Below, piece by piece: positions 1-64,000 of a DNA stretch of 64,000 nucleotides. Made by a program: the position numbers and the translations under genes. Source of the stretch: Astropecten irregularis (lineage: Eukaryota > Echinodermata > Asteroidea > Paxillosida > Astropectinidae); contig OZ020248.1 in assembly GCA_963971285.1 (NCBI GenBank), positions 11,470,001 to 11,534,000 on the forward strand, in the 5' to 3' direction. The notes beneath the pieces were generated by a model. That model was given only the letters and a program-made list of their open reading frames with translations. It was not told the origin of the DNA and did no database searches. Each line of letters opens with the position of its first letter. Position 1 is the first letter of the stretch.

Positions 1-557
1 AAACACGGTTTGAAGTTCAAACTGTGAGAAGTTCAAGCGAACTGGCAAACTGCACTTTTAATCTTAACTTCTGGTTTTTTTTTAATGCCCTCTATAGTGG
101 CCAAATAATTCCACATTAGCGGGATTGATTGATTTTATTCACCATTAAGTTGTTGGTGCTTAAAGGTAGTATCATACTTTGGTTTTTGTCAAAGAAATAC
201 AGATACATGGGCAAAAATATCAAGACAGATACAGTAACAGTCATCTGTGAAAATTTCAGTCCCATACAGTGCCCACTTTTTGAGAAAACAGTGAAAAACA
301 GCCACAGTATTTCTTAAGTCTTTCCTCTTTTATTTTTGATCTTTTAAAAGATCAAAAAGATTTTCGGGCAGAAACATTTTAACCACCATCTTCATACCCT
401 GTAAGTTATACGTAAATCTGTGAACATTTCTGTTTTGGTTTCTGACCAAAATATGATACTACCTTTAATCAAACTTTGGTGCTTAAGCAGCTGTATGAAC
501 TTGGCCCCTCATGTTATCCAATCATATTATCAGACTCAGTCTATCTGGTACATGTAC
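1..557. other. Left flank: intron of the fibropellin-like gene
   Basis: No exon is recognised here. It holds a nearly complete TTAA MITE (160-468) inserted in a fragment of a second MITE family whose remains flank it (about 130-507). Confidence 0.6.
160..468 (+). mobile_element. TTAA MITE family 1 (reference description)
   Basis: TTAA at both ends, then the inverted repeat AGGTAGTATCATACTTTGGT. Full copies are about 340-385 bp and have no coding capacity. The interior contains GATCTTTTAAAAGATC, itself a palindrome, and a highly conserved GTGCCCACTTTTTGAGA segment. This copy lacks part of the interior. TTAA duplication suggests movement by a piggyBac-type transposase, which is inference. About 18 copies occur in the window in both orientations. 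Confidence 0.9.
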
Positions 558-671
558 CTGATTCACAGTTTTTGCCGGTCCATAAGTTGCCACACAAACA
601 GAAGTAATCATCTTGCAGATTGCCGCATATGGAATTTCGCTGACAAGGGTTGGGCTCACATAGATCAACAG
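558..671 (-). CDS. Fibropellin-like exon 26: EGF module, last exon in window
   Basis: A 114-bp exon with [15 protein letters not shown], motif [10 protein letters not shown] and end WTGKNC. Acceptor CTATGTAG; donor GTACAT is weak. The next exon must lie left of position 1. Confidence 0.82.
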
Positions 672-3600
672 CTACATAGACATACACAGGAAAACACACA
701 AATCATTTGTGTTGTGAAATTCATTTGAAGGCGCTAGAGACCAAGGCAGAGACCAAAGTGGGACTTGAACCTGCAACCTCCAGGAATAGCTGTACTGGTG
801 CTGTACCAAATACCATGTGAGCCTTTTATGTTTGTGTTGATAATCTTTCAAATTCCAATGTTTACCAAAACCTCCTTAAATTATGGGATTTTGAAATTCA
901 GCTTTTACTTAAAGGTATAATACATGATTGGGTAATGGTCACAGAAGAGCAATCACACTTTGCATAATCCAACATGTACTGTATTGTACTGGTGCACGAA
1001 ATAACAAACCTGTGAAAATTTGAGCTCAATCAGACATCTGAGTCACAAGAAAATAGTGAAAAACAACTCTTTTTTTTCATATAAAACATCAAGAAGGATT
1101 TTTTATCATGGCAAGATCAAAAATTGTGTTTGATTTTACTCTTTCTGGATAAATACACCATTTCAGGCAGAAATATATTAATGTTATGTTTCTACCAACA
1201 CCATCTTCATACCCTGAAAGTTATACTTAAATCTGCCACATTTCTGTTTGGGTATGTTACCAATCCTGTACTGTACGGAATTGGCCCTTATCTCACAGGT
1301 GTGGGAGTTAAAACAATGGGTGCAATCTGCACCTGTCTATTATCTATGAGATAATTGATTGACTCACCTATACTGCAATCTACACCAGTCCAGGCCTGGG
1401 TACACTCACAGGTGTATGAGGTATGGTAGTTGATGCAGTTGGCGCCGTTTTGGCACGGATTGGAATCACAAACATTCAATTCTAAAAACAAGTCCGAAAA
1501 TAAAATGAACAAATTGCATTTAATAACATAACTATATTGATTTCTTGTCATTCTTGGAACTGAAGTGGCAATTCAAGTTTAAAACAATCATCAAATAACC
1601 ACAAGGGAAACTGACTGAATTATAAGTCTTTGAAAGGTGAACAAAGAAAAACTGGAGCGGGATTCGAACCGACGACCTGAACACCGTACAGGCACCATTA
1701 TGGTGCTAAGGAGATCGCCAGTTCGAGTCCCGCTCCAGTCAATTTTTCTTTGTTCACTTTCAACGAGTGATCTATCGGCATTGCTATTGCTGCGATAAAA
1801 ATGATCCTTGGGATGTGAGTTGTTTCGTGGCTTCTGACTGCCAAACGAACAAAGATATAATTGACACTTAGGGACACCACCAACAAAGGGCTGGATAGCT
1901 TGTTTACAGTGACATAAAGGTAATATCATACTTTGGTTTTTATCAAAGAAATACAGATTCATGGGCAAAAATATCAAGGAAGATACAGTAACAGTCATCT
2001 GTGAAAATTTCAGTCCCAAACGGTGCCCACTTTTTGAGGAAACAATGAAAAACTGCCACAGTGTTTCTTCAGTCTTTTCTTTTATATTTTTGATCTTTTA
2101 AAGTTTTTGAATGTAGTTTTATTCCAGCAAAAGCAAAACTCTGATCAATTTCATCAAATTGCAATGGTCCCAACCGATAGAGGAACAATAATGGATCACC
2201 CTTTGAATATTAAAATTCATCGTTTGAAGGCTCTTTTGCAGCTCAAATAAACAACAATTGTCAGCCTGTAATTGCAGACAAAATCAAAACTGAAATTCAA
2301 TTGGCATTTTGCCCAAGGCCACACTAAAATAGAAGCAGCTCGCAATGACAGGCAGACGGCCAGACAGACTACCCACCTGTCTCACACCGGTCTCCCGTCC
2401 ACTCGGGTTCACACAGACACATGTAGCTGGTACCCTGATTGACGCATGTAGAACCGTTTGTACATTGAGATGGCGCACACCAATCAATAGCTGCAGGAGA
2501 ATAATATGCAATCAATTAATCAATCAGCGGGATCATACGCCTCGTAGCAGCGCGTTGTCGCATCTACCTTCGAGCGGTACTCCTTTGGTCTTCTGATGGC
2601 CATCCCCCAGGCAGCCACACGACCCATTCCCATCTCAGCAAAATAACGATCCATCTGACTCATGCATGTGTCATGTCCTACTGGGCGAGTCCTACCAGCA
2701 GGTTCTCTCAAAGAAAGAATCCGCCTGGCAGGATCACTCACAGGGAATGGGAGACTTATGAGAACCGGTCTTCAAGTCAACAGCGCACGCGCACGCACAA
2801 CAGCTCAGGCGCAAAACAGCGCACGCAGGCTCACACTTGAAGATCGGTTCTCAAAAGTCTCCCATTGCAGGTAATAGGTCTCATCTGACTCTCCCTATTA
2901 AAAAGTGACCTCTTAGACAAATGGTCCGACCAGCGCTACCAAAGGATCCTCCTCAGAGACCCAGTACTGAAGACATTGAGACGTCTCCCCAGGCCCCCAG
3001 TCAAGGTCCATGTCTCACAATAGTATGCACATTTACAGGAATGCACTGAAAGCGGACTTGTGCTGCTGTGCGGCACAGAGAAACATTTTACTTCATACTG
3101 GGTTAAGATTCGATGTAGGCAGTAAAAACACAGGGGCAGCTGTTTAATAAAGAACTGTTTAAACATGAATTGTTTAAGCAGGAAACATTAACAACCTCGG
3201 TTCTTTTACACTTTTTAAACAGCATTTGTACAACGTTGTTTGCATTATTTGTAATAATCTTTGGCCTGCATTGCCAATTTTGTCCTGAACTATTCAAATC
3301 AATGCAATTTTATGCACACAAGGGAGCAAACCTGAACCTGAAACACAATATAAATTTCATATTTAATATCAACGTTTCAACTGTTACTGATATTTTGCTA
3401 GCACAGCAATTCAGCATGTAGTCTGAGTATCACCTTTTCTACTCCGTGCCACTACATACGAACGTCCGATACATGCGTGCATGCAAATTGTATGCAACGC
3501 GGCACATCAGCCAATCAGATCTGTTTTGAGAACTTTTCCGTCAGGATCATGACGGAGGTCGTGATTGGTCAATTTCGCGCGTCCGCACGGCAGCAGCTAT

Positions 3601-6600
3601 CTTTGTGATAGACGCGCTTGCCAAATGGTATGATAGTAGATGCCCCCTGATTGGTCAAAACTGGGTTGGCAGCTGGGTTGGCTTGCATAATTAATCAGGA
3701 AATCTGCATGCATGTGATAGACGCTCGCTCGCTGTACGGCGAGTGCATCTATCACATAGACTAGTCTGAGCATGCACATCATCAGAAATATTTTGGGCAC
3801 TGAAAGCCACAGGGAGGCATAAGACAAACAATGAACAACAATTTTCTCTTACTCTCATTACAAATATCCCCCGTCCATCCATCAGTGCAAGCGCAGGTGA
3901 AGTTTCCAGTTGAAGACAAGAGGCAGTTAGCTCCGTTCAGGCAGGGACTGGGGCTGCAAGCATCATCCACTACAAAAACACAACATTAAAGGCAAAGAAA
4001 TGTAGATTCATGGGCAGAAATAATAATAATAATAAAATAATAATTACATTTATTAAGCGCCAATTCTTTAAGTTACAAAGCGCTGGCTACAACGTAATCG
4101 GGTTGCCGGTATTCATTAGCGCCCTCGGCTGCCAGCAATACCGGCAATCCATTATGATTACGGAGCCTGATCAAAAGTGCTTGGTTTTTGTGGAAGGAGG
4201 AAAACCAGAGAACCCGGAGAAAAACCCTCATAGCATCGGAGAGAACCAAACGCACAACTCTACTCACATATGACCCAAGCCACATGTGGCATAGGTGGCA
4301 AGTGCGTTAGGCACTCGCCTCTCACCAATGTGGCCCGGGTTCGATCCCGGCTTGAGTCATATGTGAGCAGAGTTGTGCGTTGGTTCTCTCCTATGCTTCA
4401 AGGGTTTTTCTCCGGGTTCTCCGGTATTCCTCCCTCCACATAAATCAACACTTAGGACCCTCTGACGTGTTGCGGGAACCCGCTTTGTCGGAGTAATTAT
4501 CCAGATCCAGATCCAGAAGCCGGGATCGAACCCGGGCCACAAATATCAAGAAAGACGTATAAACAGTCGTCTGTGAAATTTCCATTTCAACGGCTGAGCC
4601 CGACCCGTATTAAAGCTTCTCTTCCTTAATATGTGACGTATTCGAACATACCGATGTCGCAGTTCTCTCCAGTCCAACCGTCCAGACAGAGGCACACGTA
4701 GTAGGTGAAGCGATTCTCACATGTAGCACCATTCAAACAGGGATTGACTGGACCACATGAATCCAATGCTGGACCATGACAGACAGACACAAGAGAAAAT
4801 AAGATCCACTCAATTCAATTCAATTCTAATGAATTCAATTCTAGAACAAGGGTTCTATGATAAAGATTCTTTGATAAAGGTTCTCTGATTACGGTAAATT
4901 TTATACAGGGCCCAATTTCATGGAATCCGTTACGGCCTATTTTTGTGTTTACAGGCACTGCTACGCGTGAAATCTATTTCATGGAATCCATAAGCAAGAC
5001 TCTCGGTTTAATAGCGAAGAATTTCTAGGGTAACCGTGATCATTTTCTGCTAACGGACTGTCGTATGCATTCTGCACAAATTCCTTGCTTACCGTTACCA
5101 AAAAGGAAACTCTTCCGTGAAATACGCTAACCATAACCAAAAAAATTCTGCTACTGTAAGCGAAGATTTTTTGCTAACGGTAACAGATTCCATGAAATTT
5201 GGCCCAGGTCCATTCGTAAATCAACGAAGGTCACGCTAGGATCAAGCATAAGCAAGCAAAAAATCAAAAACCTGAACCCCTGCCGAGAATTTACTTGCTG
5301 AGAAAAGTAAACATATTTCAGCCTATGAATGAATCGGGCTTGATTTACCCTCTACAAATTACCCCACTTCCCCCTCCTGAAGAAATTCTGGTAAAAAAAA
5401 CCCTTGGAACACTTGTTGGTCGGCAGTTTTTTGGCTGTTTGTCATTTTGACCGTTAGTTGGTCCTATTGCATGTTAGTGTACAGTATTGTTGTATTATTG
5501 CTTTGTCTGTAGATTTCGTGTACGAAGTAGTGGGGTGTACATGTATTGTAAATCATTTGTAATCATTATGTGTGTTTTGACTTCTGTGGAGGCCTGGATT
5601 CAATTATTCACACTTAGTTTTGTATATTGCTTTCCTTTCTCTAGGTCTTTCTCGTCAGTTTGTTCCCATCCACCATTTTTCCTGGTTTGTCCGTCCACCT
5701 TGGAAAAATTGACTAATGGTGTGACCAAGGAATATCAAGAATGAAGCCATGTACTCACCCGTCTGACAGTTAGTGTCAGTGTAGCCTTGAGGGCAGCTGC
5801 AGTTATAATGCGTCCTGAAATTACTGCATAATCCTCCATTTTGACACGGATTATTGGCACACTGGTCAATGGCTAGCACAAGTAAAGTACAAGAAAATAT
5901 TGCTCACTACACAATGCTTATGATAATTCATTCATTCATTTTTACTTTCTCAATCGAAAATTGATTTTCATCAATATTGAAGATTCATTGACAAAAATAT
6001 CAAGTAAGATACAGTAATGGTCATCTGTGAAAACTGTTACTCACATACGGCGCCCACTTTTTGAGAAAATAGTGGAAAAAAAACCTTGGTATTTTAAAAT
6101 CTGTTCCCCATTATTTTTTCTTTCGAAGATCAAAATTGTTTTTGGTCATTGGTTTTGCTCTTTTCTTGATTAAAATACAGCATTTCACACAGAAAAAAAA
6201 TTTAACAGTATGTTTCTATCATCACCATCTTACCATGTAAGTAACAGGTAAATTTGTGGAGATTTCTGTTTCAATATGCTGCTATAGTATGATAGTACCT
6301 TGAAGTACGATATATATACACACACACAAAAATGTATTGGCAGATTTATATCTTCAATACGTCAACGAGTACATGTGCAGAAGCGCCATCCAACCTATGA
6401 ATCTAATGGGAGTATACTCACGTATTTGGCAGTTGGAGCCATTCCAACCGTCGTGGCAGTCACAGAGATAACTGTCTATCATGTCCACACAGGAGCCGTT
6501 ATTCAGACACGGCTGGCTGGCACATTCATCAATATCTAAGAGCCAAGGGCAGTGTGGTTACAAGCAAAATACGCAAGATCAACTCTGTCAAAATGAGCCA

Positions 6601-9600
6601 TTGATCACACAACTCTTGTTCTGATTTTATACATTGAAAGCCTGAAGGGTTTAAAAATCATAAAATATTGGTTATTATTATTAACATTTTTCAGGCCCTC
6701 TGTTTGTTTCAACACTGCCCTCAGTTGATCATTTTAAGACAGGTCTCAATTCCGATTTGTCCTGCACTACGTGGTAATAAGCAAAAATGCCAATGCAAAA
6801 TGCCGATTAAAAAAAATCTCAAGACCCATCCCTTACATAATACATCATTTTCATTATAATTATTGTCATGGAAAAGTGAACAAAGAAAATTTGACTGGTG
6901 CGGGATTTGATCCGGCGACCTCCTGAATACCGTACAGGCGCTCTACCAACTGAACCATCCAGCTCTACGTTGGTGGTGTCCTTAATAGTCAGTTATTTTT
7001 GTTTGAATATTTATAACTACAAATGGGGTATTAGGGAGACATGGGCCCTTTTCCAAACCTCGGCTCCGGCTCAGGCTCCGGCTCCAGCGCTGTCATCCTT
7101 ATGCTGAAAATATAGGTTGTGGCTTTTCATTGAAGCTGAAGCTCTGTTTTCTTTTTCAAAATAGAGTCTCTACTTCCAAGCCACAGCCAAAAGATTGTAT
7201 TTGGATACCCATTATTTTAAAATGCCAGTCACGAAATGGAGCAGGAGACGGAGCCTGAGACGGAGCCTGAGCCGGAGCCGAGATTTGGAAAAGGGCCTAG
7301 GGCGTCTAAAAGTGGACATCAGGGAGACATCGGGACTCCATATCTTAAAAGGAGACAGCCAATGCTCTCAATATGAACATATATCAATTTCAAGTTCATT
7401 GGTTTGAAGGATGTTTAGAAATAGGTAAGTAATGTTTGTGCACGACCCAATGAGAAAGTCTCCCTAATGACCCATTCCCGGTAAGGATAACGATGATAAC
7501 AAATGATAATAACCCCAAATTTTCAACGTACCGACGTCGCACTGGATCCCAGACCAGCCCGATGCGCAAGTACATTGGTATGACGTTTGTGCGTTGATGC
7601 ATGTACCTCCGTTCATGCATGGCGATGAACCACATGGATCGGAGGCTAGAATTAAAAAAAAAAAAAAAAATATCAAAGTTCATAAGTTAATTTTGGCAAT
7701 TCGAGTTGGGTTTGCAACGGTGCAATTTTTTTAATTTCATCACTTTCTACCCAATGGTAGTGGGATGATTTTCAAAACAGGGAGGCCAATATGACCCTCC
7801 TTGATCTAGCTGCGCTCTATTTTTAGAGCTTTGAATCTGGTGTCACTGGTCCCCTGCCATAAGAAATTGCACATAAATCGAAGTGGTCCCCAAATTTAGG
7901 GGGCTTGGCAAAAAATCTGGCCACGCCCCCAGACATTTGCTGAAATCTAGCTTTGATATGGAAAGTATCTGGCTTTTTTTGGTCCTTACTGAATTGGCAG
8001 CGATCTCCGGATATTCCCTGTAGACAGCTACAATTGAAGTGGGTCGGGAAGGAGTTGCATGTTCCGCCAAACTGACACGGATTAGACGAGCAGGGATCCA
8101 CAACTGCACATACAAAAACCAAGCAATTCAGCCTATTTTAAAAATTGAAAAATCAGTGAAACGTGAACAAAGAAAAATTGACTAGAGCGGGATTCAAACT
8201 ATTGACCTCCTCAATAAGGTACAAGCACCCTACCAACTGAGCTAATTAGCCCTAGGTTGGTGGTGTCCCTAATAGTCAATTATGTCTGTTCGTTCAGTCA
8301 GTTTTTCTATTGGTTATTTGTTAAAGGGTGGCTGCAATGATATTTAATAAAATTTACCGAAATAATTTAATTAATAAAAAAAAAAAACTTTAATTAAAGT
8401 TTATTTTTTGTTTCCCCCGCATCTGGTATTTTTTTCTCTCGAAATAAACCGCATCCCATTAGCATTTTGTGTCCACGCCCCGCCCCCTAGTACGGGATTT
8501 TGATTGCCGTCTGAGATGCGGGAACCAGCTTAGTATTACTTGACGGCTTGTGAACCAGCAACAGAGTTCCCGAGATGACGTCACGACGTTCCACCCTCCC
8601 AGTTAATAAAATTATTTTAACACCAACACGAGGGAGGCTAAAACTACGACAGCCACACAACTGCGTTTTAAAGACTTTATTACATCAATATAAAAGCAAA
8701 AACACCCATTGCAGCCACCCTTAAATTATTTTTGAAATTGTCAAATAAAGCACAAGAAAAACTGAATAGTAAACAAAGACAAATTGACTGTAGAGGGATT
8801 CGAACCTGCAACCCCTAGAATACCGGTCCGGGTATCGCAGGTTCGAATCCCGCTCCACTCAATTTTTCTTAGTTCACTTTTCAATATGACTTTAATAAAT
8901 CCAGTCAGTTTCCTTTGTGGTCATTGGATGATAGCATGGAAAATTAAACGGATATATTTTCAGTCACTGAAAGTCAAACAAAAAAAATTTGACTGGAGTG
9001 AGACTTGAACCTCCCGTCAACCCTAAGAATACTGTCCCGGAGCTCTACCAACTGAGCTACCAAGGCCCTATAGAAGTGTTCAATATTTGACTTTGTTTAA
9101 AGGTAATATCATACTTTGGTTTTTGTCAAAGAAGTACAGATTCATGGACAAAAATATCAAGGAAGATACATGCAGTCCCAGTCATCTGTGAAAATTTTAG
9201 TCCCATACGGTGCCCACTTTTTTAGAAAACAGTGAAAAACGGCCACAGTATTTCTTTAGTCTTTTCTCTTAAATTTTTGATTTTTTAAAAGATCAAAAAG
9301 ATTTTCGGTCATTGTTTTACTCATTTCTGGATAAATACACCATTTCAAGTGGACAAATTTTAACGGTAGGTTTCTATCAGCCCCATCTTCATACCCTGTA
9401 AGTTATACGTTAATATGTGAACATTTCTGTTTTGGTTTCTTACCAAAGTATGATACAACCTTTAAGCAGTTTTACAATTAGGGGATAGATATTCGGACTT
9501 TCATCAGAGTCAGGTGCTTTTCGACTATGCAGTGAATAATTGATATTTTTGGTTGCAGAAAACAATACAGCAAAATAAATAATTGACTACTTATATCAAA

Positions 9601-12600
9601 GATGATCTTTTTCAGTATTTGGGCACTAATTAATGAATATAAATTAAATTGAAACTAAATCTCTCTCAAATATTTTTAAATTGGAGGTAGGAGACCCTGA
9701 CGTTTCGATCCTAGCAGAATCTTCCCCCAATTATAAGGCTAAATGACAAGCAAGTAAAAACGTACGTAAATGGATGAGAGGATCAGAACTAAGAGAGGCA
9801 GAATGCCCAGGGGTCGATTTCACAAAACTCATCTTAACTTACTATAAATCGTAGGAGTTGTGATGCATTGCAGCCCTACGTAATACGAAGGGTTATCCTT
9901 CGTAACTCGAGTTACGATCGATCGCAGGGCTTCATGAAATCGACACCAGGTGTATTTTAATCTGGTCTTGCTGGTAATGACTGTACTTTTTTTGCCGATT
10001 TAGAGCTTGGTGTGACGGTTGGCTGTGGAATACTTACCAACATCACAGTGTGGTCCATCCCATCCAGCAGTGCAATTACAGGTGTAGTAGTTGATATGAC
10101 TAGTACACACACCGTTATTCTGGCAGGGATTGGACATACACATATCCACACCTGCACCAAGAAAATCAGTCCAATATCAATTATTAGGGTAATACGCATA
10201 CGGTACGGTGTCATGTTGCCAAGCGCAGTGCTTATGAATGAACTATGCAAAAAAAGATTGCACCAATTGGTCAGTACAGACGTACATGTATTGCATATGC
10301 ATAACCATTGCGTAGTCGGTGTAGGACCAATACAATGATTGGAAAGGCTGAGTATAATGAATATTGAGCGAGAGCAACATGTGTATGAAAACAATGATAG
10401 TCTGGCACCGCAGTGCATGTGCACCCACTGTGTATGTGTAGTGTACGATGATACATAGCGGCCAAAAGGACTGGGATCGGACTCCACAAATAAGCTGTGT
10501 GGATACATGCGTGGGAATGCACGCTGTACATGCTGTATGTATGCGCGCTGTTTGTGCCAAAGGAATAAGGTAAGTGCTTCGAGTTCCGTTGAAAACCGCA
10601 CCACACAGTGTTTGTGGCATATCCGGTGCCACGACCAGTCGAGCTTATCGCAATAGTCGCGACTCATTGTGTTGAAGTCGTGGCCTGACGACTAATCGGT
10701 TCTCATTGGTTGAAACAATAGTCGAGTCGTCGACTACTCTTCACTAGTCGCCACAAGTCGACTAGTCGGGTTTGCTGCCTAGCACTATAAATTATATCAA
10801 AATGTTGGGACAAGTTTGTATCGTGAAGAACTTAAATATTATTGTCTTGTTCCAATAAGAGACCAATTTCATAGAGCTGCTTAAGGTTATATCATACTTT
10901 GGATTTTGTCAAAGAAACACAGATTCGTGGGTGGGCAAAAATAGTCAAGGAATAATTATACAGTACAGTATTAAACAGTCATCTGTGAAAATTTCAGTCC
11001 CATACGATGCCCACTTTTTGAGAAAACAGTGAAAAATGCCCAAAGCATGTTTTTTCTTTTCACTGCTATTTTGTATCTTTACAAGATCAAAATTGTTTTT
11101 GGTCATTGGTTTTACTCTTTTCTGGATAAATACAGCATTTCAGGCAGAAAAATCTAAACCGAATGTTTGTACCATCACCATCTTTACCCTGTATTGGTAA
11201 AGATATAGGTAAATCTGTGAACATTTCTGTTTCGGTATACTACCAAAGTAGGATAGTGCCTTTAAGCATGAAAAGTCTTCCTTGATCAAACAGGATTGCC
11301 AACCAAATTTTCATGTGATTTGTACTGCTTTTGACTTGTATTCGGCCATTGGTTGCTAAGCATAACAAGGAGTTTTGGCTGGCATACTGATCTTAATGAC
11401 CAAGGTTTTGGTGCTCAAGCAAATTTTTTGGGACTTCAGCAACTCTATTAAATTGGCTCCTGGTCTTCCCACTCTTTATATTTACATTGGTAATACCTCC
11501 ATGCAGGGGTCATACTTTATACCCCTAGGGCAGGGGAGCCTACCTATTTCACAGATGGTACCGTTAAAGCCGGGCATACAGAGACATGTGTAGCTATCCA
11601 CTCCTTGCATGCACGTTGCCCCATTCAGACATGGGTTGCTATTACACTCATTTATATCTGCAGCAATAAGAAACATTCAAGTAAGGTTTAAGCAAGATGA
11701 TCGAAAGCAAACATGTTGAAAACACGGTTGGCTTTGGACTTCACCATGGCTGGCTTTGACTTCCACCATGGCTGGCTTTGGCTTTTACCATGGCTGGCTT
11801 CGAATTCCACCTTTGCTGGCTTTAACCTCCACCATGGCTGGCTTTAGCCTCCACCATGGCTGGCTTTGGCCTCCACCATGGCTGGCTTTGGCCTCCACCA
11901 TGGTTGGCTTTGGCCTTTACCAAGGCTGGCTTTGGCCTCCATATCATGGCGTGCTTTGGCCTCCACCATGGCTGGTTTTGGCCTTTACCATGGCTGGCTT
12001 TGGCCTCCATATCATGGCGTGCTTTGGCTTATATATACCATGGCTGGCTTTGGCCTGGCTTTGGCCTCCACCATGGCTGGCTTTGACTTAGACCATGGCT
12101 GACTTTGGCCTCCACCATGTCAAGCTTTGGCCTCCACCATGGCTGGCTTTGGCCTAGTCCACCATGGCCAGATGGCAGCCTATGATCCCAAAAACATGGC
12201 TCGCTTCAACCTCGATCCAACATGGATGCTTTTGGCCTCCATCACATCATGAAAAAAAAAACACGGTCATACTGAAAACTTCTCATTCCAGAAATTAAGT
12301 CGTCAAGGATGGAGGTACCTGCTCACCTAATTCACAGTTACTGCCTTCGTATCCTGCTACACACTGGCATTCATATGAGCCCAGTGCGTCCTTGCAAGTA
12401 GCACCATTAAGGCATGGGTTGCTAGTGCACTCGTCAATCTCTGAAATAAATAAGATCAAACTTTGCCTATCCAGTTCATGAAGTGTCAATGAATGATGAT
12501 ATTAACGAAAAAGGGGCATTCAAATTGCACACTTGCACATCCAACCCAATTTCATTAAAGTCATCGTAACCTACTCTCAATCGTAGGACTTATGATGCAT

Positions 12601-15600
12601 TGCAGCCCTACGTAGGATATGATGGGTTATCCTTCGTAACTGGAGTTACGATCACTCGTAGGGCTATTTGTGAAATCGGCCCCTTGTATCTTGTATTAAA
12701 GGGTGGCCGCAATGGGTGTTTTTGCTTATAAATTGATGGAATAAAGTCTTTAAAACGCAGTTGTGTGGCTGTCGTAGTTTTAGCCTCCCTTGTGTTGGTG
12801 TAAAAATCATTTTATTAACTGGGAGGGGGGAACGTGGTGACGTCATCTTGGGAACTTGGTAGCTGGTTCACAAGCCATCAAGTAATGCTAAGCTGGTTCC
12901 CGCGTCACGGACGACATTCAAAATCCCGTACTAGGGGGTGGGGCGTGAACATAAAATGCTATGGGGTGCAGATTATTTGGAGAAAACAAAATACCAAATA
13001 CGGGGGAAAACAAAAAACAAACTTTAATCACATTTAATATATTGTTTTAAAGATAATGAAATTATTTCGGTAGATTTCATTAAATATCATTGCAGCCACC
13101 CTTTAAGCAGAGACATTTCTCCTTCTGCAAGCACTGTTTCTCAGTTTTTCAGTTCATGGCGTACTGGGAATGAAGTTGAATGATCTTCAATACTTTACCT
13201 GTCTCACAGTGAGTTCCAGTAACGTAGGATGGACACTGGCAGGCATAGGCATTCACTCCTTCAATGCACGTTCCATTGTTCTGGCATGGGTTGCTGGAAC
13301 ATTCCTGAATATCTTCAACATGATTTCAAAAATAAATTTCACGTCAAGGAAATGAATAAAAAAACCTAAATGGCATTAAAATGAAAGAAATATTTGGTTT
13401 TGTTTTATTTTTTATCTTTGTAGCTTTTTGGAAGAGAATAGTAATTCAAGCTTCTTATAAAGAATTTATTAATATCCTTTTAGCTCTTTCAGAACCAATG
13501 GGAGACTTTGGAGAACCGATCTTCAAGTCAACAGAGCACGCGCAAAATAACGCGCGCATGCTCACAATTGCGTGCGTGTGCGCTGTTGACTTGAAGACCG
13601 ATTCTCCAAAGTCTCCCATTGAACATTACAAACGGTTGGCCTCTATATCCCACATGCTGCACATCCACATATCCCCTTTCAGTACCATATTTGCCATACA
13701 TGTTCCACATACTACGAGTACTAATTGCCCCCTGTCAGTATCATATACTTTACACACAGTTGGTCCCACATACTATGAGTACACATAGCCGCCCTTTCAG
13801 CAATCAGTATCATACTTTAAACACATTATAGCTTCCATATCCCACATATAGGTCACTATGAGAATACGTCCACATCATAACCCCTTTCAGTACGCTGTGC
13901 TTTACACACAATTGGCCTCCATATCCAACATACTCTGGGCATTTACGAAACGGTGGCTCAGGCTCAGGCTTAGACTCTGTCATCCATATGCTGAAAATAT
14001 AACTTGTGGTTTTTCATTGAAGTTGAAGCTCTGTTTAACTTTTCAAACAAGACAATCTACTTCAGAACTGCAGCTAAAAGCCTCTATTTTGATGTATACC
14101 CGTTATTTTAGAATGGGTTCATGAAATGGATCGGGCTGGAGCCTGAGTCTGAGCCTATGTTTGGAAAAGACCCTATGAGTAACACATCCACATTATCCCT
14201 TTTAGTACCATACACTTTACATACAATTGGCCTCCATATCCAACATACTGTAAGTACTGGTATATGCATGAACATAGCCTCTTTCAGTACCATAAGGGCG
14301 GCCCCTTTTTATTACTGCATGTGGTTCTCATTTCCGACCGACCCATATTTTGGGCTGCGACCGAAGAAAAAAAAAACTTTTTTTTTGCCACCGACCCTAT
14401 CCAGAATGACATAATATCTATTTTCTTTTTAAAATTCCAGAATTTCTGGAGACAAATTTTGCCAATAGGCCTATTTGTATACTTTCTATCACAGAAATAA
14501 TAAAAAATATTCAAACAAGATTACAGTGAATACAATGGACATTTCTCATCATTTTCTTTATGTTTTTGTGTATTCAGCCAAATTTTTTTTCCACCAAACG
14601 TTCTTTTTTTTCTGACCGACCCTCCGACAAGGTGAAAAAGAAATGAGAACCACAGTATTAAAAAGGGGCGCCCTAACAGACGTGGCCTACAAACATCAAA
14701 TAATTACCTCAGATGTTAAAACTTTATAAATGATACAAATGCAAACTGACCACCCTCAACCTAATGTCAATAACATAACAGTATATAATGGTTACCTCCG
14801 TAACATATGATTCCAGTGTAGCCTGGCAGGCAGACACATAGGAACGCATTGCTACCTTCATAGCATGTGCCTCCATTCAAACAAGGCTGGCTCATGCACT
14901 CAATGGTTTCTAAAACAAAATGACAAAAAAAAACACATCTTAAAACCATGCTGGGAAGCGCAGTTGGTATAAAGAAGGCCTGCACGGTAATCCAGAGGTC
15001 GCTGGTTGAAATCCCACTCCAGTCAATTTTTCTCTGTTCACATTTCAATGACTTGAAATAAATCCAGTCAGTTTCTCTTAAGTGGTTATTTGATGAAAAT
15101 AATAATAATGATAATGATCAATGATGATTTATATTGCGCAGCTACTACATGAATATACTCTACTGCGCATTACAACTTAATCCCTGGTCATCGGGCCATA
15201 ATTTACATTCCTGAAACCATCTCAACTCCCTGGGGAGTATACAGCCCCGGGCTACCATATTCAGTGCATAGAGGCTTATCAAACCACAAAGCCATCTCTA
15301 CCCTCGCAGGTACCCATTTACACCTGGGTGAAGAGGAGCAATATGTGACAACGCAACGTCTTGCCAAGGATGCAAGCACCACTAGCCCATGGCTGGATTC
15401 GAACCCACAATCTGTAGACTGACCACAAGACTTTGAGTTCATCAACACGCCAGACCACTAGGCCACAGCACCCCATCATGATATTAATGAGGATTTTACT
15501 TACCAGTTTCACACTGTTGGCCACGCCATCCTGTGGGACACGTGCAGTTGTAATGTGTGTACTGATTGCTGCATGTTCCTTCATTGAGACATGGGGAATT

Positions 15601-18600
15601 GATGCAGGCATCCACGGCTGGGAATTAAGCAAGTAAATAACAACAGGAATCAATTAATCAAATCAGACGTAGATTCAGTAGGATCGGCCGGTTTCAGAAT
15701 TAGAACTGATCTTAAAGGTATACATGTAATACATGATTGGTATAATGGTCTGGTATGTTTCTACCAGCACCATCTTCATAGTCCATGGGGGGGGCTAGGG
15801 GGGTTACGACCCCCCAGGTTTACACTTTTTATGTATATACAAAATGATTTTGTGCACAAAAGTATATGGAATTACGACCCAGCTAAAAGATCAAACCCCA
15901 GGTCTGAGGACGTGTCTACACAACTGCTTTATACCCTGGGAGTTGTACGTAAATCTGTACAATGGTTAGGTGCTGATAAGAAACCCATAACAGACTGGGC
16001 TCGGTTCTGTTATGGAAGTGACGTTCAATGAATTCTCTTATGAATTGTCTGAAGTCTTCTTCTCTATAAGGGTCTTGTATCCAAGGAGGCCTGCGGCCGA
16101 TTTCACGAAACGCTAAGACGCGTCTTAGGAAGAGTAACTCGTCCTATGTCAGGACGCGTCCTAGGATTGATTTCACCAAAGTTAAGACGTGTTCATACGT
16201 ATCTCAACTTCCATAGCAACGCGGCTGAACTCGTCTTAACTTAGGACGGGTCTGAGGGTCGTCTTATCTGCACGAACACGTACATATTAAATACTGAATA
16301 GCAATGCCAATGGCGCTTACGCTTCTTGCTGAGTCATAGCTAAGATCGATCTTACGGCTAGGACTCGTCCTAAGTCCTGAGATCGATCCTAACATAAGAA
16401 GCGTTTCGTGAAATCGGCCCCAGGCTCCCTCATGATCAGTGTCTGTTTGCCCATAGAGAAGGACAGTTCTGACTCACCGATCTCACAGCGGGCACCAGTC
16501 CACTCAATGGAGCAGACACATTTATACGAGGCATCTAAACTGGTGCATGTCGCATTGTTCAGGCAAGGGCTGCTACCACAGGGTGTATCGTCTGCAGGTT
16601 CAAGCACTGGAGTGAACAAAACAAAAACAGTCAAATCAGTTGGTCAATGTGGAAACTACATGGCTATTATAGGGAAAAACAAGGCTGGAGGCTAGGCTTG
16701 GGACTTATTTCGCTACCGCCATTTGAGGCCTAAAAGACGAAACCAAGGGACAGACATGACAGAAGCTAATCAAACTACAAAGCCATCTCTACCCTTGCAG
16801 GTACCCATTTACACCTGGGTAAAGAGGAGCAATATGTGACAAAGCGTCTTGCACAAGGACACAAGCACCATTAACCCATGGCTGGATTTGAACCCACAAT
16901 CTGTAGATTGACCACAAGACTTTGAGTTCATCAACACGCCAGACCACTAGGCCACAGCACCCCATCATGATATTAATGAGGATTTTACTTACCAGTTTCA
17001 CACTGTTGGCCACGCCATCCTGTGGGACACGTGCAGTTGTAATGAGTGTACTGATTGCTGCATGTTCCCCCATTGAGACATGGGGAATTGATGCAGGCAT
17101 CCACGGCTGTGAATTAAGCAAGTATAAATAACAACAGGAATCAATTAATTGAATCAGACGAAGATTCAGTAGGATCGGCCGGTTTCAGAATTAGAACTGA
17201 TCTATAAAGGCATAATACATGATTGGTAATGGTCTGGTATGTTTAATTTCTACCAGCACCATCTTCATACCATGGGCGTAGATCCTGGGGGGCTAGGGGG
17301 GTTACAACCCCCCCAGGTTTACATTTTTTATATATATATATATAAAATGATTTTGTGCACAAACGTATATGGAAGTACGACCCAGCTACACGATCAAACC
17401 CTCAGGTCTGAGGACATGTCTACACAACTGCTTCATACCCTGGGAGTTGTACGTAAATCTGTACAATGGTTAGGTGCTGATAAGAAACCCATAACAGACT
17501 GACCTCAGTTCTGTTATGGAAGTAACGTTCAATGAATTATCTTATGAATTGTCTAAAGTCTTCGTCTCTAAGGGTCTTGTATGAAAGAGAAGGAGGCCTG
17601 CGGCCGATTTCACGAAACGCTAAGACGCGTCTTAGGAAGAGTAACTCGTCCTATGTCAGGACGCATCCTAGGATTGATTTCATCAAAGTTAAGACGCATT
17701 CAATGCATCTCAACTTCCATAGCAACACGGTTGAACTCGTCTTAACTTAGGACGGGTCTGAGGGTCGTCTTATCTGCACGAACACGTACATACATCAAAT
17801 ACTGAATAGCAACAATACCAATGGCGCTTACGCTTCTTGCTGAGTCATAGCTAAGATCGATCTTACGGCTAGGACTCGTCCTAAGGTCCTGAGATCGATC
17901 CTAACATAAGAAGAGTTTTGTGAAATCGGCCCCAGGCTCCCTCATGATCAGTGTCTGTTTGCCAGTAGAGAAGGAAGGTTCTGACTCACCAATCTCACAG
18001 CGGGCACCAGTCCACTCAATGGAGCAGACACATTTATACGAGGCATCCAAACTGGTACACGTCGCATTGTTCAGGCAGGGGCTGCTACCACATGGTGTAT
18101 CGTCTGCAGGTTCAAGCACTGGAGTGAACAAAACACAAACAATCAAATCAGTCGGTAAATGCAGAAACTGCATGGCCAAGGCATAGGACAAAACATGCTA
18201 GGCTTGGGACTTATTTCGCTACTGCCATTTGAGGTCCACAAAACGAAACCAAGTGATTGGGCCACATTACGAAGCCAAAGAATGGCTCCACCTTTGACAT
18301 GTATCACAAACCCTTCATTTCACTTAGGACACAAAATGGCAGTAGCAAAATAAATCCCAAGCCTAGCCTCAAGCCTCATTTCTTAAAAGCTCATAGACAA
18401 GATATAGACCCTTTTGCAGATAACCGAACTATGGAATTGTTTGTGTGAAACTGTTTCGTGGAAACTGTCCCACAATGCATTTCTCATATAACATATCACT
18501 GCACACTTCTGGAATTTACGTCCGCTGTAAATTCTTTTGTTGCTAGACAAAAGGCAGGCGGGGACACTGCAGAGATGGCGGACAGTATATTGTGCAATCG

Positions 18601-21600
18601 GATCGGTGTATTAAAGACATGATGATGTTTCCTTTCTCATATATTCTCCTTATATTGTAAGTCACCTGCCAAGGCAATTAATCCATTTCTGTATAACCTC
18701 ATCAACTCAGGCTGCGGCTTCGGCTTTGACTTCATCCCCATCATCCAACAGCTTATGACATGTATGACTTCCAGATTAAGCCAGAGCCATATCCAATGCC
18801 TCTATATGGATACCCATGACTCAAAATGAATGTACAAAACAAAGCCAAAGCCGACCCGCTCTCAGGCCTGAAGCCAAATTATTGAAAAGGGTCATCATGG
18901 CCTCTTACCATTTTCACACCGGTCTCCAGAGAATCCATCCAGGCACTGACAGAAGTAAGAGCCAGTCCCTTCAAAGCAGAGACCACCGTTGACACAAGGG
19001 GAGCTGGTGCATTCCAGTACGTCTGAAAAATTGTGAAGAGAAACTAAACTGCAACGATTTGCTTCAAAATGTACAGAAACTTGGCCTTGTTTTGTCCTCG
19101 ATGACGTCGGAAGGACACATTTTCAAAACTCGGCCTTGAAATAATTCAGCCTGAAATGGTAGTCAGATAAACCCCTCCAAAAAACTCAAGTTTGAGGGAT
19201 GATATTATTTTTTGTTACTGATCTATGAACGGTGAAACTGGTATCATTGGAAAGCTTCATTATTCCTCTTTACAATGATGTGCCATCTGTTGTGATTATG
19301 TAATCATGGAATGTGCATTTCTCCTGAATAAAGGGCAAAGTCAGAAGTGAAATGTTGCAAAATGAAAATGAGAATACACCATGTTTTGACCGTGCTTTCA
19401 AGCATTAGCACATCAACACCATTCATCATCCTCAAAAACGATTGGAAGTTCACTACTGAAAACAACAAATTTTGCAACATTTAATTTTTGACATTGCTGC
19501 GTATTTATCAGGACTGTACATTCCATGATTACATTAGCATAACAAATGACACATCATTGTAAAGAGGAATAATCACACTTTTCAATGATACCAGTCTCAT
19601 CGTTCATAGATCAATATAAACGCAAAAGATATCATCCCTCAAATTTGAGTTGCAGAACTTTTTTCGGAGGAGTTTATATTTGAGCTGGAAAAATACAGAA
19701 TGCTACCATAAACCACTTTCCAGGAAGAAATTTTTAAACCAGGCGGAAGGGGATAAATATTAAATAAATAAAATAAGTACAAATTGGTGTCACATTCCAG
19801 ATAGGGCTTAAAGGTAGTATCATACTTTGGTAAGAAACCAAAACAGAAATGTTCACAGATTTACATATTACTTTCAGGGTATGCAGATGGTGCTGGTAGA
19901 AACCTACCGTTAAAATTTTTTCACCTGAAATGGACTATTTATCCAGAAATTAGTAACAAAAAACGAGGGAAAATCTTTTTGATCTTTTAAAAGATCAAAA
20001 ATAAAAGAGAAAAGACTTAAGAAATACTGTGGCTGTTTTTTCACGATTTTCTCAAAAAGTGGGCACCGTATGGGACTGAAATTTTCACAGATGACTGTTA
20101 CTGTATCTGTCTTGGTATTTTTGCCCAAGAATCTGTATTTCTTTGATAAAAACCAATTACCTTTAACTCGGCCTGTACATTTCAGGCTGTGTGTCAAGTA
20201 CACACACCGTACTGTATCAGTGCCGTGAGTGAATGGAACCGGTAGGGTGGCCTTCTCTTTACATCTTGAACTTGAGGGCTTTTTTAAACTTAATTTTTTT
20301 TCAACCTACCTTGTTCACACTCTGGTCCAATCCAGCCCGCCGCACATTCACACAGAAATACAGTACTGCCTTGATCAATGCAAGTCCCTCCATTCTTACA
20401 CGGTAAGCTTACCGAACAGACACTAACATCTACATCTATGCAAGAAATGTAAACAAAGAAATTCTCCAAAATGTGTGCGCTACAGTAAACGAAGAGATGA
20501 TGCTTCAATGTACAGTGCAAGATCGGTAACATTCCCAAACAGAAATGTCCACAGATTTACATATAATTTTTAGGATATGAGGATGGTGCTGGTAGAAACC
20601 TACCGTTAAAATATTTCTGCCTGAAATGGTGTATTTATCCAGAAATCAGTAAAAAAAAAAAAAGACCGAAAACAGTTTTGATCTTGTGGTAAGATCAAAA
20701 CCATTCTTTATGTTTTGTAAGAAAATAAAATTGAGTTGGGTTATAGCTACATAACCCATATTTCACCAATGCACTGTTCACAATGGATAAGAATGACACA
20801 AAGAAACCAATCCATTCCAGAGATGGGTATTGCTATGCAAAAGCCCTGAGACATGTGATATAGCAACAGAGTCTTTAGTCAGTTAGTCTGGGAATTTCAA
20901 ACTGAGGTGTTTATATGCAATGAAAAAGAAGACTGTGTGCCAGAAACTATTCAGATTTAACTCAAAAAGGGTTATTGACTACAAATCTTCCCAAATAATG
21001 TTATGTTGCTCGACTTGAGCTTGGGCTACATGTCTATCAAACCAGTGATAAATTCGTATTTTGGGTATTCTATTTTAACAATTGAGTATGACAATATAGG
21101 AAAGGTGATATATAACCTTGGGAACCATCCAGGGTTTAATAACTCACCCATTTCACAGCGTTCCCCTGTGAAGCCCTGGGCACACTGACAGAAGAACGAA
21201 GCCTGACCTTCAAAACACACCCCACCATTCTCACACGGTTCACTGGCACAATTGGGCAGTTCTACAAACACGAAAGGAAAATAAAAACATTGAGATTTTT
21301 ATCCCAATGGGATCTGACATTTGGTTATTTAAGCATTTCCTACAAGTTCTAAAGCACGGAACCGGGTTCTTTTGTATTATGTTTTTATTTAATTTTCTGT
21401 AAATCTGAAACTTTTGTAAAAATGTTTGGCTATGTTACCAGCTGAGGCATGAACATTTATTCCTAGATGATGATGAGCTACCCGTAAAAATCAAAAATGA
21501 TTGAAACTGATCTTCCAGAAAAGAGGATTTCTGGTATTTTTGTTTTCATTTGTTATTTATTTCTAACCGAACAAAAAAAAACTGAAGCAGTCCAAAATTC

Positions 21601-24600
21601 AGAACTGCATTAGTAAATGAACTCTTAAGATAAAAAGATAACCGCATTGGTATCTATTTGTATGATTTCTGTAGTACGGAATTGCTCATTTGAACAATTG
21701 AGCACGACGGATGTTGGAACAGGTTCTTTGAATCTAGGAGCACCTCACCTGTTTCACAGCGTTGCCCTGCATAACCCGTAGAGCACACGCAGGAGAATGA
21801 TGATGGGCCTTCAGAACACACCCCTCCGTTCTGGCAAGGCTCGCTGGCACACTTGGGCAGCTCTGCTCACAAAGGGAAATCCAGATAAAATTAATTAACA
21901 ATACAATATAGGGCAGTTGCTGGGATCTCCACTCACTTCAGGGGCCAATTTCATAGAGCTGCTTAAGTACCAGAATTTGTGTAAGTACCAAAATCTCGGT
22001 ACAGTAGATTAAATCAGCATATGCCATCCAAAACTCACAGTGACTGTTATGCTCAGAAAACAATGGCAATACCAGTCAAAAGCAGCAAACATCACTTGAA
22101 AATTTGGTTGGTAATCCTGTTTGATCAAGGAAGACTTTTTATGCAAAACCAAAGTTTGTGCTTAAGAAGCTCCGGTATATAGGTATTCAAACATTTTTGG
22201 GTTGACCAAGTTTGTCGGCCAATTTTATAGGGCTGTGCTCAGAGCATAGAAACAATGCCTATTCTAGGAAGAGAAATTTTAATACTAGGTTGTCCAAATC
22301 ACTGAAAAGCCTTGCCGGGTCTGGGCTTTGCCTAGGGCCTTGGGCTCCTATAATCCCCAAACCCAGAACTATTGACTTGAAGCCCCTGTTTTGTCCTGTA
22401 TCATAGTTTGCGCTATTACCCAATTGACAGATTGAGTCCATATTGATTATAGACAGTATCCAGAAGCCAGGCGTTATAACTATCCTTCTTTGATATTAAA
22501 TTGGAAGCAGCTCTTTTCTAGTTCAGAAGCTCAGAGTCGATAATTAGGAGGATTTCAAGCCCAAAGGCCTGGGCCTTTTTACCAGGCTTTTCAAATCAAT
22601 GGCTAGGCCCGACCAGCATCAAAAATTCACTTCCTACGCTGCAATAGGGCCTACGTCTCTTTTGCAAAAACTGGTTGCAAGCCCAAATTCGATCGTAGTG
22701 ATTTTCTTGATAACCAAAACAAAACAAAACAAACAAATGACCTGCCAGATATATCTATTATTGTTGCTAAAAAAATAAAACACATTCTCAAAGACAGTAA
22801 CTATGCAAAATTCAGTAGGGCACTTGGAAAAAAACTTTGATTCTGACTTTGACCTTGAAATGTGAGAAATGCATATTATGTTTGTGGTATTGTTTGTCAG
22901 GCAAATATTACGTGCCCCAAACAAAATATTTGGAATGGCAATGTCACCTTGACACGTGTAGTTTCTGTAACCTTCCAGACAGCTGTAGCCTGCACCACAC
23001 GGGTTGACAATGGGCCAGTCGCACTCAAAGCCATCTAGTCAACCAAAAAGAAATTAAGGTAAACGTTAATGGCTTCCCAAACTGGTGTGTGCATGAGTCC
23101 ATGGGTTGTTATAGAAAAAAGGTATGAGTACCAGCCAATTTTCTCTTCAAAGATTTTCTGGCCGGTAGCAAATCTCAAATTTCCTTGAATCCGTTGCAAC
23201 TATAGTTTTACCTAAATGATAGTGTGTGTGATGCTGACACTAACCAGAAAATGAAAGTACAAATTGAATGTGTTGATGAATTTTGCAACAGCATTTTCCA
23301 TTACTACATTAAAGGTAGTATCATACTTCAAAACATTTTTGATCTTTGGAAGATTAAAAATCCTGTGAAAAGTCTTAAGAAATACTGTGGGCGTTTTTTC
23401 ACTGTTTTCTCAACAAGTGGGCACCATATGAGACTGGTTGCTGCTTACCGGTTTCATACTCCACCCGCCAGCCTTGCTGGATAATGTTGAAGTCCGAGAC
23501 CCAGACTATGAAGACATGGTTGCTTTGAAACGTCAGCACGACAGGCGCGTCCAGTTGCCCGCTGTACTCTACCCCGTTGGAGTCGTTGCCTCCCTGTCCA
23601 ACATACAGGTAGTCCTTCAGTCTCTCCGTGTTCATGTATGAGATGTTCAAGGTGATGGTGACTGCGCCGGGGACACGGATGTGGTAGAGGCAGTCCTCTG
23701 AGTTGTTGTGCTGGTCAGGAAAGTTGGGAGAGGTGATGACGCCCGAGGCGTTGGAGAAGCTGTACTGACAACTGTGATCTGTGGGGAAAGACAAAACAAT
23801 TGCTTGAGTATCAATGCAGACTATTATCAACTCATTAACATTACTTTCCTCCATGCATGTAAACACATCTTTTATATACACTCAGACTCGCAACGAATTC
23901 ATAACAACACAAAGATTAATCCGGCCAGCTAAGAAACTCAGATACGTCATGATCATACAATAGCCAAACAGGGTCAAATGGAAAGAGTTTTTAAGCCCAA
24001 TTGTTGTTGGTCTTGATCGAGACCGGTCTCCAGACCACTTTTTGCTAGTCTCGTTGTTGGTCTCGCAACTTCATTTCTTGGTCTTGCTCTCTGTCTCGGA
24101 CTATCTGGTCTCGACTACAATACTGCAAGCCCTTCATATAAAAACTAAAAAAGGTTGGAAAGTTTTTTTAGGCCCTCATGGCTAAAGGGTATGTGCATGA
24201 TGACTTCTTATACTTACTTGATGGCAGAGAACAGTTTGCCCCGGTGAACGTAGCCGGACACAGACAGATGTGCCCAGGATCTAGGTAGGCTTCTAGGCAC
24301 GTGGCACCATTCTCACAAGGACTCTCGGAGCAATCTAAAAAGCAATGAATAATCAATATTTCAAATTTGAATCAAGTCAAGTTTTAGATTATACATGTAA
24401 CATAAAGCAGAATAGAACCTATTTCAGTGGTTGCGATGATCGTAACCCTAGGTCTGACATGGGGACTGACCCGCCACAAGGCAGTGTGTCCGAAAACCGT
24501 AACAGCCACCACAGCTGTCTTCGCGCTGATTGGTCCAGCCGCGCACTGCGCATTATTCAAACTCACGTCAAAGCGATCACGGGAGTCTCCACAATTTCTC

Positions 24601-27600
24601 CACAACTTCGGTATTAAGTTGTTGCTCATTTTTTCTACAGAAAATTAACTTTTGGTCTTTAAAGTGGTTTTATAAGATGCGTCAATAAATGAAGATCACC
24701 TACATGAGTTCAAATATGTGTTGGCATTTTTAAAATTAATAAAAAATAGGCAAATCTGGACAAGTCTGAGCACAAAGTGACTGAAATAGTTCAAGTAGTC
24801 GCTTGGGGGTTGTATTGCCTCGTAACCCTAGGCTAAGGTCCCAGTCCCCATGTCAGTTATATACAATCATCGCAAATAAATTGAACTAATTATAAGACAT
24901 CATCATTAATGTACGACTTGAAATGCAGAGCTATGTATGTAGTATTTGCAAGGATCGTTACAACCATGGACCTATATTAACCATGATTGGGACCATGCAC
25001 AGTTATCAGAGTTTGCGATGATACCCTTGTCCACCATAGTGATCATTATACTCCATGCAGCTTCAATAGCGCTCCGCACTAATGACGTCGCGTCACAAAA
25101 TCCCCGGATGTCAGACAAACATTGACTCCCACACGTAGTGTACATGCACGCGCACACCCACCCCCGTATGCATGGTTGCAATGTTTGTTTGAGGTCCGGT
25201 GCTATGTTTAGTGCAAGTGCGGAGCACTATTGGAAATATTCCTGTAGCGTACATGAACTTACTGCTCTAGCTGCCAACCCAGCACTCGACGCTCAGCAGT
25301 CTATACAGTCCTATTCAGTTTTCAAGATAGACCTACATGTACATGTACATGGCAGTGTACTGTCAAATTTAATTCTCTCCAGTTGCTCATGTAATGAGCT
25401 CAATAATGAGCCATGGTTACTATCCATGATAAAGATTAAGGCAGTGTATATTTTGCCGGCACCGGCAATCTTCCTACAAAAGCTATTTTGCAGTTTCCAT
25501 TGCCCATTGGAATTTGCAATAGGCTACATACTAGAACGTACCTAAAATATCCTAAAGTTAGAGAAAGCAGGCCAGCATAGTCAACGAGAAGAATGCATGA
25601 CGATGCCAGCAAAATATACACTTCGTACTCTACCAAGAAACAATACGCTAGGGGCCTAGCCCTAACACTAGTTAGAGGGCTAGGCCTAGCTCCTAAAGCT
25701 AAACTAAGTCCTAGGCCTATTGGCATTGCTGCTTTTTCATCTCTTCAAACTATGACGTATAACTTTTCATTAGGGATCATTCAACAGCTTTCCATCATTG
25801 TTAAATTCAATTCCATTAAATGTCAGCATGTTCAAATCAAGAACTTGTCCATCTCTTCAAAAACAAAGTGACACCATATATCGATAGGCATAGACTAAAG
25901 TCTTTCCTCGTCTACGTCAGAACAAAAAAAAGGATACGTGATGCCCCTAAAATTAGTCCCACTTACTGGGCCGTTAGAGCTACTTTTTCTTACTTCATCG
26001 GTCGTGCTAATGAAGTCAAAAATCGTAAAACATGATGTAGCAGGTCCTATTATGGAAAGAATTCCACTGATGACCATAATTTGTACACAACTCTATGGAA
26101 CCAACAGAGGGCGTTTTGAGCAAGATGGCTGCCGCTATATTGGAAGTGTACAATTTGTAGGTAAAAAAACCCTGTAAAACTCACTTTTCAGATATGCTAC
26201 GCAAGTTTTCCACACCTAGGATTGAAGTTCATCATAATTTGTATCCAATAAGTTAACTCTTGAAGGATATAATCCTTTTTCCGTAATGGTCATCAGTGGA
26301 ATTCTTTCCCCTATTATTATTAATAATCATCATCCCATATATAAATCACAAGGAAAATTTCAATATTTATGTTGACAACTACAACTCGGAACTCAAGATC
26401 AGTCTGCAAATTTGCCGCACATTGTGGCGCGCTCAACGGGCATCGACGTTTATGCAAATTAATTAACTTTATTATTAGAGACCAAAACTTTTGACAATAC
26501 AATCATGTAATCGTTATGCCTTTACGAAGTGGCTTGATGAGGCTAGGCTTGGGATTATTTTTTATTTCACTAACGCCATTTTGTGTCATAAATAAATCGA
26601 AGGGCTTGAAATATCTGGCGAAGCTGAAGTCTTTCTTCAGCATCTTCATGTACAGAGCCTGAAAAATTCTTGTCTATCACTCCATCCACAGTACAGTATG
26701 CACCGGCGCCGTGAACTTAGCGGAACGCAGACAGCCGACGGCGAATTTCACAACTTTAAAGTTTAAGTTTTCATTCCCGGTGCTCATTTCAAAATGGTGT
26801 TAAATCAAAGCATGTGTTATGTATACATGCACAGTTTATTCTTGACACTATCAGAACTCACGCGTGCAACTTTGAGTCCCGGGCGGTGGGCATTTAGTGA
26901 ACTTCAACTTGTTCCGCTCAATGGATTCGGTCGCCAACAAAATTTAAAAAAAATATGATATCCAATTTCTACGACATTTATCCTGAAACGGACTGGGACG
27001 AAAAGTGTCACGGTTAATTTGATGGTTGTATACAGCTTTGTATATTCTGTGGACATTATGGAAACATTATATAAATATCACGTCCATGCATGCTCGAATC
27101 ATCCAGGGACCAATTTCATTATAGAACTGCTTATAAGCACAAAATTTGTTTAAAGGTATCAAACCGAAACAGAAATGTTCACAGATTTACGTATAACTTA
27201 CAGGACGGTATGAAGATGTTGGTGGTAGAAATTCAGGCTGAACATATGCCGTTAATATTTTTCCGCCTGAAATGGTGTAATTTATCCAGAAATTAGCACG
27301 ACCGAAAATCTTTTTGATCTTATAAAAGATCAAAAATAAAAGAGAAAAGACTTAAAAAATACTGTTAGCCGTTTTCACTCTTTTCTCAAAAAGTGGGCAC
27401 CGTATGGGACTGAAACTTTCACAGATGACTTTTACTGTATATCTGTCTTGATAATTTTGCACATGAATCTGTACTTCTTTGACAAAAACCAAAGTATGAT
27501 ACTACCGTTAATGCATGAACGGTCTTTCTTGATCAAATTCAAAGGCGGATTCCAACAAAATTCCATGTGATTTTTTAGTTTGTTTACTGCTTTTGAATAA

Positions 27601-29622
27601 ATTCGGCCATTGTTTGTTGAGCATAACATTCTCAAAGAGTTTTACTGAGGCATACTGATTTTATTAACCACAGTTTTGATGCTTAACTTTTAAGCAATGT
27701 TGTTGCTTAAGCAGCTTTTTTTGTGAAATTGGCCCCATCGATTCGAACATTGAAAACCCCCAAATGGCTCCGATCCATAGCAAGTAGCAAGACCGCTTGC
27801 CGTTTTCTGCTTTTGTTTATAATGTAAACATCGTTTGTACAAACATGCAAAGGTAAACGGCATAGCAGGGCAGACAGATTGTCCCACCGCAAACAAGTCA
27901 TACATGAACAACCAACATGGCAGGATACCCATATCAATAAGTTGATATACAGAAAAAGATGTTCGGCTACTTCGGCATAACCTACTGAAAGATCGGTTGG
28001 TGTAAATGAAAACTTCAACCTGTCATTCGCATCACTTGTTTTTATTTCACTAGAAAGAAACCGACGTTTATTTCCGAGGGCCCTGGGAAATTGCGCCTTT
28101 GAAATTGCGCCTGAAACAGGCGTTATGCTGCATGCCTGTATTTAAAGGGAGCATTATTTATAGGATTTGCAAAGATGTGCGTTTTGGCTGAATTTGGTAC
28201 TTAAACAGAAGTGAAGGTCTTAAACTTCCTTACATACGTTGTGTTACGTACCTTTTTACGCAATGTTCATCTGGATAGCAGAAAAACGGCCGAAATAACC
28301 CCCGGCTCCGAACCCGTCATTCACGGTTACACCACGACGAACAATCTTTTTAAAAGACACTAAAATCTTGATTTCCTTGAAAAACCCAGCATCTGATGAA
28401 CCAAGATTTCCCATGGTGACTGTTTGCATTGTTTACGAACTGTTGAGTCCATTTTCTGTCTCAAACTCAATAATCTTGTTTGGAGGCCTTTCAAATCCTG
28501 TACGCTGCCTTTATATAAGTTTAACCATCGCGCATAGATTACATGTAGTTCGAAATGTAACTTTATCAGTCAGCCTCTGGCCACCAAAACTCCCTACAAA
28601 TCGTCATTTCCGATATAATATAGCCAGTGTGTAATTTAACTATATTCCCCATAAGATAACGATTTCGAAACTTACCATTAATATTTTGGGGACTATTCAC
28701 AACAATTCCCCGTTTTATCCTAGCCATGACATTACAAACAAATAGCAGGTTATATTACGGCGGGATTGACCATGAACTGCCCAATTAATTTTGCCGGTCT
28801 CCCTCTTTTTCTTCTCGTTTTTAGTCTCTCTCCCCCCTCTTTATCTTGATTTCTCTTTTCTTTCTTTCTTTTTTTTTTTTTTGCTGAAAGAACTTAGAGG
28901 TGTACTCCCCCACGCCAATTTGATTGCCCCTCTATACCGTTCAAAAAATGTCGAGGCTAGGCAAAATTGTAAGATCCGGATTTGGGGTAATTCGGTGGAC
29001 AAGTGGTTCACACGAGGGAAAGGCAAGGTTTCTATAAAGTTATAGAAAAGGGAAAGCAAGTTTTTATAGCTTTTACTGCTCCCAAACGATTTTGTGACTT
29101 TCAGCAAAAGTCCTAAAAACTCTATATTTAAGACATTTCTCCAGCATTTCAGTGAAAAAATACAGTTTTCTAACCTGCTTGTTGCATTTTTATTGGACAA
29201 AAACCAAAGTATATACCTTTAAATAGACGTATATACAGGGTGTCCCAGAAAAAAACGCAACACTGTGTCGGGCAGATTAAACTGTTTATCGCTTCAACAT
29301 TCAGCTTTATGAGATACAACCATGTATTGGCTATCATCATGTAAAATGGACTGAAATTGGCCACGATTCTGATTCCAGAATAAGTGGTCAATGCACACAA
29401 TGGTGATAGCCAATTGGCTGTAGTCTTTTCCTTCCTCCATGATATCTGAATCTTGAAGTGATAAACAGTTTAATTTTAATATAATTGTTCTCGACACAAC
29501 ATGTGACGTTTTTTGGGACACCCTGTATAATTATTTGGCTTACCGCATTTTACTTCCGGTATCAACATCGCCGTTACCAGAAGCATGACAAATTGAAGGA
29601 TCAGATGCGTCCATCTTCCCAT
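558..29622 (-). CDS. Fibropellin-like secreted CUB/EGF-repeat protein (3' end off window)
   Basis: Exons in transcript order: 29544-29622, 24218-24334, 23449-23778, 22948-23034, 21749-21862, 21148-21261, 20310-20435, 18909-19022, 17990-18103, 16993-17106, 16478-16591, 15504-15617, 14796-14909, 13199-13312, 12327-12440, 11544-11657, 10038-10151, 7990-8103, 7532-7645, 6422-6535, 5759-5872, 4652-4768, 3853-3969, 2377-2490, 1368-1481, 558-671. All are bounded by AG/GT and all junctions are phase 1, so they join into one frame of 3,139 nt (1,046 codons plus one base). The order is signal peptide (residues 1-26), EGF (27-65), CUB (66-175), half-EGF (176-204), then 22 EGF modules. Signal-EGF-CUB-EGF array is the layout of sea urchin fibropellins, apical-lamina/hyaline-layer matrix proteins that end in an avidin-like domain. 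That end would lie left of position 1 and is not seen. Several modules carry DIDEC-type calcium-binding starts and Asn/Asp hydroxylation motifs. The coding potential is certain; the exact fibropellin subtype is inference. A Notch-like or other EGF matrix protein is the alternative, but the N-terminal CUB argues against Notch. Confidence 0.85.
911..1280 (+). mobile_element. MITE family 3 (AAGGTATAATACATGATTGG)
   Basis: Left end TTAAAGGTATAATACATGATTGG; its right half resembles family 1, suggesting a shared origin. Other copies: 15713 and 17205 (broken, inside the tandem duplication), 41470-41648, 43030-43372, 47164-47508. Confidence 0.8.
1368..1481 (-). CDS. Fibropellin-like exon 25: EGF module
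   Basis: A 114-bp exon with [15 protein letters not shown], hydroxylation-type motif [10 protein letters not shown] and end AWTGVDC. Donor is GTGAGT. Confidence 0.88.
1585..1880. mobile_element. tRNA-derived SINE (family B), rearranged pair
   Basis: Two opposed partial heads form a hairpin (GACTGGAGCGGGATTCGAAC ... complement) between 1650 and 1740. Confidence 0.8.
1914..2106 (+). mobile_element. TTAA MITE family 1, truncated copy
   Basis: Left terminal repeat and left half only; broken after the GATCTTTTAAA segment. Confidence 0.8.
2377..2490 (-). CDS. Fibropellin-like exon 24: EGF module
   Basis: A 114-bp exon with [15 protein letters not shown], hydroxylation-type motif [10 protein letters not shown] and end EWTGDRC. 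Confidence 0.88.
2745..2876. mobile_element. Short foldback element AATGGGAGACTT
   Basis: Ends AATGGGAGACTTATGAGAAC / GTTCTCAAAAGTCTCCCATT around ACGCGCACGC-rich loops. Second copy at 13497-13621. Confidence 0.8.
3853..3969 (-). CDS. Fibropellin-like exon 23: EGF module
   Basis: A 117-bp exon with [15 protein letters not shown], one extra residue between C3 and C4, and end GWTGDIC. Donor is GTAAGA. Confidence 0.88.
4070..4545. mobile_element. tRNA-derived SINE (family C) in inverted arrangement
   Basis: On the plus strand 4288-4440 has a tRNA-like head (AAGTGCGTTAGGCACTCGCC, B box GGGTTCGATCCC) and tail GGTTTTTCTCCGGGTTCTCCGG. An opposed tail lies at 4180-4270 and another head complement at 4517-4545. 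An AAT microsatellite precedes it (4018-4040). Confidence 0.8.
4652..4768 (-). CDS. Fibropellin-like exon 22: EGF module
   Basis: A 117-bp exon with [16 protein letters not shown] (one extra residue between C1 and C2) and end GWTGENC. It is too short for a long ORF because of nearby stops. Confidence 0.88.
4908..5206. mobile_element. Inverted-repeat element GGGCCCAATTTCATGGAATC
   Basis: About 300 bp; right end GATTCCATGAAATTTGGCCC is the near-perfect complement. Intronic. Confidence 0.85.
5759..5872 (-). CDS. Fibropellin-like exon 21: EGF module
   Basis: A 114-bp exon with [15 protein letters not shown], motif [10 protein letters not shown] and end GYTDTNC. The usual Gly before C6 is replaced (TDT rather than TG). 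Confidence 0.9.
5975..6303 (+). mobile_element. TTAA MITE family 1, degraded copy
   Basis: Interior and right terminal repeat are recognisable; the left end is eroded. Confidence 0.75.
6422..6535 (-). CDS. Fibropellin-like exon 20: calcium-binding EGF module
   Basis: A 114-bp exon with the classical DIDEC calcium-binding start, [12 protein letters not shown], hydroxylation motif [10 protein letters not shown] and end GWNGSNC. Confidence 0.9.
7043..7299. mobile_element. MITE family 5 (CTCGGCTCCGGCTCAGGCTC)
   Basis: Long inverted ends GGGCCCTTTTCCAAACCTCG / GAGATTTGGAAAAGGGCC with CGGCTC repeats. Other copies: 13936-14176, 42129-42490, 48344-48566, 61617-61858; a diverged relative is at 18705-18895. 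Confidence 0.85.
7532..7645 (-). CDS. Fibropellin-like exon 19: EGF module
   Basis: A 114-bp exon with [15 protein letters not shown], hydroxylation-type motif [10 protein letters not shown] and end GWSGIQC. The acceptor follows a long T-run (A-run on the plus strand at 7654-7670). Confidence 0.9.
7990..8103 (-). CDS. Fibropellin-like exon 18: EGF module
   Basis: A 114-bp exon with [15 protein letters not shown] and end GISGDRC. Donor is GTAAGG. Confidence 0.9.
8157..8310 (-). mobile_element. tRNA-derived SINE (family B) fragment
   Basis: GTGAACAAAGAAAAATTGAC followed by the tRNA-like complement and CCTAGGTTGGTGGTGTCCC. Confidence 0.8.
8321..8724 (+). mobile_element. MITE family 4 (TTAAAGGGTGGCTGCAAT)
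   Basis: 404 bp with inverted ends TTAAAGGGTGGCTGCAAT / ATTGCAGCCACCCTTAA. A second, inverted copy is at 12696-13106. Confidence 0.9.
8745..9085. mobile_element. Cluster of tRNA-derived SINE (family B) pieces
   Basis: At least two incomplete heads (8780-8860, 8990-9060), one folded back on itself. Confidence 0.75.
9097..9465 (+). mobile_element. TTAA MITE family 1, full copy
   Basis: Both TTAA borders and both 20-bp inverted ends are present with few changes. Confidence 0.9.
9811..9947. mobile_element. Palindromic element, GATTTCACAAAACTCAT type
   Basis: Short hairpin with ends GGGTCGATTTCACAAAACTC / GGGCTTCATGAAATCGACACC; a related copy is at 12543-12683. Confidence 0.75.
10038..10151 (-). 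CDS. Fibropellin-like exon 17: EGF module
   Basis: A 114-bp exon with [15 protein letters not shown], glycosylation sequon NCT and end GWDGPHC. Donor is GTAAGT. Confidence 0.9.
10859..11460. mobile_element. MITE family 2 split by a family-1 insertion
   Basis: Family 2 has ends GGGGCCAATTTCATAGAGCT and inner GCTTAAGCA words. Here its halves are separated by a family-1 copy (10881-11265) inserted at the TTAA of GCTTAAGCA, with TTAA on both sides. Confidence 0.88.
10881..11265 (+). mobile_element. TTAA MITE family 1, nested in family 2
   Basis: Left border GCTTAAGG and right border CCTTTAAGC leave an intact GCTTAAGCATGAAAAG site if one TTAA is removed. Confidence 0.9.
11544..11657 (-). CDS. 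Fibropellin-like exon 16: EGF module
   Basis: A 114-bp exon with [15 protein letters not shown] and end GFNGTIC. The INEC start is a variant calcium-binding signature. The intron 5' of this exon carries the CCATGG minisatellite. Confidence 0.9.
11735..12245. repeat. 22-bp minisatellite (CTCCACCATGGCTGGCTTTGGC)n
   Basis: About 20 units, mostly 22 bp, each with CCATGG; some units carry an insertion with ATATCATGGCGTGC. It is in the intron between EGF exons 15 and 16. The repeat opens reading frames on both strands that are not genes. Confidence 0.93.
12327..12440 (-). CDS. Fibropellin-like exon 15: calcium-binding EGF module
   Basis: A 114-bp exon beginning with the calcium-binding signature IDEC, core [10 protein letters not shown]. 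It has a hydroxylation-type motif [10 protein letters not shown] and ends GYEGSNC. Confidence 0.9.
12543..12683. mobile_element. Palindromic element, related to 9811-9947
   Basis: Shares GATGCATTGCAGCCCTACGT and the GAAATCGGCCCC end; directly precedes the family-4 MITE. Confidence 0.75.
12696..13106 (-). mobile_element. MITE family 4, inverted copy
   Basis: 411 bp, clearly the reverse complement of the 8321-8724 element over its length, with the same ends and TTAA borders. Confidence 0.9.
13199..13312 (-). CDS. Fibropellin-like exon 14: EGF module
   Basis: A 114-bp phase 1-1 exon with [15 protein letters not shown] and end SYVTGTHC. The acceptor (ATGTTGAAG) has a poor pyrimidine tract, so efficient recognition may need exon enhancers. 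Confidence 0.83.
13497..13621. mobile_element. Short foldback element AATGGGAGACTT, copy 2
   Basis: Ends CCAATGGGAGACTTTGGAGA / TCTCCAAAGTCTCCCATTG; arms of about 45 bp. Confidence 0.85.
13936..14176. mobile_element. MITE family 5 copy
   Basis: Ends with ACGAAACGGTGGCTCAGG and TTTGGAAAAGACCC. Confidence 0.8.
14286..14678. mobile_element. MITE with GGGCGGCCCCTTTTT ends
   Basis: Left ...GTGGTTCTCATTTCCGACCG and right ...GAAATGAGAACCACAGTATT form inverted ends, with CCGACCC-type inner repeats. Confidence 0.8.
14796..14909 (-). CDS. Fibropellin-like exon 13: EGF module
   Basis: A 114-bp phase 1-1 exon with [15 protein letters not shown] and end GYTGIIC. Donor is GTAACC. Confidence 0.88.
15180..15478 (-). 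mobile_element. tRNA-derived SINE (family A), minus-strand copy
   Basis: Same head and tail as 35880-36115, reversed. It lies at the left part of the tandem duplication unit. Confidence 0.85.
15504..15617 (-). CDS. Fibropellin-like exon 12: EGF module A, copy 1
   Basis: A 114-bp exon with [15 protein letters not shown] and end GWRGQQC. It carries Glu where the duplicate carries Gly before C3; the Gly form is the family norm, so this copy is the diverged one (inference). Confidence 0.9.
16088..16425. mobile_element. Palindromic element GCGGCCGATTTCACGAAACG
   Basis: About 340 bp, rich in GACGCGTCTTAGGA words; right end GCGTTTCGTGAAATCGGCCCC. The duplicated copy is at 17600-17935. Confidence 0.85.
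16478..16591 (-). CDS. Fibropellin-like exon 11: EGF module B, copy 1
   Basis: A 114-bp exon with core [15 protein letters not shown]. The acceptor is AACCTGCAG with a modest pyrimidine tract. An upstream in-frame extension through LEPAD is open but would give a non-standard length, so the CTGCAG acceptor is preferred. Confidence 0.88.
16786..16970 (-). mobile_element. tRNA-derived SINE (family A), duplicated copy
   Basis: Counterpart of the 15180-15478 copy, brought along by the tandem duplication; lacks the far tail. Confidence 0.85.
16993..17106 (-). CDS. Fibropellin-like exon 10: EGF module A, copy 2
   Basis: A 114-bp exon with [15 protein letters not shown] and end GWRGQQC. It differs from the copy at 15504-15617 by three bases: one silent, and two in one codon that change Glu to Gly. 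The hydroxylation motif [10 protein letters not shown] is present. Confidence 0.9.
17990..18103 (-). CDS. Fibropellin-like exon 9: EGF module B, copy 2
   Basis: A 114-bp exon with [15 protein letters not shown] and end EWTGARC. Its protein is identical to the module at 16478-16591; six nucleotide differences are all silent. It is part of the 1.5-kb tandem duplication. Confidence 0.9.
18909..19022 (-). CDS. Fibropellin-like exon 8: EGF module
   Basis: A 114-bp phase 1-1 exon with [15 protein letters not shown] and end GFSGDRC. The donor GTAAGA is clear. Confidence 0.88.
19150..19710. mobile_element. Long foldback element in fibropellin-like intron
   Basis: Arms include AACTCAAGTTTGAGGGATGA / CATCCCTCAAATTTGAGTTG, GATCTATGAACGGTGAAACT / its complement, and TTCCTCTTTACAATGATGTG / CACATCATTGTAAAGAGGAA. 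Each arm is roughly 200 bp. Confidence 0.82.
19808..20166 (-). mobile_element. TTAA MITE family 1, full copy
   Basis: TTAA borders; the right inverted repeat is shortened (ACCAATTACCTTTAA). Confidence 0.88.
20310..20435 (-). CDS. Fibropellin-like exon 7: EGF module with long N-terminal lead
   Basis: A 126-bp exon, longer than the usual 114 bp. It begins [12 protein letters not shown] and ends GWIGPEC, with an extra residue between C3 and C4. A second in-phase acceptor six bases downstream (exon end 20429) would remove two residues; both keep the frame. Confidence 0.8.
20532..20710 (-). mobile_element. TTAA MITE family 1, truncated copy
   Basis: Right half only, without terminal repeats; it lies upstream of exon 7. 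Confidence 0.75.
20712..20990. mobile_element. Foldback element, relative of 38100-38465
   Basis: Shares CAGAGATGGGTATTGCTATG and the AGATTTAACTC end. Confidence 0.75.
21148..21261 (-). CDS. Fibropellin-like exon 6: EGF module
   Basis: A 114-bp phase 1-1 exon with core [15 protein letters not shown] and end GFTGERC. It is the sister of the module at 21749-21862. Donor is GTGAGT. Confidence 0.88.
21749..21862 (-). CDS. Fibropellin-like exon 5: EGF module
   Basis: A 114-bp phase 1-1 exon with core [15 protein letters not shown] and C-terminal GYAGQRC. It is closely related to the next exon (24 of 37 aligned residues identical), suggesting an older local duplication. Confidence 0.88.
21941..22172. 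mobile_element. MITE family 2 copy
   Basis: Starts GGGGCCAATTTCATAGAGCT and carries the GCTTAAG words; the right end is degraded. Confidence 0.75.
22290..22620. repeat. Dispersed repeat GAAAAGCCTTGCCGGGTCTG, copy 1
   Basis: About 300 bp, clearly related to 51218-51510; ends suggest an inverted-repeat element (GAAAAGCC / GGCTTTTC). Confidence 0.75.
22948..23034 (-). CDS. Fibropellin-like exon 4: truncated four-cysteine EGF-like module
   Basis: An 87-bp phase 1-1 exon of 29 residues, from GFECDW to NYTCQ, with four cysteines. Spacing resembles C1-C4 of an EGF, with no C5-C6 half. Acceptor is TTGACTAG and donor is GTGACA, which is weaker than the others. It joins the CUB to the EGF array in frame. 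It could act as a linker module. Confidence 0.7.
23310..23436 (-). mobile_element. TTAA MITE family 1 fragment abutting the CUB exon
   Basis: An internally deleted copy. Its broken end is 12 bases from the CUB exon. Confidence 0.8.
23449..23778 (-). CDS. Fibropellin-like exon 3: CUB domain
   Basis: A single 330-bp exon encodes a CUB domain of about 110 residues. It starts [18 protein letters not shown], has the paired EDCLYHI segment, and ends GWRVEYET. Only two cysteines (first disulfide pair) are seen; the second CUB cysteine pair appears absent. Calcium-site residues of typical CUBs (E..D..D) are partly recognisable around LKDYLYV. N-glycosylation sequons are present (NAS, NNS, NIS, NDS). 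The donor GTAAGC lies 12 bp from transposon-derived sequence. Confidence 0.9.
24218..24334 (-). CDS. Fibropellin-like exon 2: first EGF module
   Basis: Encodes [13 protein letters not shown] and a full six-cysteine EGF ending in TFTGANC. It has a polypyrimidine/TTTTAG acceptor and GTAAGT donor and is 117 bp. It sits between the signal peptide and the CUB, as in fibropellins. A Thr just before C3 (GATC) fits the O-fucosylation consensus. Confidence 0.85.
25067..25235. mobile_element. Inverted-repeat element AATAGCGCTCCGCACT, copy 1
   Basis: Ends CAATAGCGCTCCGCACTAAT and AAGTGCGGAGCACTATTG; contains TGACGTC and ACACGTAGTGTACATG. Confidence 0.82.
27106..27736. mobile_element. MITE family 2 split by a family-1 insertion
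   Basis: Outer ends GGGACCAATTTCATTATAGAACTGC and its complement near 27722-27736; a family-1 copy sits inside. Confidence 0.85.
27150..27511 (-). mobile_element. TTAA MITE family 1, nested in family 2
   Basis: TTAA borders on both sides; the left terminal repeat has lost several bases. Confidence 0.85.
29234..29530. mobile_element. Mariner-like MITE, copy 1
   Basis: Ends ACAGGGTGTCCCAGAAAAAA / TTTTTTGGGACACCCTGTA, a known mariner-type terminus style; no transposase. Confidence 0.8.
29544..29622 (-). CDS. Fibropellin-like exon 1: start codon and signal peptide
   Basis: The ATG (29622-29620) opens 26 codons beginning MGRWTH, then a hydrophobic run ([15 protein letters not shown]) typical of a signal-peptide core, ending at Cys plus one base before donor GTAAGC. 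The phase-1 end matches all downstream modules. No other upstream exon is needed. An ATG inside the hydrophobic core (Met13) is a less likely start. Confidence 0.8.
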
Positions 29623-30502
29623 ATTGGACTCTGTCAGTTCTTCCTTAACAATTATTGAAGAAAACAGCGCTGACGCTACAACAGGTTGATACTAATCAGT
29701 CCAAGGGGTCTACGACGTCCATAAACTGTCCAGAACGGTGGTACACGAGACACCAATAATTAAGAAGGTGCGACTAGTATACAGTTTCCAACCGTTTGGA
29801 AGTTTATGATCCAGTCACTCACAACATACATCAATAAGGTACGATATCCAGACCACACGATTCTGGCTCCGTCTTAAGATACTCCAAGGGGTTCAAAGTC
29901 TAAGAACTACCACAAATGGATTCGGTATAATGCTGTTTTTTTCAAAAGAAACTTCTGCAAGATTAATCTTGCAACTGAATTCATTACTTCCCTATTACTA
30001 CAGTACAGAATCTCTGTCCTTGGACGGCCCATCCATTTATATTCAACGGTGACTTATGTATATATACACCCAGCATTGGTGTTTGTGTACCGTTGCATGG
30101 ATGGGCGTTAACAATAAGATTCGACAAGTGATTATGTCAGAATACAATGGGTAACGACGTAACGGGGGATGACTGTAGATTCTATGGTTGGAAAGGTATA
30201 GCGAGAATTAAATCCCGGCTGAAAATGGAGCAAGGCCGGACGAGACTGCATGGGAGCTCTCAGTGAAAGGGCAAATCCATGGGCCGATACGGCAAGCTAT
30301 ATTCTTGGTTTTGGGCGCGGTCCGGACCCGATTCAAGTAGGTCCTCTAAATTTCTAAGCAGAAACATTGTTTGCTTGGAGTTAGGAGGGTCTGAACCGTC
30401 TGATGCGTTTCGATCCTATCCCCCTTCAAATTCTCTGCCTTTAGACCGATGTTGTTCCCGTGGATGGGGTCGTTTATATAATAATACACTGTCATTATGA
30501 TA

Positions 30503-30867
30503 TTAAAGGTAGTATCATACTTTGGTGAGAAACCAAAACAGAAATGTTCACAGATTTACGTATAACTTATACAGGGTATGAAGATTGTGGTAGAAACATA
30601 CCGTTAAAATGTTTCCGCCTGAAATGGTGTATTTATCCAGAGATAAGTAAAACAACGACCGAAAATCTTTTTGATCTTTAAAAAGATCAAAGGTAAAAGA
30701 GAAAAGACAAAAAATTATGTGGCTGTTTTTCACTGTTAAGTTCTCAAAAAGTGGGCACCGTATGGGACTGAAATTTTCACAGATGAAGTAACTGTATCTG
30801 ACGTGATGTTTTTGCCCGTGAATCTGTATTTCTTTGATAAAAACCAAAGTATGATATATACCTTTAA
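30503..30867 (-). mobile_element. TTAA MITE family 1, full copy
   Basis: Both TTAA borders are present, in the intergenic region between the fibropellin-like gene and VPS35L. Confidence 0.9.
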
Positions 30868-31326
30868 AGGTCATTTTGGCTGATGAGCAGTTTGCAGCAG
30901 TTTATTCATTACTTGCAAAACATTGAGGAGTGATTCCGTGAGTGCTTATTTGACTGTTTTGACAGATTAAAGATGAACTGACCGTATCAGTATGAAAAAA
31001 ATGAAACTGAAGTAATTACCGGGTGCGAAATAATTTAGAATGGATCAGTAGGCCAAAGCTATTATGTTCAACATGAGCTCTATTTTCTTTGATAAAATCC
31101 AAAGTGTGATACTACCTTTCAGTCAGTCAGCCTATATCATTGATAGCTGTCATCTCGACGGAAATTTAGGGCAAAAGAATTAAATGGAAATGAAAAATAA
31201 TGTTTACATATTCTTGATAATTATTATTATTGTCAAGTTAATGAGCAATTGAAAAAATTGACAAAAGTTTGGAGGCCGTTTTTCTTTTAGTGGCAGAGTT
31301 CAGTTGGCCTAAGCAGGTATACACCT

Positions 31327-31667
31327 TTAAAGGTAATATCATACTTTGGTATTATTTTGTCAAAGAAATACAGATTCATGGGCAAAAATATCAAGGACTA
31401 TATATACAGTAACACTCATCTGTAAAAATGTCAGTCCCATACGGTGCCCACTTTTTGAGAAAACAGTGAAAAACAGCCACAGTATTTTTTAAGTGTTTTT
31501 TCTTTTATTTTTGATTTTTAAAAAAGATAAATACACCATTTCAAGCGGAAAAATATTAACGGTAGGTTTCTACCACCATCATCTTTATACCCTGTAAGTT
31601 ATACGTAAATCTGTGAATATTTCTGTTTTGGTTTCCCGCCGTTACCAAAGTATGAAACTATCTTTAA
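31327..31667 (+). mobile_element. TTAA MITE family 1, full copy
   Basis: Both TTAA borders; small central deletion. Confidence 0.9.
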
Positions 31668-31675
31668 ATCAGGGG

Positions 31676-31875
31676 CGGATCCCTGGATTTCTTTCCCTTT
31701 TTTTTTTAAATATGGAGAAGGAGAGAGACTCAAAAAGATAAGAAAAAGAGGGGACGACAAAATTAATTGGGTAGTTCACGTCGGGCCCGCCGTATTTAGC
31801 TAGTCTGATCGACCCGAAAGTGGTGCATTTTATTTCCACGCCCCCCTTTTTTTTTGGCAAATCCTGGATCCCCTG
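31676..31875. mobile_element. Inverted-repeat element CAGGGGCGGATCC
   Basis: Ends CAGGGGCGGATCCCTGGATT / AAATCCTGGATCCCCTG. A fragment of the same family is at 46393-46500. No clear target duplication. Confidence 0.7.
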
Positions 31876-32099
31876 CTGTAGTTTGCAACATGAAGGAGCC
31901 CCTTATGATTATGATTTTGTTCATTTATTGGAGGCTTTCACAGTGGCTAATACAAATTAATTAACGCTCGGGTTTCCTCCGGAGCATTTTTATTTAATTA
32001 ATAACTGAATCCCCAAAGGGACTGGTGCTAGTCTACCCGATGCTGCTGGAGGCGTGACCATAAACTTTCCCACCGGGAGAGGGCGCTTTATTATCAGCA

Positions 32100-32116
32100 A
32101 TGGCGACTTACGATTG
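32100..32116 (+). CDS. VPS35L: VPS35L coding exon 1 (17 nt)
   Basis: ATGGCGACTTACGATTG followed by donor GTAATA encodes MATYD plus two bases of a Trp completed by exon 2 (HSRARNY). The vertebrate N-terminus has the same design: a very short first coding exon ending in a split Trp before HSR. Confidence 0.82.
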
Positions 32117-35100
32117 GTAATAAAACTCTCTGATTTTTGCTGTTTTTTTCTTTCATTTATGATTTATCGCTGAAAAATATACGTCTTTTGACGAGTTTCT
32201 GTCAAGTTCTATTAAGTGAGATAATGTAATTGATTCAAAAGTGAGGGTCTTAATGTGAAATTCATCGTTGTAAAATGAAGTCCTACGTCAGTGTTCTTTT
32301 CGCATTATATTTATCATTCACCAGTAATGATATGGTGAATTTTTCGTTTCCTTGTTATGGGGGATGATGATAAGACGGGATCCCCCAAAACGCATTGATT
32401 ATTTAAGCTCTCAGGTAGCTTTTACTCCTCAAAAATGATACTTTTGACTTTCGGCAAATGTTCATTGGTCCTTAGTTAAAAGCCTAGATTGAAGAAATTG
32501 GTGCAACATTTCAGTGTAAAAATGCAATTTTCTTACACGCTTTTTGCAAACTTGAAAACAGCCTGTGTCTGATCGCGTTAGGCCATTTTTGTCTGGTCTG
32601 GTTAGTCTAGTGCCTACACCTAACAGATCAAGAGTCCTCAAAATGTCAGAGTGGAAACCAGACTATTCTGGCCTGCGGCCGCCGTGTCCGTGCGGCCAGG
32701 CGCGTACGCAGGGGGGGTGTTTTGGACGTAAAACACCCCCCTTTGCTCAGCGGTAAAAATGTGGAAAGGGAGACAATAAGGAAACGGAGAGGGAAAAAGA
32801 TAAAAAGAAAGCACCGAATAAATACCAAGTGTAAAACAGGGAAATTTGGGGATTAAAGAAGAAGAAGAAAGATCAAGTGTGTGTTAATAAAACTTGCGTA
32901 CATGACTACATGTATAACATTAAGGCCCCCTATAGTTACATAATTATAAGGCCTATAAATTTTACATCACGACGTACGTTCGTTCCTCGTGATTGGGAGT
33001 GTTGTGCGCACGCGATGCACCCACCATTTGCAGCATGGAAAACGATCGACTCCACTCACTTTATACATACAGGCAGGGGAGGCTGGGGCCGCGTAATTTG
33101 TTTGGGTACGGTACTCGCTGGGAGTTTAGGCCGGGGGGCTCCCCGGTTAAACTTTCTAGCCCCACTAATGTGGAATAAATTTTCGCGCAAGCCGCTCCAT
33201 CCTTAGCGGCCTGAGCGAAAGATTTCCACCAGTACACGGCCTTCTTTCTTTTTACTATGCACTGTAACCATAAAAACGTAGCCTAAATGGAAACTGTTTG
33301 CACTTTTGAAAGGAAGTCCAAGACTTTGTTCTGGATGACCGTGATCGACTGCGTTTTCAGTGTCATGCACAAAAAAGAGCTTGTCTCTTCATTCTACCTG
33401 GATTTAATTTTCACGGAAATTCCGTGTTTATTGAAAAATGCAATTCAATCAAATGATAATAAATGGAAAATTTTCAAAATGTCGACTACACAGCTTTTTA
33501 CGGAAGCCCATTAGTGCCAGGTGAATATATTTATTTGACATCGGGAGTGGATATTTTCAAGTTTCGCGGCTGCGGAAAAATATTCCTTTGACAAAAAAAG
33601 CATAACCCACGTCAAAAAAATATATTCACCTGACAAAAACGGGCGTTGATATTAGACAAAATTGGCCGTTTCTTCAAAACTGGTGCAACGCATGATCATC
33701 GCTTAATAATATATTGTTTCATATTTCTTATTTTTGTTCAAATAAATGTTATGGCAGAATGACTATTTCCTTTTGATCCTGCGTCTAAATGAAAACTGTA
33801 TGAAAACAAATTTGCCATCATAACTTTTAAAAATCCTTTGGTCAATGTGTCTAAAATCCGAAATTATAAAAATGAAAAGAAAAAAACCCCATCCTATTTC
33901 CATGGCAAAAAGTTATCAAAAAGGGCCCAGAAATACTCTAAAATGCACCAGGGAGCATCTAATATCCAAAATTTCCCGGGGCCCTTAAGCGGGCCCCGTA
34001 CCCCACGCCGTGGCTTCGCAAGATTTTTTTTTAAACACCCCCCTTGGAAACATCCTGCGTACGCCACTGCGTGCGGCCGTGAAATGGTACATCTTCGTTT
34101 TTACCATTTCCACAAAAATAACCTTGCTAATCATGTAGTATAGGACACCATTAATGTATATATCTAGGTAAGGTACTTTTCAAGAAGTAGTTTTCCTTTC
34201 CTTTATTAAACTTGGGACCCATCTTATCACAATCCTGTTGTTATGTTTGTGTTAATCTGCTTTCTTGATCTAGGCATTCCCGTGCGAGGAACTACGATGG
34301 AGAGCGTAATGCGGGTGTTCTCCATTCAGAGCCAACTCTGGATCATCCGCTGAAACCTGTTGTGGTTAGGAAGTTTCTCTTTTATTTAATTAAATAGATA
34401 CAGTTAGGCCTACACTCGTGAAAGTTTCACTTAGTTTTGTTGCCGTATTTGCAATATGAATAAGCACCAATCCCTGAGGTTGAGCTCATCAAGTGCTTTG
34501 GAAAAATTGTATCCTACTAACAGTAGACCCAGTAACTGGGGAGCTGAATTCCCTTTTTTTTTTACTTTTGGGGTTGACGGTCGGTCAAGCGCCCCAGTGA
34601 ATTATATTGCTCAAAATGTGTCGTACACAGGAAAATTTCACGGCACTTTCGCCGAAAATGTCCCCAAATTACACCAAAAACATCACAAACAGAATTGAAA
34701 CTCGCTCCATTGCTTCTACGAAAGTTAGAGATGAAATGCAGCATATTATTATTAGTATTATTTTGAGCCCTGATTATGTACTGTATTATTAATGCTTTAC
34801 CTTCCTATGATGCACTCGTTTGAATCAGGTCACTGAAGTGAAGAAGATAGGCCGTGGTGGTTCCACTATTAAGCAGCAATCATCCAAACCGGCTTCAGCT
34901 GTGGACCCTTTTGCTAACACCATGGAGGGCCTGGACCCTCTCTCGCAGTTTGCTGCCGCAGCAGCTGTCAAGGTCGTGGACCCTTTGTCTCAGGGAGGCT
35001 CGCAAGGCTCCGGCTCAGACTCCGTGAGTAGATGAATAGGGCCTATATAAGACTTAAAGACGCTTGGTAGAAGTACTGAATGAAGTCAGATTTGCGGTAG

Positions 35101-38100
35101 CTTGATATTCAGACAATGTCATTATTCTTTATAAGTAAGCACACTCTGAGGGGTTCAATTCTCTCTTGCAGACGGATTCACCTGGATTCAAAAAGAATCA
35201 ACTGGATGATTCCTTTGAGCCCTGGTCCAGCAAGAAAGCCACCATCCTCAGCAAGTACACCACCTCTGAGAAACTCTCCATTACTACGGTAAGAACTGGG
35301 AACATCAACCAAAAGCATATTTAATGATTAGCGTCACACGTTTGGGGAAAAAGGCAAATTTGTTGACCTGAGCTGTTGACTTGAGCTCATTCAATTGATA
35401 TTAATTGTAAATTGTTAATTGATAAGTGTTAATTAATATTATGATCGCAGTCATTCAAGAGTGCGATACCCATGTGCAATTTTCTTGTAAGTTTTTGTGA
35501 TAATATTTTGGGTTAATTGGGTATTGTTTTCTTAAAAAGAAAATTGCTTGGTTTTGTTTATTTACAGAGCTTTCTCTCAACCGGTGGCAGAGAAAAAGGT
35601 AACACTATGATGATATGTGGCCATATATAATATAAGTGTTTTTAAAATGTTGATTGCTACTAATATGCAACACTTTTGTACTTGAATGTATAGAATAGGT
35701 CTTGCTGAATGAGATGAGACTGTATTGATTACAAATATTTTTTTTTATTTTAAAACCTGCAACCCAAAGCAGAAGCCATTTTTTATTTATTTCTCAAATG
35801 ACTACACCTTAGCAGGTTATGTGCGTACATGCTGGTTGTTGCTTTGATAGCATTATGTACAATAAAATTCCTAGGTTGTGGGGTGCCGTGGCCGAGTGGT
35901 CTGGTGTGTCGTACTCAAGATCTTGTGGTTAATCTACAAATTCTGGGTTCGAATCCAGCCATGGGCTAATGGTGCTTGCGTCCTTGGGCAAGACGCTTTG
36001 TTCACATATTGCTCCTCTTTACCCAGGTGTAAATGGGTACCTGTGAGGGTAGAGATGGCTTTGTGTGATTGATGGGCCCGATGACCAGGGATAATAATTG
36101 ATAATATTAAGCTTTGTGATACCCTTCTTGTGTGTAAGAATGCTATGCCTAAATTATTATTATTTTTATTAGGCTATTGGAGATAAGGCTCCGACACTTA
36201 TTACCTTAAATACTAGAAATGAGGTTGTTCAAATGGTTCACAATGTTGGCTGAAAGGTAGCGACGTTTCGGTTGTGGACTGCAAGCCTTTATCTGGGTTT
36301 AAATTGAGACCGTGTCTTCATCTGTTTGATGAAGGCTAGAAGTCCGCTGCCAAAATGTCACTACCTTTCAGTCAACATCTCGAGTTGTCAGACTCGTAAG
36401 CCCTGTCCGCACTGGACTTTTTTTGGGCAAAGTTACCGAGACGCTGGGTACTTTACCCATTTTAAGTCCAGTGCGGACATCTCAGGAAGTCTACCTCTCA
36501 GTTACTTTGCCCGAGCCGCGCGGGTATTTCTACCGGCCAACTTCTGCCCGGGTAGAATGCCCGAGACACTTTACCCAAGACGAAAAATCCAGTGCGTACA
36601 GTGCGAGTCGGGTACCCACATAAGCCTTGTATTGTCAGCTCGGTAATTCTTCCGTGCATGCACGTTAAGTTACCCGAGTCAAAAGTCTAAGTGCGGACAC
36701 CGGTAATATTTGCCCATTTTTCATTTACCCATCGGCTCGGTTAAATCCCTGGAAAAAAAAGTCCAGTGCGGACAGGGCCTTAGTTCCTGACTAATAACCT
36801 TATTATGGGATAGTTAAACCTTCCAGTCCTATTTGTACCGTAAAAATACCACCAGTGTGGTTTCTGTGTGAAAGACAGGTTTCTACACATGTTCCGTACT
36901 CTAATGAAACCTTCCTTTTTGAGAATCAAAATAGTCTTATACTATCTGACAGTTTGCATCAAGAACAGGGTTTATTTAACATTTTAATATTTTGTTTAAC
37001 TGTAATTCCCCCCCAAAAAATTACAGATACTAGGAAACACCTTCTCAACCTGTTTTCTTTTTTTCTCGCAGTTACAGTTAAGGCACAGTCAGCAGCGCAG
37101 AGCTCCGTCACTGACAAAGTGAAGAACAGACTGGAACAACTTGATGATTTTGAAGAGGTAAACAAAAAACAAACATATAAATTAAAATCATATCATATTT
37201 GTGACTTGCGTAAGGTCCAAACTCTTACAAAATAATACAAATGTTTTTTGTTTGTTGTCACATGATATGGTCATCGGTAGAAATCGCAACGTTTCGTACG
37301 CAAACTGCAATACTTCATCTGGCGATGGCAGTGGTCACGTCCGGGCTGCTTATATCTGGTTCCTGTTCACTGCCATTGCCTGATGAAGTATTTCAGTTTG
37401 CATACGAAACGTACCAAACTCTACCATCGTGTGACAACAGATATTAATTTTTATTTGATTTATATCTACCACGATGAATAACGTTTCAAATTTGTTTGCT
37501 TTTATTGTCCTACAAAATTGTTGGTGGAAACATTTCCAAAGCATTTTACTGTTCTTTATACAAAAACATTCAAGCTGCTTCAAATTGTTTGTTTTTGTTT
37601 TTGTTTTCTTGTTTTATTTTCCAATTCAACGAATGTATCAATTAACGATGCATAAAGGAATACAAAGAAATTATTCAGAACCTCCTATGATCAAAAATTT
37701 AATTACTTGCCATTTTATTGTTTTGTATTCTCAATTGTTCAATAGCAAAAAGCCTCTTGAGCTTGAAAGCTCGAGGGTTGATTAAAGGCTTAAATTAATC
37801 CTCATCCAAAGATTCATTGGATTATCTCTTTAATCCTTGACAGGGCTCCGTGAAGGAGATGCTGAATTTGAGCCAGCAGGATTACGTCCATCGGATTAAT
37901 GAGTTGAACCAAGCGCTGATCTCATCCTGGGATCAGGATCAGAAAGTCAAGGCCCTCAAAATAGCCATACAGGTCAGGAAGCTTGGATTAAGATAAATCG
38001 GATTAGTACTGAACTGAAAAGTCGCCAGCCTATTCATGCAGGATTCGAACCTTTACTCTATGATTGCTAGTGCAGATGCCTTACCAGAAAGGTCTTAAAG

Positions 38101-41100
38101 CTAAGAAGCCATTTGCGAGTTAAATCTGAATAGTATCTGGTACACAGACCTCTTTCATTGCATATAAACACCCCAGTTTGAATTTCACAGACTAAAGACT
38201 CTGTTGCTATATCACATGATTTGGAGCAGGCTTTTGCACAGCAATACCCATCTCTGGAATGGACTGGTTCCTTTTTGCCATTCTTATCCATTATGAACAT
38301 TGCACTGGTGCAAGACGTCTAAAGCAAAAGCTTGCCCCGAATCATGTGATATACCAACATAGTATCCCAGTCTAGTCTGGGAAATTCAACTTGGGGTGTT
38401 TATGTGCAACGAAAGAAGCCTGTGTACCAGATATTATTCAGATTTAACTCGCAAATGGCTTATTGTAATAATTGGCAGGTGATGCATTAATCATATGTTG
38501 ACCACAGTGTGAGTGGCTGTCTATCTGTTAGCACACCAGACTGCTATAGTATTTTTAGGAGTCTCTTGGTTTGGATCCCATTGATTTATCCAAAATTTGC
38601 GAATTCACAAGCTGCTCCTTTGGGAAAAAGCAAATGCATTTATACCGGTATTTACTATACCTGCTATACGAGAAAATTTTAGGTTGGGTAAATAGTTCCA
38701 AAACAGCAAGTATGGTGTCAAAAAGAAGCCGAGGCACCTCTATGACTAACAAGCCTGGAACCTGGGGCCAATTTTATAGAGCTGCTTAATCACAAAACAT
38801 GCTTAAGCATGAAAAGTCTTCCTTGATCAAACATGATTACCAACCAAATTGTCATGCGACGTTTACTGCTTTTGACTTGTATTTGCCCATTGTTTGCTGA
38901 GCATAACATTCACAAAGAGTTTTGGCTGACATATACTGGTTTTATTTACCACGTTTTTTGGAACTTAGGCAAATTTTGCTTAGCAAACTCAAGTGTAGAA
39001 TACAAACATTGTCTTTTATTTTTCTTACAGTGCTCAAAACTGTTGGCAGATACATCAGTGATACAATTCTATCCCAGCAAGTACGTGCTGATCACTGACA
39101 TTTTGGATACGTTCGGTAAGTAGACTTCACTGAAAGATTTGAGGCTTTGCATGGTGACAATTGGTATGTGGATTGGTTTGCAGAAACACCATGTAAGACT
39201 CATCGCAGATGTTCACTTTTGATGTCAATTTCACTTTGCCAGAAATCAGTCGCAAGAAAGTACGATTTGGTCTTTTTACTTATTGTCACCATTATAGTCA
39301 TCTCGAATTTGACATTTCTTCTTTTTTTCTTTTTTTCTTGGGGGTGTAGGGAGGCTGGTATACGACCGCATCCGTCGGAAATCCACCTACATCCCATCAG
39401 GTGGCACCACACCCCAGATGCTCCCGGAGAACTTTGCACCGGAGCAAGTTCCTGACTCTGCCAAAGAGACCTGCCGCAACTGGTTCTTCAAAATCGCCTC
39501 CATCAGGGAACTCATTCCCAGGCTGTATCCTTTATAACAAGCTGAAAAAAAACCCAACAAATTGAAAAATCATTGTCAGTTTGGAGAACCGTTGAAATAA
39601 ACCTAATAAGTCATTGAAAAATAAACATAGAAAATTGAGATTTGATCCTGCAACCCCTGAAATACCGTACCGGCACTCTTACCTTTTTTTTTTCCTTTTT
39701 TTCCCTTTTTTTTAATGAAAAATCGCCAATCACAAGACCCAAAGCAGGCCACTCAAGGTGATGGCTAAAAACGAGGAGAAAGGGGAACAAAGAAGAAATC
39801 ATGGGGTAGAAAGACAACTATTGATGTTGCACTTAAATTGGGACAAATTGTAAGTGGAAGGGAAGCAGGATGCAGGGAGGGAATTCCATAACAAGGCGGT
39901 ACGCGGGAAGAAACTGGATGAGTATCCCCGAGTATTTGACTTGGGGACCACTACAGTTTAAGAATGCTTACCAACTGAGCCATCGATCCCTATGTTGGAG
40001 GTGTCCCTAACATGCGTGGTTCTTCGGGGGGCTGGAGGGGAGCTTGAACCCCCACAAAAAATTTTGCTTAGCCCCCCAAAAATATTTAATTGAAAAAAAT
40101 TATTCTTGAAAATACTGGATCTTTTCAGTTATTAAAGCTGCAATTACATGGAGAAAAAAAACCACGTTGTATCGGCTATAGGTGCATGTTTTTTTTTCTC
40201 GTAATAAGACATAGCAGAATGTGTTAGAAGAAAGGTCTAGCCCCAAAAATATTGGGTCTTCAAGCCCCCAAAAAATATTGGCTCTAGAACCATGCCTGTT
40301 CCCTAATACTGAGTCTATTATTGTTGTTCGTTTGGCAGTCAGAAACCTTAACTCATTGTTATCTGCAGTTATGTTGAAGCAGCCATCATGAGCTGTTACA
40401 GTTTCTTAACAACTGGGTAAGTCTCACACTTAAGAGATAACTCTACCATTCCTCTCACAGAAAAGAAGTCCAATCGTAGCCATTAATATCATATTGCTCA
40501 GCTGTAAAGAAAACACAGCAATTGGTCAACATTGCTATTAAAGATAGTATCATACTTTGGTTTTTATCAAAGAAATACTGATTCATGGGCAAAAATGCCA
40601 AGACATATACAGTAACAGTCATCTGTGAAATTTGAAGTCCCATACGTTGCCCACTTTTTGAGAGAACAGTGAAAAACAGCCACAGTATTTCTTAAGTCTT
40701 TTCTCTTTTATTTTTGATCTTTTAAAAGATCAAAAACGATTTTTGGTCGTTGTTTTACTAATTTCTGGATAAATACACCATTTCAGGTGGAAATATTTAA
40801 CGGTATGTTTCTGCCTCCACCATCTTCATACCCTGTAAGTTATACATAAATCTGTGAACATTTCTGTTTTGGTTTCTTACCAAAGTATGACACTACCTTT
40901 TAGCAAATTTTGGCCCTAAGACCCTTATGTGGTCTTACAAATCGGCTTAATAACAACCCCGTCATCAGATAACGTCATGTCTGTCCTCTTTTCCTTTGCA
41001 GGGAGTATGAGCAAGCGTTGCTACGGCTGACCAATCAAATGAGAGGAGTGGGTGACCCACTGGTGGCCATCTATGCCCGAGCCTACCTTTGTCGTGTGAG

Positions 41101-44100
41101 TAAGACCCTAGAAAAGCAATTTTTGAAGATATGAAAGTGAAAAAAAAAACCACAACAACAACGAACAAGTCTAATCATCATGAATATTAAATGATTTTGG
41201 TCGGGAAATAGATAATATGTAAATTAGGCTTGCCCTTCACCGACGTGGATGAGCACTGTATACTCAGTACTTGTGAGAGCATGTGAAAAAAATTGCATGC
41301 TGGCTCAGGTGAGATTCGAACCCACCAACAAATAATTATTGAGTTTGAGACAGAAAATGGACTCAACAGTTCGTAAACAGTGCAAGCAGCTGTGTTTTTC
41401 AAGCAATTCAAGATTTAGTGTCTTTTCCAAAGATTGTTGGTCCGAACAATTTTTGGAACAAACATAAAGTAAACTATTCTTCATGTTTTATAAGAAAAAT
41501 TGAGTCGTGTTTTCGCTAGTTTCTCGTGACTCAGATGTCCGATTGTGCTCAAATTTTCACAGGTTTTTTTTTATTTCATGTACATGTTTGATCAGACAAA
41601 GTATGAGTGCAGTCATGTGACCTTTACCAATCATGTATTGTACCTTTAACCAATCAAATAGGGTTCTGTTTAGTAAACACCAAGGTAAGTTAAAGATTCC
41701 TTTGGTGATAGTTCTAGTAACATCATCTTATTCTTCTGTCCGTGTACAGGTGGGCGTTGCTGTTGCTCCAAATGTCCGTACTCATCTCATCAACAACTTT
41801 TACGATTTCCTGTCTTCGTACTCGCAAGTAAGTTTCTTCTTTCCGTTTATTTATTTTTCATGTAAATGGAGGTTTCTCTAAAGTGTCATAAAGCCCAAAG
41901 AAACACACGGAGTGAAGATTCATGTGTCGTAGTTCAAGGTGGGAAGACATTTTGTAGAGCGTAATTACTGTGAAAAAAGTAATGCTGTGAAATCTGTTCC
42001 ACCCCACCAATCACGCAATAGGCCATATTTACAGCGCATCCATCTTGTCACCTTCCTTGTATACCCGTTGGAAAAGATCATAACACCAATTTTAAAAAGA
42101 AAACGGGTACCAGACTACTTTTAATCCAAGGGGGTTTACGAAACTCAGGCTTAGGCTCCAGCTCTATCATCTATATAGTGAAATATAGCTTGTGGTTTTT
42201 CATTGAAGCTAAAGTTCTGTTTTCCTTTGCAAACCAGGGGCCGATTTCACTAACACTTTGTGATCATTGCTACAGCCCAAATCCATTGCTAAACAGAAAA
42301 TTGCTGTGCAAAGTAGTGATCGATTTTCCGTTTAGGTATGGATTTGGGCTTTAGCGATGATTGTAAAGCGTTAGTGAAATCGGCCCCAGATACAATTACG
42401 AACGGCAGCCCAAAGCCTTTTTTCAATACCCGTTATTTTAAAATGCATGAAGCCAGAGCCTAAGCCTGAACCTCCATTCATAAACACCCCAAGCCTCATT
42501 GTGATTGCACTGCTTTGAATGTAGGATGGATGCACCTAAGGTCTATTCCTCCCCCAAGTCCATATTTACGATGTTGCTGCACCATATTCATCAATCCTTT
42601 CTTGCACAATCACCTGTTGCATTTCAAGCAGTTGTGTGTTCTCATGTTCTCATGTTCTCATGTTCTCAAGTTCTCAACAGTAGACTTTTTTGCTTATGGT
42701 TAGCATATTTCACAGGAGAGTTTTCTTTCTCGCTACGCTAAGCAAGGACTTTCTGCAGAATGCATGCACATGACAGGGTGTTAGAAAAAAAAATCTGAAA
42801 ATCTAGAAATTCTGTGCTAACAGATTAAGTGCCGAAAATCTTGCTTATGGATTAAATATTCACAAGTTCTCTAGTTTTTTTAATGTTGTTCTTTTCACCT
42901 TAAATCTTGCTTTATGCATGACAAACCTGAGATGAAAAACCTTTCTCCAATGGAGGACTTATAGAGTCAACTGTCATTTTGTTATCCCCCATATTTCTGA
43001 AGGCTAGATCCACCCCAGGAAGGTATTATAAACTTAAAGGTATAATACATGATTGGTAAAGGTCTCAGAACAGCACTCACACTTTGTCTGATCCAGCATG
43101 TACATGAAATAATAAGCCTGTGGAAATTTGAGCTCAATCGGACTTCTGAGTCATGAGAACCAGACTCAGTTTTTCTCGTAAAACATGAAGAATGGTTTTG
43201 ATCTTACCCCGAAATCAAAGGTCTTTGTTTTACTCATTTCTGGATACATACACCATTTCTGGCGGAAATATTTTAAGGGTATGTTTCAACGAGCACCTTC
43301 TTCATGCCCTGAAAGTTATACGTTAATCTTTGAACATTTCTATTTGTGTATGTTACCAATCCTGTTCTGTAATTGTTTCTATTTTGATTGATTTCTTTGT
43401 CAGTTTTTGGTGCTTGGAAATTGTTTTTTTGGAGAAAGTCCCTGTCTAGAACAAGTCTTATTTCTGTCTCCAGGGTGTCTCCATCCATGAAAGAGAGTTG
43501 TTTTTTTCGCAGGATGTCCCGACTGCCCTCAAGCGCTCGAGGGTCTTGATGTGGGTAGGTCGGAGGAGCTTCCTTTGGGTCATTTACCGGGTTTTTCAAT
43601 CCCTACATTACCTCACAATTCATTTCGGTTTCCCTTTAATAAAACACCACTCCACTTTTTAATCGTGGGGTGGTTACCTTTTACACTCACTATCCTTTCA
43701 TAACCCGGGGAGTCTAGGTGCTCAACTTCTCCGTCTGATGCATTCCGCTACTAGCGGCAAACAGTTAAATGTGGTATCATACTTTGGTAGCATACTGAAA
43801 CAGAAATCTTCACAGGTTTACCTGTAACTTACAGGGCATAAAGATGGTGATGGTAGAAACATGCCATTACTATTTTTCTGCCTGAAATGCTGTATTTATC
43901 CAGAAAAGAGTAAATCCAAAGACCACAACTATTTTTGATCTTTTAAAGGTAGTATCCTACTTTGGTAAGAAGCCAAAACAGAAATGTTCACAGATCTACG
44001 TATGACTTACAGGGTATGAAGGTGGTGGTAGAAACATACCGTTTAATTTTTTCCATCTGAAATGCTGTATTTATTCAGAAAAGAGTAAAACAACGACCAA

Positions 44101-47100
44101 AAATCTTTTTGATCTTTGCCCATGAATCTTTATTTAGTTGACAAAAACCAAAGTATGATATTAGCTTCAACAGCAAATTGACAATCTACATTATTTTGCT
44201 GCAGCAGATCTTCTCTTACTTTGCTCGATGGTATGTTCAGAAGGTGCTAAGCTGGCTGTCTAGAAGAACTAACAATGGTTTTGTTTTCAGAGGCTGAGGA
44301 ACAACCTGCTGTTCTTTTTCTTATTATTAACAGCTGCAGTGACCTATACAACTTTTATTCCATACAACATTGTTAATGATCAAAGCTGACATTTTAAATT
44401 ACATAATACATGTGGTAGGCCTAATAAACAAATTTCAAACAGCGCATATATCACAATGAACGTGAGATGTCTCTATATATGCACGCATTATTAAATCCAT
44501 GGTCATTGGGCGACATTTTAATACATTCCTGAAACCATCGCAACTCTCTGGCAGAGTATAGATCAGCGCGGAATGACGTCATTCAACTGGTCGATGAAAA
44601 GAATGGAGCGATAAAAACATAGCGTCAAGTTGTATAATTTTTAAGATAAAAAGCTGCCAGGATTGTTTAATCTTAGTATACTGTAGTATTTATTATTTAG
44701 TATTTATTTCATTTCTCGGGAAGAACAAGTTACAAAGCACAAGAACAACAATTAACACTTTCAATAAAACAGGACAAAACAAATACAATAACTACATAAT
44801 AATCCAATCAGCTTCCGAAGGATTGCCCAAAAGGAAATATTCCTGTCAAAGGGGCTCTCCAGACTAATTAGATTAAATAAATATAATTGAAATAAATAAT
44901 CATAAATAATATAAATAAAATAATATAATAATACTGTACTTAAAGAAGGATCATTTGTCTAAGGACAAAATATGACTTGACAATGGCAGTTGTTCAGAAC
45001 CGTAATTTTTTCAACCCTTTTCCACACTTGAACATTTTCAACCCCGAGCCAACCTGGGTAGGACGGCCTAGCCGGATCGAAATCAACCCTGGTAGGGAGC
45101 AGGGTTGAAAATCTCAACCCGGTTCCAAACTGCATTTTGCACCGTGATCTGTGTTGTATGAGCCGGTTCACCATAAACATAGTGTGAATGTTGCGTCTCT
45201 TTGATCTGGTTCAAAAACTTGCCGGGCTGAACCGGGGCGGATCCGGGTTGGTTTCAACACGGATCGAAAAGGAGATAGTGTGAAAAGGCCCTCTGTTTCT
45301 TGACAAAAAAAAAAAAATACTCAGGAAAAAATTATGAATTGCGACTCGACGATGTACAGTTTGTACGTGATTCGTCCGTAGGCTTGTGCCATCTACATGT
45401 TGGTTTTCATCGGTTGTCAAGTTTATGAGAATGAAAGTACCCGGATGTCCGTGCTGATCTTAGAGTTAAATATAAAACTAGAGTGTGCACTCTGGGCGTG
45501 TTGCTTGAACCACGGCCAGCGCCATTGCATTAAGGAAACAAGGGGAAACGCGCACGTCCCGTTTCAAATTGTGCGTAAATATTCTTACCCCGGTTCGTGT
45601 GCGCAGCACTGTGGATAAAATACACGTCACGTCACGCACAGTGCGCGCAGTTCTTCGAGTAACATCCGGGTACCGTTTTTGGACTCTACTGCGGTTGCTC
45701 AGTCACCCCAACTAAAATGGCGGCTGCACGTCCGTGCCAGAGTGCCGAGAACACGCACATTGAATACGAAGCGCGCACTCTAGTTTTTTATTTAACTCTA
45801 TGGTGCTGATCTATTTAGCCTTGGCTACTGTATGCCACATAAAGGCTCATGGAGCATGGACTAATTAATGCTAAATGGTTTGTCACCGTTCTAAAAAGTC
45901 AAAATGTCCGTACCTTCTTGTTTCCAGCTCCAGAGTGACAGTGTACAGAACATCCTTGCCATCCAGCGGATTGAGATGTCTAGCTACCTGTCTCTATACT
46001 CCCCGGGCCTGGACTGGATACTGCAGTGCATCGCTCACCATGCCACAGAGGTGAATCTCAATGATCTTCACATCTCAGAAATCACTTCCAAACTAATCCT
46101 GTTTATGATTAATGACTAAAAAGAATTTTGGATTTAAACCTGGGGACAAGTTCATAGAGCTGCTTAAGCACCAAAATTTGCTTAAGCACCAAAACCCTTT
46201 AAATAAAATCAGTATGCCAGCCAAAACTCCTTGTGAATGTTATGCTCAGCAAACAATGGAAGAATACAAGTCAAAAGCGTGAAAATGTGGTTGGTAATCC
46301 TGTTTGATCAAAGAAGACTTTTCATGCTTAAGCAAATTTTCATGCTTAAGCAGATCTATGAAATTGGCCCCTGGGAAAACTGTAATATGCCAGTATCAGG
46401 AGTGGATCCAGGATTTTCCAAGAAAGAGGGCGTGGAAATATAAAATATACGAATTCAGCGGATGCATTTCTGGCCGATCAAAGCTAGCAGGTTACGGCAG
46501 ATTGACCACCATGGTATTTACCACAAGATTAATTTATAACCACTGTCCTTTGTGTGCGTAGGCATGCCTAGTGCCGGGGAAAAGGATAAGGTCCTTGGAT
46601 GAGAATATCGGGGAGCTTGCTGCCCTTAAGAATTTCTATCCTTGGGAAAATATACCGAATCTTTGAATTTAGGCTGAAATTAATTGAAATTGAAATAAAT
46701 TTGTGGACATGATGTGTTTCCCATTAGGACAACTTGACGGAGATTCTCAGCAAGTGCAGAAAGCAGTGTAACAAGTGAGTTGACATGGTTATAGAAATGA
46801 AGCACTTTTTAACAAACAGATTGGCCGAGGAATGCCTAATTCTTTTTCTTTCTTTTTTAGTATTGGCGAATTTGCTTAAAGATAACATCATACTTTGGTA
46901 GCATACCGAAACAGAAATCTTCACAGATTTACCTATAACTTTCAGGGTATGAAGATGGTGATGGTAGAATCATACCATTAAGATATTTCTGCCTGAAATG
47001 CTGTATTTTTCTGGAAAGGGTAAAACCAAAGACAAGAATGAACAGTTTTGATTTCAAGGAAATCAAACTCCTGTAGACAGATTGGAAAATACCGTGAGCG

Positions 47101-50100
47101 TTTTTCCACTGTTTTTTTCAAAAAGTGGGCATTGAATATGACTGGAAATTGACTCAGTGGATTGTTAAAGGTTTTAAATGTATAATTCATTATTGTTAAA
47201 GGTCTCAAAAAGGCACTCACACTTCGTCTGATCCAATATGTGCATGAAATAATGAAATAATGAACCTGTGAAAGTTTGAGCTCAATCGTCCATCTGAGTC
47301 ACGAGAAAATAGCGAAAACGCGACTAAATTGTTCTTTTAAAACATAAAGAATAGTTTTGATCTTACCCCAAGGTCAAAACTGTTTTCAGTATTTGTTTAA
47401 AATATTTTAACAGTATGTTTCTACCAGCACCATCTTCATAACCTGAAACTGAACATTTCTGTTTGGGTATGTTACCAATTTGTTTACCAATCCTGTACTG
47501 TACATTTAAAGACCAAAAATGTGAAAGGACTTCGTTTGTTTGTATGTTTCCCTGGTCAGTGCTCTTCTGCTGAATTCCATCATGTCAGCCTTCAAGCCTG
47601 AATTCATAGCCCACAGAGCTCTCGGATTCACAGAACTCATCAAGGAGTGCGAAGAAGCTGGATTCCCTAAGGTTAGAGTGAGGTCAAAGTTCAAAGTTCA
47701 GGTCAAAGAGCATCAATCAAACTTTGCTCGTCTGATTAATTAAAGTTGAAGGTATGTGGAGCGACGGTTTGCGGAAACACCATGTAAGAATCGTTTGTAC
47801 TTTCGCACTTCAGTTTCGTCGGCACTTCTCATAAGGTCTCAATATTTCAACTAGCCTGCTCTAGACACTTTCAGGAGATGAGGACTAGAGCAGGCTAATT
47901 GAAACATTGAGACATTAGGAGAAGTGTGAACGAAATAGAATTGCGAAAGTGCAAATGCTTCTTACATGGTGTTTCCGCAAAACCATATACCAATTGTCAC
48001 CATGCTAAGCCTCAAATCTTGAAAATGAGGGCTTGGATATGAACACCCTTTGAAATAAATTCCTGTTTTGCTTTTATTTTACCAGCGCCTTCTCCCAGCT
48101 CATTTTCAATCTTCTGTCTTTCGTTTCTTCGTACATTTTGTCTAGTATGGGAGTCTAACATTGTGATTAGCATCGGTCCAAGTGAGATGTTTTCTTTTCT
48201 CTTTGTTGCAGCACCATCTCTACCGGAATCTCGGCACAAACCTTGCCATGTCCGATCCGCCCCAGCAGCAGAGGCTGTCTGTTTTGAACGAAGTCTGGAA
48301 GTCCGTCATGAAGCTACGCAAACCTGAGGTAGAGAAATTGGGAGCCTTTCTCAAAGCTTGGCTCCGGTTCAGGCTTAGGCTTCGTCTCTGTAATCCATAT
48401 GCTAAAAATATAGGTTGTGACTAGCCTTTCATTGAAGCTGAAGCTCTGTAGTCTTTTTTCAAACTAGAGAATCTATGTCCGAACCGTCTCTATTTTGATA
48501 CCCGTAATTTTAGAATGGATTCATGTAATGGAGCCTGAGCCGGAGCCGGGCTTTGACAAAGGCCCCTGGCTGAAGATTTTGATGTCACTCTATCGGCAGA
48601 CGTTTTGGTCAATTGTGACAATAGGGTCAATCCTTTTAAACATCCATTGATCTGTTTGAGGGGAATTTTGGGAGGAAAGATGATAAAAAGACCAGAGATG
48701 TTTAAGACGTGGAAAGGTGAGGCGTTGAAGTAGGACACTGACAGAGGAAGGATGTGAGAATGGAAGGGGTGAATAAATCAAGAGGTAGACGTGTAAAAGG
48801 AAAGCAGAAGGCGATGGTTAAGAAGGGTTTGATTCTAGAGACTAGGTGAAAGGAGGGCAGAGTAGGCAAGACTCTTTAGGAAGACAATATAAGATAAGGT
48901 ATTAAAGGAAAAAATTAGAAAAATGAAACAGTGCACTTTTTGGATTGTCTATGTGGACAAAGGTAAGCAAGTTGGAAAACACCGACTCCAGTACATGTAC
49001 CTGTTCTCCTAGTATTAACCAAAATTATTTGATTTCCTTATGAATCAGGAAAAGTTGCCAATCCAAAACAGGTAAGCTTTGTCACTCGATTGGCTATCAC
49101 CCTTATTTTATGGTCCCCCCTCCCTTTTATTTATTTGTTTGCAGGATTACATCAGTTGTGCTGAAATCTGGATCGAGTATCCCTGTAGGCACTTCACGGT
49201 GAGCCGCTTAAATATCCTCCATTTTCACCTTATACTCTCTTACAGTGTTATAGTACAATGGAGCACCATTATAACGAACACCGCTATAGACCTTTCTTTT
49301 GTTTACAAACATTGTTTACAACAGTGATTGGCATGGGCGGCCAAATGTTGCAAATCATTTCGTCTTCTCGAAAGACAGCGCGACCAAATTCAACATTTTT
49401 ACAAACTTTCCATAGCTGTACAAAATACAAACCATTAGGCCGAAAAAAAAAAATTGTTTTGATTGCCCTCAGCGACCGACCGTCAATTGGTCGGGATTTT
49501 TTTATTTTATTTTTTTCCTAAAGTATATAAGTCCTAAAGTATAAAAACCTCACCATTTTGGACAGAAAATGTAAGATAAAGTCTTGGATATGCTGAAAGA
49601 ACTGTTTACTCCAGGTTCTCTTTTAATGTTGTGTCATTTAATATATTTCATATTTTATATATGTATATGAACGACACAGTATGAGTATTTATTCTTAAAT
49701 GTTTGAAAGTCAAAAAAAAAATCGACGGACCGACTCAAAATTTTAATTTTGCCACTTGAGGGCAACACAACAATTTTTTTTCCCGGCCTTATTGCTTGTG
49801 TTGTTGTCTTTACATTTTGTCTTTCAATGTTTATGTGTACAAATTGTTTTCCAATTGTGGTTATTTTTTTATGCCCGGCTTTGGTGGCTCTCCATAGTGT
49901 CCGCCATCTTGGTTGGCAAAAACTCAGGCTGTGACGTTGCAAAAGAAAGGCCTATACCAAACATTTGGCTATACCGAACATCATCCTTGGCTCCCAATTT
50001 TTGTGTACAATGTATAATAAACAACCACTATAACAAACTATCTCTGTGCATCCCAACATGTTCATTATAGTGGCATTGCACTGTAGTTATAATAACCGAT

Positions 50101-53100
50101 AATCAGTACTTAGGAAGGCATTCCCATTGGGTCAAGCACAAACTTTACTTACCTACATGTATTTCTTAACATCCTCCAAACCAATGAACTTATGACAAAT
50201 GAAAATGACATATATTGAGAGCATTCTCTGTCTTATATTAAAAATACGTTAAATGCAAGGCTTTGAGTAGCCATGCATAGCTACGAAGGCAGTGAAAAGA
50301 GGAAAATTTTGAAAAGTTTCTTGAAAATTGAGACATAACCATCAAATAACCACACAAGGGAAACTGACTGAATTTTTTAGGTCATTGAAAAGTTAACAAA
50401 GAAAAATTGACTGGAGCGGCATTCAAACCGGCGACCTCTTGAATACCGTACAGGCACTCTACCAACTGAGCCATCCAACCCTACGTTGGTGGTGACCCCA
50501 ATAGTCAATTATCTTTGTTCATTTGGCAGTCAGAAGCCATGAAACCACTCACATACTGCTTCGAAAACTGAGATAGATGAAGTGTCTCTGATATGTAAAG
50601 AAATTTTGTTCTACTCCCTGTCTTAAATCTGTTTGTATACATTCACGAATGTGGATTGATTGGTTATCTGTGGGTTGTGTGATAAATCCCCCTTACGATT
50701 TTTGTTGTCATTTTTTTTTCCAGAAAAAGGAGGTGAACACGATTTTGGGAGACATCATCAAGCACCTGACTCCAGACCGGGCGTTTGAATCTTTCTACCC
50801 ACAGGTAATGAACCAAGCTGACCTCCAAGCAAAAAAAACGGGGGAAAGTTATGCAAATTTTGGAGAGTTTTGAAAATTGATATCACAGATAGTTGACATA
50901 CTGTGAAGTGATGGATCGGCTATTGGTTTTGTGCACACGATACTTGACGTAGTGGCGCATCAGCTATACACTGTACACCACTTAATAGTAATGCACTAAA
51001 TGATTTTGCTACAACTGAAAGGACCCAGATTGGAGCTTTTCCCACAAGTTTGTGCCGTTCTGGGTCATCTTCTGGCAAAACCACCAAAGAATGTTGAGAT
51101 TTCTCTTAAACAATAAGTCAATAAGTTCACTTCAGAAAGCTAGATTTATGTCTGGCAAATTTCCACTTGCTGTGTGGCTGTGAGGGCGAGAAACTTAAAT
51201 ACTGGTAGGGCTATAAGCCACTGAAAAGCCAGGCCAGGCCTGTGCTTTGCCTGGGGTCTTGGGCTTCTGTAATCCCGAAACTTGAACTATCAACTCTAAG
51301 CCCCTGCTGTGTCCTGGATCATAGTTGGCATTAACCTGATTGACAGGTTGAGTCACATTTATCACGGATAATATCCAGAAGCCAGGATTTCTTGATTTTG
51401 AGCAGCTCTGTTGTAGTGAATTTTGAGGCTGACGAGGAGGATTACAGGCCCGAAATCTTGGGCCTGGCCAGGCATTTCGGTGGCTTGGGCCTGGCCAGTT
51501 TTTAAGTTTCCCTCCCTAAGGCATAGATGCATGGATGCAATGATTAAAATTTCCAACCACTATTTATCATAATAATATTAGATTGTCTGACTCAAGATTA
51601 CAATTTCACCGAGATTGCCTGTTGTGCTGTTTGGTTTGTAGTTGCAGTCGGTGATGTCCAAAGTGTTGGCGCACATCAAGGATTTCTCAGTTCTGCTAGC
51701 GATGGTAAGATCAGATAGATTTTCTCTCATCTAGGCTGTTTGGTCTTTATTTCAGTTGTTGGTTTCATCATCAACTGGAACCGCATTGGAATATAATTTG
51801 TGTTTCACTGAGAACTCATGTAATGCTGAAGATAAATGTGCTTTTAGTAGTATGTGGTGTTCTCTTCACTAACCCCATCCTCCCAAGAAGCTGCTATAGC
51901 AGTTTGTCTCATGGCATGAGAATATTCACGACTGCTTCGTTATTTCTATTGAAATACATTGAATGGGGGGTACTGTCTGGAACAAGAGGTTCAATGAACC
52001 TTTATTGTCCCACAAAATTCGCTTATTGTGGTACCACAATCTGTGACTTCTGAACACAGCTGCAGTGACACTGATTATGTCTGCCTGGAATTTAGACTAT
52101 TGTCCAGCGGTATTCAACCATTGTGTGCCCGCATTGTTTACGCCAATTTTTGACCGGTGACTTAAAATGAGGCCGGTAAACACGAAACCTAAAAAGGGAT
52201 TAATGCTGCCACTTTTGATTAAAATACTTGGGCCGATTTCATGAAGCACTAAGTCTAAACTCTGAATAATCTTTGTTTGCTTAGTTTATGATAATGAAGA
52301 ACTCAAGTGAAATATAAACAAAAAGCTATTAAAAATGCGTCAACTGCCACAACATGCACAGTAACGGGATGCAGTTAAAGCTTGTGATTCGCCCATCAAT
52401 GTCATTTGTCTGTGGGGTTTGTAGGAGTTTGACATAGTTTGGAAGTTACCTTCATTGATTTTAGGTGGCTCTTTCCTCCCAATACACTTCCTGGTTGACA
52501 TTTTGGGAGTTTGACGTTGTTATCCAGTTTTGACTATAAAGAGCAGGAGAGTCATGCCTGAGAATTTGGTAGGATGACATCGACTGCTAGCATCCTTTAT
52601 TGACATCAGAAGGATGTATTATTATTATTTTTATTGCTGGTTTATTAATAACTGTCAATGGCAGCCCAAAGGTTGAATTAAAACAGTTTTACAATGATTA
52701 TTTAAAAACAACAGGTAAAATTACTTTACTTTGAATAAAAATAATAAAATACGGATATATGAATATAAAACAAGAAACAAGTACGAGACACACATACATT
52801 GAGAATGAGAGTGGAGAACTAAATAAAAGAGTTAATCGTTCTTGTGAAGTAGGGGACCAGACTATTATAATAACGCTTGGATTTGCTTGGGAATTCTTGA
52901 AGTGTCCTTTTGGATCTAAGATTCATTGTATGAATATTCCTGGATTTTACGAACCATTCATTGAATTTGTTTGAATTAAAAGCTCTTAAAGCAAATGTAG
53001 TGCTATGAATGAATTGCTGGAATGAATGGTTTTTGGTCTGCTCTGTATCCTCTTAGGACAAGTTCATGCCGATGGTGGATATGTTTCAGAAGGATGTTGT

Positions 53101-56100
53101 CAAGGTAGAGCTGTGCCGTTCTATCATGGAGGCGTTCTGTCGCAATCAGGAAAAACAGACAAGCGATCCGGTCATCATCAACGCACTCATGTTCATCTGC
53201 AAGACCATGCATGACTCCATCAAGTAGGAAACAACTTTCAGTGTTATTTTCAAATTAACAATTCTAATTATATTTTGTTATAATTGATTTATTCGTCGAG
53301 GAGATGCAAATAATTTGAGCAGAAATCATGCACTGGCACAGTTGGGATTCGAACCCACTACCTCCTAGTGCAAATGTCGTACCGCTTGGCCACCGAGCTA
53401 GCTGGGGTCAGCGAAGTGAATCAAATCCCAATATCGGCGGGCACTGTAATTAATCTGTTATAATTTTTTTTTTTCGTCGAGGAGATAGAATAATGCAAAA
53501 AATGTATTGCCCTTCAACGACATAAGGCCTTTTCCCACTAGGGCGCTCATCCCCGGGGTGAACTCACCCGGGAGCCACCCCGGGGTGAAAATTTCAACCC
53601 TGGTCCCAAGCAGGGTTGAACTCGCCCCGGAGAAAAGGCAATCTCGGGGGTGGCTCAGGGGTGGCTCGTGGGTGACGGAGGGGTGAACATTTCAAGTGGG
53701 AATCGTGGCTTATTTTCACCCCCGCATCACCCCGGGGCCACCCCTGAGATTGGTCAAGTGGGAAAAGGCTTATAGATAAGCACTTCACTAAGTGCCTTTC
53801 GAGCACACATGAACAAATCATGCGCTGGCTCAGGTGGGATTCGTAACCACGACCTCCTGCTTACTATTTGTAGCCAGTTTCCTTCATGGCATCTTTGTCT
53901 TATCAACAGTGCACTGTCTCTTGAGGATGATGTTCGTGAAATTGGCAGACTCATCGCTGGATTCATCCGAAAGGTAGGAGATGTACTGGAGATGTACTGG
54001 CAATGTACATCGTGCTTGAAAACGAAGGAAGTGAAACGTGTAGATTGTTTCATTATACAAGTAATAAACTGCTGCAAACTCTCATCAGCCCAAATAATGA
54101 CCTGAAATTTATAAAATACTTGGAGTTAGAAGGGCCTGGCGTTTCGATCCTAGCAGGATCTTTATCGAAGGCTAAATGACAAGAGGACAAGAATATGCAA
54201 GTAAAGATACACATAAATGGATGAGAGGATCAGGACAAAAACGGGGATGGGGGTTAGGGAGGGTAGGGATGGGTATTTGATCAGATAAGGAGAAGTCATC
54301 ATTGGTAGGCAAGATCAAAGTTGGCAGACAACAGGCGCGGAGAAGAATGTGGCTGGGGGACTGGGATTATTTCTTAGTTGGTTTAAAGTCGAGAGATTAA
54401 TTTGACGACTCTTCTTCCTCATGTCACTAGATTTCTTTTGGGCGTGACTTTGAGCAGCAGTTGAGTTTCTACGTGGAATGCCGTGCCAACTTCAGCTACA
54501 TTGACAGCGTGCTGGTTGCCTTGGTCCAGGTGAGAGTGTCCCTTCATGGCAAAGCTGGTAGCGAACCCCTCTAACTAGCTCTTCTCCCATTTACCATTGG
54601 ATTTTATAGGCCATGTTTTGTATTGTGTCTCTCCGTGGTTTGGGTTTTTTTGTGCAAATTCTTAGATTATATGTAAAATTGAAATTAAAGATATCATTGC
54701 TTTTTGATAACAAATCAAAGGATTGATTTTCACGTATGTTTTTGCTTTTTCGACCAGTTAATGTGCTAAAATATCACACGTACGTAATTTACAAAACGAC
54801 AGTATTAAACTGAATTTAAAAGCAAGCAAACATTATTTTTTGCCCGGTACCTAGTGTGTCAACCAACTGGCTACTGAGACACGCACGGTCATGAAGGGGA
54901 ACCACTCCAGGAAGACAGCAGCCTTCATTCGGGTGAGTTTAAAACATCAAAGAGATAAAAGCCTGCAAGAACTGCAAGAAAAGAGTAAATCAAAGACCAA
55001 AAACAATTTTGATCTTCAGAAGATCAAAAATAACGGTGAAAAGATTTCAAAATACCACAGGCATTTTGCACTATTTTCTAAAAAAGTGGGCACTGCATGC
55101 GACTGGGAATTTCAAAGATGACTGTTACTTTATTCTTTCTTAATCATCAAATAACCACAAGGAAAACTGACTGAATTTAAAAGTCATTGAAAAGTGAAAA
55201 AAGAAAAATTTACTGGAGCGGGATTCGAACCGGCAACCTCCATGAATACCTCCTGAAAAGCCGTATCCTCTTACAGGTTACAGCATTGCTGCTCATTTCG
55301 GTGAAATGATCCTTGGGTTATGGCGGTGTGCGCGTAGTTTTATGGCTTCTGAATGCCAAACAATCAAGGATGATTGAGTATTGGGGTCACCACCAACGTA
55401 GGGCTGGATGGCTAAGTTGGTAGAGCGCCTGTACGGTATTCAGGAGGTCGCCAGTTTGAATCACGCTCCAGTAAATTTTTCTTTGTTCAGTCTTTAATGT
55501 ATTCTTTCTTCATACTTTTGCCCATGAATCTGCATTTCTTTGACAAAATCTAAATTATGATAATTTATCTTTAACCCTAAGAAGCAGCCTTCAATCTGAA
55601 ATTCTTCTTTTGGTTTTATCCAGGCCTGTGCTGCTTATTGCTTCATCACTATTCCTTCCATTGTCGATATCTTCCATCGGTTGAATCTCTACCTCGTGTC
55701 CGGTCAGGTGGCTCTGATGAACCTCGCCCTGACCCAAGGTATGTCCAGGAGTAGAGTTTGTATTCACTACTTAGTTGTTTAGGGTTAAAGGTAGTGTTAT
55801 ACTTTGGTAGCATACCGAAAAAGAAATCTTCACAGATTTACCTATAACTTACAGGGTATAAAGACGGTGACGGAATTAACACACCGTTAAAATTCTTCCG
55901 CCTGAAATGCTGTGTTTATCAAGAAAAGAGTAAAAACAAGTGACAAACATTATTTTTGATCTTTTGTGTCTCTTTTTCTAGCGGATGCCTTCTTCAAGGG
56001 TGCCATCAGTCTGATACCCGACGTTCCTAAGACAATGGTGATGGACAGTAAATCACGCTCCACGGAGCCCTTCCTACTCGGCTACATCAACAACTTCCTC

Positions 56101-59100
56101 TCGACCATGCTTGTTGTACCAGTGAGTCACTTGCAGACGCTAACGTTAATGCTCCCTAATACCCTATTTGTGAAAATAATAATGTCACTCCTGCTATAAA
56201 AGTATAACCACAAAATCTATTTGCTTTTCTTTTTGCTTGTCTTAGTGACTGTCTATTATTGCCTTACTCCTTGACCAGGATAACCCGGACTATGGCGTTC
56301 TGTACCTGGTCCGTGGTCTTCTGAACGTTGTGCAGGACTACGTCTGGGAGCCCAGCACCGATACCAAAGCCCTCGTGTTTCTCAATGTACTCAGCCTCCT
56401 GTCTGCAATTAGCCAGGACCAGTACCTCTACCACGTGAAAAATGGTGAATTCTTGAAGCATTCTTCTTCCTCTTGTTGTTCAGTTTGATGATCTATACCT
56501 ACATGCCCGAGACCAAGGGCCTGTTTGTTTAATGCACTGGATCCCAAATTTTCGGATCCACGTCCTATGCAGGGTACGCTGAAATGGGATCCGGATCCTC
56601 AGAATTCGTCATAAAGAAACAGGCCCCATGGGCCTGCTTGTTTCAGGCACGCAATCAGTGATCTTGCAGATCCATGTCCTATACAAGATATGCTAAAATG
56701 GGATCAGGGCTTGATTTCACGAAAGGCTAAGACAGATCGTAACATGCGTATCAATCTTAATTGCTAAGCAAAGTGTGATGTCACAATACTAGTTACTTTA
56801 GAAACAGGAACAACTCCTTTAAAAGATGAATCGTAAATCTTTGTGAAATCGACTGTTAGAGCAGCAGGATCACTACTTGCATGCCTGAACCAAACAGGCC
56901 CCATTATTCTTTTTTTTTATGGCTATGCACCTAGTTAATGTTAATTTTTCTTGATTTGGTTGCTGCTGTTGCTATTGTCACTGCTGCAGCTGTTGTTGCT
57001 GTTGTTGTTGCTGCACCTGATATTTCTGTATATGCATATAATGATAACAGGTTAATATTTAAGATGGTTTTTGAAGATAATCACAATCTGACTTTCCTAA
57101 AACTGAATTTGGAAATTGTTTTCTATACATGGTTAACTCCTTTCACCCTTTTTTTGTGTGTACATTTATATTGGCCTAAAAGCGCTCCGCACTAATGACG
57201 TCACAAAATCCCCGGATGTCAGACAAACATTGTCTCACACACGTAGTGTACATACACGCGCCGCACACGCACACACGTGCATGGTTGCAAACTTGCAATG
57301 TTTGTCTGAGATTGAGTGCGGAGCGCTATTATCAGTTACCAGGCCATGTGTCCAGGCAGATCACACAATGGTTAAAAACTCCTGGACAATATTCCTGACC
57401 AACATAATCGGTGCCACCACTTCTGTGTTCTTCGCTCACAGGTTGCGCTCGCTAAAAAAATTATTTTCTCAGATGCAAATCAAGGGGTAGTTTCACCACA
57501 ATAAGCCCGTTTTGACATGTTTGAGGGAACAATAAAGGTTCATTGAACCTCTCCTTCCAGACAATACTCCCATTCAACGCAATCCAATGGAAATAACAAA
57601 GCAATCATCACATTGATGCATCATACCGGGGAATTAATGTAGATCAGGGGTGGGCAACCTTCATGAATCAATGGGCCAGAAACGAGGAATGGAAAATTTG
57701 GCGGGCCGCACTATGGTCAACAATGCACTTTCAATTTCAAACATTCAGTAACGAGGAATATCTTAGAGGGCAACCCCACTATATAAGGAACACAACCTGA
57801 CAACTGTGCTTTGTTAGTGAAAATTTGTCAGAGAAATACCGATATGACTCAATTGATACCTCGCTGTGTGAAGCACATACCAATTTCTTTTTATTCTGGA
57901 TGCGTCTCGCGGGCTGCAAAAAAATCAATGGCGGGCCGCATGCGGGCCGTAGGTTGCCCACCCCTGATGTAGATGCTTCCTGGGTGGAAGGGGTTAACAT
58001 TTGGACACCCCTGTGTCTTTCCATTTGATGCAGTTTTTGTTTCTCTTTGAAATCTCTTTCTAGTTGATTCCAATGACACCTTGTACGGAGGCGACAAGAA
58101 ATTCGTGGCAGAGGTCTCCCTCCTGTGTGGCACCCTCATAACATCAATCCTGGAACATTTGAAAACGCTGGCACAGTCCGAGGTAAACATCAAATCCATC
58201 CCTTCATTGAATCATTCATTCAGTCTGATTTATTCTGATAAAAGAATCATTCAAATGGCAAGTCAGTATACTATTACTAAAAATGCCTGATTTACATTAA
58301 AAAATAAGCCAAAAGACAACAAATAGAAGAATTGAAATAAGAAAACTTAAAGCAACATACATTAAAGCATACCGAAACAGAAATCTTCACAGATTTACCT
58401 AGAACTTACAGGGTATAAAGATGGTGGTGGTAGAAACATACCGTTAAAAATTTTTCTGCCTGAAATGGTGTATTTATTCAGAAAATAGTTTCCACTTTTT
58501 CTAGGGCCAATTTCATTGAGCTGCTTAAGCACCAAAATATGCTTAAGCACCAAAAACCTTGGTAAATAAAATCAGTATACCAGCCAAACAATGACCGAAT
58601 ACAAGACAAAATCAGTAAGCATCATATGGAAATTTGGTTGGCAATCTTGTTTGATTGATGAAGACTTTTCATGCTTAATAAATAATTTCTGTGCTTAGGC
58701 AGGTCCATGAAATTGGCCCCTGCTGTTAGCAGTTAGCAGGCAATTTTGCTGGTAATTTCTACAGTGCTTTGGAAGTAGCCCATGGTATATAATGTGATCA
58801 GCCTTGTTCCTTCATGTTTTGTTTTGTTTTTGTTGGTTTTCAATCAGAATGGTCAGAAAAGACAGTCTCAGCTTGCGTTGGATTTTTTCAACTGCATCAT
58901 TGTCCACGGTGATATCTCACAACCTGAGATATCCTCACTGGCACTTAATCTCTGGAATCTGGCCCAGAAACACGGACAAGCTGACACAAGACACATGGTG
59001 AGATATGGTGAACCTTGATGGCTGGGTTGGGTTGGAATGGGCTGGGTTGGGTTGGGTTGGGTTGGGTGGGGATGGGATGGGTGGGGTTGGGTTGTGTTGG

Positions 59101-59714
59101 GTTGGGCTGGGTTGGGTTGGGTTGGGTTGGGTTGGGTTGGGATGGGTTGGGTTGGGTTGGGTTGGGCTGGGTTGGGTTGGGTTGGGTTGGGTTGGGATGG
59201 GTTGGGTTGGGTTGGGTTGGGTTGGGATGGGTTGGGTTGGGTTGGGTTGGGTTGGGTTGGGTTGGGTTGGGTTGGGTTGGGTTGGGTTGGGTTGGGTTGG
59301 GTTGGGTTGGGTTGGGTTGGGTTGGGTTGGGTTGGGTTGGGTTGGGTTGGGTTGGGTTGGATTGGATTGGGCTGGGCTGGGCTGGGCTGGGCTGGGCTGG
59401 GCTTGGTTGAGTTGGGTTGGGTTGGGATGGGTTGGGTTGGGTTAGGCTGAGTTGGGTTGCGGTGGGTTGGGTTGGGTAGGGTTGAGTTGGGTTGGGTTGG
59501 GTTGGGTTGGGTTGGGTTGGGTTGGGTTGGGTCGGGTCGGGTTGGGTTGGGTATAAAGAGAACTCTCTTAGAGAACCAAATTATTTTTTATTCTGGTTTG
59601 ATTCATCTATTAAAGGTTCGCACCCTGGAGTACGTCAAAAACAAAGGAACTCAGACTGGAATGAAAGCCTACAAAGACCTCGCCTCTTCAATGCCTTTAC
59701 AGTCAAGGACATAA
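32100..59714 (+). CDS. VPS35L: VPS35L, VPS35-like subunit of the Retriever endosomal recycling complex
   Basis: Coding exons: 32100-32116, 34274-34364, 34829-35023, 35172-35288, 35568-35598, 37072-37157, 37844-37972, 39031-39115, 39350-39524, 40369-40416, 41002-41095, 41750-41827, 45928-46050, 46728-46774, 47560-47671, 48212-48328, 49145-49198, 50724-50804, 51642-51704, 53057-53223, 53910-53973, 54431-54529, 54855-54932, 55624-55738, 55982-56121, 56279-56444, 58064-58182, 58848-58997, 59616-59714. They sum to 2,940 nt, that is 979 residues plus TAA, close to the roughly 960 residues of vertebrate VPS35L. Diagnostic stretches include [75 protein letters not shown] and the C-terminal PLQSRT. 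VPS35L pairs with VPS26C and VPS29 as Retriever on endosomes and, with the CCC complex and SNX17, recycles membrane cargo to the cell surface. The sequence is intact, with no frameshift or stop. It lies head to head with the fibropellin-like gene. Confidence 0.97.
32117..34273 (+). other. VPS35L intron 1
   Basis: 2.2 kb. Most is a hAT-type element (32697-34069). Outside it, no coding signal is seen. Confidence 0.75.
32697..34069. mobile_element. Non-autonomous hAT-type element in VPS35L intron 1
   Basis: Starts CAGGCGCGTACGCAGG, ends CCTGCGTACGCCACTG, flanked by a perfect 8-bp duplication CGTGCGGC (32689-32696 and 34070-34077). Length 1,373 bp; no transposase frame seen. Confidence 0.88.
34274..34364 (+). 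CDS. VPS35L: VPS35L exon 2
   Basis: Encodes residues 6-36, [11 protein letters not shown] to DHPLKPVV. Acceptor GATCTAG; donor GTTAGG has T at +3. The HPLKP stretch is conserved and belongs to the N-terminal region implicated in VPS29 binding. Confidence 0.88.
34829..35023 (+). CDS. VPS35L: VPS35L exon 3: low-complexity DPF/DPL-motif region
   Basis: Residues 37-101: [12 protein letters not shown], then three DPF/DPL motifs (VDPFAN, LDPLSQ, VDPLSQ) separated by Ala-, Ser- and Gly-rich stretches. It is likely disordered. Donor is GTGAGT. Confidence 0.92.
35172..35288 (+). CDS. VPS35L: VPS35L exon 4
   Basis: Residues 102-140, including [19 protein letters not shown] and SEKLSI. Strong CTCTCTTGCAG acceptor; phase 0 at both ends. 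Confidence 0.95.
35568..35598 (+). CDS. VPS35L: VPS35L exon 5 (31-nt microexon)
   Basis: Encodes [10 protein letters not shown] plus one base. Acceptor TTTACAG and donor GTAACA. It is needed to connect the phase-0 end of exon 4 with the phase-1 start of exon 6. Confidence 0.82.
35880..36115 (+). mobile_element. tRNA-derived SINE (family A)
   Basis: Pol III A box TGGCCGAGTGG (35889-35899) and B box GGTTCGAATCC (35946-35956) with Leu/Ser-tRNA-like spacing, then a conserved tail with ACCCAGGTGTAAATGGGTAC. Copies on the minus strand: 15180-15478 and 16786-16970; tail only at 44487-44555. Confidence 0.88.
36398..36783. mobile_element. MITE with GCCCTGTCCGCACTGGAC ends
   Basis: Ends AAGCCCTGTCCGCACTGGAC / GTCCAGTGCGGACAGGGCCT; about 385 bp, interior with many TTACCC/GGGTA words. 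VPS35L intron 5. Confidence 0.88.
37072..37157 (+). CDS. VPS35L: VPS35L exon 6
   Basis: Residues 151-179, ending in the conserved [13 protein letters not shown]. Long pyrimidine tract and CTCGCAG acceptor; donor GTAAAC. Confidence 0.95.
37844..37972 (+). CDS. VPS35L: VPS35L exon 7
   Basis: Residues 180-222: [18 protein letters not shown] to [10 protein letters not shown]. This begins the conserved alpha-solenoid part. Phase 0-0. Confidence 0.96.
38100..38465. mobile_element. Foldback element GCCATTTGCGAGTTAAATCT
   Basis: Long arms: left GCCATTTGCGAGTTAAATCT, right AGATTTAACTCGCAAATGGC. A related element lies at 20712-20990 in the fibropellin-like gene. Confidence 0.85.
38764..38985. mobile_element. 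MITE family 2 copy in VPS35L intron 7
   Basis: Left end GGGGCCAATTTTATAGAGCT; shares the GAAAAGTCTTCCTTGATCAA interior with other copies. Confidence 0.8.
39031..39115 (+). CDS. VPS35L: VPS35L exon 8
   Basis: Encodes [17 protein letters not shown] and [10 protein letters not shown], among the most conserved parts of the family. Donor is GTAAGT. Confidence 0.97.
39350..39524 (+). CDS. VPS35L: VPS35L exon 9 (ends at U12-type donor)
   Basis: Encodes [14 protein letters not shown] to [15 protein letters not shown]. The following intron starts GTATCCTTTA, the minor-spliceosome donor consensus. Confidence 0.96.
39525..40368 (+). other. U12-type (minor spliceosome) intron 9 of VPS35L
   Basis: Donor GTATCCTTTA (39525-39534) matches the U12-type consensus over its length. 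Branch-site-like AACCTTAAC (40344-40352) lies with its A 17 bases before the end of the acceptor CAG. Terminal dinucleotides GT-AG. The intron is phase 2. Confidence 0.85.
40012..40300. mobile_element. Inverted-repeat element in the U12-type intron
   Basis: CATGCGTGGTTCTTCGGGGG near the left and CTCTAGAACCATGCCTG at the right, with GCCCCCCAAAAATATT words inside. Confidence 0.65.
40369..40416 (+). CDS. VPS35L: VPS35L exon 10 (48 nt)
   Basis: Encodes [16 protein letters not shown] with split codons at both ends. It aligns with the conserved FYVEASIL region of the family. Confidence 0.95.
40538..40902 (+). mobile_element. TTAA MITE family 1, full copy in VPS35L intron 10
   Basis: Left TTAA intact, right border mutated to TTTTAG. 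Confidence 0.88.
41002..41095 (+). CDS. VPS35L: VPS35L exon 11
   Basis: Encodes [15 protein letters not shown] and [23 protein letters not shown] acceptor and GTGAGT donor. Confidence 0.96.
41470..41648 (-). mobile_element. MITE family 3, truncated copy
   Basis: Ends ACCAATCATGTATTGTACCTTTAA, the complement of the family-3 left end. Confidence 0.8.
41750..41827 (+). CDS. VPS35L: VPS35L exon 12
   Basis: Residues 357-382: [20 protein letters not shown]. Followed by a 4.1-kb repeat-rich intron. Confidence 0.95.
42129..42490. mobile_element. MITE family 5 copy with nested palindromic element
   Basis: Outer ends as family 5; inside, 42238-42388 is a hairpin with ends GGGGCCGATTTCACTAACAC / GTTAGTGAAATCGGCCCC. 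Confidence 0.82.
43030..43372 (+). mobile_element. MITE family 3 copy
   Basis: Starts at TTAAAGGTATAATACATGATTGG; the right end is near ACCAATCCTGTTCTG. Confidence 0.8.
43767..44168 (-). mobile_element. Two TTAA MITE family 1 copies in tandem
   Basis: A second copy begins at about 43945 inside the GATCTTTTAAA palindrome of the first, again at a TTAA. Confidence 0.85.
45451..45812. mobile_element. MULE-like inverted-repeat element
   Basis: Ends TAGAGTTAAATATAAAACTA / TAGTTTTTTATTTAACTCTA, flanked by a 10-bp direct repeat GTGCTGATCT (45451-45460, 45803-45812). A 9-10-bp duplication points to Mutator-type movement (inference). Interior is CpG-rich and has AAAATGGCGGC (45715-45725). Confidence 0.78.
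45928..46050 (+). CDS. VPS35L: VPS35L exon 13
   Basis: Residues 383-423: [20 protein letters not shown] and [17 protein letters not shown]. Phase 0-0. Confidence 0.96.
46142..46371. mobile_element. MITE family 2, intact copy
   Basis: About 230 bp with near-perfect inverted ends and no insertion; serves as the empty-site reference for the nested copies. Confidence 0.88.
46728..46774 (+). CDS. VPS35L: VPS35L exon 14 (47 nt)
   Basis: Encodes [15 protein letters not shown] plus two bases. Acceptor CCCATTAG, donor GTGAGT. It restores the frame between exons 13 and 15. Confidence 0.92.
46874..47163 (-). mobile_element. TTAA MITE family 1, partial copy
   Basis: The left end is present; a third-family MITE follows at once (47164-47508). 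Confidence 0.8.
47164..47508 (+). mobile_element. MITE family 3 copy
   Basis: A diverged left end directly follows a broken family-1 element; right end CCAATCCTGTACTGTAC. Confidence 0.75.
47560..47671 (+). CDS. VPS35L: VPS35L exon 15
   Basis: Encodes [20 protein letters not shown] to [10 protein letters not shown], highly conserved. Donor GTTAGA has T at +3. Confidence 0.96.
47757..48014. mobile_element. Foldback element GCGGAAACACCATGTAAGA
   Basis: Arms include GCGGAAACACCATGTAAGA and its complement, and CTAGCCTGCTCTAG / CTAGAGCAGGCTAAT. A partial copy is at 39124-39245. Confidence 0.83.
48212..48328 (+). CDS. VPS35L: VPS35L exon 16
   Basis: Residues 477-515: [17 protein letters not shown] to MKLRKPE. 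TTGTTGCAG acceptor. Confidence 0.96.
48344..48566. mobile_element. MITE family 5 copy
   Basis: Starts right after VPS35L exon 16; ends CGGGCTTTGACAAAGGCCCC. Confidence 0.82.
49145..49198 (+). CDS. VPS35L: VPS35L exon 17 (54 nt)
   Basis: Encodes [18 protein letters not shown], 18 residues. Donor is GTGAGC. Confidence 0.95.
49242..50084. mobile_element. Mariner/pogo-like element with a nested MITE
   Basis: Outer ends resemble CAATGGAGCACCATTATAACG / TTCATTATAGTGGCATTG. An inner element (49437-49791) has ends AGGCCGAAAAAAAAAAATTG / AATTTTTTTTCCCGGCCTT. Confidence 0.75.
50338..50545 (-). mobile_element. tRNA-derived SINE (family B), minus-strand copy
   Basis: Head complement with ATTCAAACCGGCGACC and CTACCAACTGAGCCATC. 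VPS35L intron 17. Confidence 0.82.
50724..50804 (+). CDS. VPS35L: VPS35L exon 18
   Basis: Encodes [20 protein letters not shown] to FYPQ. Long T-run then CAG acceptor. Confidence 0.96.
51218..51510. repeat. Dispersed repeat, copy 2
   Basis: Shares CAGGTTGAGTC-type and ATATCCAGAAGCCAGG words with 22290-22620. In VPS35L intron 18. Confidence 0.75.
51642..51704 (+). CDS. VPS35L: VPS35L exon 19
   Basis: Encodes [22 protein letters not shown] second AG six bases downstream (TTGCAG) could give a form lacking LQ; family alignment supports the upstream one. Confidence 0.93.
53057..53223 (+). CDS. VPS35L: VPS35L exon 20
   Basis: Encodes [20 protein letters not shown] to [11 protein letters not shown]. 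Donor is GTAGGA. Confidence 0.96.
53290..53412 (-). mobile_element. tRNA-like SINE fragment in VPS35L intron 20
   Basis: The reverse complement has a tRNA-like head (CGGTGGCCAAGCGGTACG, B box GGTTCGAATCC). Related pieces are at 41290-41345 and 53815-53865. Confidence 0.75.
53524..53772. mobile_element. Inverted-repeat element AAGGCCTTTTCCCACT
   Basis: Ends TAAGGCCTTTTCCCACTAG / CAAGTGGGAAAAGGCTTA with CCCCGGGG-rich interior. VPS35L intron 20. Confidence 0.8.
53910..53973 (+). CDS. VPS35L: VPS35L exon 21
   Basis: Encodes [21 protein letters not shown]. Acceptor TATCAACAG; donor GTAGGA. Confidence 0.95.
54431..54529 (+). CDS. VPS35L: VPS35L exon 22
   Basis: Encodes [19 protein letters not shown] to VLVALVQ; the [14 protein letters not shown] core is strongly conserved. 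Confidence 0.97.
54855..54932 (+). CDS. VPS35L: VPS35L exon 23
   Basis: Encodes [20 protein letters not shown] then TAAFIR, the most diagnostic VPS35L stretch. The acceptor TACCTAG is fixed by an in-frame TAG upstream. Confidence 0.97.
54950..55565 (-). mobile_element. TTAA MITE family 1 interrupted by a SINE
   Basis: Two MITE halves flank a SINE (55142-55499) that has an 11-bp target duplication. Confidence 0.85.
55142..55499 (+). mobile_element. tRNA-derived SINE (family B) with target duplication
   Basis: Target duplication TATTCTTTCTT at 55131-55141 and 55500-55510. The 3' part is a tRNA-like segment (GGCTAAGTTGGTAGAGCGCC ... GTCGCCAGTTTGAATC). Other copies or pieces: 1585-1880, 6866-7000, 8157-8310, 8745-8880, 8970-9085, 14950-15095, 39600-39690, 39940-40000, 50338-50545, 60110-60165. 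Confidence 0.85.
55624..55738 (+). CDS. VPS35L: VPS35L exon 24
   Basis: Encodes [17 protein letters not shown] to [12 protein letters not shown]. Donor is GTATGT. Confidence 0.97.
55785..55966 (-). mobile_element. TTAA MITE family 1, truncated next to VPS35L exon 25
   Basis: The left half ends in GATCTTTT, immediately before the pyrimidine tract of the exon 25 acceptor. Confidence 0.82.
55982..56121 (+). CDS. VPS35L: VPS35L exon 25
   Basis: Encodes [16 protein letters not shown] to FLSTMLVVP. The acceptor lies about 15 bp after the broken end of a TTAA MITE. Confidence 0.97.
56279..56444 (+). CDS. VPS35L: VPS35L exon 26
   Basis: Encodes [20 protein letters not shown] to [17 protein letters not shown] acceptor. 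Confidence 0.97.
56957..57015 (+). repeat. GCTGTT-type triplet microsatellite
   Basis: Imperfect GTT/GCT repeats in VPS35L intron 26. Confidence 0.8.
57182..57331. mobile_element. Inverted-repeat element AGCGCTCCGCACT, copy 2
   Basis: Ends AGCGCTCCGCACT / AGTGCGGAGCGCT; includes a CRE-like TGACGTCA. In VPS35L intron 26. Confidence 0.85.
57645..57966. mobile_element. hAT-type MITE in VPS35L intron 26
   Basis: Ends CAGGGGTGGGCAACCT / AGGTTGCCCACCCCTG (16 bp perfect) with 8-bp duplication ATGTAGAT on both sides (57637-57644, 57967-57974). Length 322 bp. Confidence 0.93.
58064..58182 (+). CDS. VPS35L: VPS35L exon 27
   Basis: Encodes [18 protein letters not shown] to [10 protein letters not shown]. 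Confidence 0.97.
58360..58490 (-). mobile_element. TTAA MITE family 1 fragment
   Basis: Interior piece next to a family-2 MITE (58504-58720). Confidence 0.75.
58504..58720. mobile_element. MITE family 2 copy
   Basis: Inverted ends GGGCCAATTTCATTGAGCTG and TCCATGAAATTGGCCCC. Confidence 0.85.
58848..58997 (+). CDS. VPS35L: VPS35L exon 28
   Basis: Residues 898-947: [20 protein letters not shown] to [15 protein letters not shown]. Its donor GTGAGA is about 20 bp from the GGGTT satellite. Confidence 0.97.
59018..59552 (+). repeat. GGGTT pentamer satellite in last VPS35L intron
   Basis: About 535 bp of nearly pure (GGGTT)n, with GGGAT and GGGCT variants, filling most of the 618-bp intron 28. G-rich on the transcribed (sense) strand. 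Confidence 0.95.
59616..59714 (+). CDS. VPS35L: VPS35L exon 29: C-terminus and stop
   Basis: Encodes [13 protein letters not shown] to SSMPLQSRT then TAA. The acceptor TATTAAAG has a weak pyrimidine tract. Confidence 0.95.
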   Translation, partial: VRTLEYVKNKGTQTGMKAYKDLASSMPLQSRT

Positions 59715-59891
59715 TGAGAGGCTGGACATGGAGACTACACATTCTACATTTGGCGCTGATCTGTTCCCATCATCCATGCTTCATGTTGATAAAGATACAG
59801 CCTGATGATTGCATTAATCATTATGTTGTACACATAAACACAGGCTGAAAAAGAGACTAATACACATTGTTTTCTTTACTTGTGTTTCCTT

Positions 59892-59897
59892 ATTAAA
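59892..59897 (+). promoter_or_regulatory. Possible polyadenylation signal of VPS35L (ATTAAA)
   Basis: ATTAAA lies 178 bases after the stop. A canonical AATAAA occurs at 60194-60199. Either could serve; no transcript evidence is available. Confidence 0.35.
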
Positions 59898-60397
59898 ACC
59901 ATGCATTACACATGTAGGTTAGTCTTTCATCAAGGCATGTGATATGGAGGGTTTTCACATAATCTTCCACTTTGATGAGATTTTGAACACTTAATCTGAT
60001 AATAACCTTTTGATATTAGTCTTCTTTCAAGTAAATCACAAAACACAATCATTACATTATGATTATTTTATATCCCCTTTTGTCCTGTTATCAACTTGTA
60101 ATGTTGTAATCAACAAAATAATGACCACGAGGGAAACTGAACGGAATAGAGCAGGATTCGAACTTTGTTTTGTGTTTAATCAACCATGCTCTTAATAAAG
60201 ATAAGTTAATGATCGATAATGAATTAACATTCAAGTTTTAATACACTTAATGATGGCAATTTGTTATATCATTATTGCTTTAGAGATTTGATGCATTTAT
60301 GCCTAAAGGCATGAAGATATTATTTCACAGAAATCTCTGATAATTATTGTAAGTAAATTTTAGCCTTTTGCAGGATAAATTTATATAGTGTCTGGTG

Positions 60398-60838
60398 TAT
60401 ACATGGTGTCCCCAAAAAACCGCAACACTTGTGTTGAGAACTATTATATGAAAATTAAACTGTTTATCACTTCAAGATTCAGATATGTGATACAACTATG
60501 TCTTGGCTATCACCATGTAGGATTTGAGAAAATTTGACTAACATTGAGTGAAAAAACTAAGACTGAATTACCCAACCTCAAAACCCGATTTTCAACTTTC
60601 TTTCATACACATTATGGGTGTATTGACCACTATGCGTGTTATCCTTCCAAATTTGTTTTTAAGGAGTACTCTTTCAATTCGTCATATTTTCGCCAATTTC
60701 AGCCCCAATATGCTTAAATTCTACATGGTGATAGCCAAGACATGGTTGTAACACATATCTGAATCTTGAAGTGATAAACAGTTTAATTTTAACATAATGG
60801 GTCCCGACACAGTGTTGCGTTTTTCTGGGACACCCTGT
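60398..60838. mobile_element. Mariner-like MITE, copy 2
   Basis: Arms of about 120 bp containing AAACTGTTTATCACTTCAAG; right end TTTTTCTGGGACACCCTGTA. The left end is diverged. Confidence 0.8.
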
Positions 60839-61030
60839 ATAATACTTAAACAGGTTAGCGTAAGACACATGAGAAGTTTTTGAACTCCTGCACCGTTTTG
60901 TTAGGATGTTGAAACACAAGTAGTCTTGGGAATTAAGTTGCTGACTATTCAATTGCACTCAGTGGAGTCAGTGTACTAGGCTTCAATCAAACATCACTTG
61001 CTGAACAAGCTTTTATTATGGGCCTTTTCG

Positions 61031-61228
61031 AAACAAGGCTTGAGGCTAGGCTTGGGACTTTTTTTGCTACTGCCATTTGAAGCCCACAAAACTAAACGAA
61101 GGGATTGGGCCACATGACGAAGCCGAAGAAAGGCTCCAGCTTCGCCATGTATCTCAAGCCATTCATTTCATTTGAGGACACAAAATGGGTAACAAAATGA
61201 ATCCCAAGCCTAGCCTCAAGCCTCAGTT
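61031..61228. mobile_element. MITE AAGGCTTGAGGCTAGGCTTG
   Basis: Right end CAAGCCTAGCCTCAAGCCT is the complement. Other copies or fragments: 16685-16750, 18200-18383, 26538-26600. Confidence 0.85.
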
Positions 61229-61616
61229 CATACATAAAAATTATTATAAAGGCCATATCGTGTACATTTTCATTAAGTTTCCATGAATTATAACGTATAA
61301 TTAGTTATATTTTTATAGATAAATAAATGTTTTATAATGCCTTGATTTACTAAAAAAAAAAACACCAACTTTAACCGCTTATATAATTATATATGCATGC
61401 CAGAAAATGGAGAGACCTTCGATTCGATAGGCCTATTAGAAATTGCCAACCTCCGTAAATTTCTTGACTATGTAAATACTGCTGGGCCAATCTCGCCGCC
61501 ACTTCATGTATGGGGCAAAATAGTGTCAACAGTTTTATCACCCACAACTCTGTAAGCCCAACTGACGGGATGGTCTTGTATTACACGTCTTGCTTTTGTT
61601 CTTAGGGCCAAGAGTG

Positions 61617-61858
61617 CCCTATGCCCTTTTCTAAACCTCGGCTCAGGCTCAAGCTCAGGCTCCTGCTCCATTTCGTAAAATCAATCCTTTTCAAAATAGC
61701 GGGTATCAAAATAGTGGTTTTTGGCAGCGGTTTGGAAGTAGACTCTCTGGTTTGAAAACAGAGCTTCAGATTCAATGAAAAAAAAAAAACCCTAGATTGT
61801 CAACATGACAGAGACAAAGCTGGAGCCTGAGCCAGAGCCGAGGTTTGGAAAAGGGCTC
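61617..61858. mobile_element. MITE family 5 copy
   Basis: Inverted ends TGCCCTTTTCTAAACCTCGG / CCGAGGTTTGGAAAAGGGC. Confidence 0.85.
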
Positions 61859-62472
61859 TATAGCCAAATTGAGGTCACGGCCATTGGCAATACAATTATG
61901 GTATATCATGGAGGAAGGATGGGTATATACTTCGAAATCTCTAGTTTATACTTTATAAACTTGACTCCATTTCTTCCAAAGTGTGGGATTTTTCATTACA
62001 GTGATTGGATCCTGATTAGCCTAACTCTCTCGGATGCTTGAAAATGACCTTTAGCCTTGGTTCAGTTCTCGGCGAAATGTGGAGGGGAACCGGAATAAAA
62101 TAATCCAGAAGTCCAAAAACCGCTTGACATCTATAATGGGCCAGCATTCGCGATCTCAAATGTATTTGAGCGAAAGACAATTTGGTTTCGTAACTAGCAA
62201 CGGAGACAATTGCGAACTCTCATCGATGAAATAAAAGAAAATGGAAAGAAATAATAACAATAAGCATCAGTCTCAATTTTATATCTTAAAAAGTATGGTA
62301 TTGTTTCTTGGTATCATGGCATGGTTTCTCTTTACATATTAAATATCCATTGACTCGTCATTTACTGAATCTAACTCTGTTTCCAAAATCTAGTTGGTTA
62401 TTCACTGATACTTATATCCAGACAACTCGATATTATATGGAACATCTTCAATATCTTTTTGGAGGTTGCATG

Positions 62473-62831
62473 TTAAAGGTAGTAGGCTATCATACTTTGG
62501 TAGCATACCGAATTAGAAATATTCACAGATTTACCTATAACTTACAGGATATAAAGATGGCGATGGGAGCAATATACCGTTAAAATGTTTCAGCCTGAAA
62601 TGCTTTATTTATCCAGAAAACGGTGTAAAACCTATGAATTAAAAGAATTTTGATCTTTTAAAGATAAAAAATACCCAATGAACAGTTTTGACTACACACT
62701 GTATTTCCTCAAAAAGTGGGCACCGTATGGGACTGGACATTTCACAGATGACTGTTACTGTATCTTCCTAAATTTTTTACGCCTAATTCTGCATTTCATA
62801 GACAAAAACCAAAGTTAAATACTACCTTTAA
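62473..62831 (-). mobile_element. TTAA MITE family 1, full copy
   Basis: TTAA at both borders; small insertion in the left inverted repeat. Confidence 0.88.
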
Positions 62832-63471
62832 ATATCGAACGAAGGCCGTTTACTCTATATGCCTCTTGAAACTCGAACACTAATCATCTTTTCAATGACG
62901 AATGCAGGATCATGGACTATCTTATTATGAGATAAATGCGGGGGAATATGAAAAGACTATAGAATTTTAATTAAAAATGCCAGACTAATCGATATCCTAA
63001 TGGCAATAACCTTTGGGAAAATACATCTCTTCTATAAAAAAAAAAAAAATTTAGACAGTAATTTAGACATAATTCTAAATGCCCTGACTTCAGTTGTGAA
63101 ACATGATGTTACAAGCATTCTAATGCAAGTGAATGTTTTTACATTTATGTTTATGATATTACACATTCAAGTATTAAACTATTATTGGTTTATATTAATC
63201 CTGAACGAACCCATATGACGTGTGCGTTATACATGACCTTCTAAATTCAATCAATTTGGTCCATGCGTGCCAAACACGACACTGTATGCATTGAATGCTC
63301 ATGGGCGCACAGCGTGCATTAATATAACGCCGTGTGAGTTGTGTGTACTGTACTGATGCACACAGTGCTCGCCTCATCATAAATTATGACAATGCTGATT
63401 TTATTGATGATGTAGTAGACGGAGCAGCATTGCTCTCTGTACGTGTATGCGTATAGGTCTCTGCATCCAAC

Positions 63472-64000
63472 ATGGCGGCTAGACATCTCAAGCTCGGCGT
63501 TATACCGCTGCACTACTTGCTCGTTGTATTAGCCATCGCGGGGTTTTACGTCGTAACAATCTCGTCCCAGGAATACACCGAGTCGCCAGAGATTGTGGTA
63601 GCGGATTCCGAGCCTCAGCCCTACTGTACGTTTTTCAACAATCGTGCTCCAGCGGCCCAGCCGAACCTCAAGAACTGCACTTGGTTTAAGGACCACTGCT
63701 GCTGTCGCCAGGTGGAGATAGAGGTTGCTTTCGGTAAAGTCAAACCCTTGCAGGGTTCCACCTTGCCCTGCCAGAGGTACATCAACTACCTCATCTGCTA
63801 CATCTGTGCGCCCACCCAGTACAAGTTCTACCTTTGGCAGAGGCTGACCGTCTGCGAGGAGTTCTGCGATCTCATCTTCGACAGTTGCAAAGACGCCATA
63901 CTCAAGGGCTCTCGCATCGGTGAGCTGTACAAGAACGGCACCAACTTCTGCAAGAGTCGGCGCTTCGAAGTGGCGCCTTACTCCTCGGGGAAGTGTTTCT
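63472..64000 (+). CDS. Folate-receptor-like cysteine-rich protein, N-terminal part (runs off window)
   Basis: An open frame of 176 codons with no stop before the edge. The start ATG sits in CAACATGGCGGC. Residues 13-31 are hydrophobic (LHYLLVVLAIAGFYVVTI), a signal peptide or anchor. From about residue 52 a cysteine-rich domain follows: YCTFF, NCTWFKDHCCC, LPCQRYINYLICYICAP, LTVCEEFCDLIFDSC, NFCKS. The pattern (Cys, NCTWF then CC, C-x-x-C-x-P, C-x-x-F-C-x(6)-C) matches folate receptor and HHIP-type domains. Conserved folate-binding residues cannot be judged by eye, so folate binding is not claimed. NCT and NGT sequons fit an extracellular location. Whether the exon ends beyond 64000 is unknown. 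Confidence 0.82.
   Translation, partial: MAARHLKLGVIPLHYLLVVLAIAGFYVVTISSQEYTESPEIVVADSEPQPYCTFFNNRAPAAQPNLKNCTWFKDHCCCRQVEIEVAFGKVKPLQGSTLPCQRYINYLICYICAPTQYKFYLWQRLTVCEEFCDLIFDSCKDAILKGSRIGELYKNGTNFCKSRRFEVAPYSSGKCF

Follow-up and report, generated by a model that had tools for sequence, protein, structure and literature searches.

Does the VPS35L gene of Astropecten irregularis carry an intron that would be removed by the minor spliceosome? The question is raised by the intron at 39525–40368 of the stretch analysed here (64,000 nt, referred to as the window; assembly GCA_963971285.1, contig OZ020248.1, positions 11,470,001–11,534,000, forward strand). Judged from sequence, this VPS35L intron is very probably of the U12 (minor) type, with GT-AG ends and in phase 2. 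Strong support for the U12-type class, assigned to this one intron only among the 26 scored, comes from motif scores, possible snRNA pairing and a positive control in the same genome.

The VPS35L gene and the position of the intron

Hand-fused translations from the window align with human VPS35L (8p0v_O, 963 residues) at 998 bits. The identity of the gene rests on this human structure sequence because Pfam gave no match for the one exon and the one hand-fused N-terminal stretch of VPS35L submitted to it. A splice-aware alignment of human residues 44–960 (letters taken from the 8p0v_O alignment, residues 502–506 set to X) against positions 33501–61000 spans 34835–59702 and contains 26 modelled introns. 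Further upstream, an exon near 34274 aligns with human residues from 7 on and is preceded by an acceptor-like AG. From this exon two further upstream introns can be inferred, so that the intron at 39525–40368, the seventh of the 26 modelled, becomes the ninth by order, in agreement with the initial annotation, which had called it intron 9. The first coding exon and the stop codon of VPS35L were not found in the window. The coordinates of the features are given in Table 1.

Table 1. Features of VPS35L and of its putative U12-type intron (window coordinates)
Feature	Position	Strand	Basis
VPS35L, coding part found (human residues about 7–960)	34274..59702	+	protein homology and spliced alignment
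Preceding exon, ends ...IRELIPR + CT	39350..39524	+	U2-weighted model (start 39354 in unweighted model)
Putative GT-AG U12-type intron, 844 nt, phase 2	39525..40368	+	motifs, spliced alignment, snRNA pairing
Putative U12-type 5' splice site, GTATCCTTT	39525..39533	+	motif score, U11/U6atac pairing
In-frame TAA if intron retained	39535..39537	+	translation
Putative U12-type branch site, AACCTTAAC	40344..40352	+	motif score, U12 pairing
3' splice site AG	40367..40368	+	first AG past branch site
Following exon, begins T + ...	40369..40416	+	spliced alignment

The edges of model introns 2, 3 and 6 differ between runs without weights and with U2-only weights, and the gene model is therefore uncertain in its N-terminal part. 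The edges 39525/40368 were selected by the alignment both without splice-motif weights and with U2-only weights. The resulting join IPRL/YVEA, at which the codon for human residue 294 is interrupted, is thus independent of the U12 motif, and the earlier statement that it is fixed by protein homology stands. The exon beside the donor has a single match in the genome, namely itself. With 844 nt the intron exceeds the median of the 26 modelled introns, 681.5 nt; it contains a few short repeats, for which no role is claimed.

Several other features were observed in the window. A minisatellite at 59002–59553, which reads as repeated WVGLG in several frames, lies inside the last modelled VPS35L intron (58998–59615). 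A Pfam scan covered 10 of 129 further open frames (≥75 residues), chosen by hand with the aim of taking the longest ones less minisatellite frames and two overlaps. It found a CUB domain (PF00431, 3.3e-17) in a frame at 23402–23881 on the minus strand, with an acceptor-like CAG just upstream, which is probably an exon of another gene. A frame at 63457–63999 on the plus strand, which reaches the window end, contains a folate receptor domain (PF03024, 1.8e-13). With Rfam models at gathering scores, the window gave nothing beyond a weak tRNA match at 6892–6964 on the minus strand (29.5 bits, cut-off 29).

Splice motifs and intron class

The donor reads GTATCCTTTA at 39525–39534, with GCT/GTATCCTTTATAAC across the exon/intron edge, while positions 40344–40368 read AACCTTAACTCATTGTTATCTGCAG, then TTATGTTGAAGCA. 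The putative branch site ends 16 nt short of the intron 3' end, and from its last A (40351) to the final base of the intron the distance is 17 nt; the published optimum for this distance is 11–13 (PMC3584512). We scored the 26 modelled introns with approximate U12 and U2 matrices. The conserved U12 donor is (A/G)TATCCTTT, and the branch-site consensus is TTCCTTAAC. The donor GTATCCTTT, found in only 1 of the 26 introns, carries all nine consensus bases and scores 11.8, compared with -8.1 or lower in the other 25, which bears out its description as a full match to the minor-spliceosome 5' site. Likewise, AACCTTAAC obtained the best U12 branch-site score of the 26 (9.8, others ≤5.7) and agrees with the consensus at 7 of 9 positions, the mismatches being the first two bases, so that the fit proposed near the 3' end was recovered as well. 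According to the initial annotation none of the other 28 VPS35L introns shows this pair of motifs. This holds for the 25 others scored; the two inferred upstream introns and any 29th fall outside the count.

The U2 donor score of the same intron is -5.7, the lowest of all 26, and the donor does not correspond to the MAG/GTRAGT type. The 3' end is not clearly pyrimidine-poor: its richest stretch of 12 has 9 pyrimidines, as compared with 8–12 in the other introns. On both strands of the window 2 of 7163 GT dinucleotides reach this donor score, and 46 of 7114 AG dinucleotides reach this branch-site score. Under a first-order Markov null for 26 introns, the joint chance of both motifs is 1.4e-5 by a strict definition (GTATCCTT plus CCTTAAC) and 4.8e-4 by a loose one (6 or more of the 7 donor bases plus CYTTRAC). 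For U12-type introns with GT-AG ends a bias in phase and at position -1 has been published, with which phase 2 and the T found here agree (PMC7367187); intronIC uses the same two sites, donor and branch site (PMC7367187).

A second GTATCCTTT, the other of the two GT sites that reach the donor score, is present at 25929–25937 on the minus strand and is followed by a T run; no adjoining exon edge was seen by eye.

Minor spliceosomal RNAs and their possible pairing with the intron

The whole genome (475,729,200 bases in 168 contigs) was searched for components of the minor spliceosome. Single matches over the cut-off were obtained for U12 (132.2 bits), U6atac (139.2 bits) and U4atac (87.4 bits), all three recovered by cmscan, and for U11 (100.7 bits). 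By these matches, the minor spliceosome RNAs are encoded in the same genome. The U11-48K type zinc finger PF05253 gave three genome matches, but it is a weak marker, since among 14 control genomes one, that of an archaeon, had a match as well.

In a fixed register, all six bases at donor positions +4 to +9 could pair with the 5' end of the species' own U11 (AAAAAGGGUUU) and equally with AAAGGA in its own U6atac, while in either case the other 25 introns reach at most 3. The duplex of this donor with the own U11 is the strongest of the 26 (-6.5), and that with the U1 5' end is the weakest (-1.3, the next being -4.2). With human U11 letters in place of the own U11 the donor duplex amounts to -5.2, and at least five other introns lie lower, down to -9.3. 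At the branch site, GUAAGGAA of the own U12 could form all six Watson-Crick core pairs with AACCTTAAC; 22 other introns reach at most 4 and 3 have no candidate. A count allowing G-U pairs over 8 positions did not single out this branch site, which scores 6, compared with 7 each in two introns and equal values in two more (among 17 of the 26 rows).

In the splicing that we infer for these RNAs, GTATCCTTT would be recognised by U11 and later by U6atac, CCTTAAC would base-pair with U12 and leave one A as a bulge, and cleavage by the minor spliceosome would take place at 39525 and 40368.

MAPK-like loci as a positive control

Minor introns are frequent in MAPK genes, with a figure of 69% given in PMC6865273. 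As a control, human p38-alpha was aligned to three loci of this genome (L010–L016), which are called JNK-like or MAPK-like as a guess based on p38 similarity. The unweighted models contain 24 introns, and four of these have U12 donors, in phase 1 or 2, while the other 20 score -0.8 or lower. The 20 include several poorly modelled introns of the third MAPK-like locus, where two AT-AC calls look artefactual. Since the MAPK-like loci yield four, the scoring finds U12 introns where they are expected.

The four introns resemble the VPS35L intron in their donors (GTATCCTTT in three, GTATCCTTA in one), in phase and in the spacing of the best-scoring branch sites, which lie 15, 15, 17 and 22 nt from the 3' end; a spacing of 17 nt is therefore not unusual in this genome. 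Three of the four branch sites are near-perfect (TTCCTTAAC or TTCCTTGAC, 13.7–14.1) and thus better than that of VPS35L, whereas the fourth (GAACTTAAT, 1.9) is weaker.

Within the control set, two MAPK-like loci have in common a U12-type intron that interrupts the codon of p38 residue 102 (phase 2), and another in the codon of residue 228 (phase 1) is common to one of those loci and the p38-like locus. These shared introns are perhaps older than the gene duplications.

Alternative readings and possible effects on VPS35L output

An intron with GT-AG ends and a 3' pyrimidine content within the range of the other introns might also be of the U2-type, its donor being very poor and similar to the U12 consensus only by coincidence. 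We regard this as very improbable, as it would combine the lowest U2 donor score and the weakest U1 pairing of the 26 introns with a donor and a branch site that are both U12-like, a coincidence with a joint chance of about 1e-5 to 5e-4, and as the identical donor recurs in MAPK introns. A misplaced exon edge, with another donor or another acceptor in use, appears even less probable. Nearby alternatives do exist, a GT at 39401 (U2 score 1.6) and a GC at 39444 (U2 score 2.1), but both would delete residues conserved with human VPS35L; a GC at 39522, with a U2 score not above zero, would lose a conserved R, and under both weightings the alignment favours 39525/40368.

With the U12-type reading retained, slow removal of the intron might limit or switch VPS35L output via retention and transcript decay. 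This would be compatible with the U12 class, but we consider it unlikely. A retained intron would add Tyr-Pro-Leu and meet, four codons on, the in-frame TAA listed in Table 1, so that the product would end near human residue 297, at about a third of its length. Most retained introns, however, would give an early stop anyway. Slow splicing of minor introns has been proposed as a rate limit (PMC3584512), but many minor introns are without retention according to PMC6717393, and the survey in PMC10639083 favours neutral evolution of minor introns and finds them in general no better conserved than major ones. Any effect of the intron on the VPS35L level is speculation, and the more specific idea that removal of this single intron is a regulated bottleneck which sets VPS35L, and hence Retriever/Commander, levels by tissue or stage seems slightly less likely still.

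Comparison with known minor introns and significance

The VPS35L intron is like other animal GT-AG U12-type introns in its donor, its branch site and the closeness of the latter to the 3' end, in its non-zero phase and T at -1, and in the presence of minor snRNAs in the genome; it differs in the two 5' branch-site mismatches and in the distance of 17 nt compared with the optimum of 11–13. It is thus very probably a genuine, ordinary U12-type intron of a well-known kind. According to the review PMC3584512, the share of minor introns stays below 0.5% in every genome, and PMC10639083 gives 0.828% for human genes aligned in one analysis, with an estimate of 1.04% for the Chordata-Echinodermata ancestor. 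At 0.5–1%, a gene with 28 introns would on average contain 0.14–0.29 minor introns, and one in VPS35L is therefore unremarkable. No relevant paper on VPS35L/C16orf62 and minor introns was among the matches listed in a literature search (mouse name included), with supplementary lists and intron databases outside its scope; the main texts of PMC6717393 and PMC6865273 contain no word beginning with VPS.

A Commander complex gene thereby gains one well-supported minor intron, and the animal that carries it has a full set of minor snRNAs. Should vertebrates have a U12-type intron at this position too, VPS35L would deserve attention as a target in minor-spliceosome disease.
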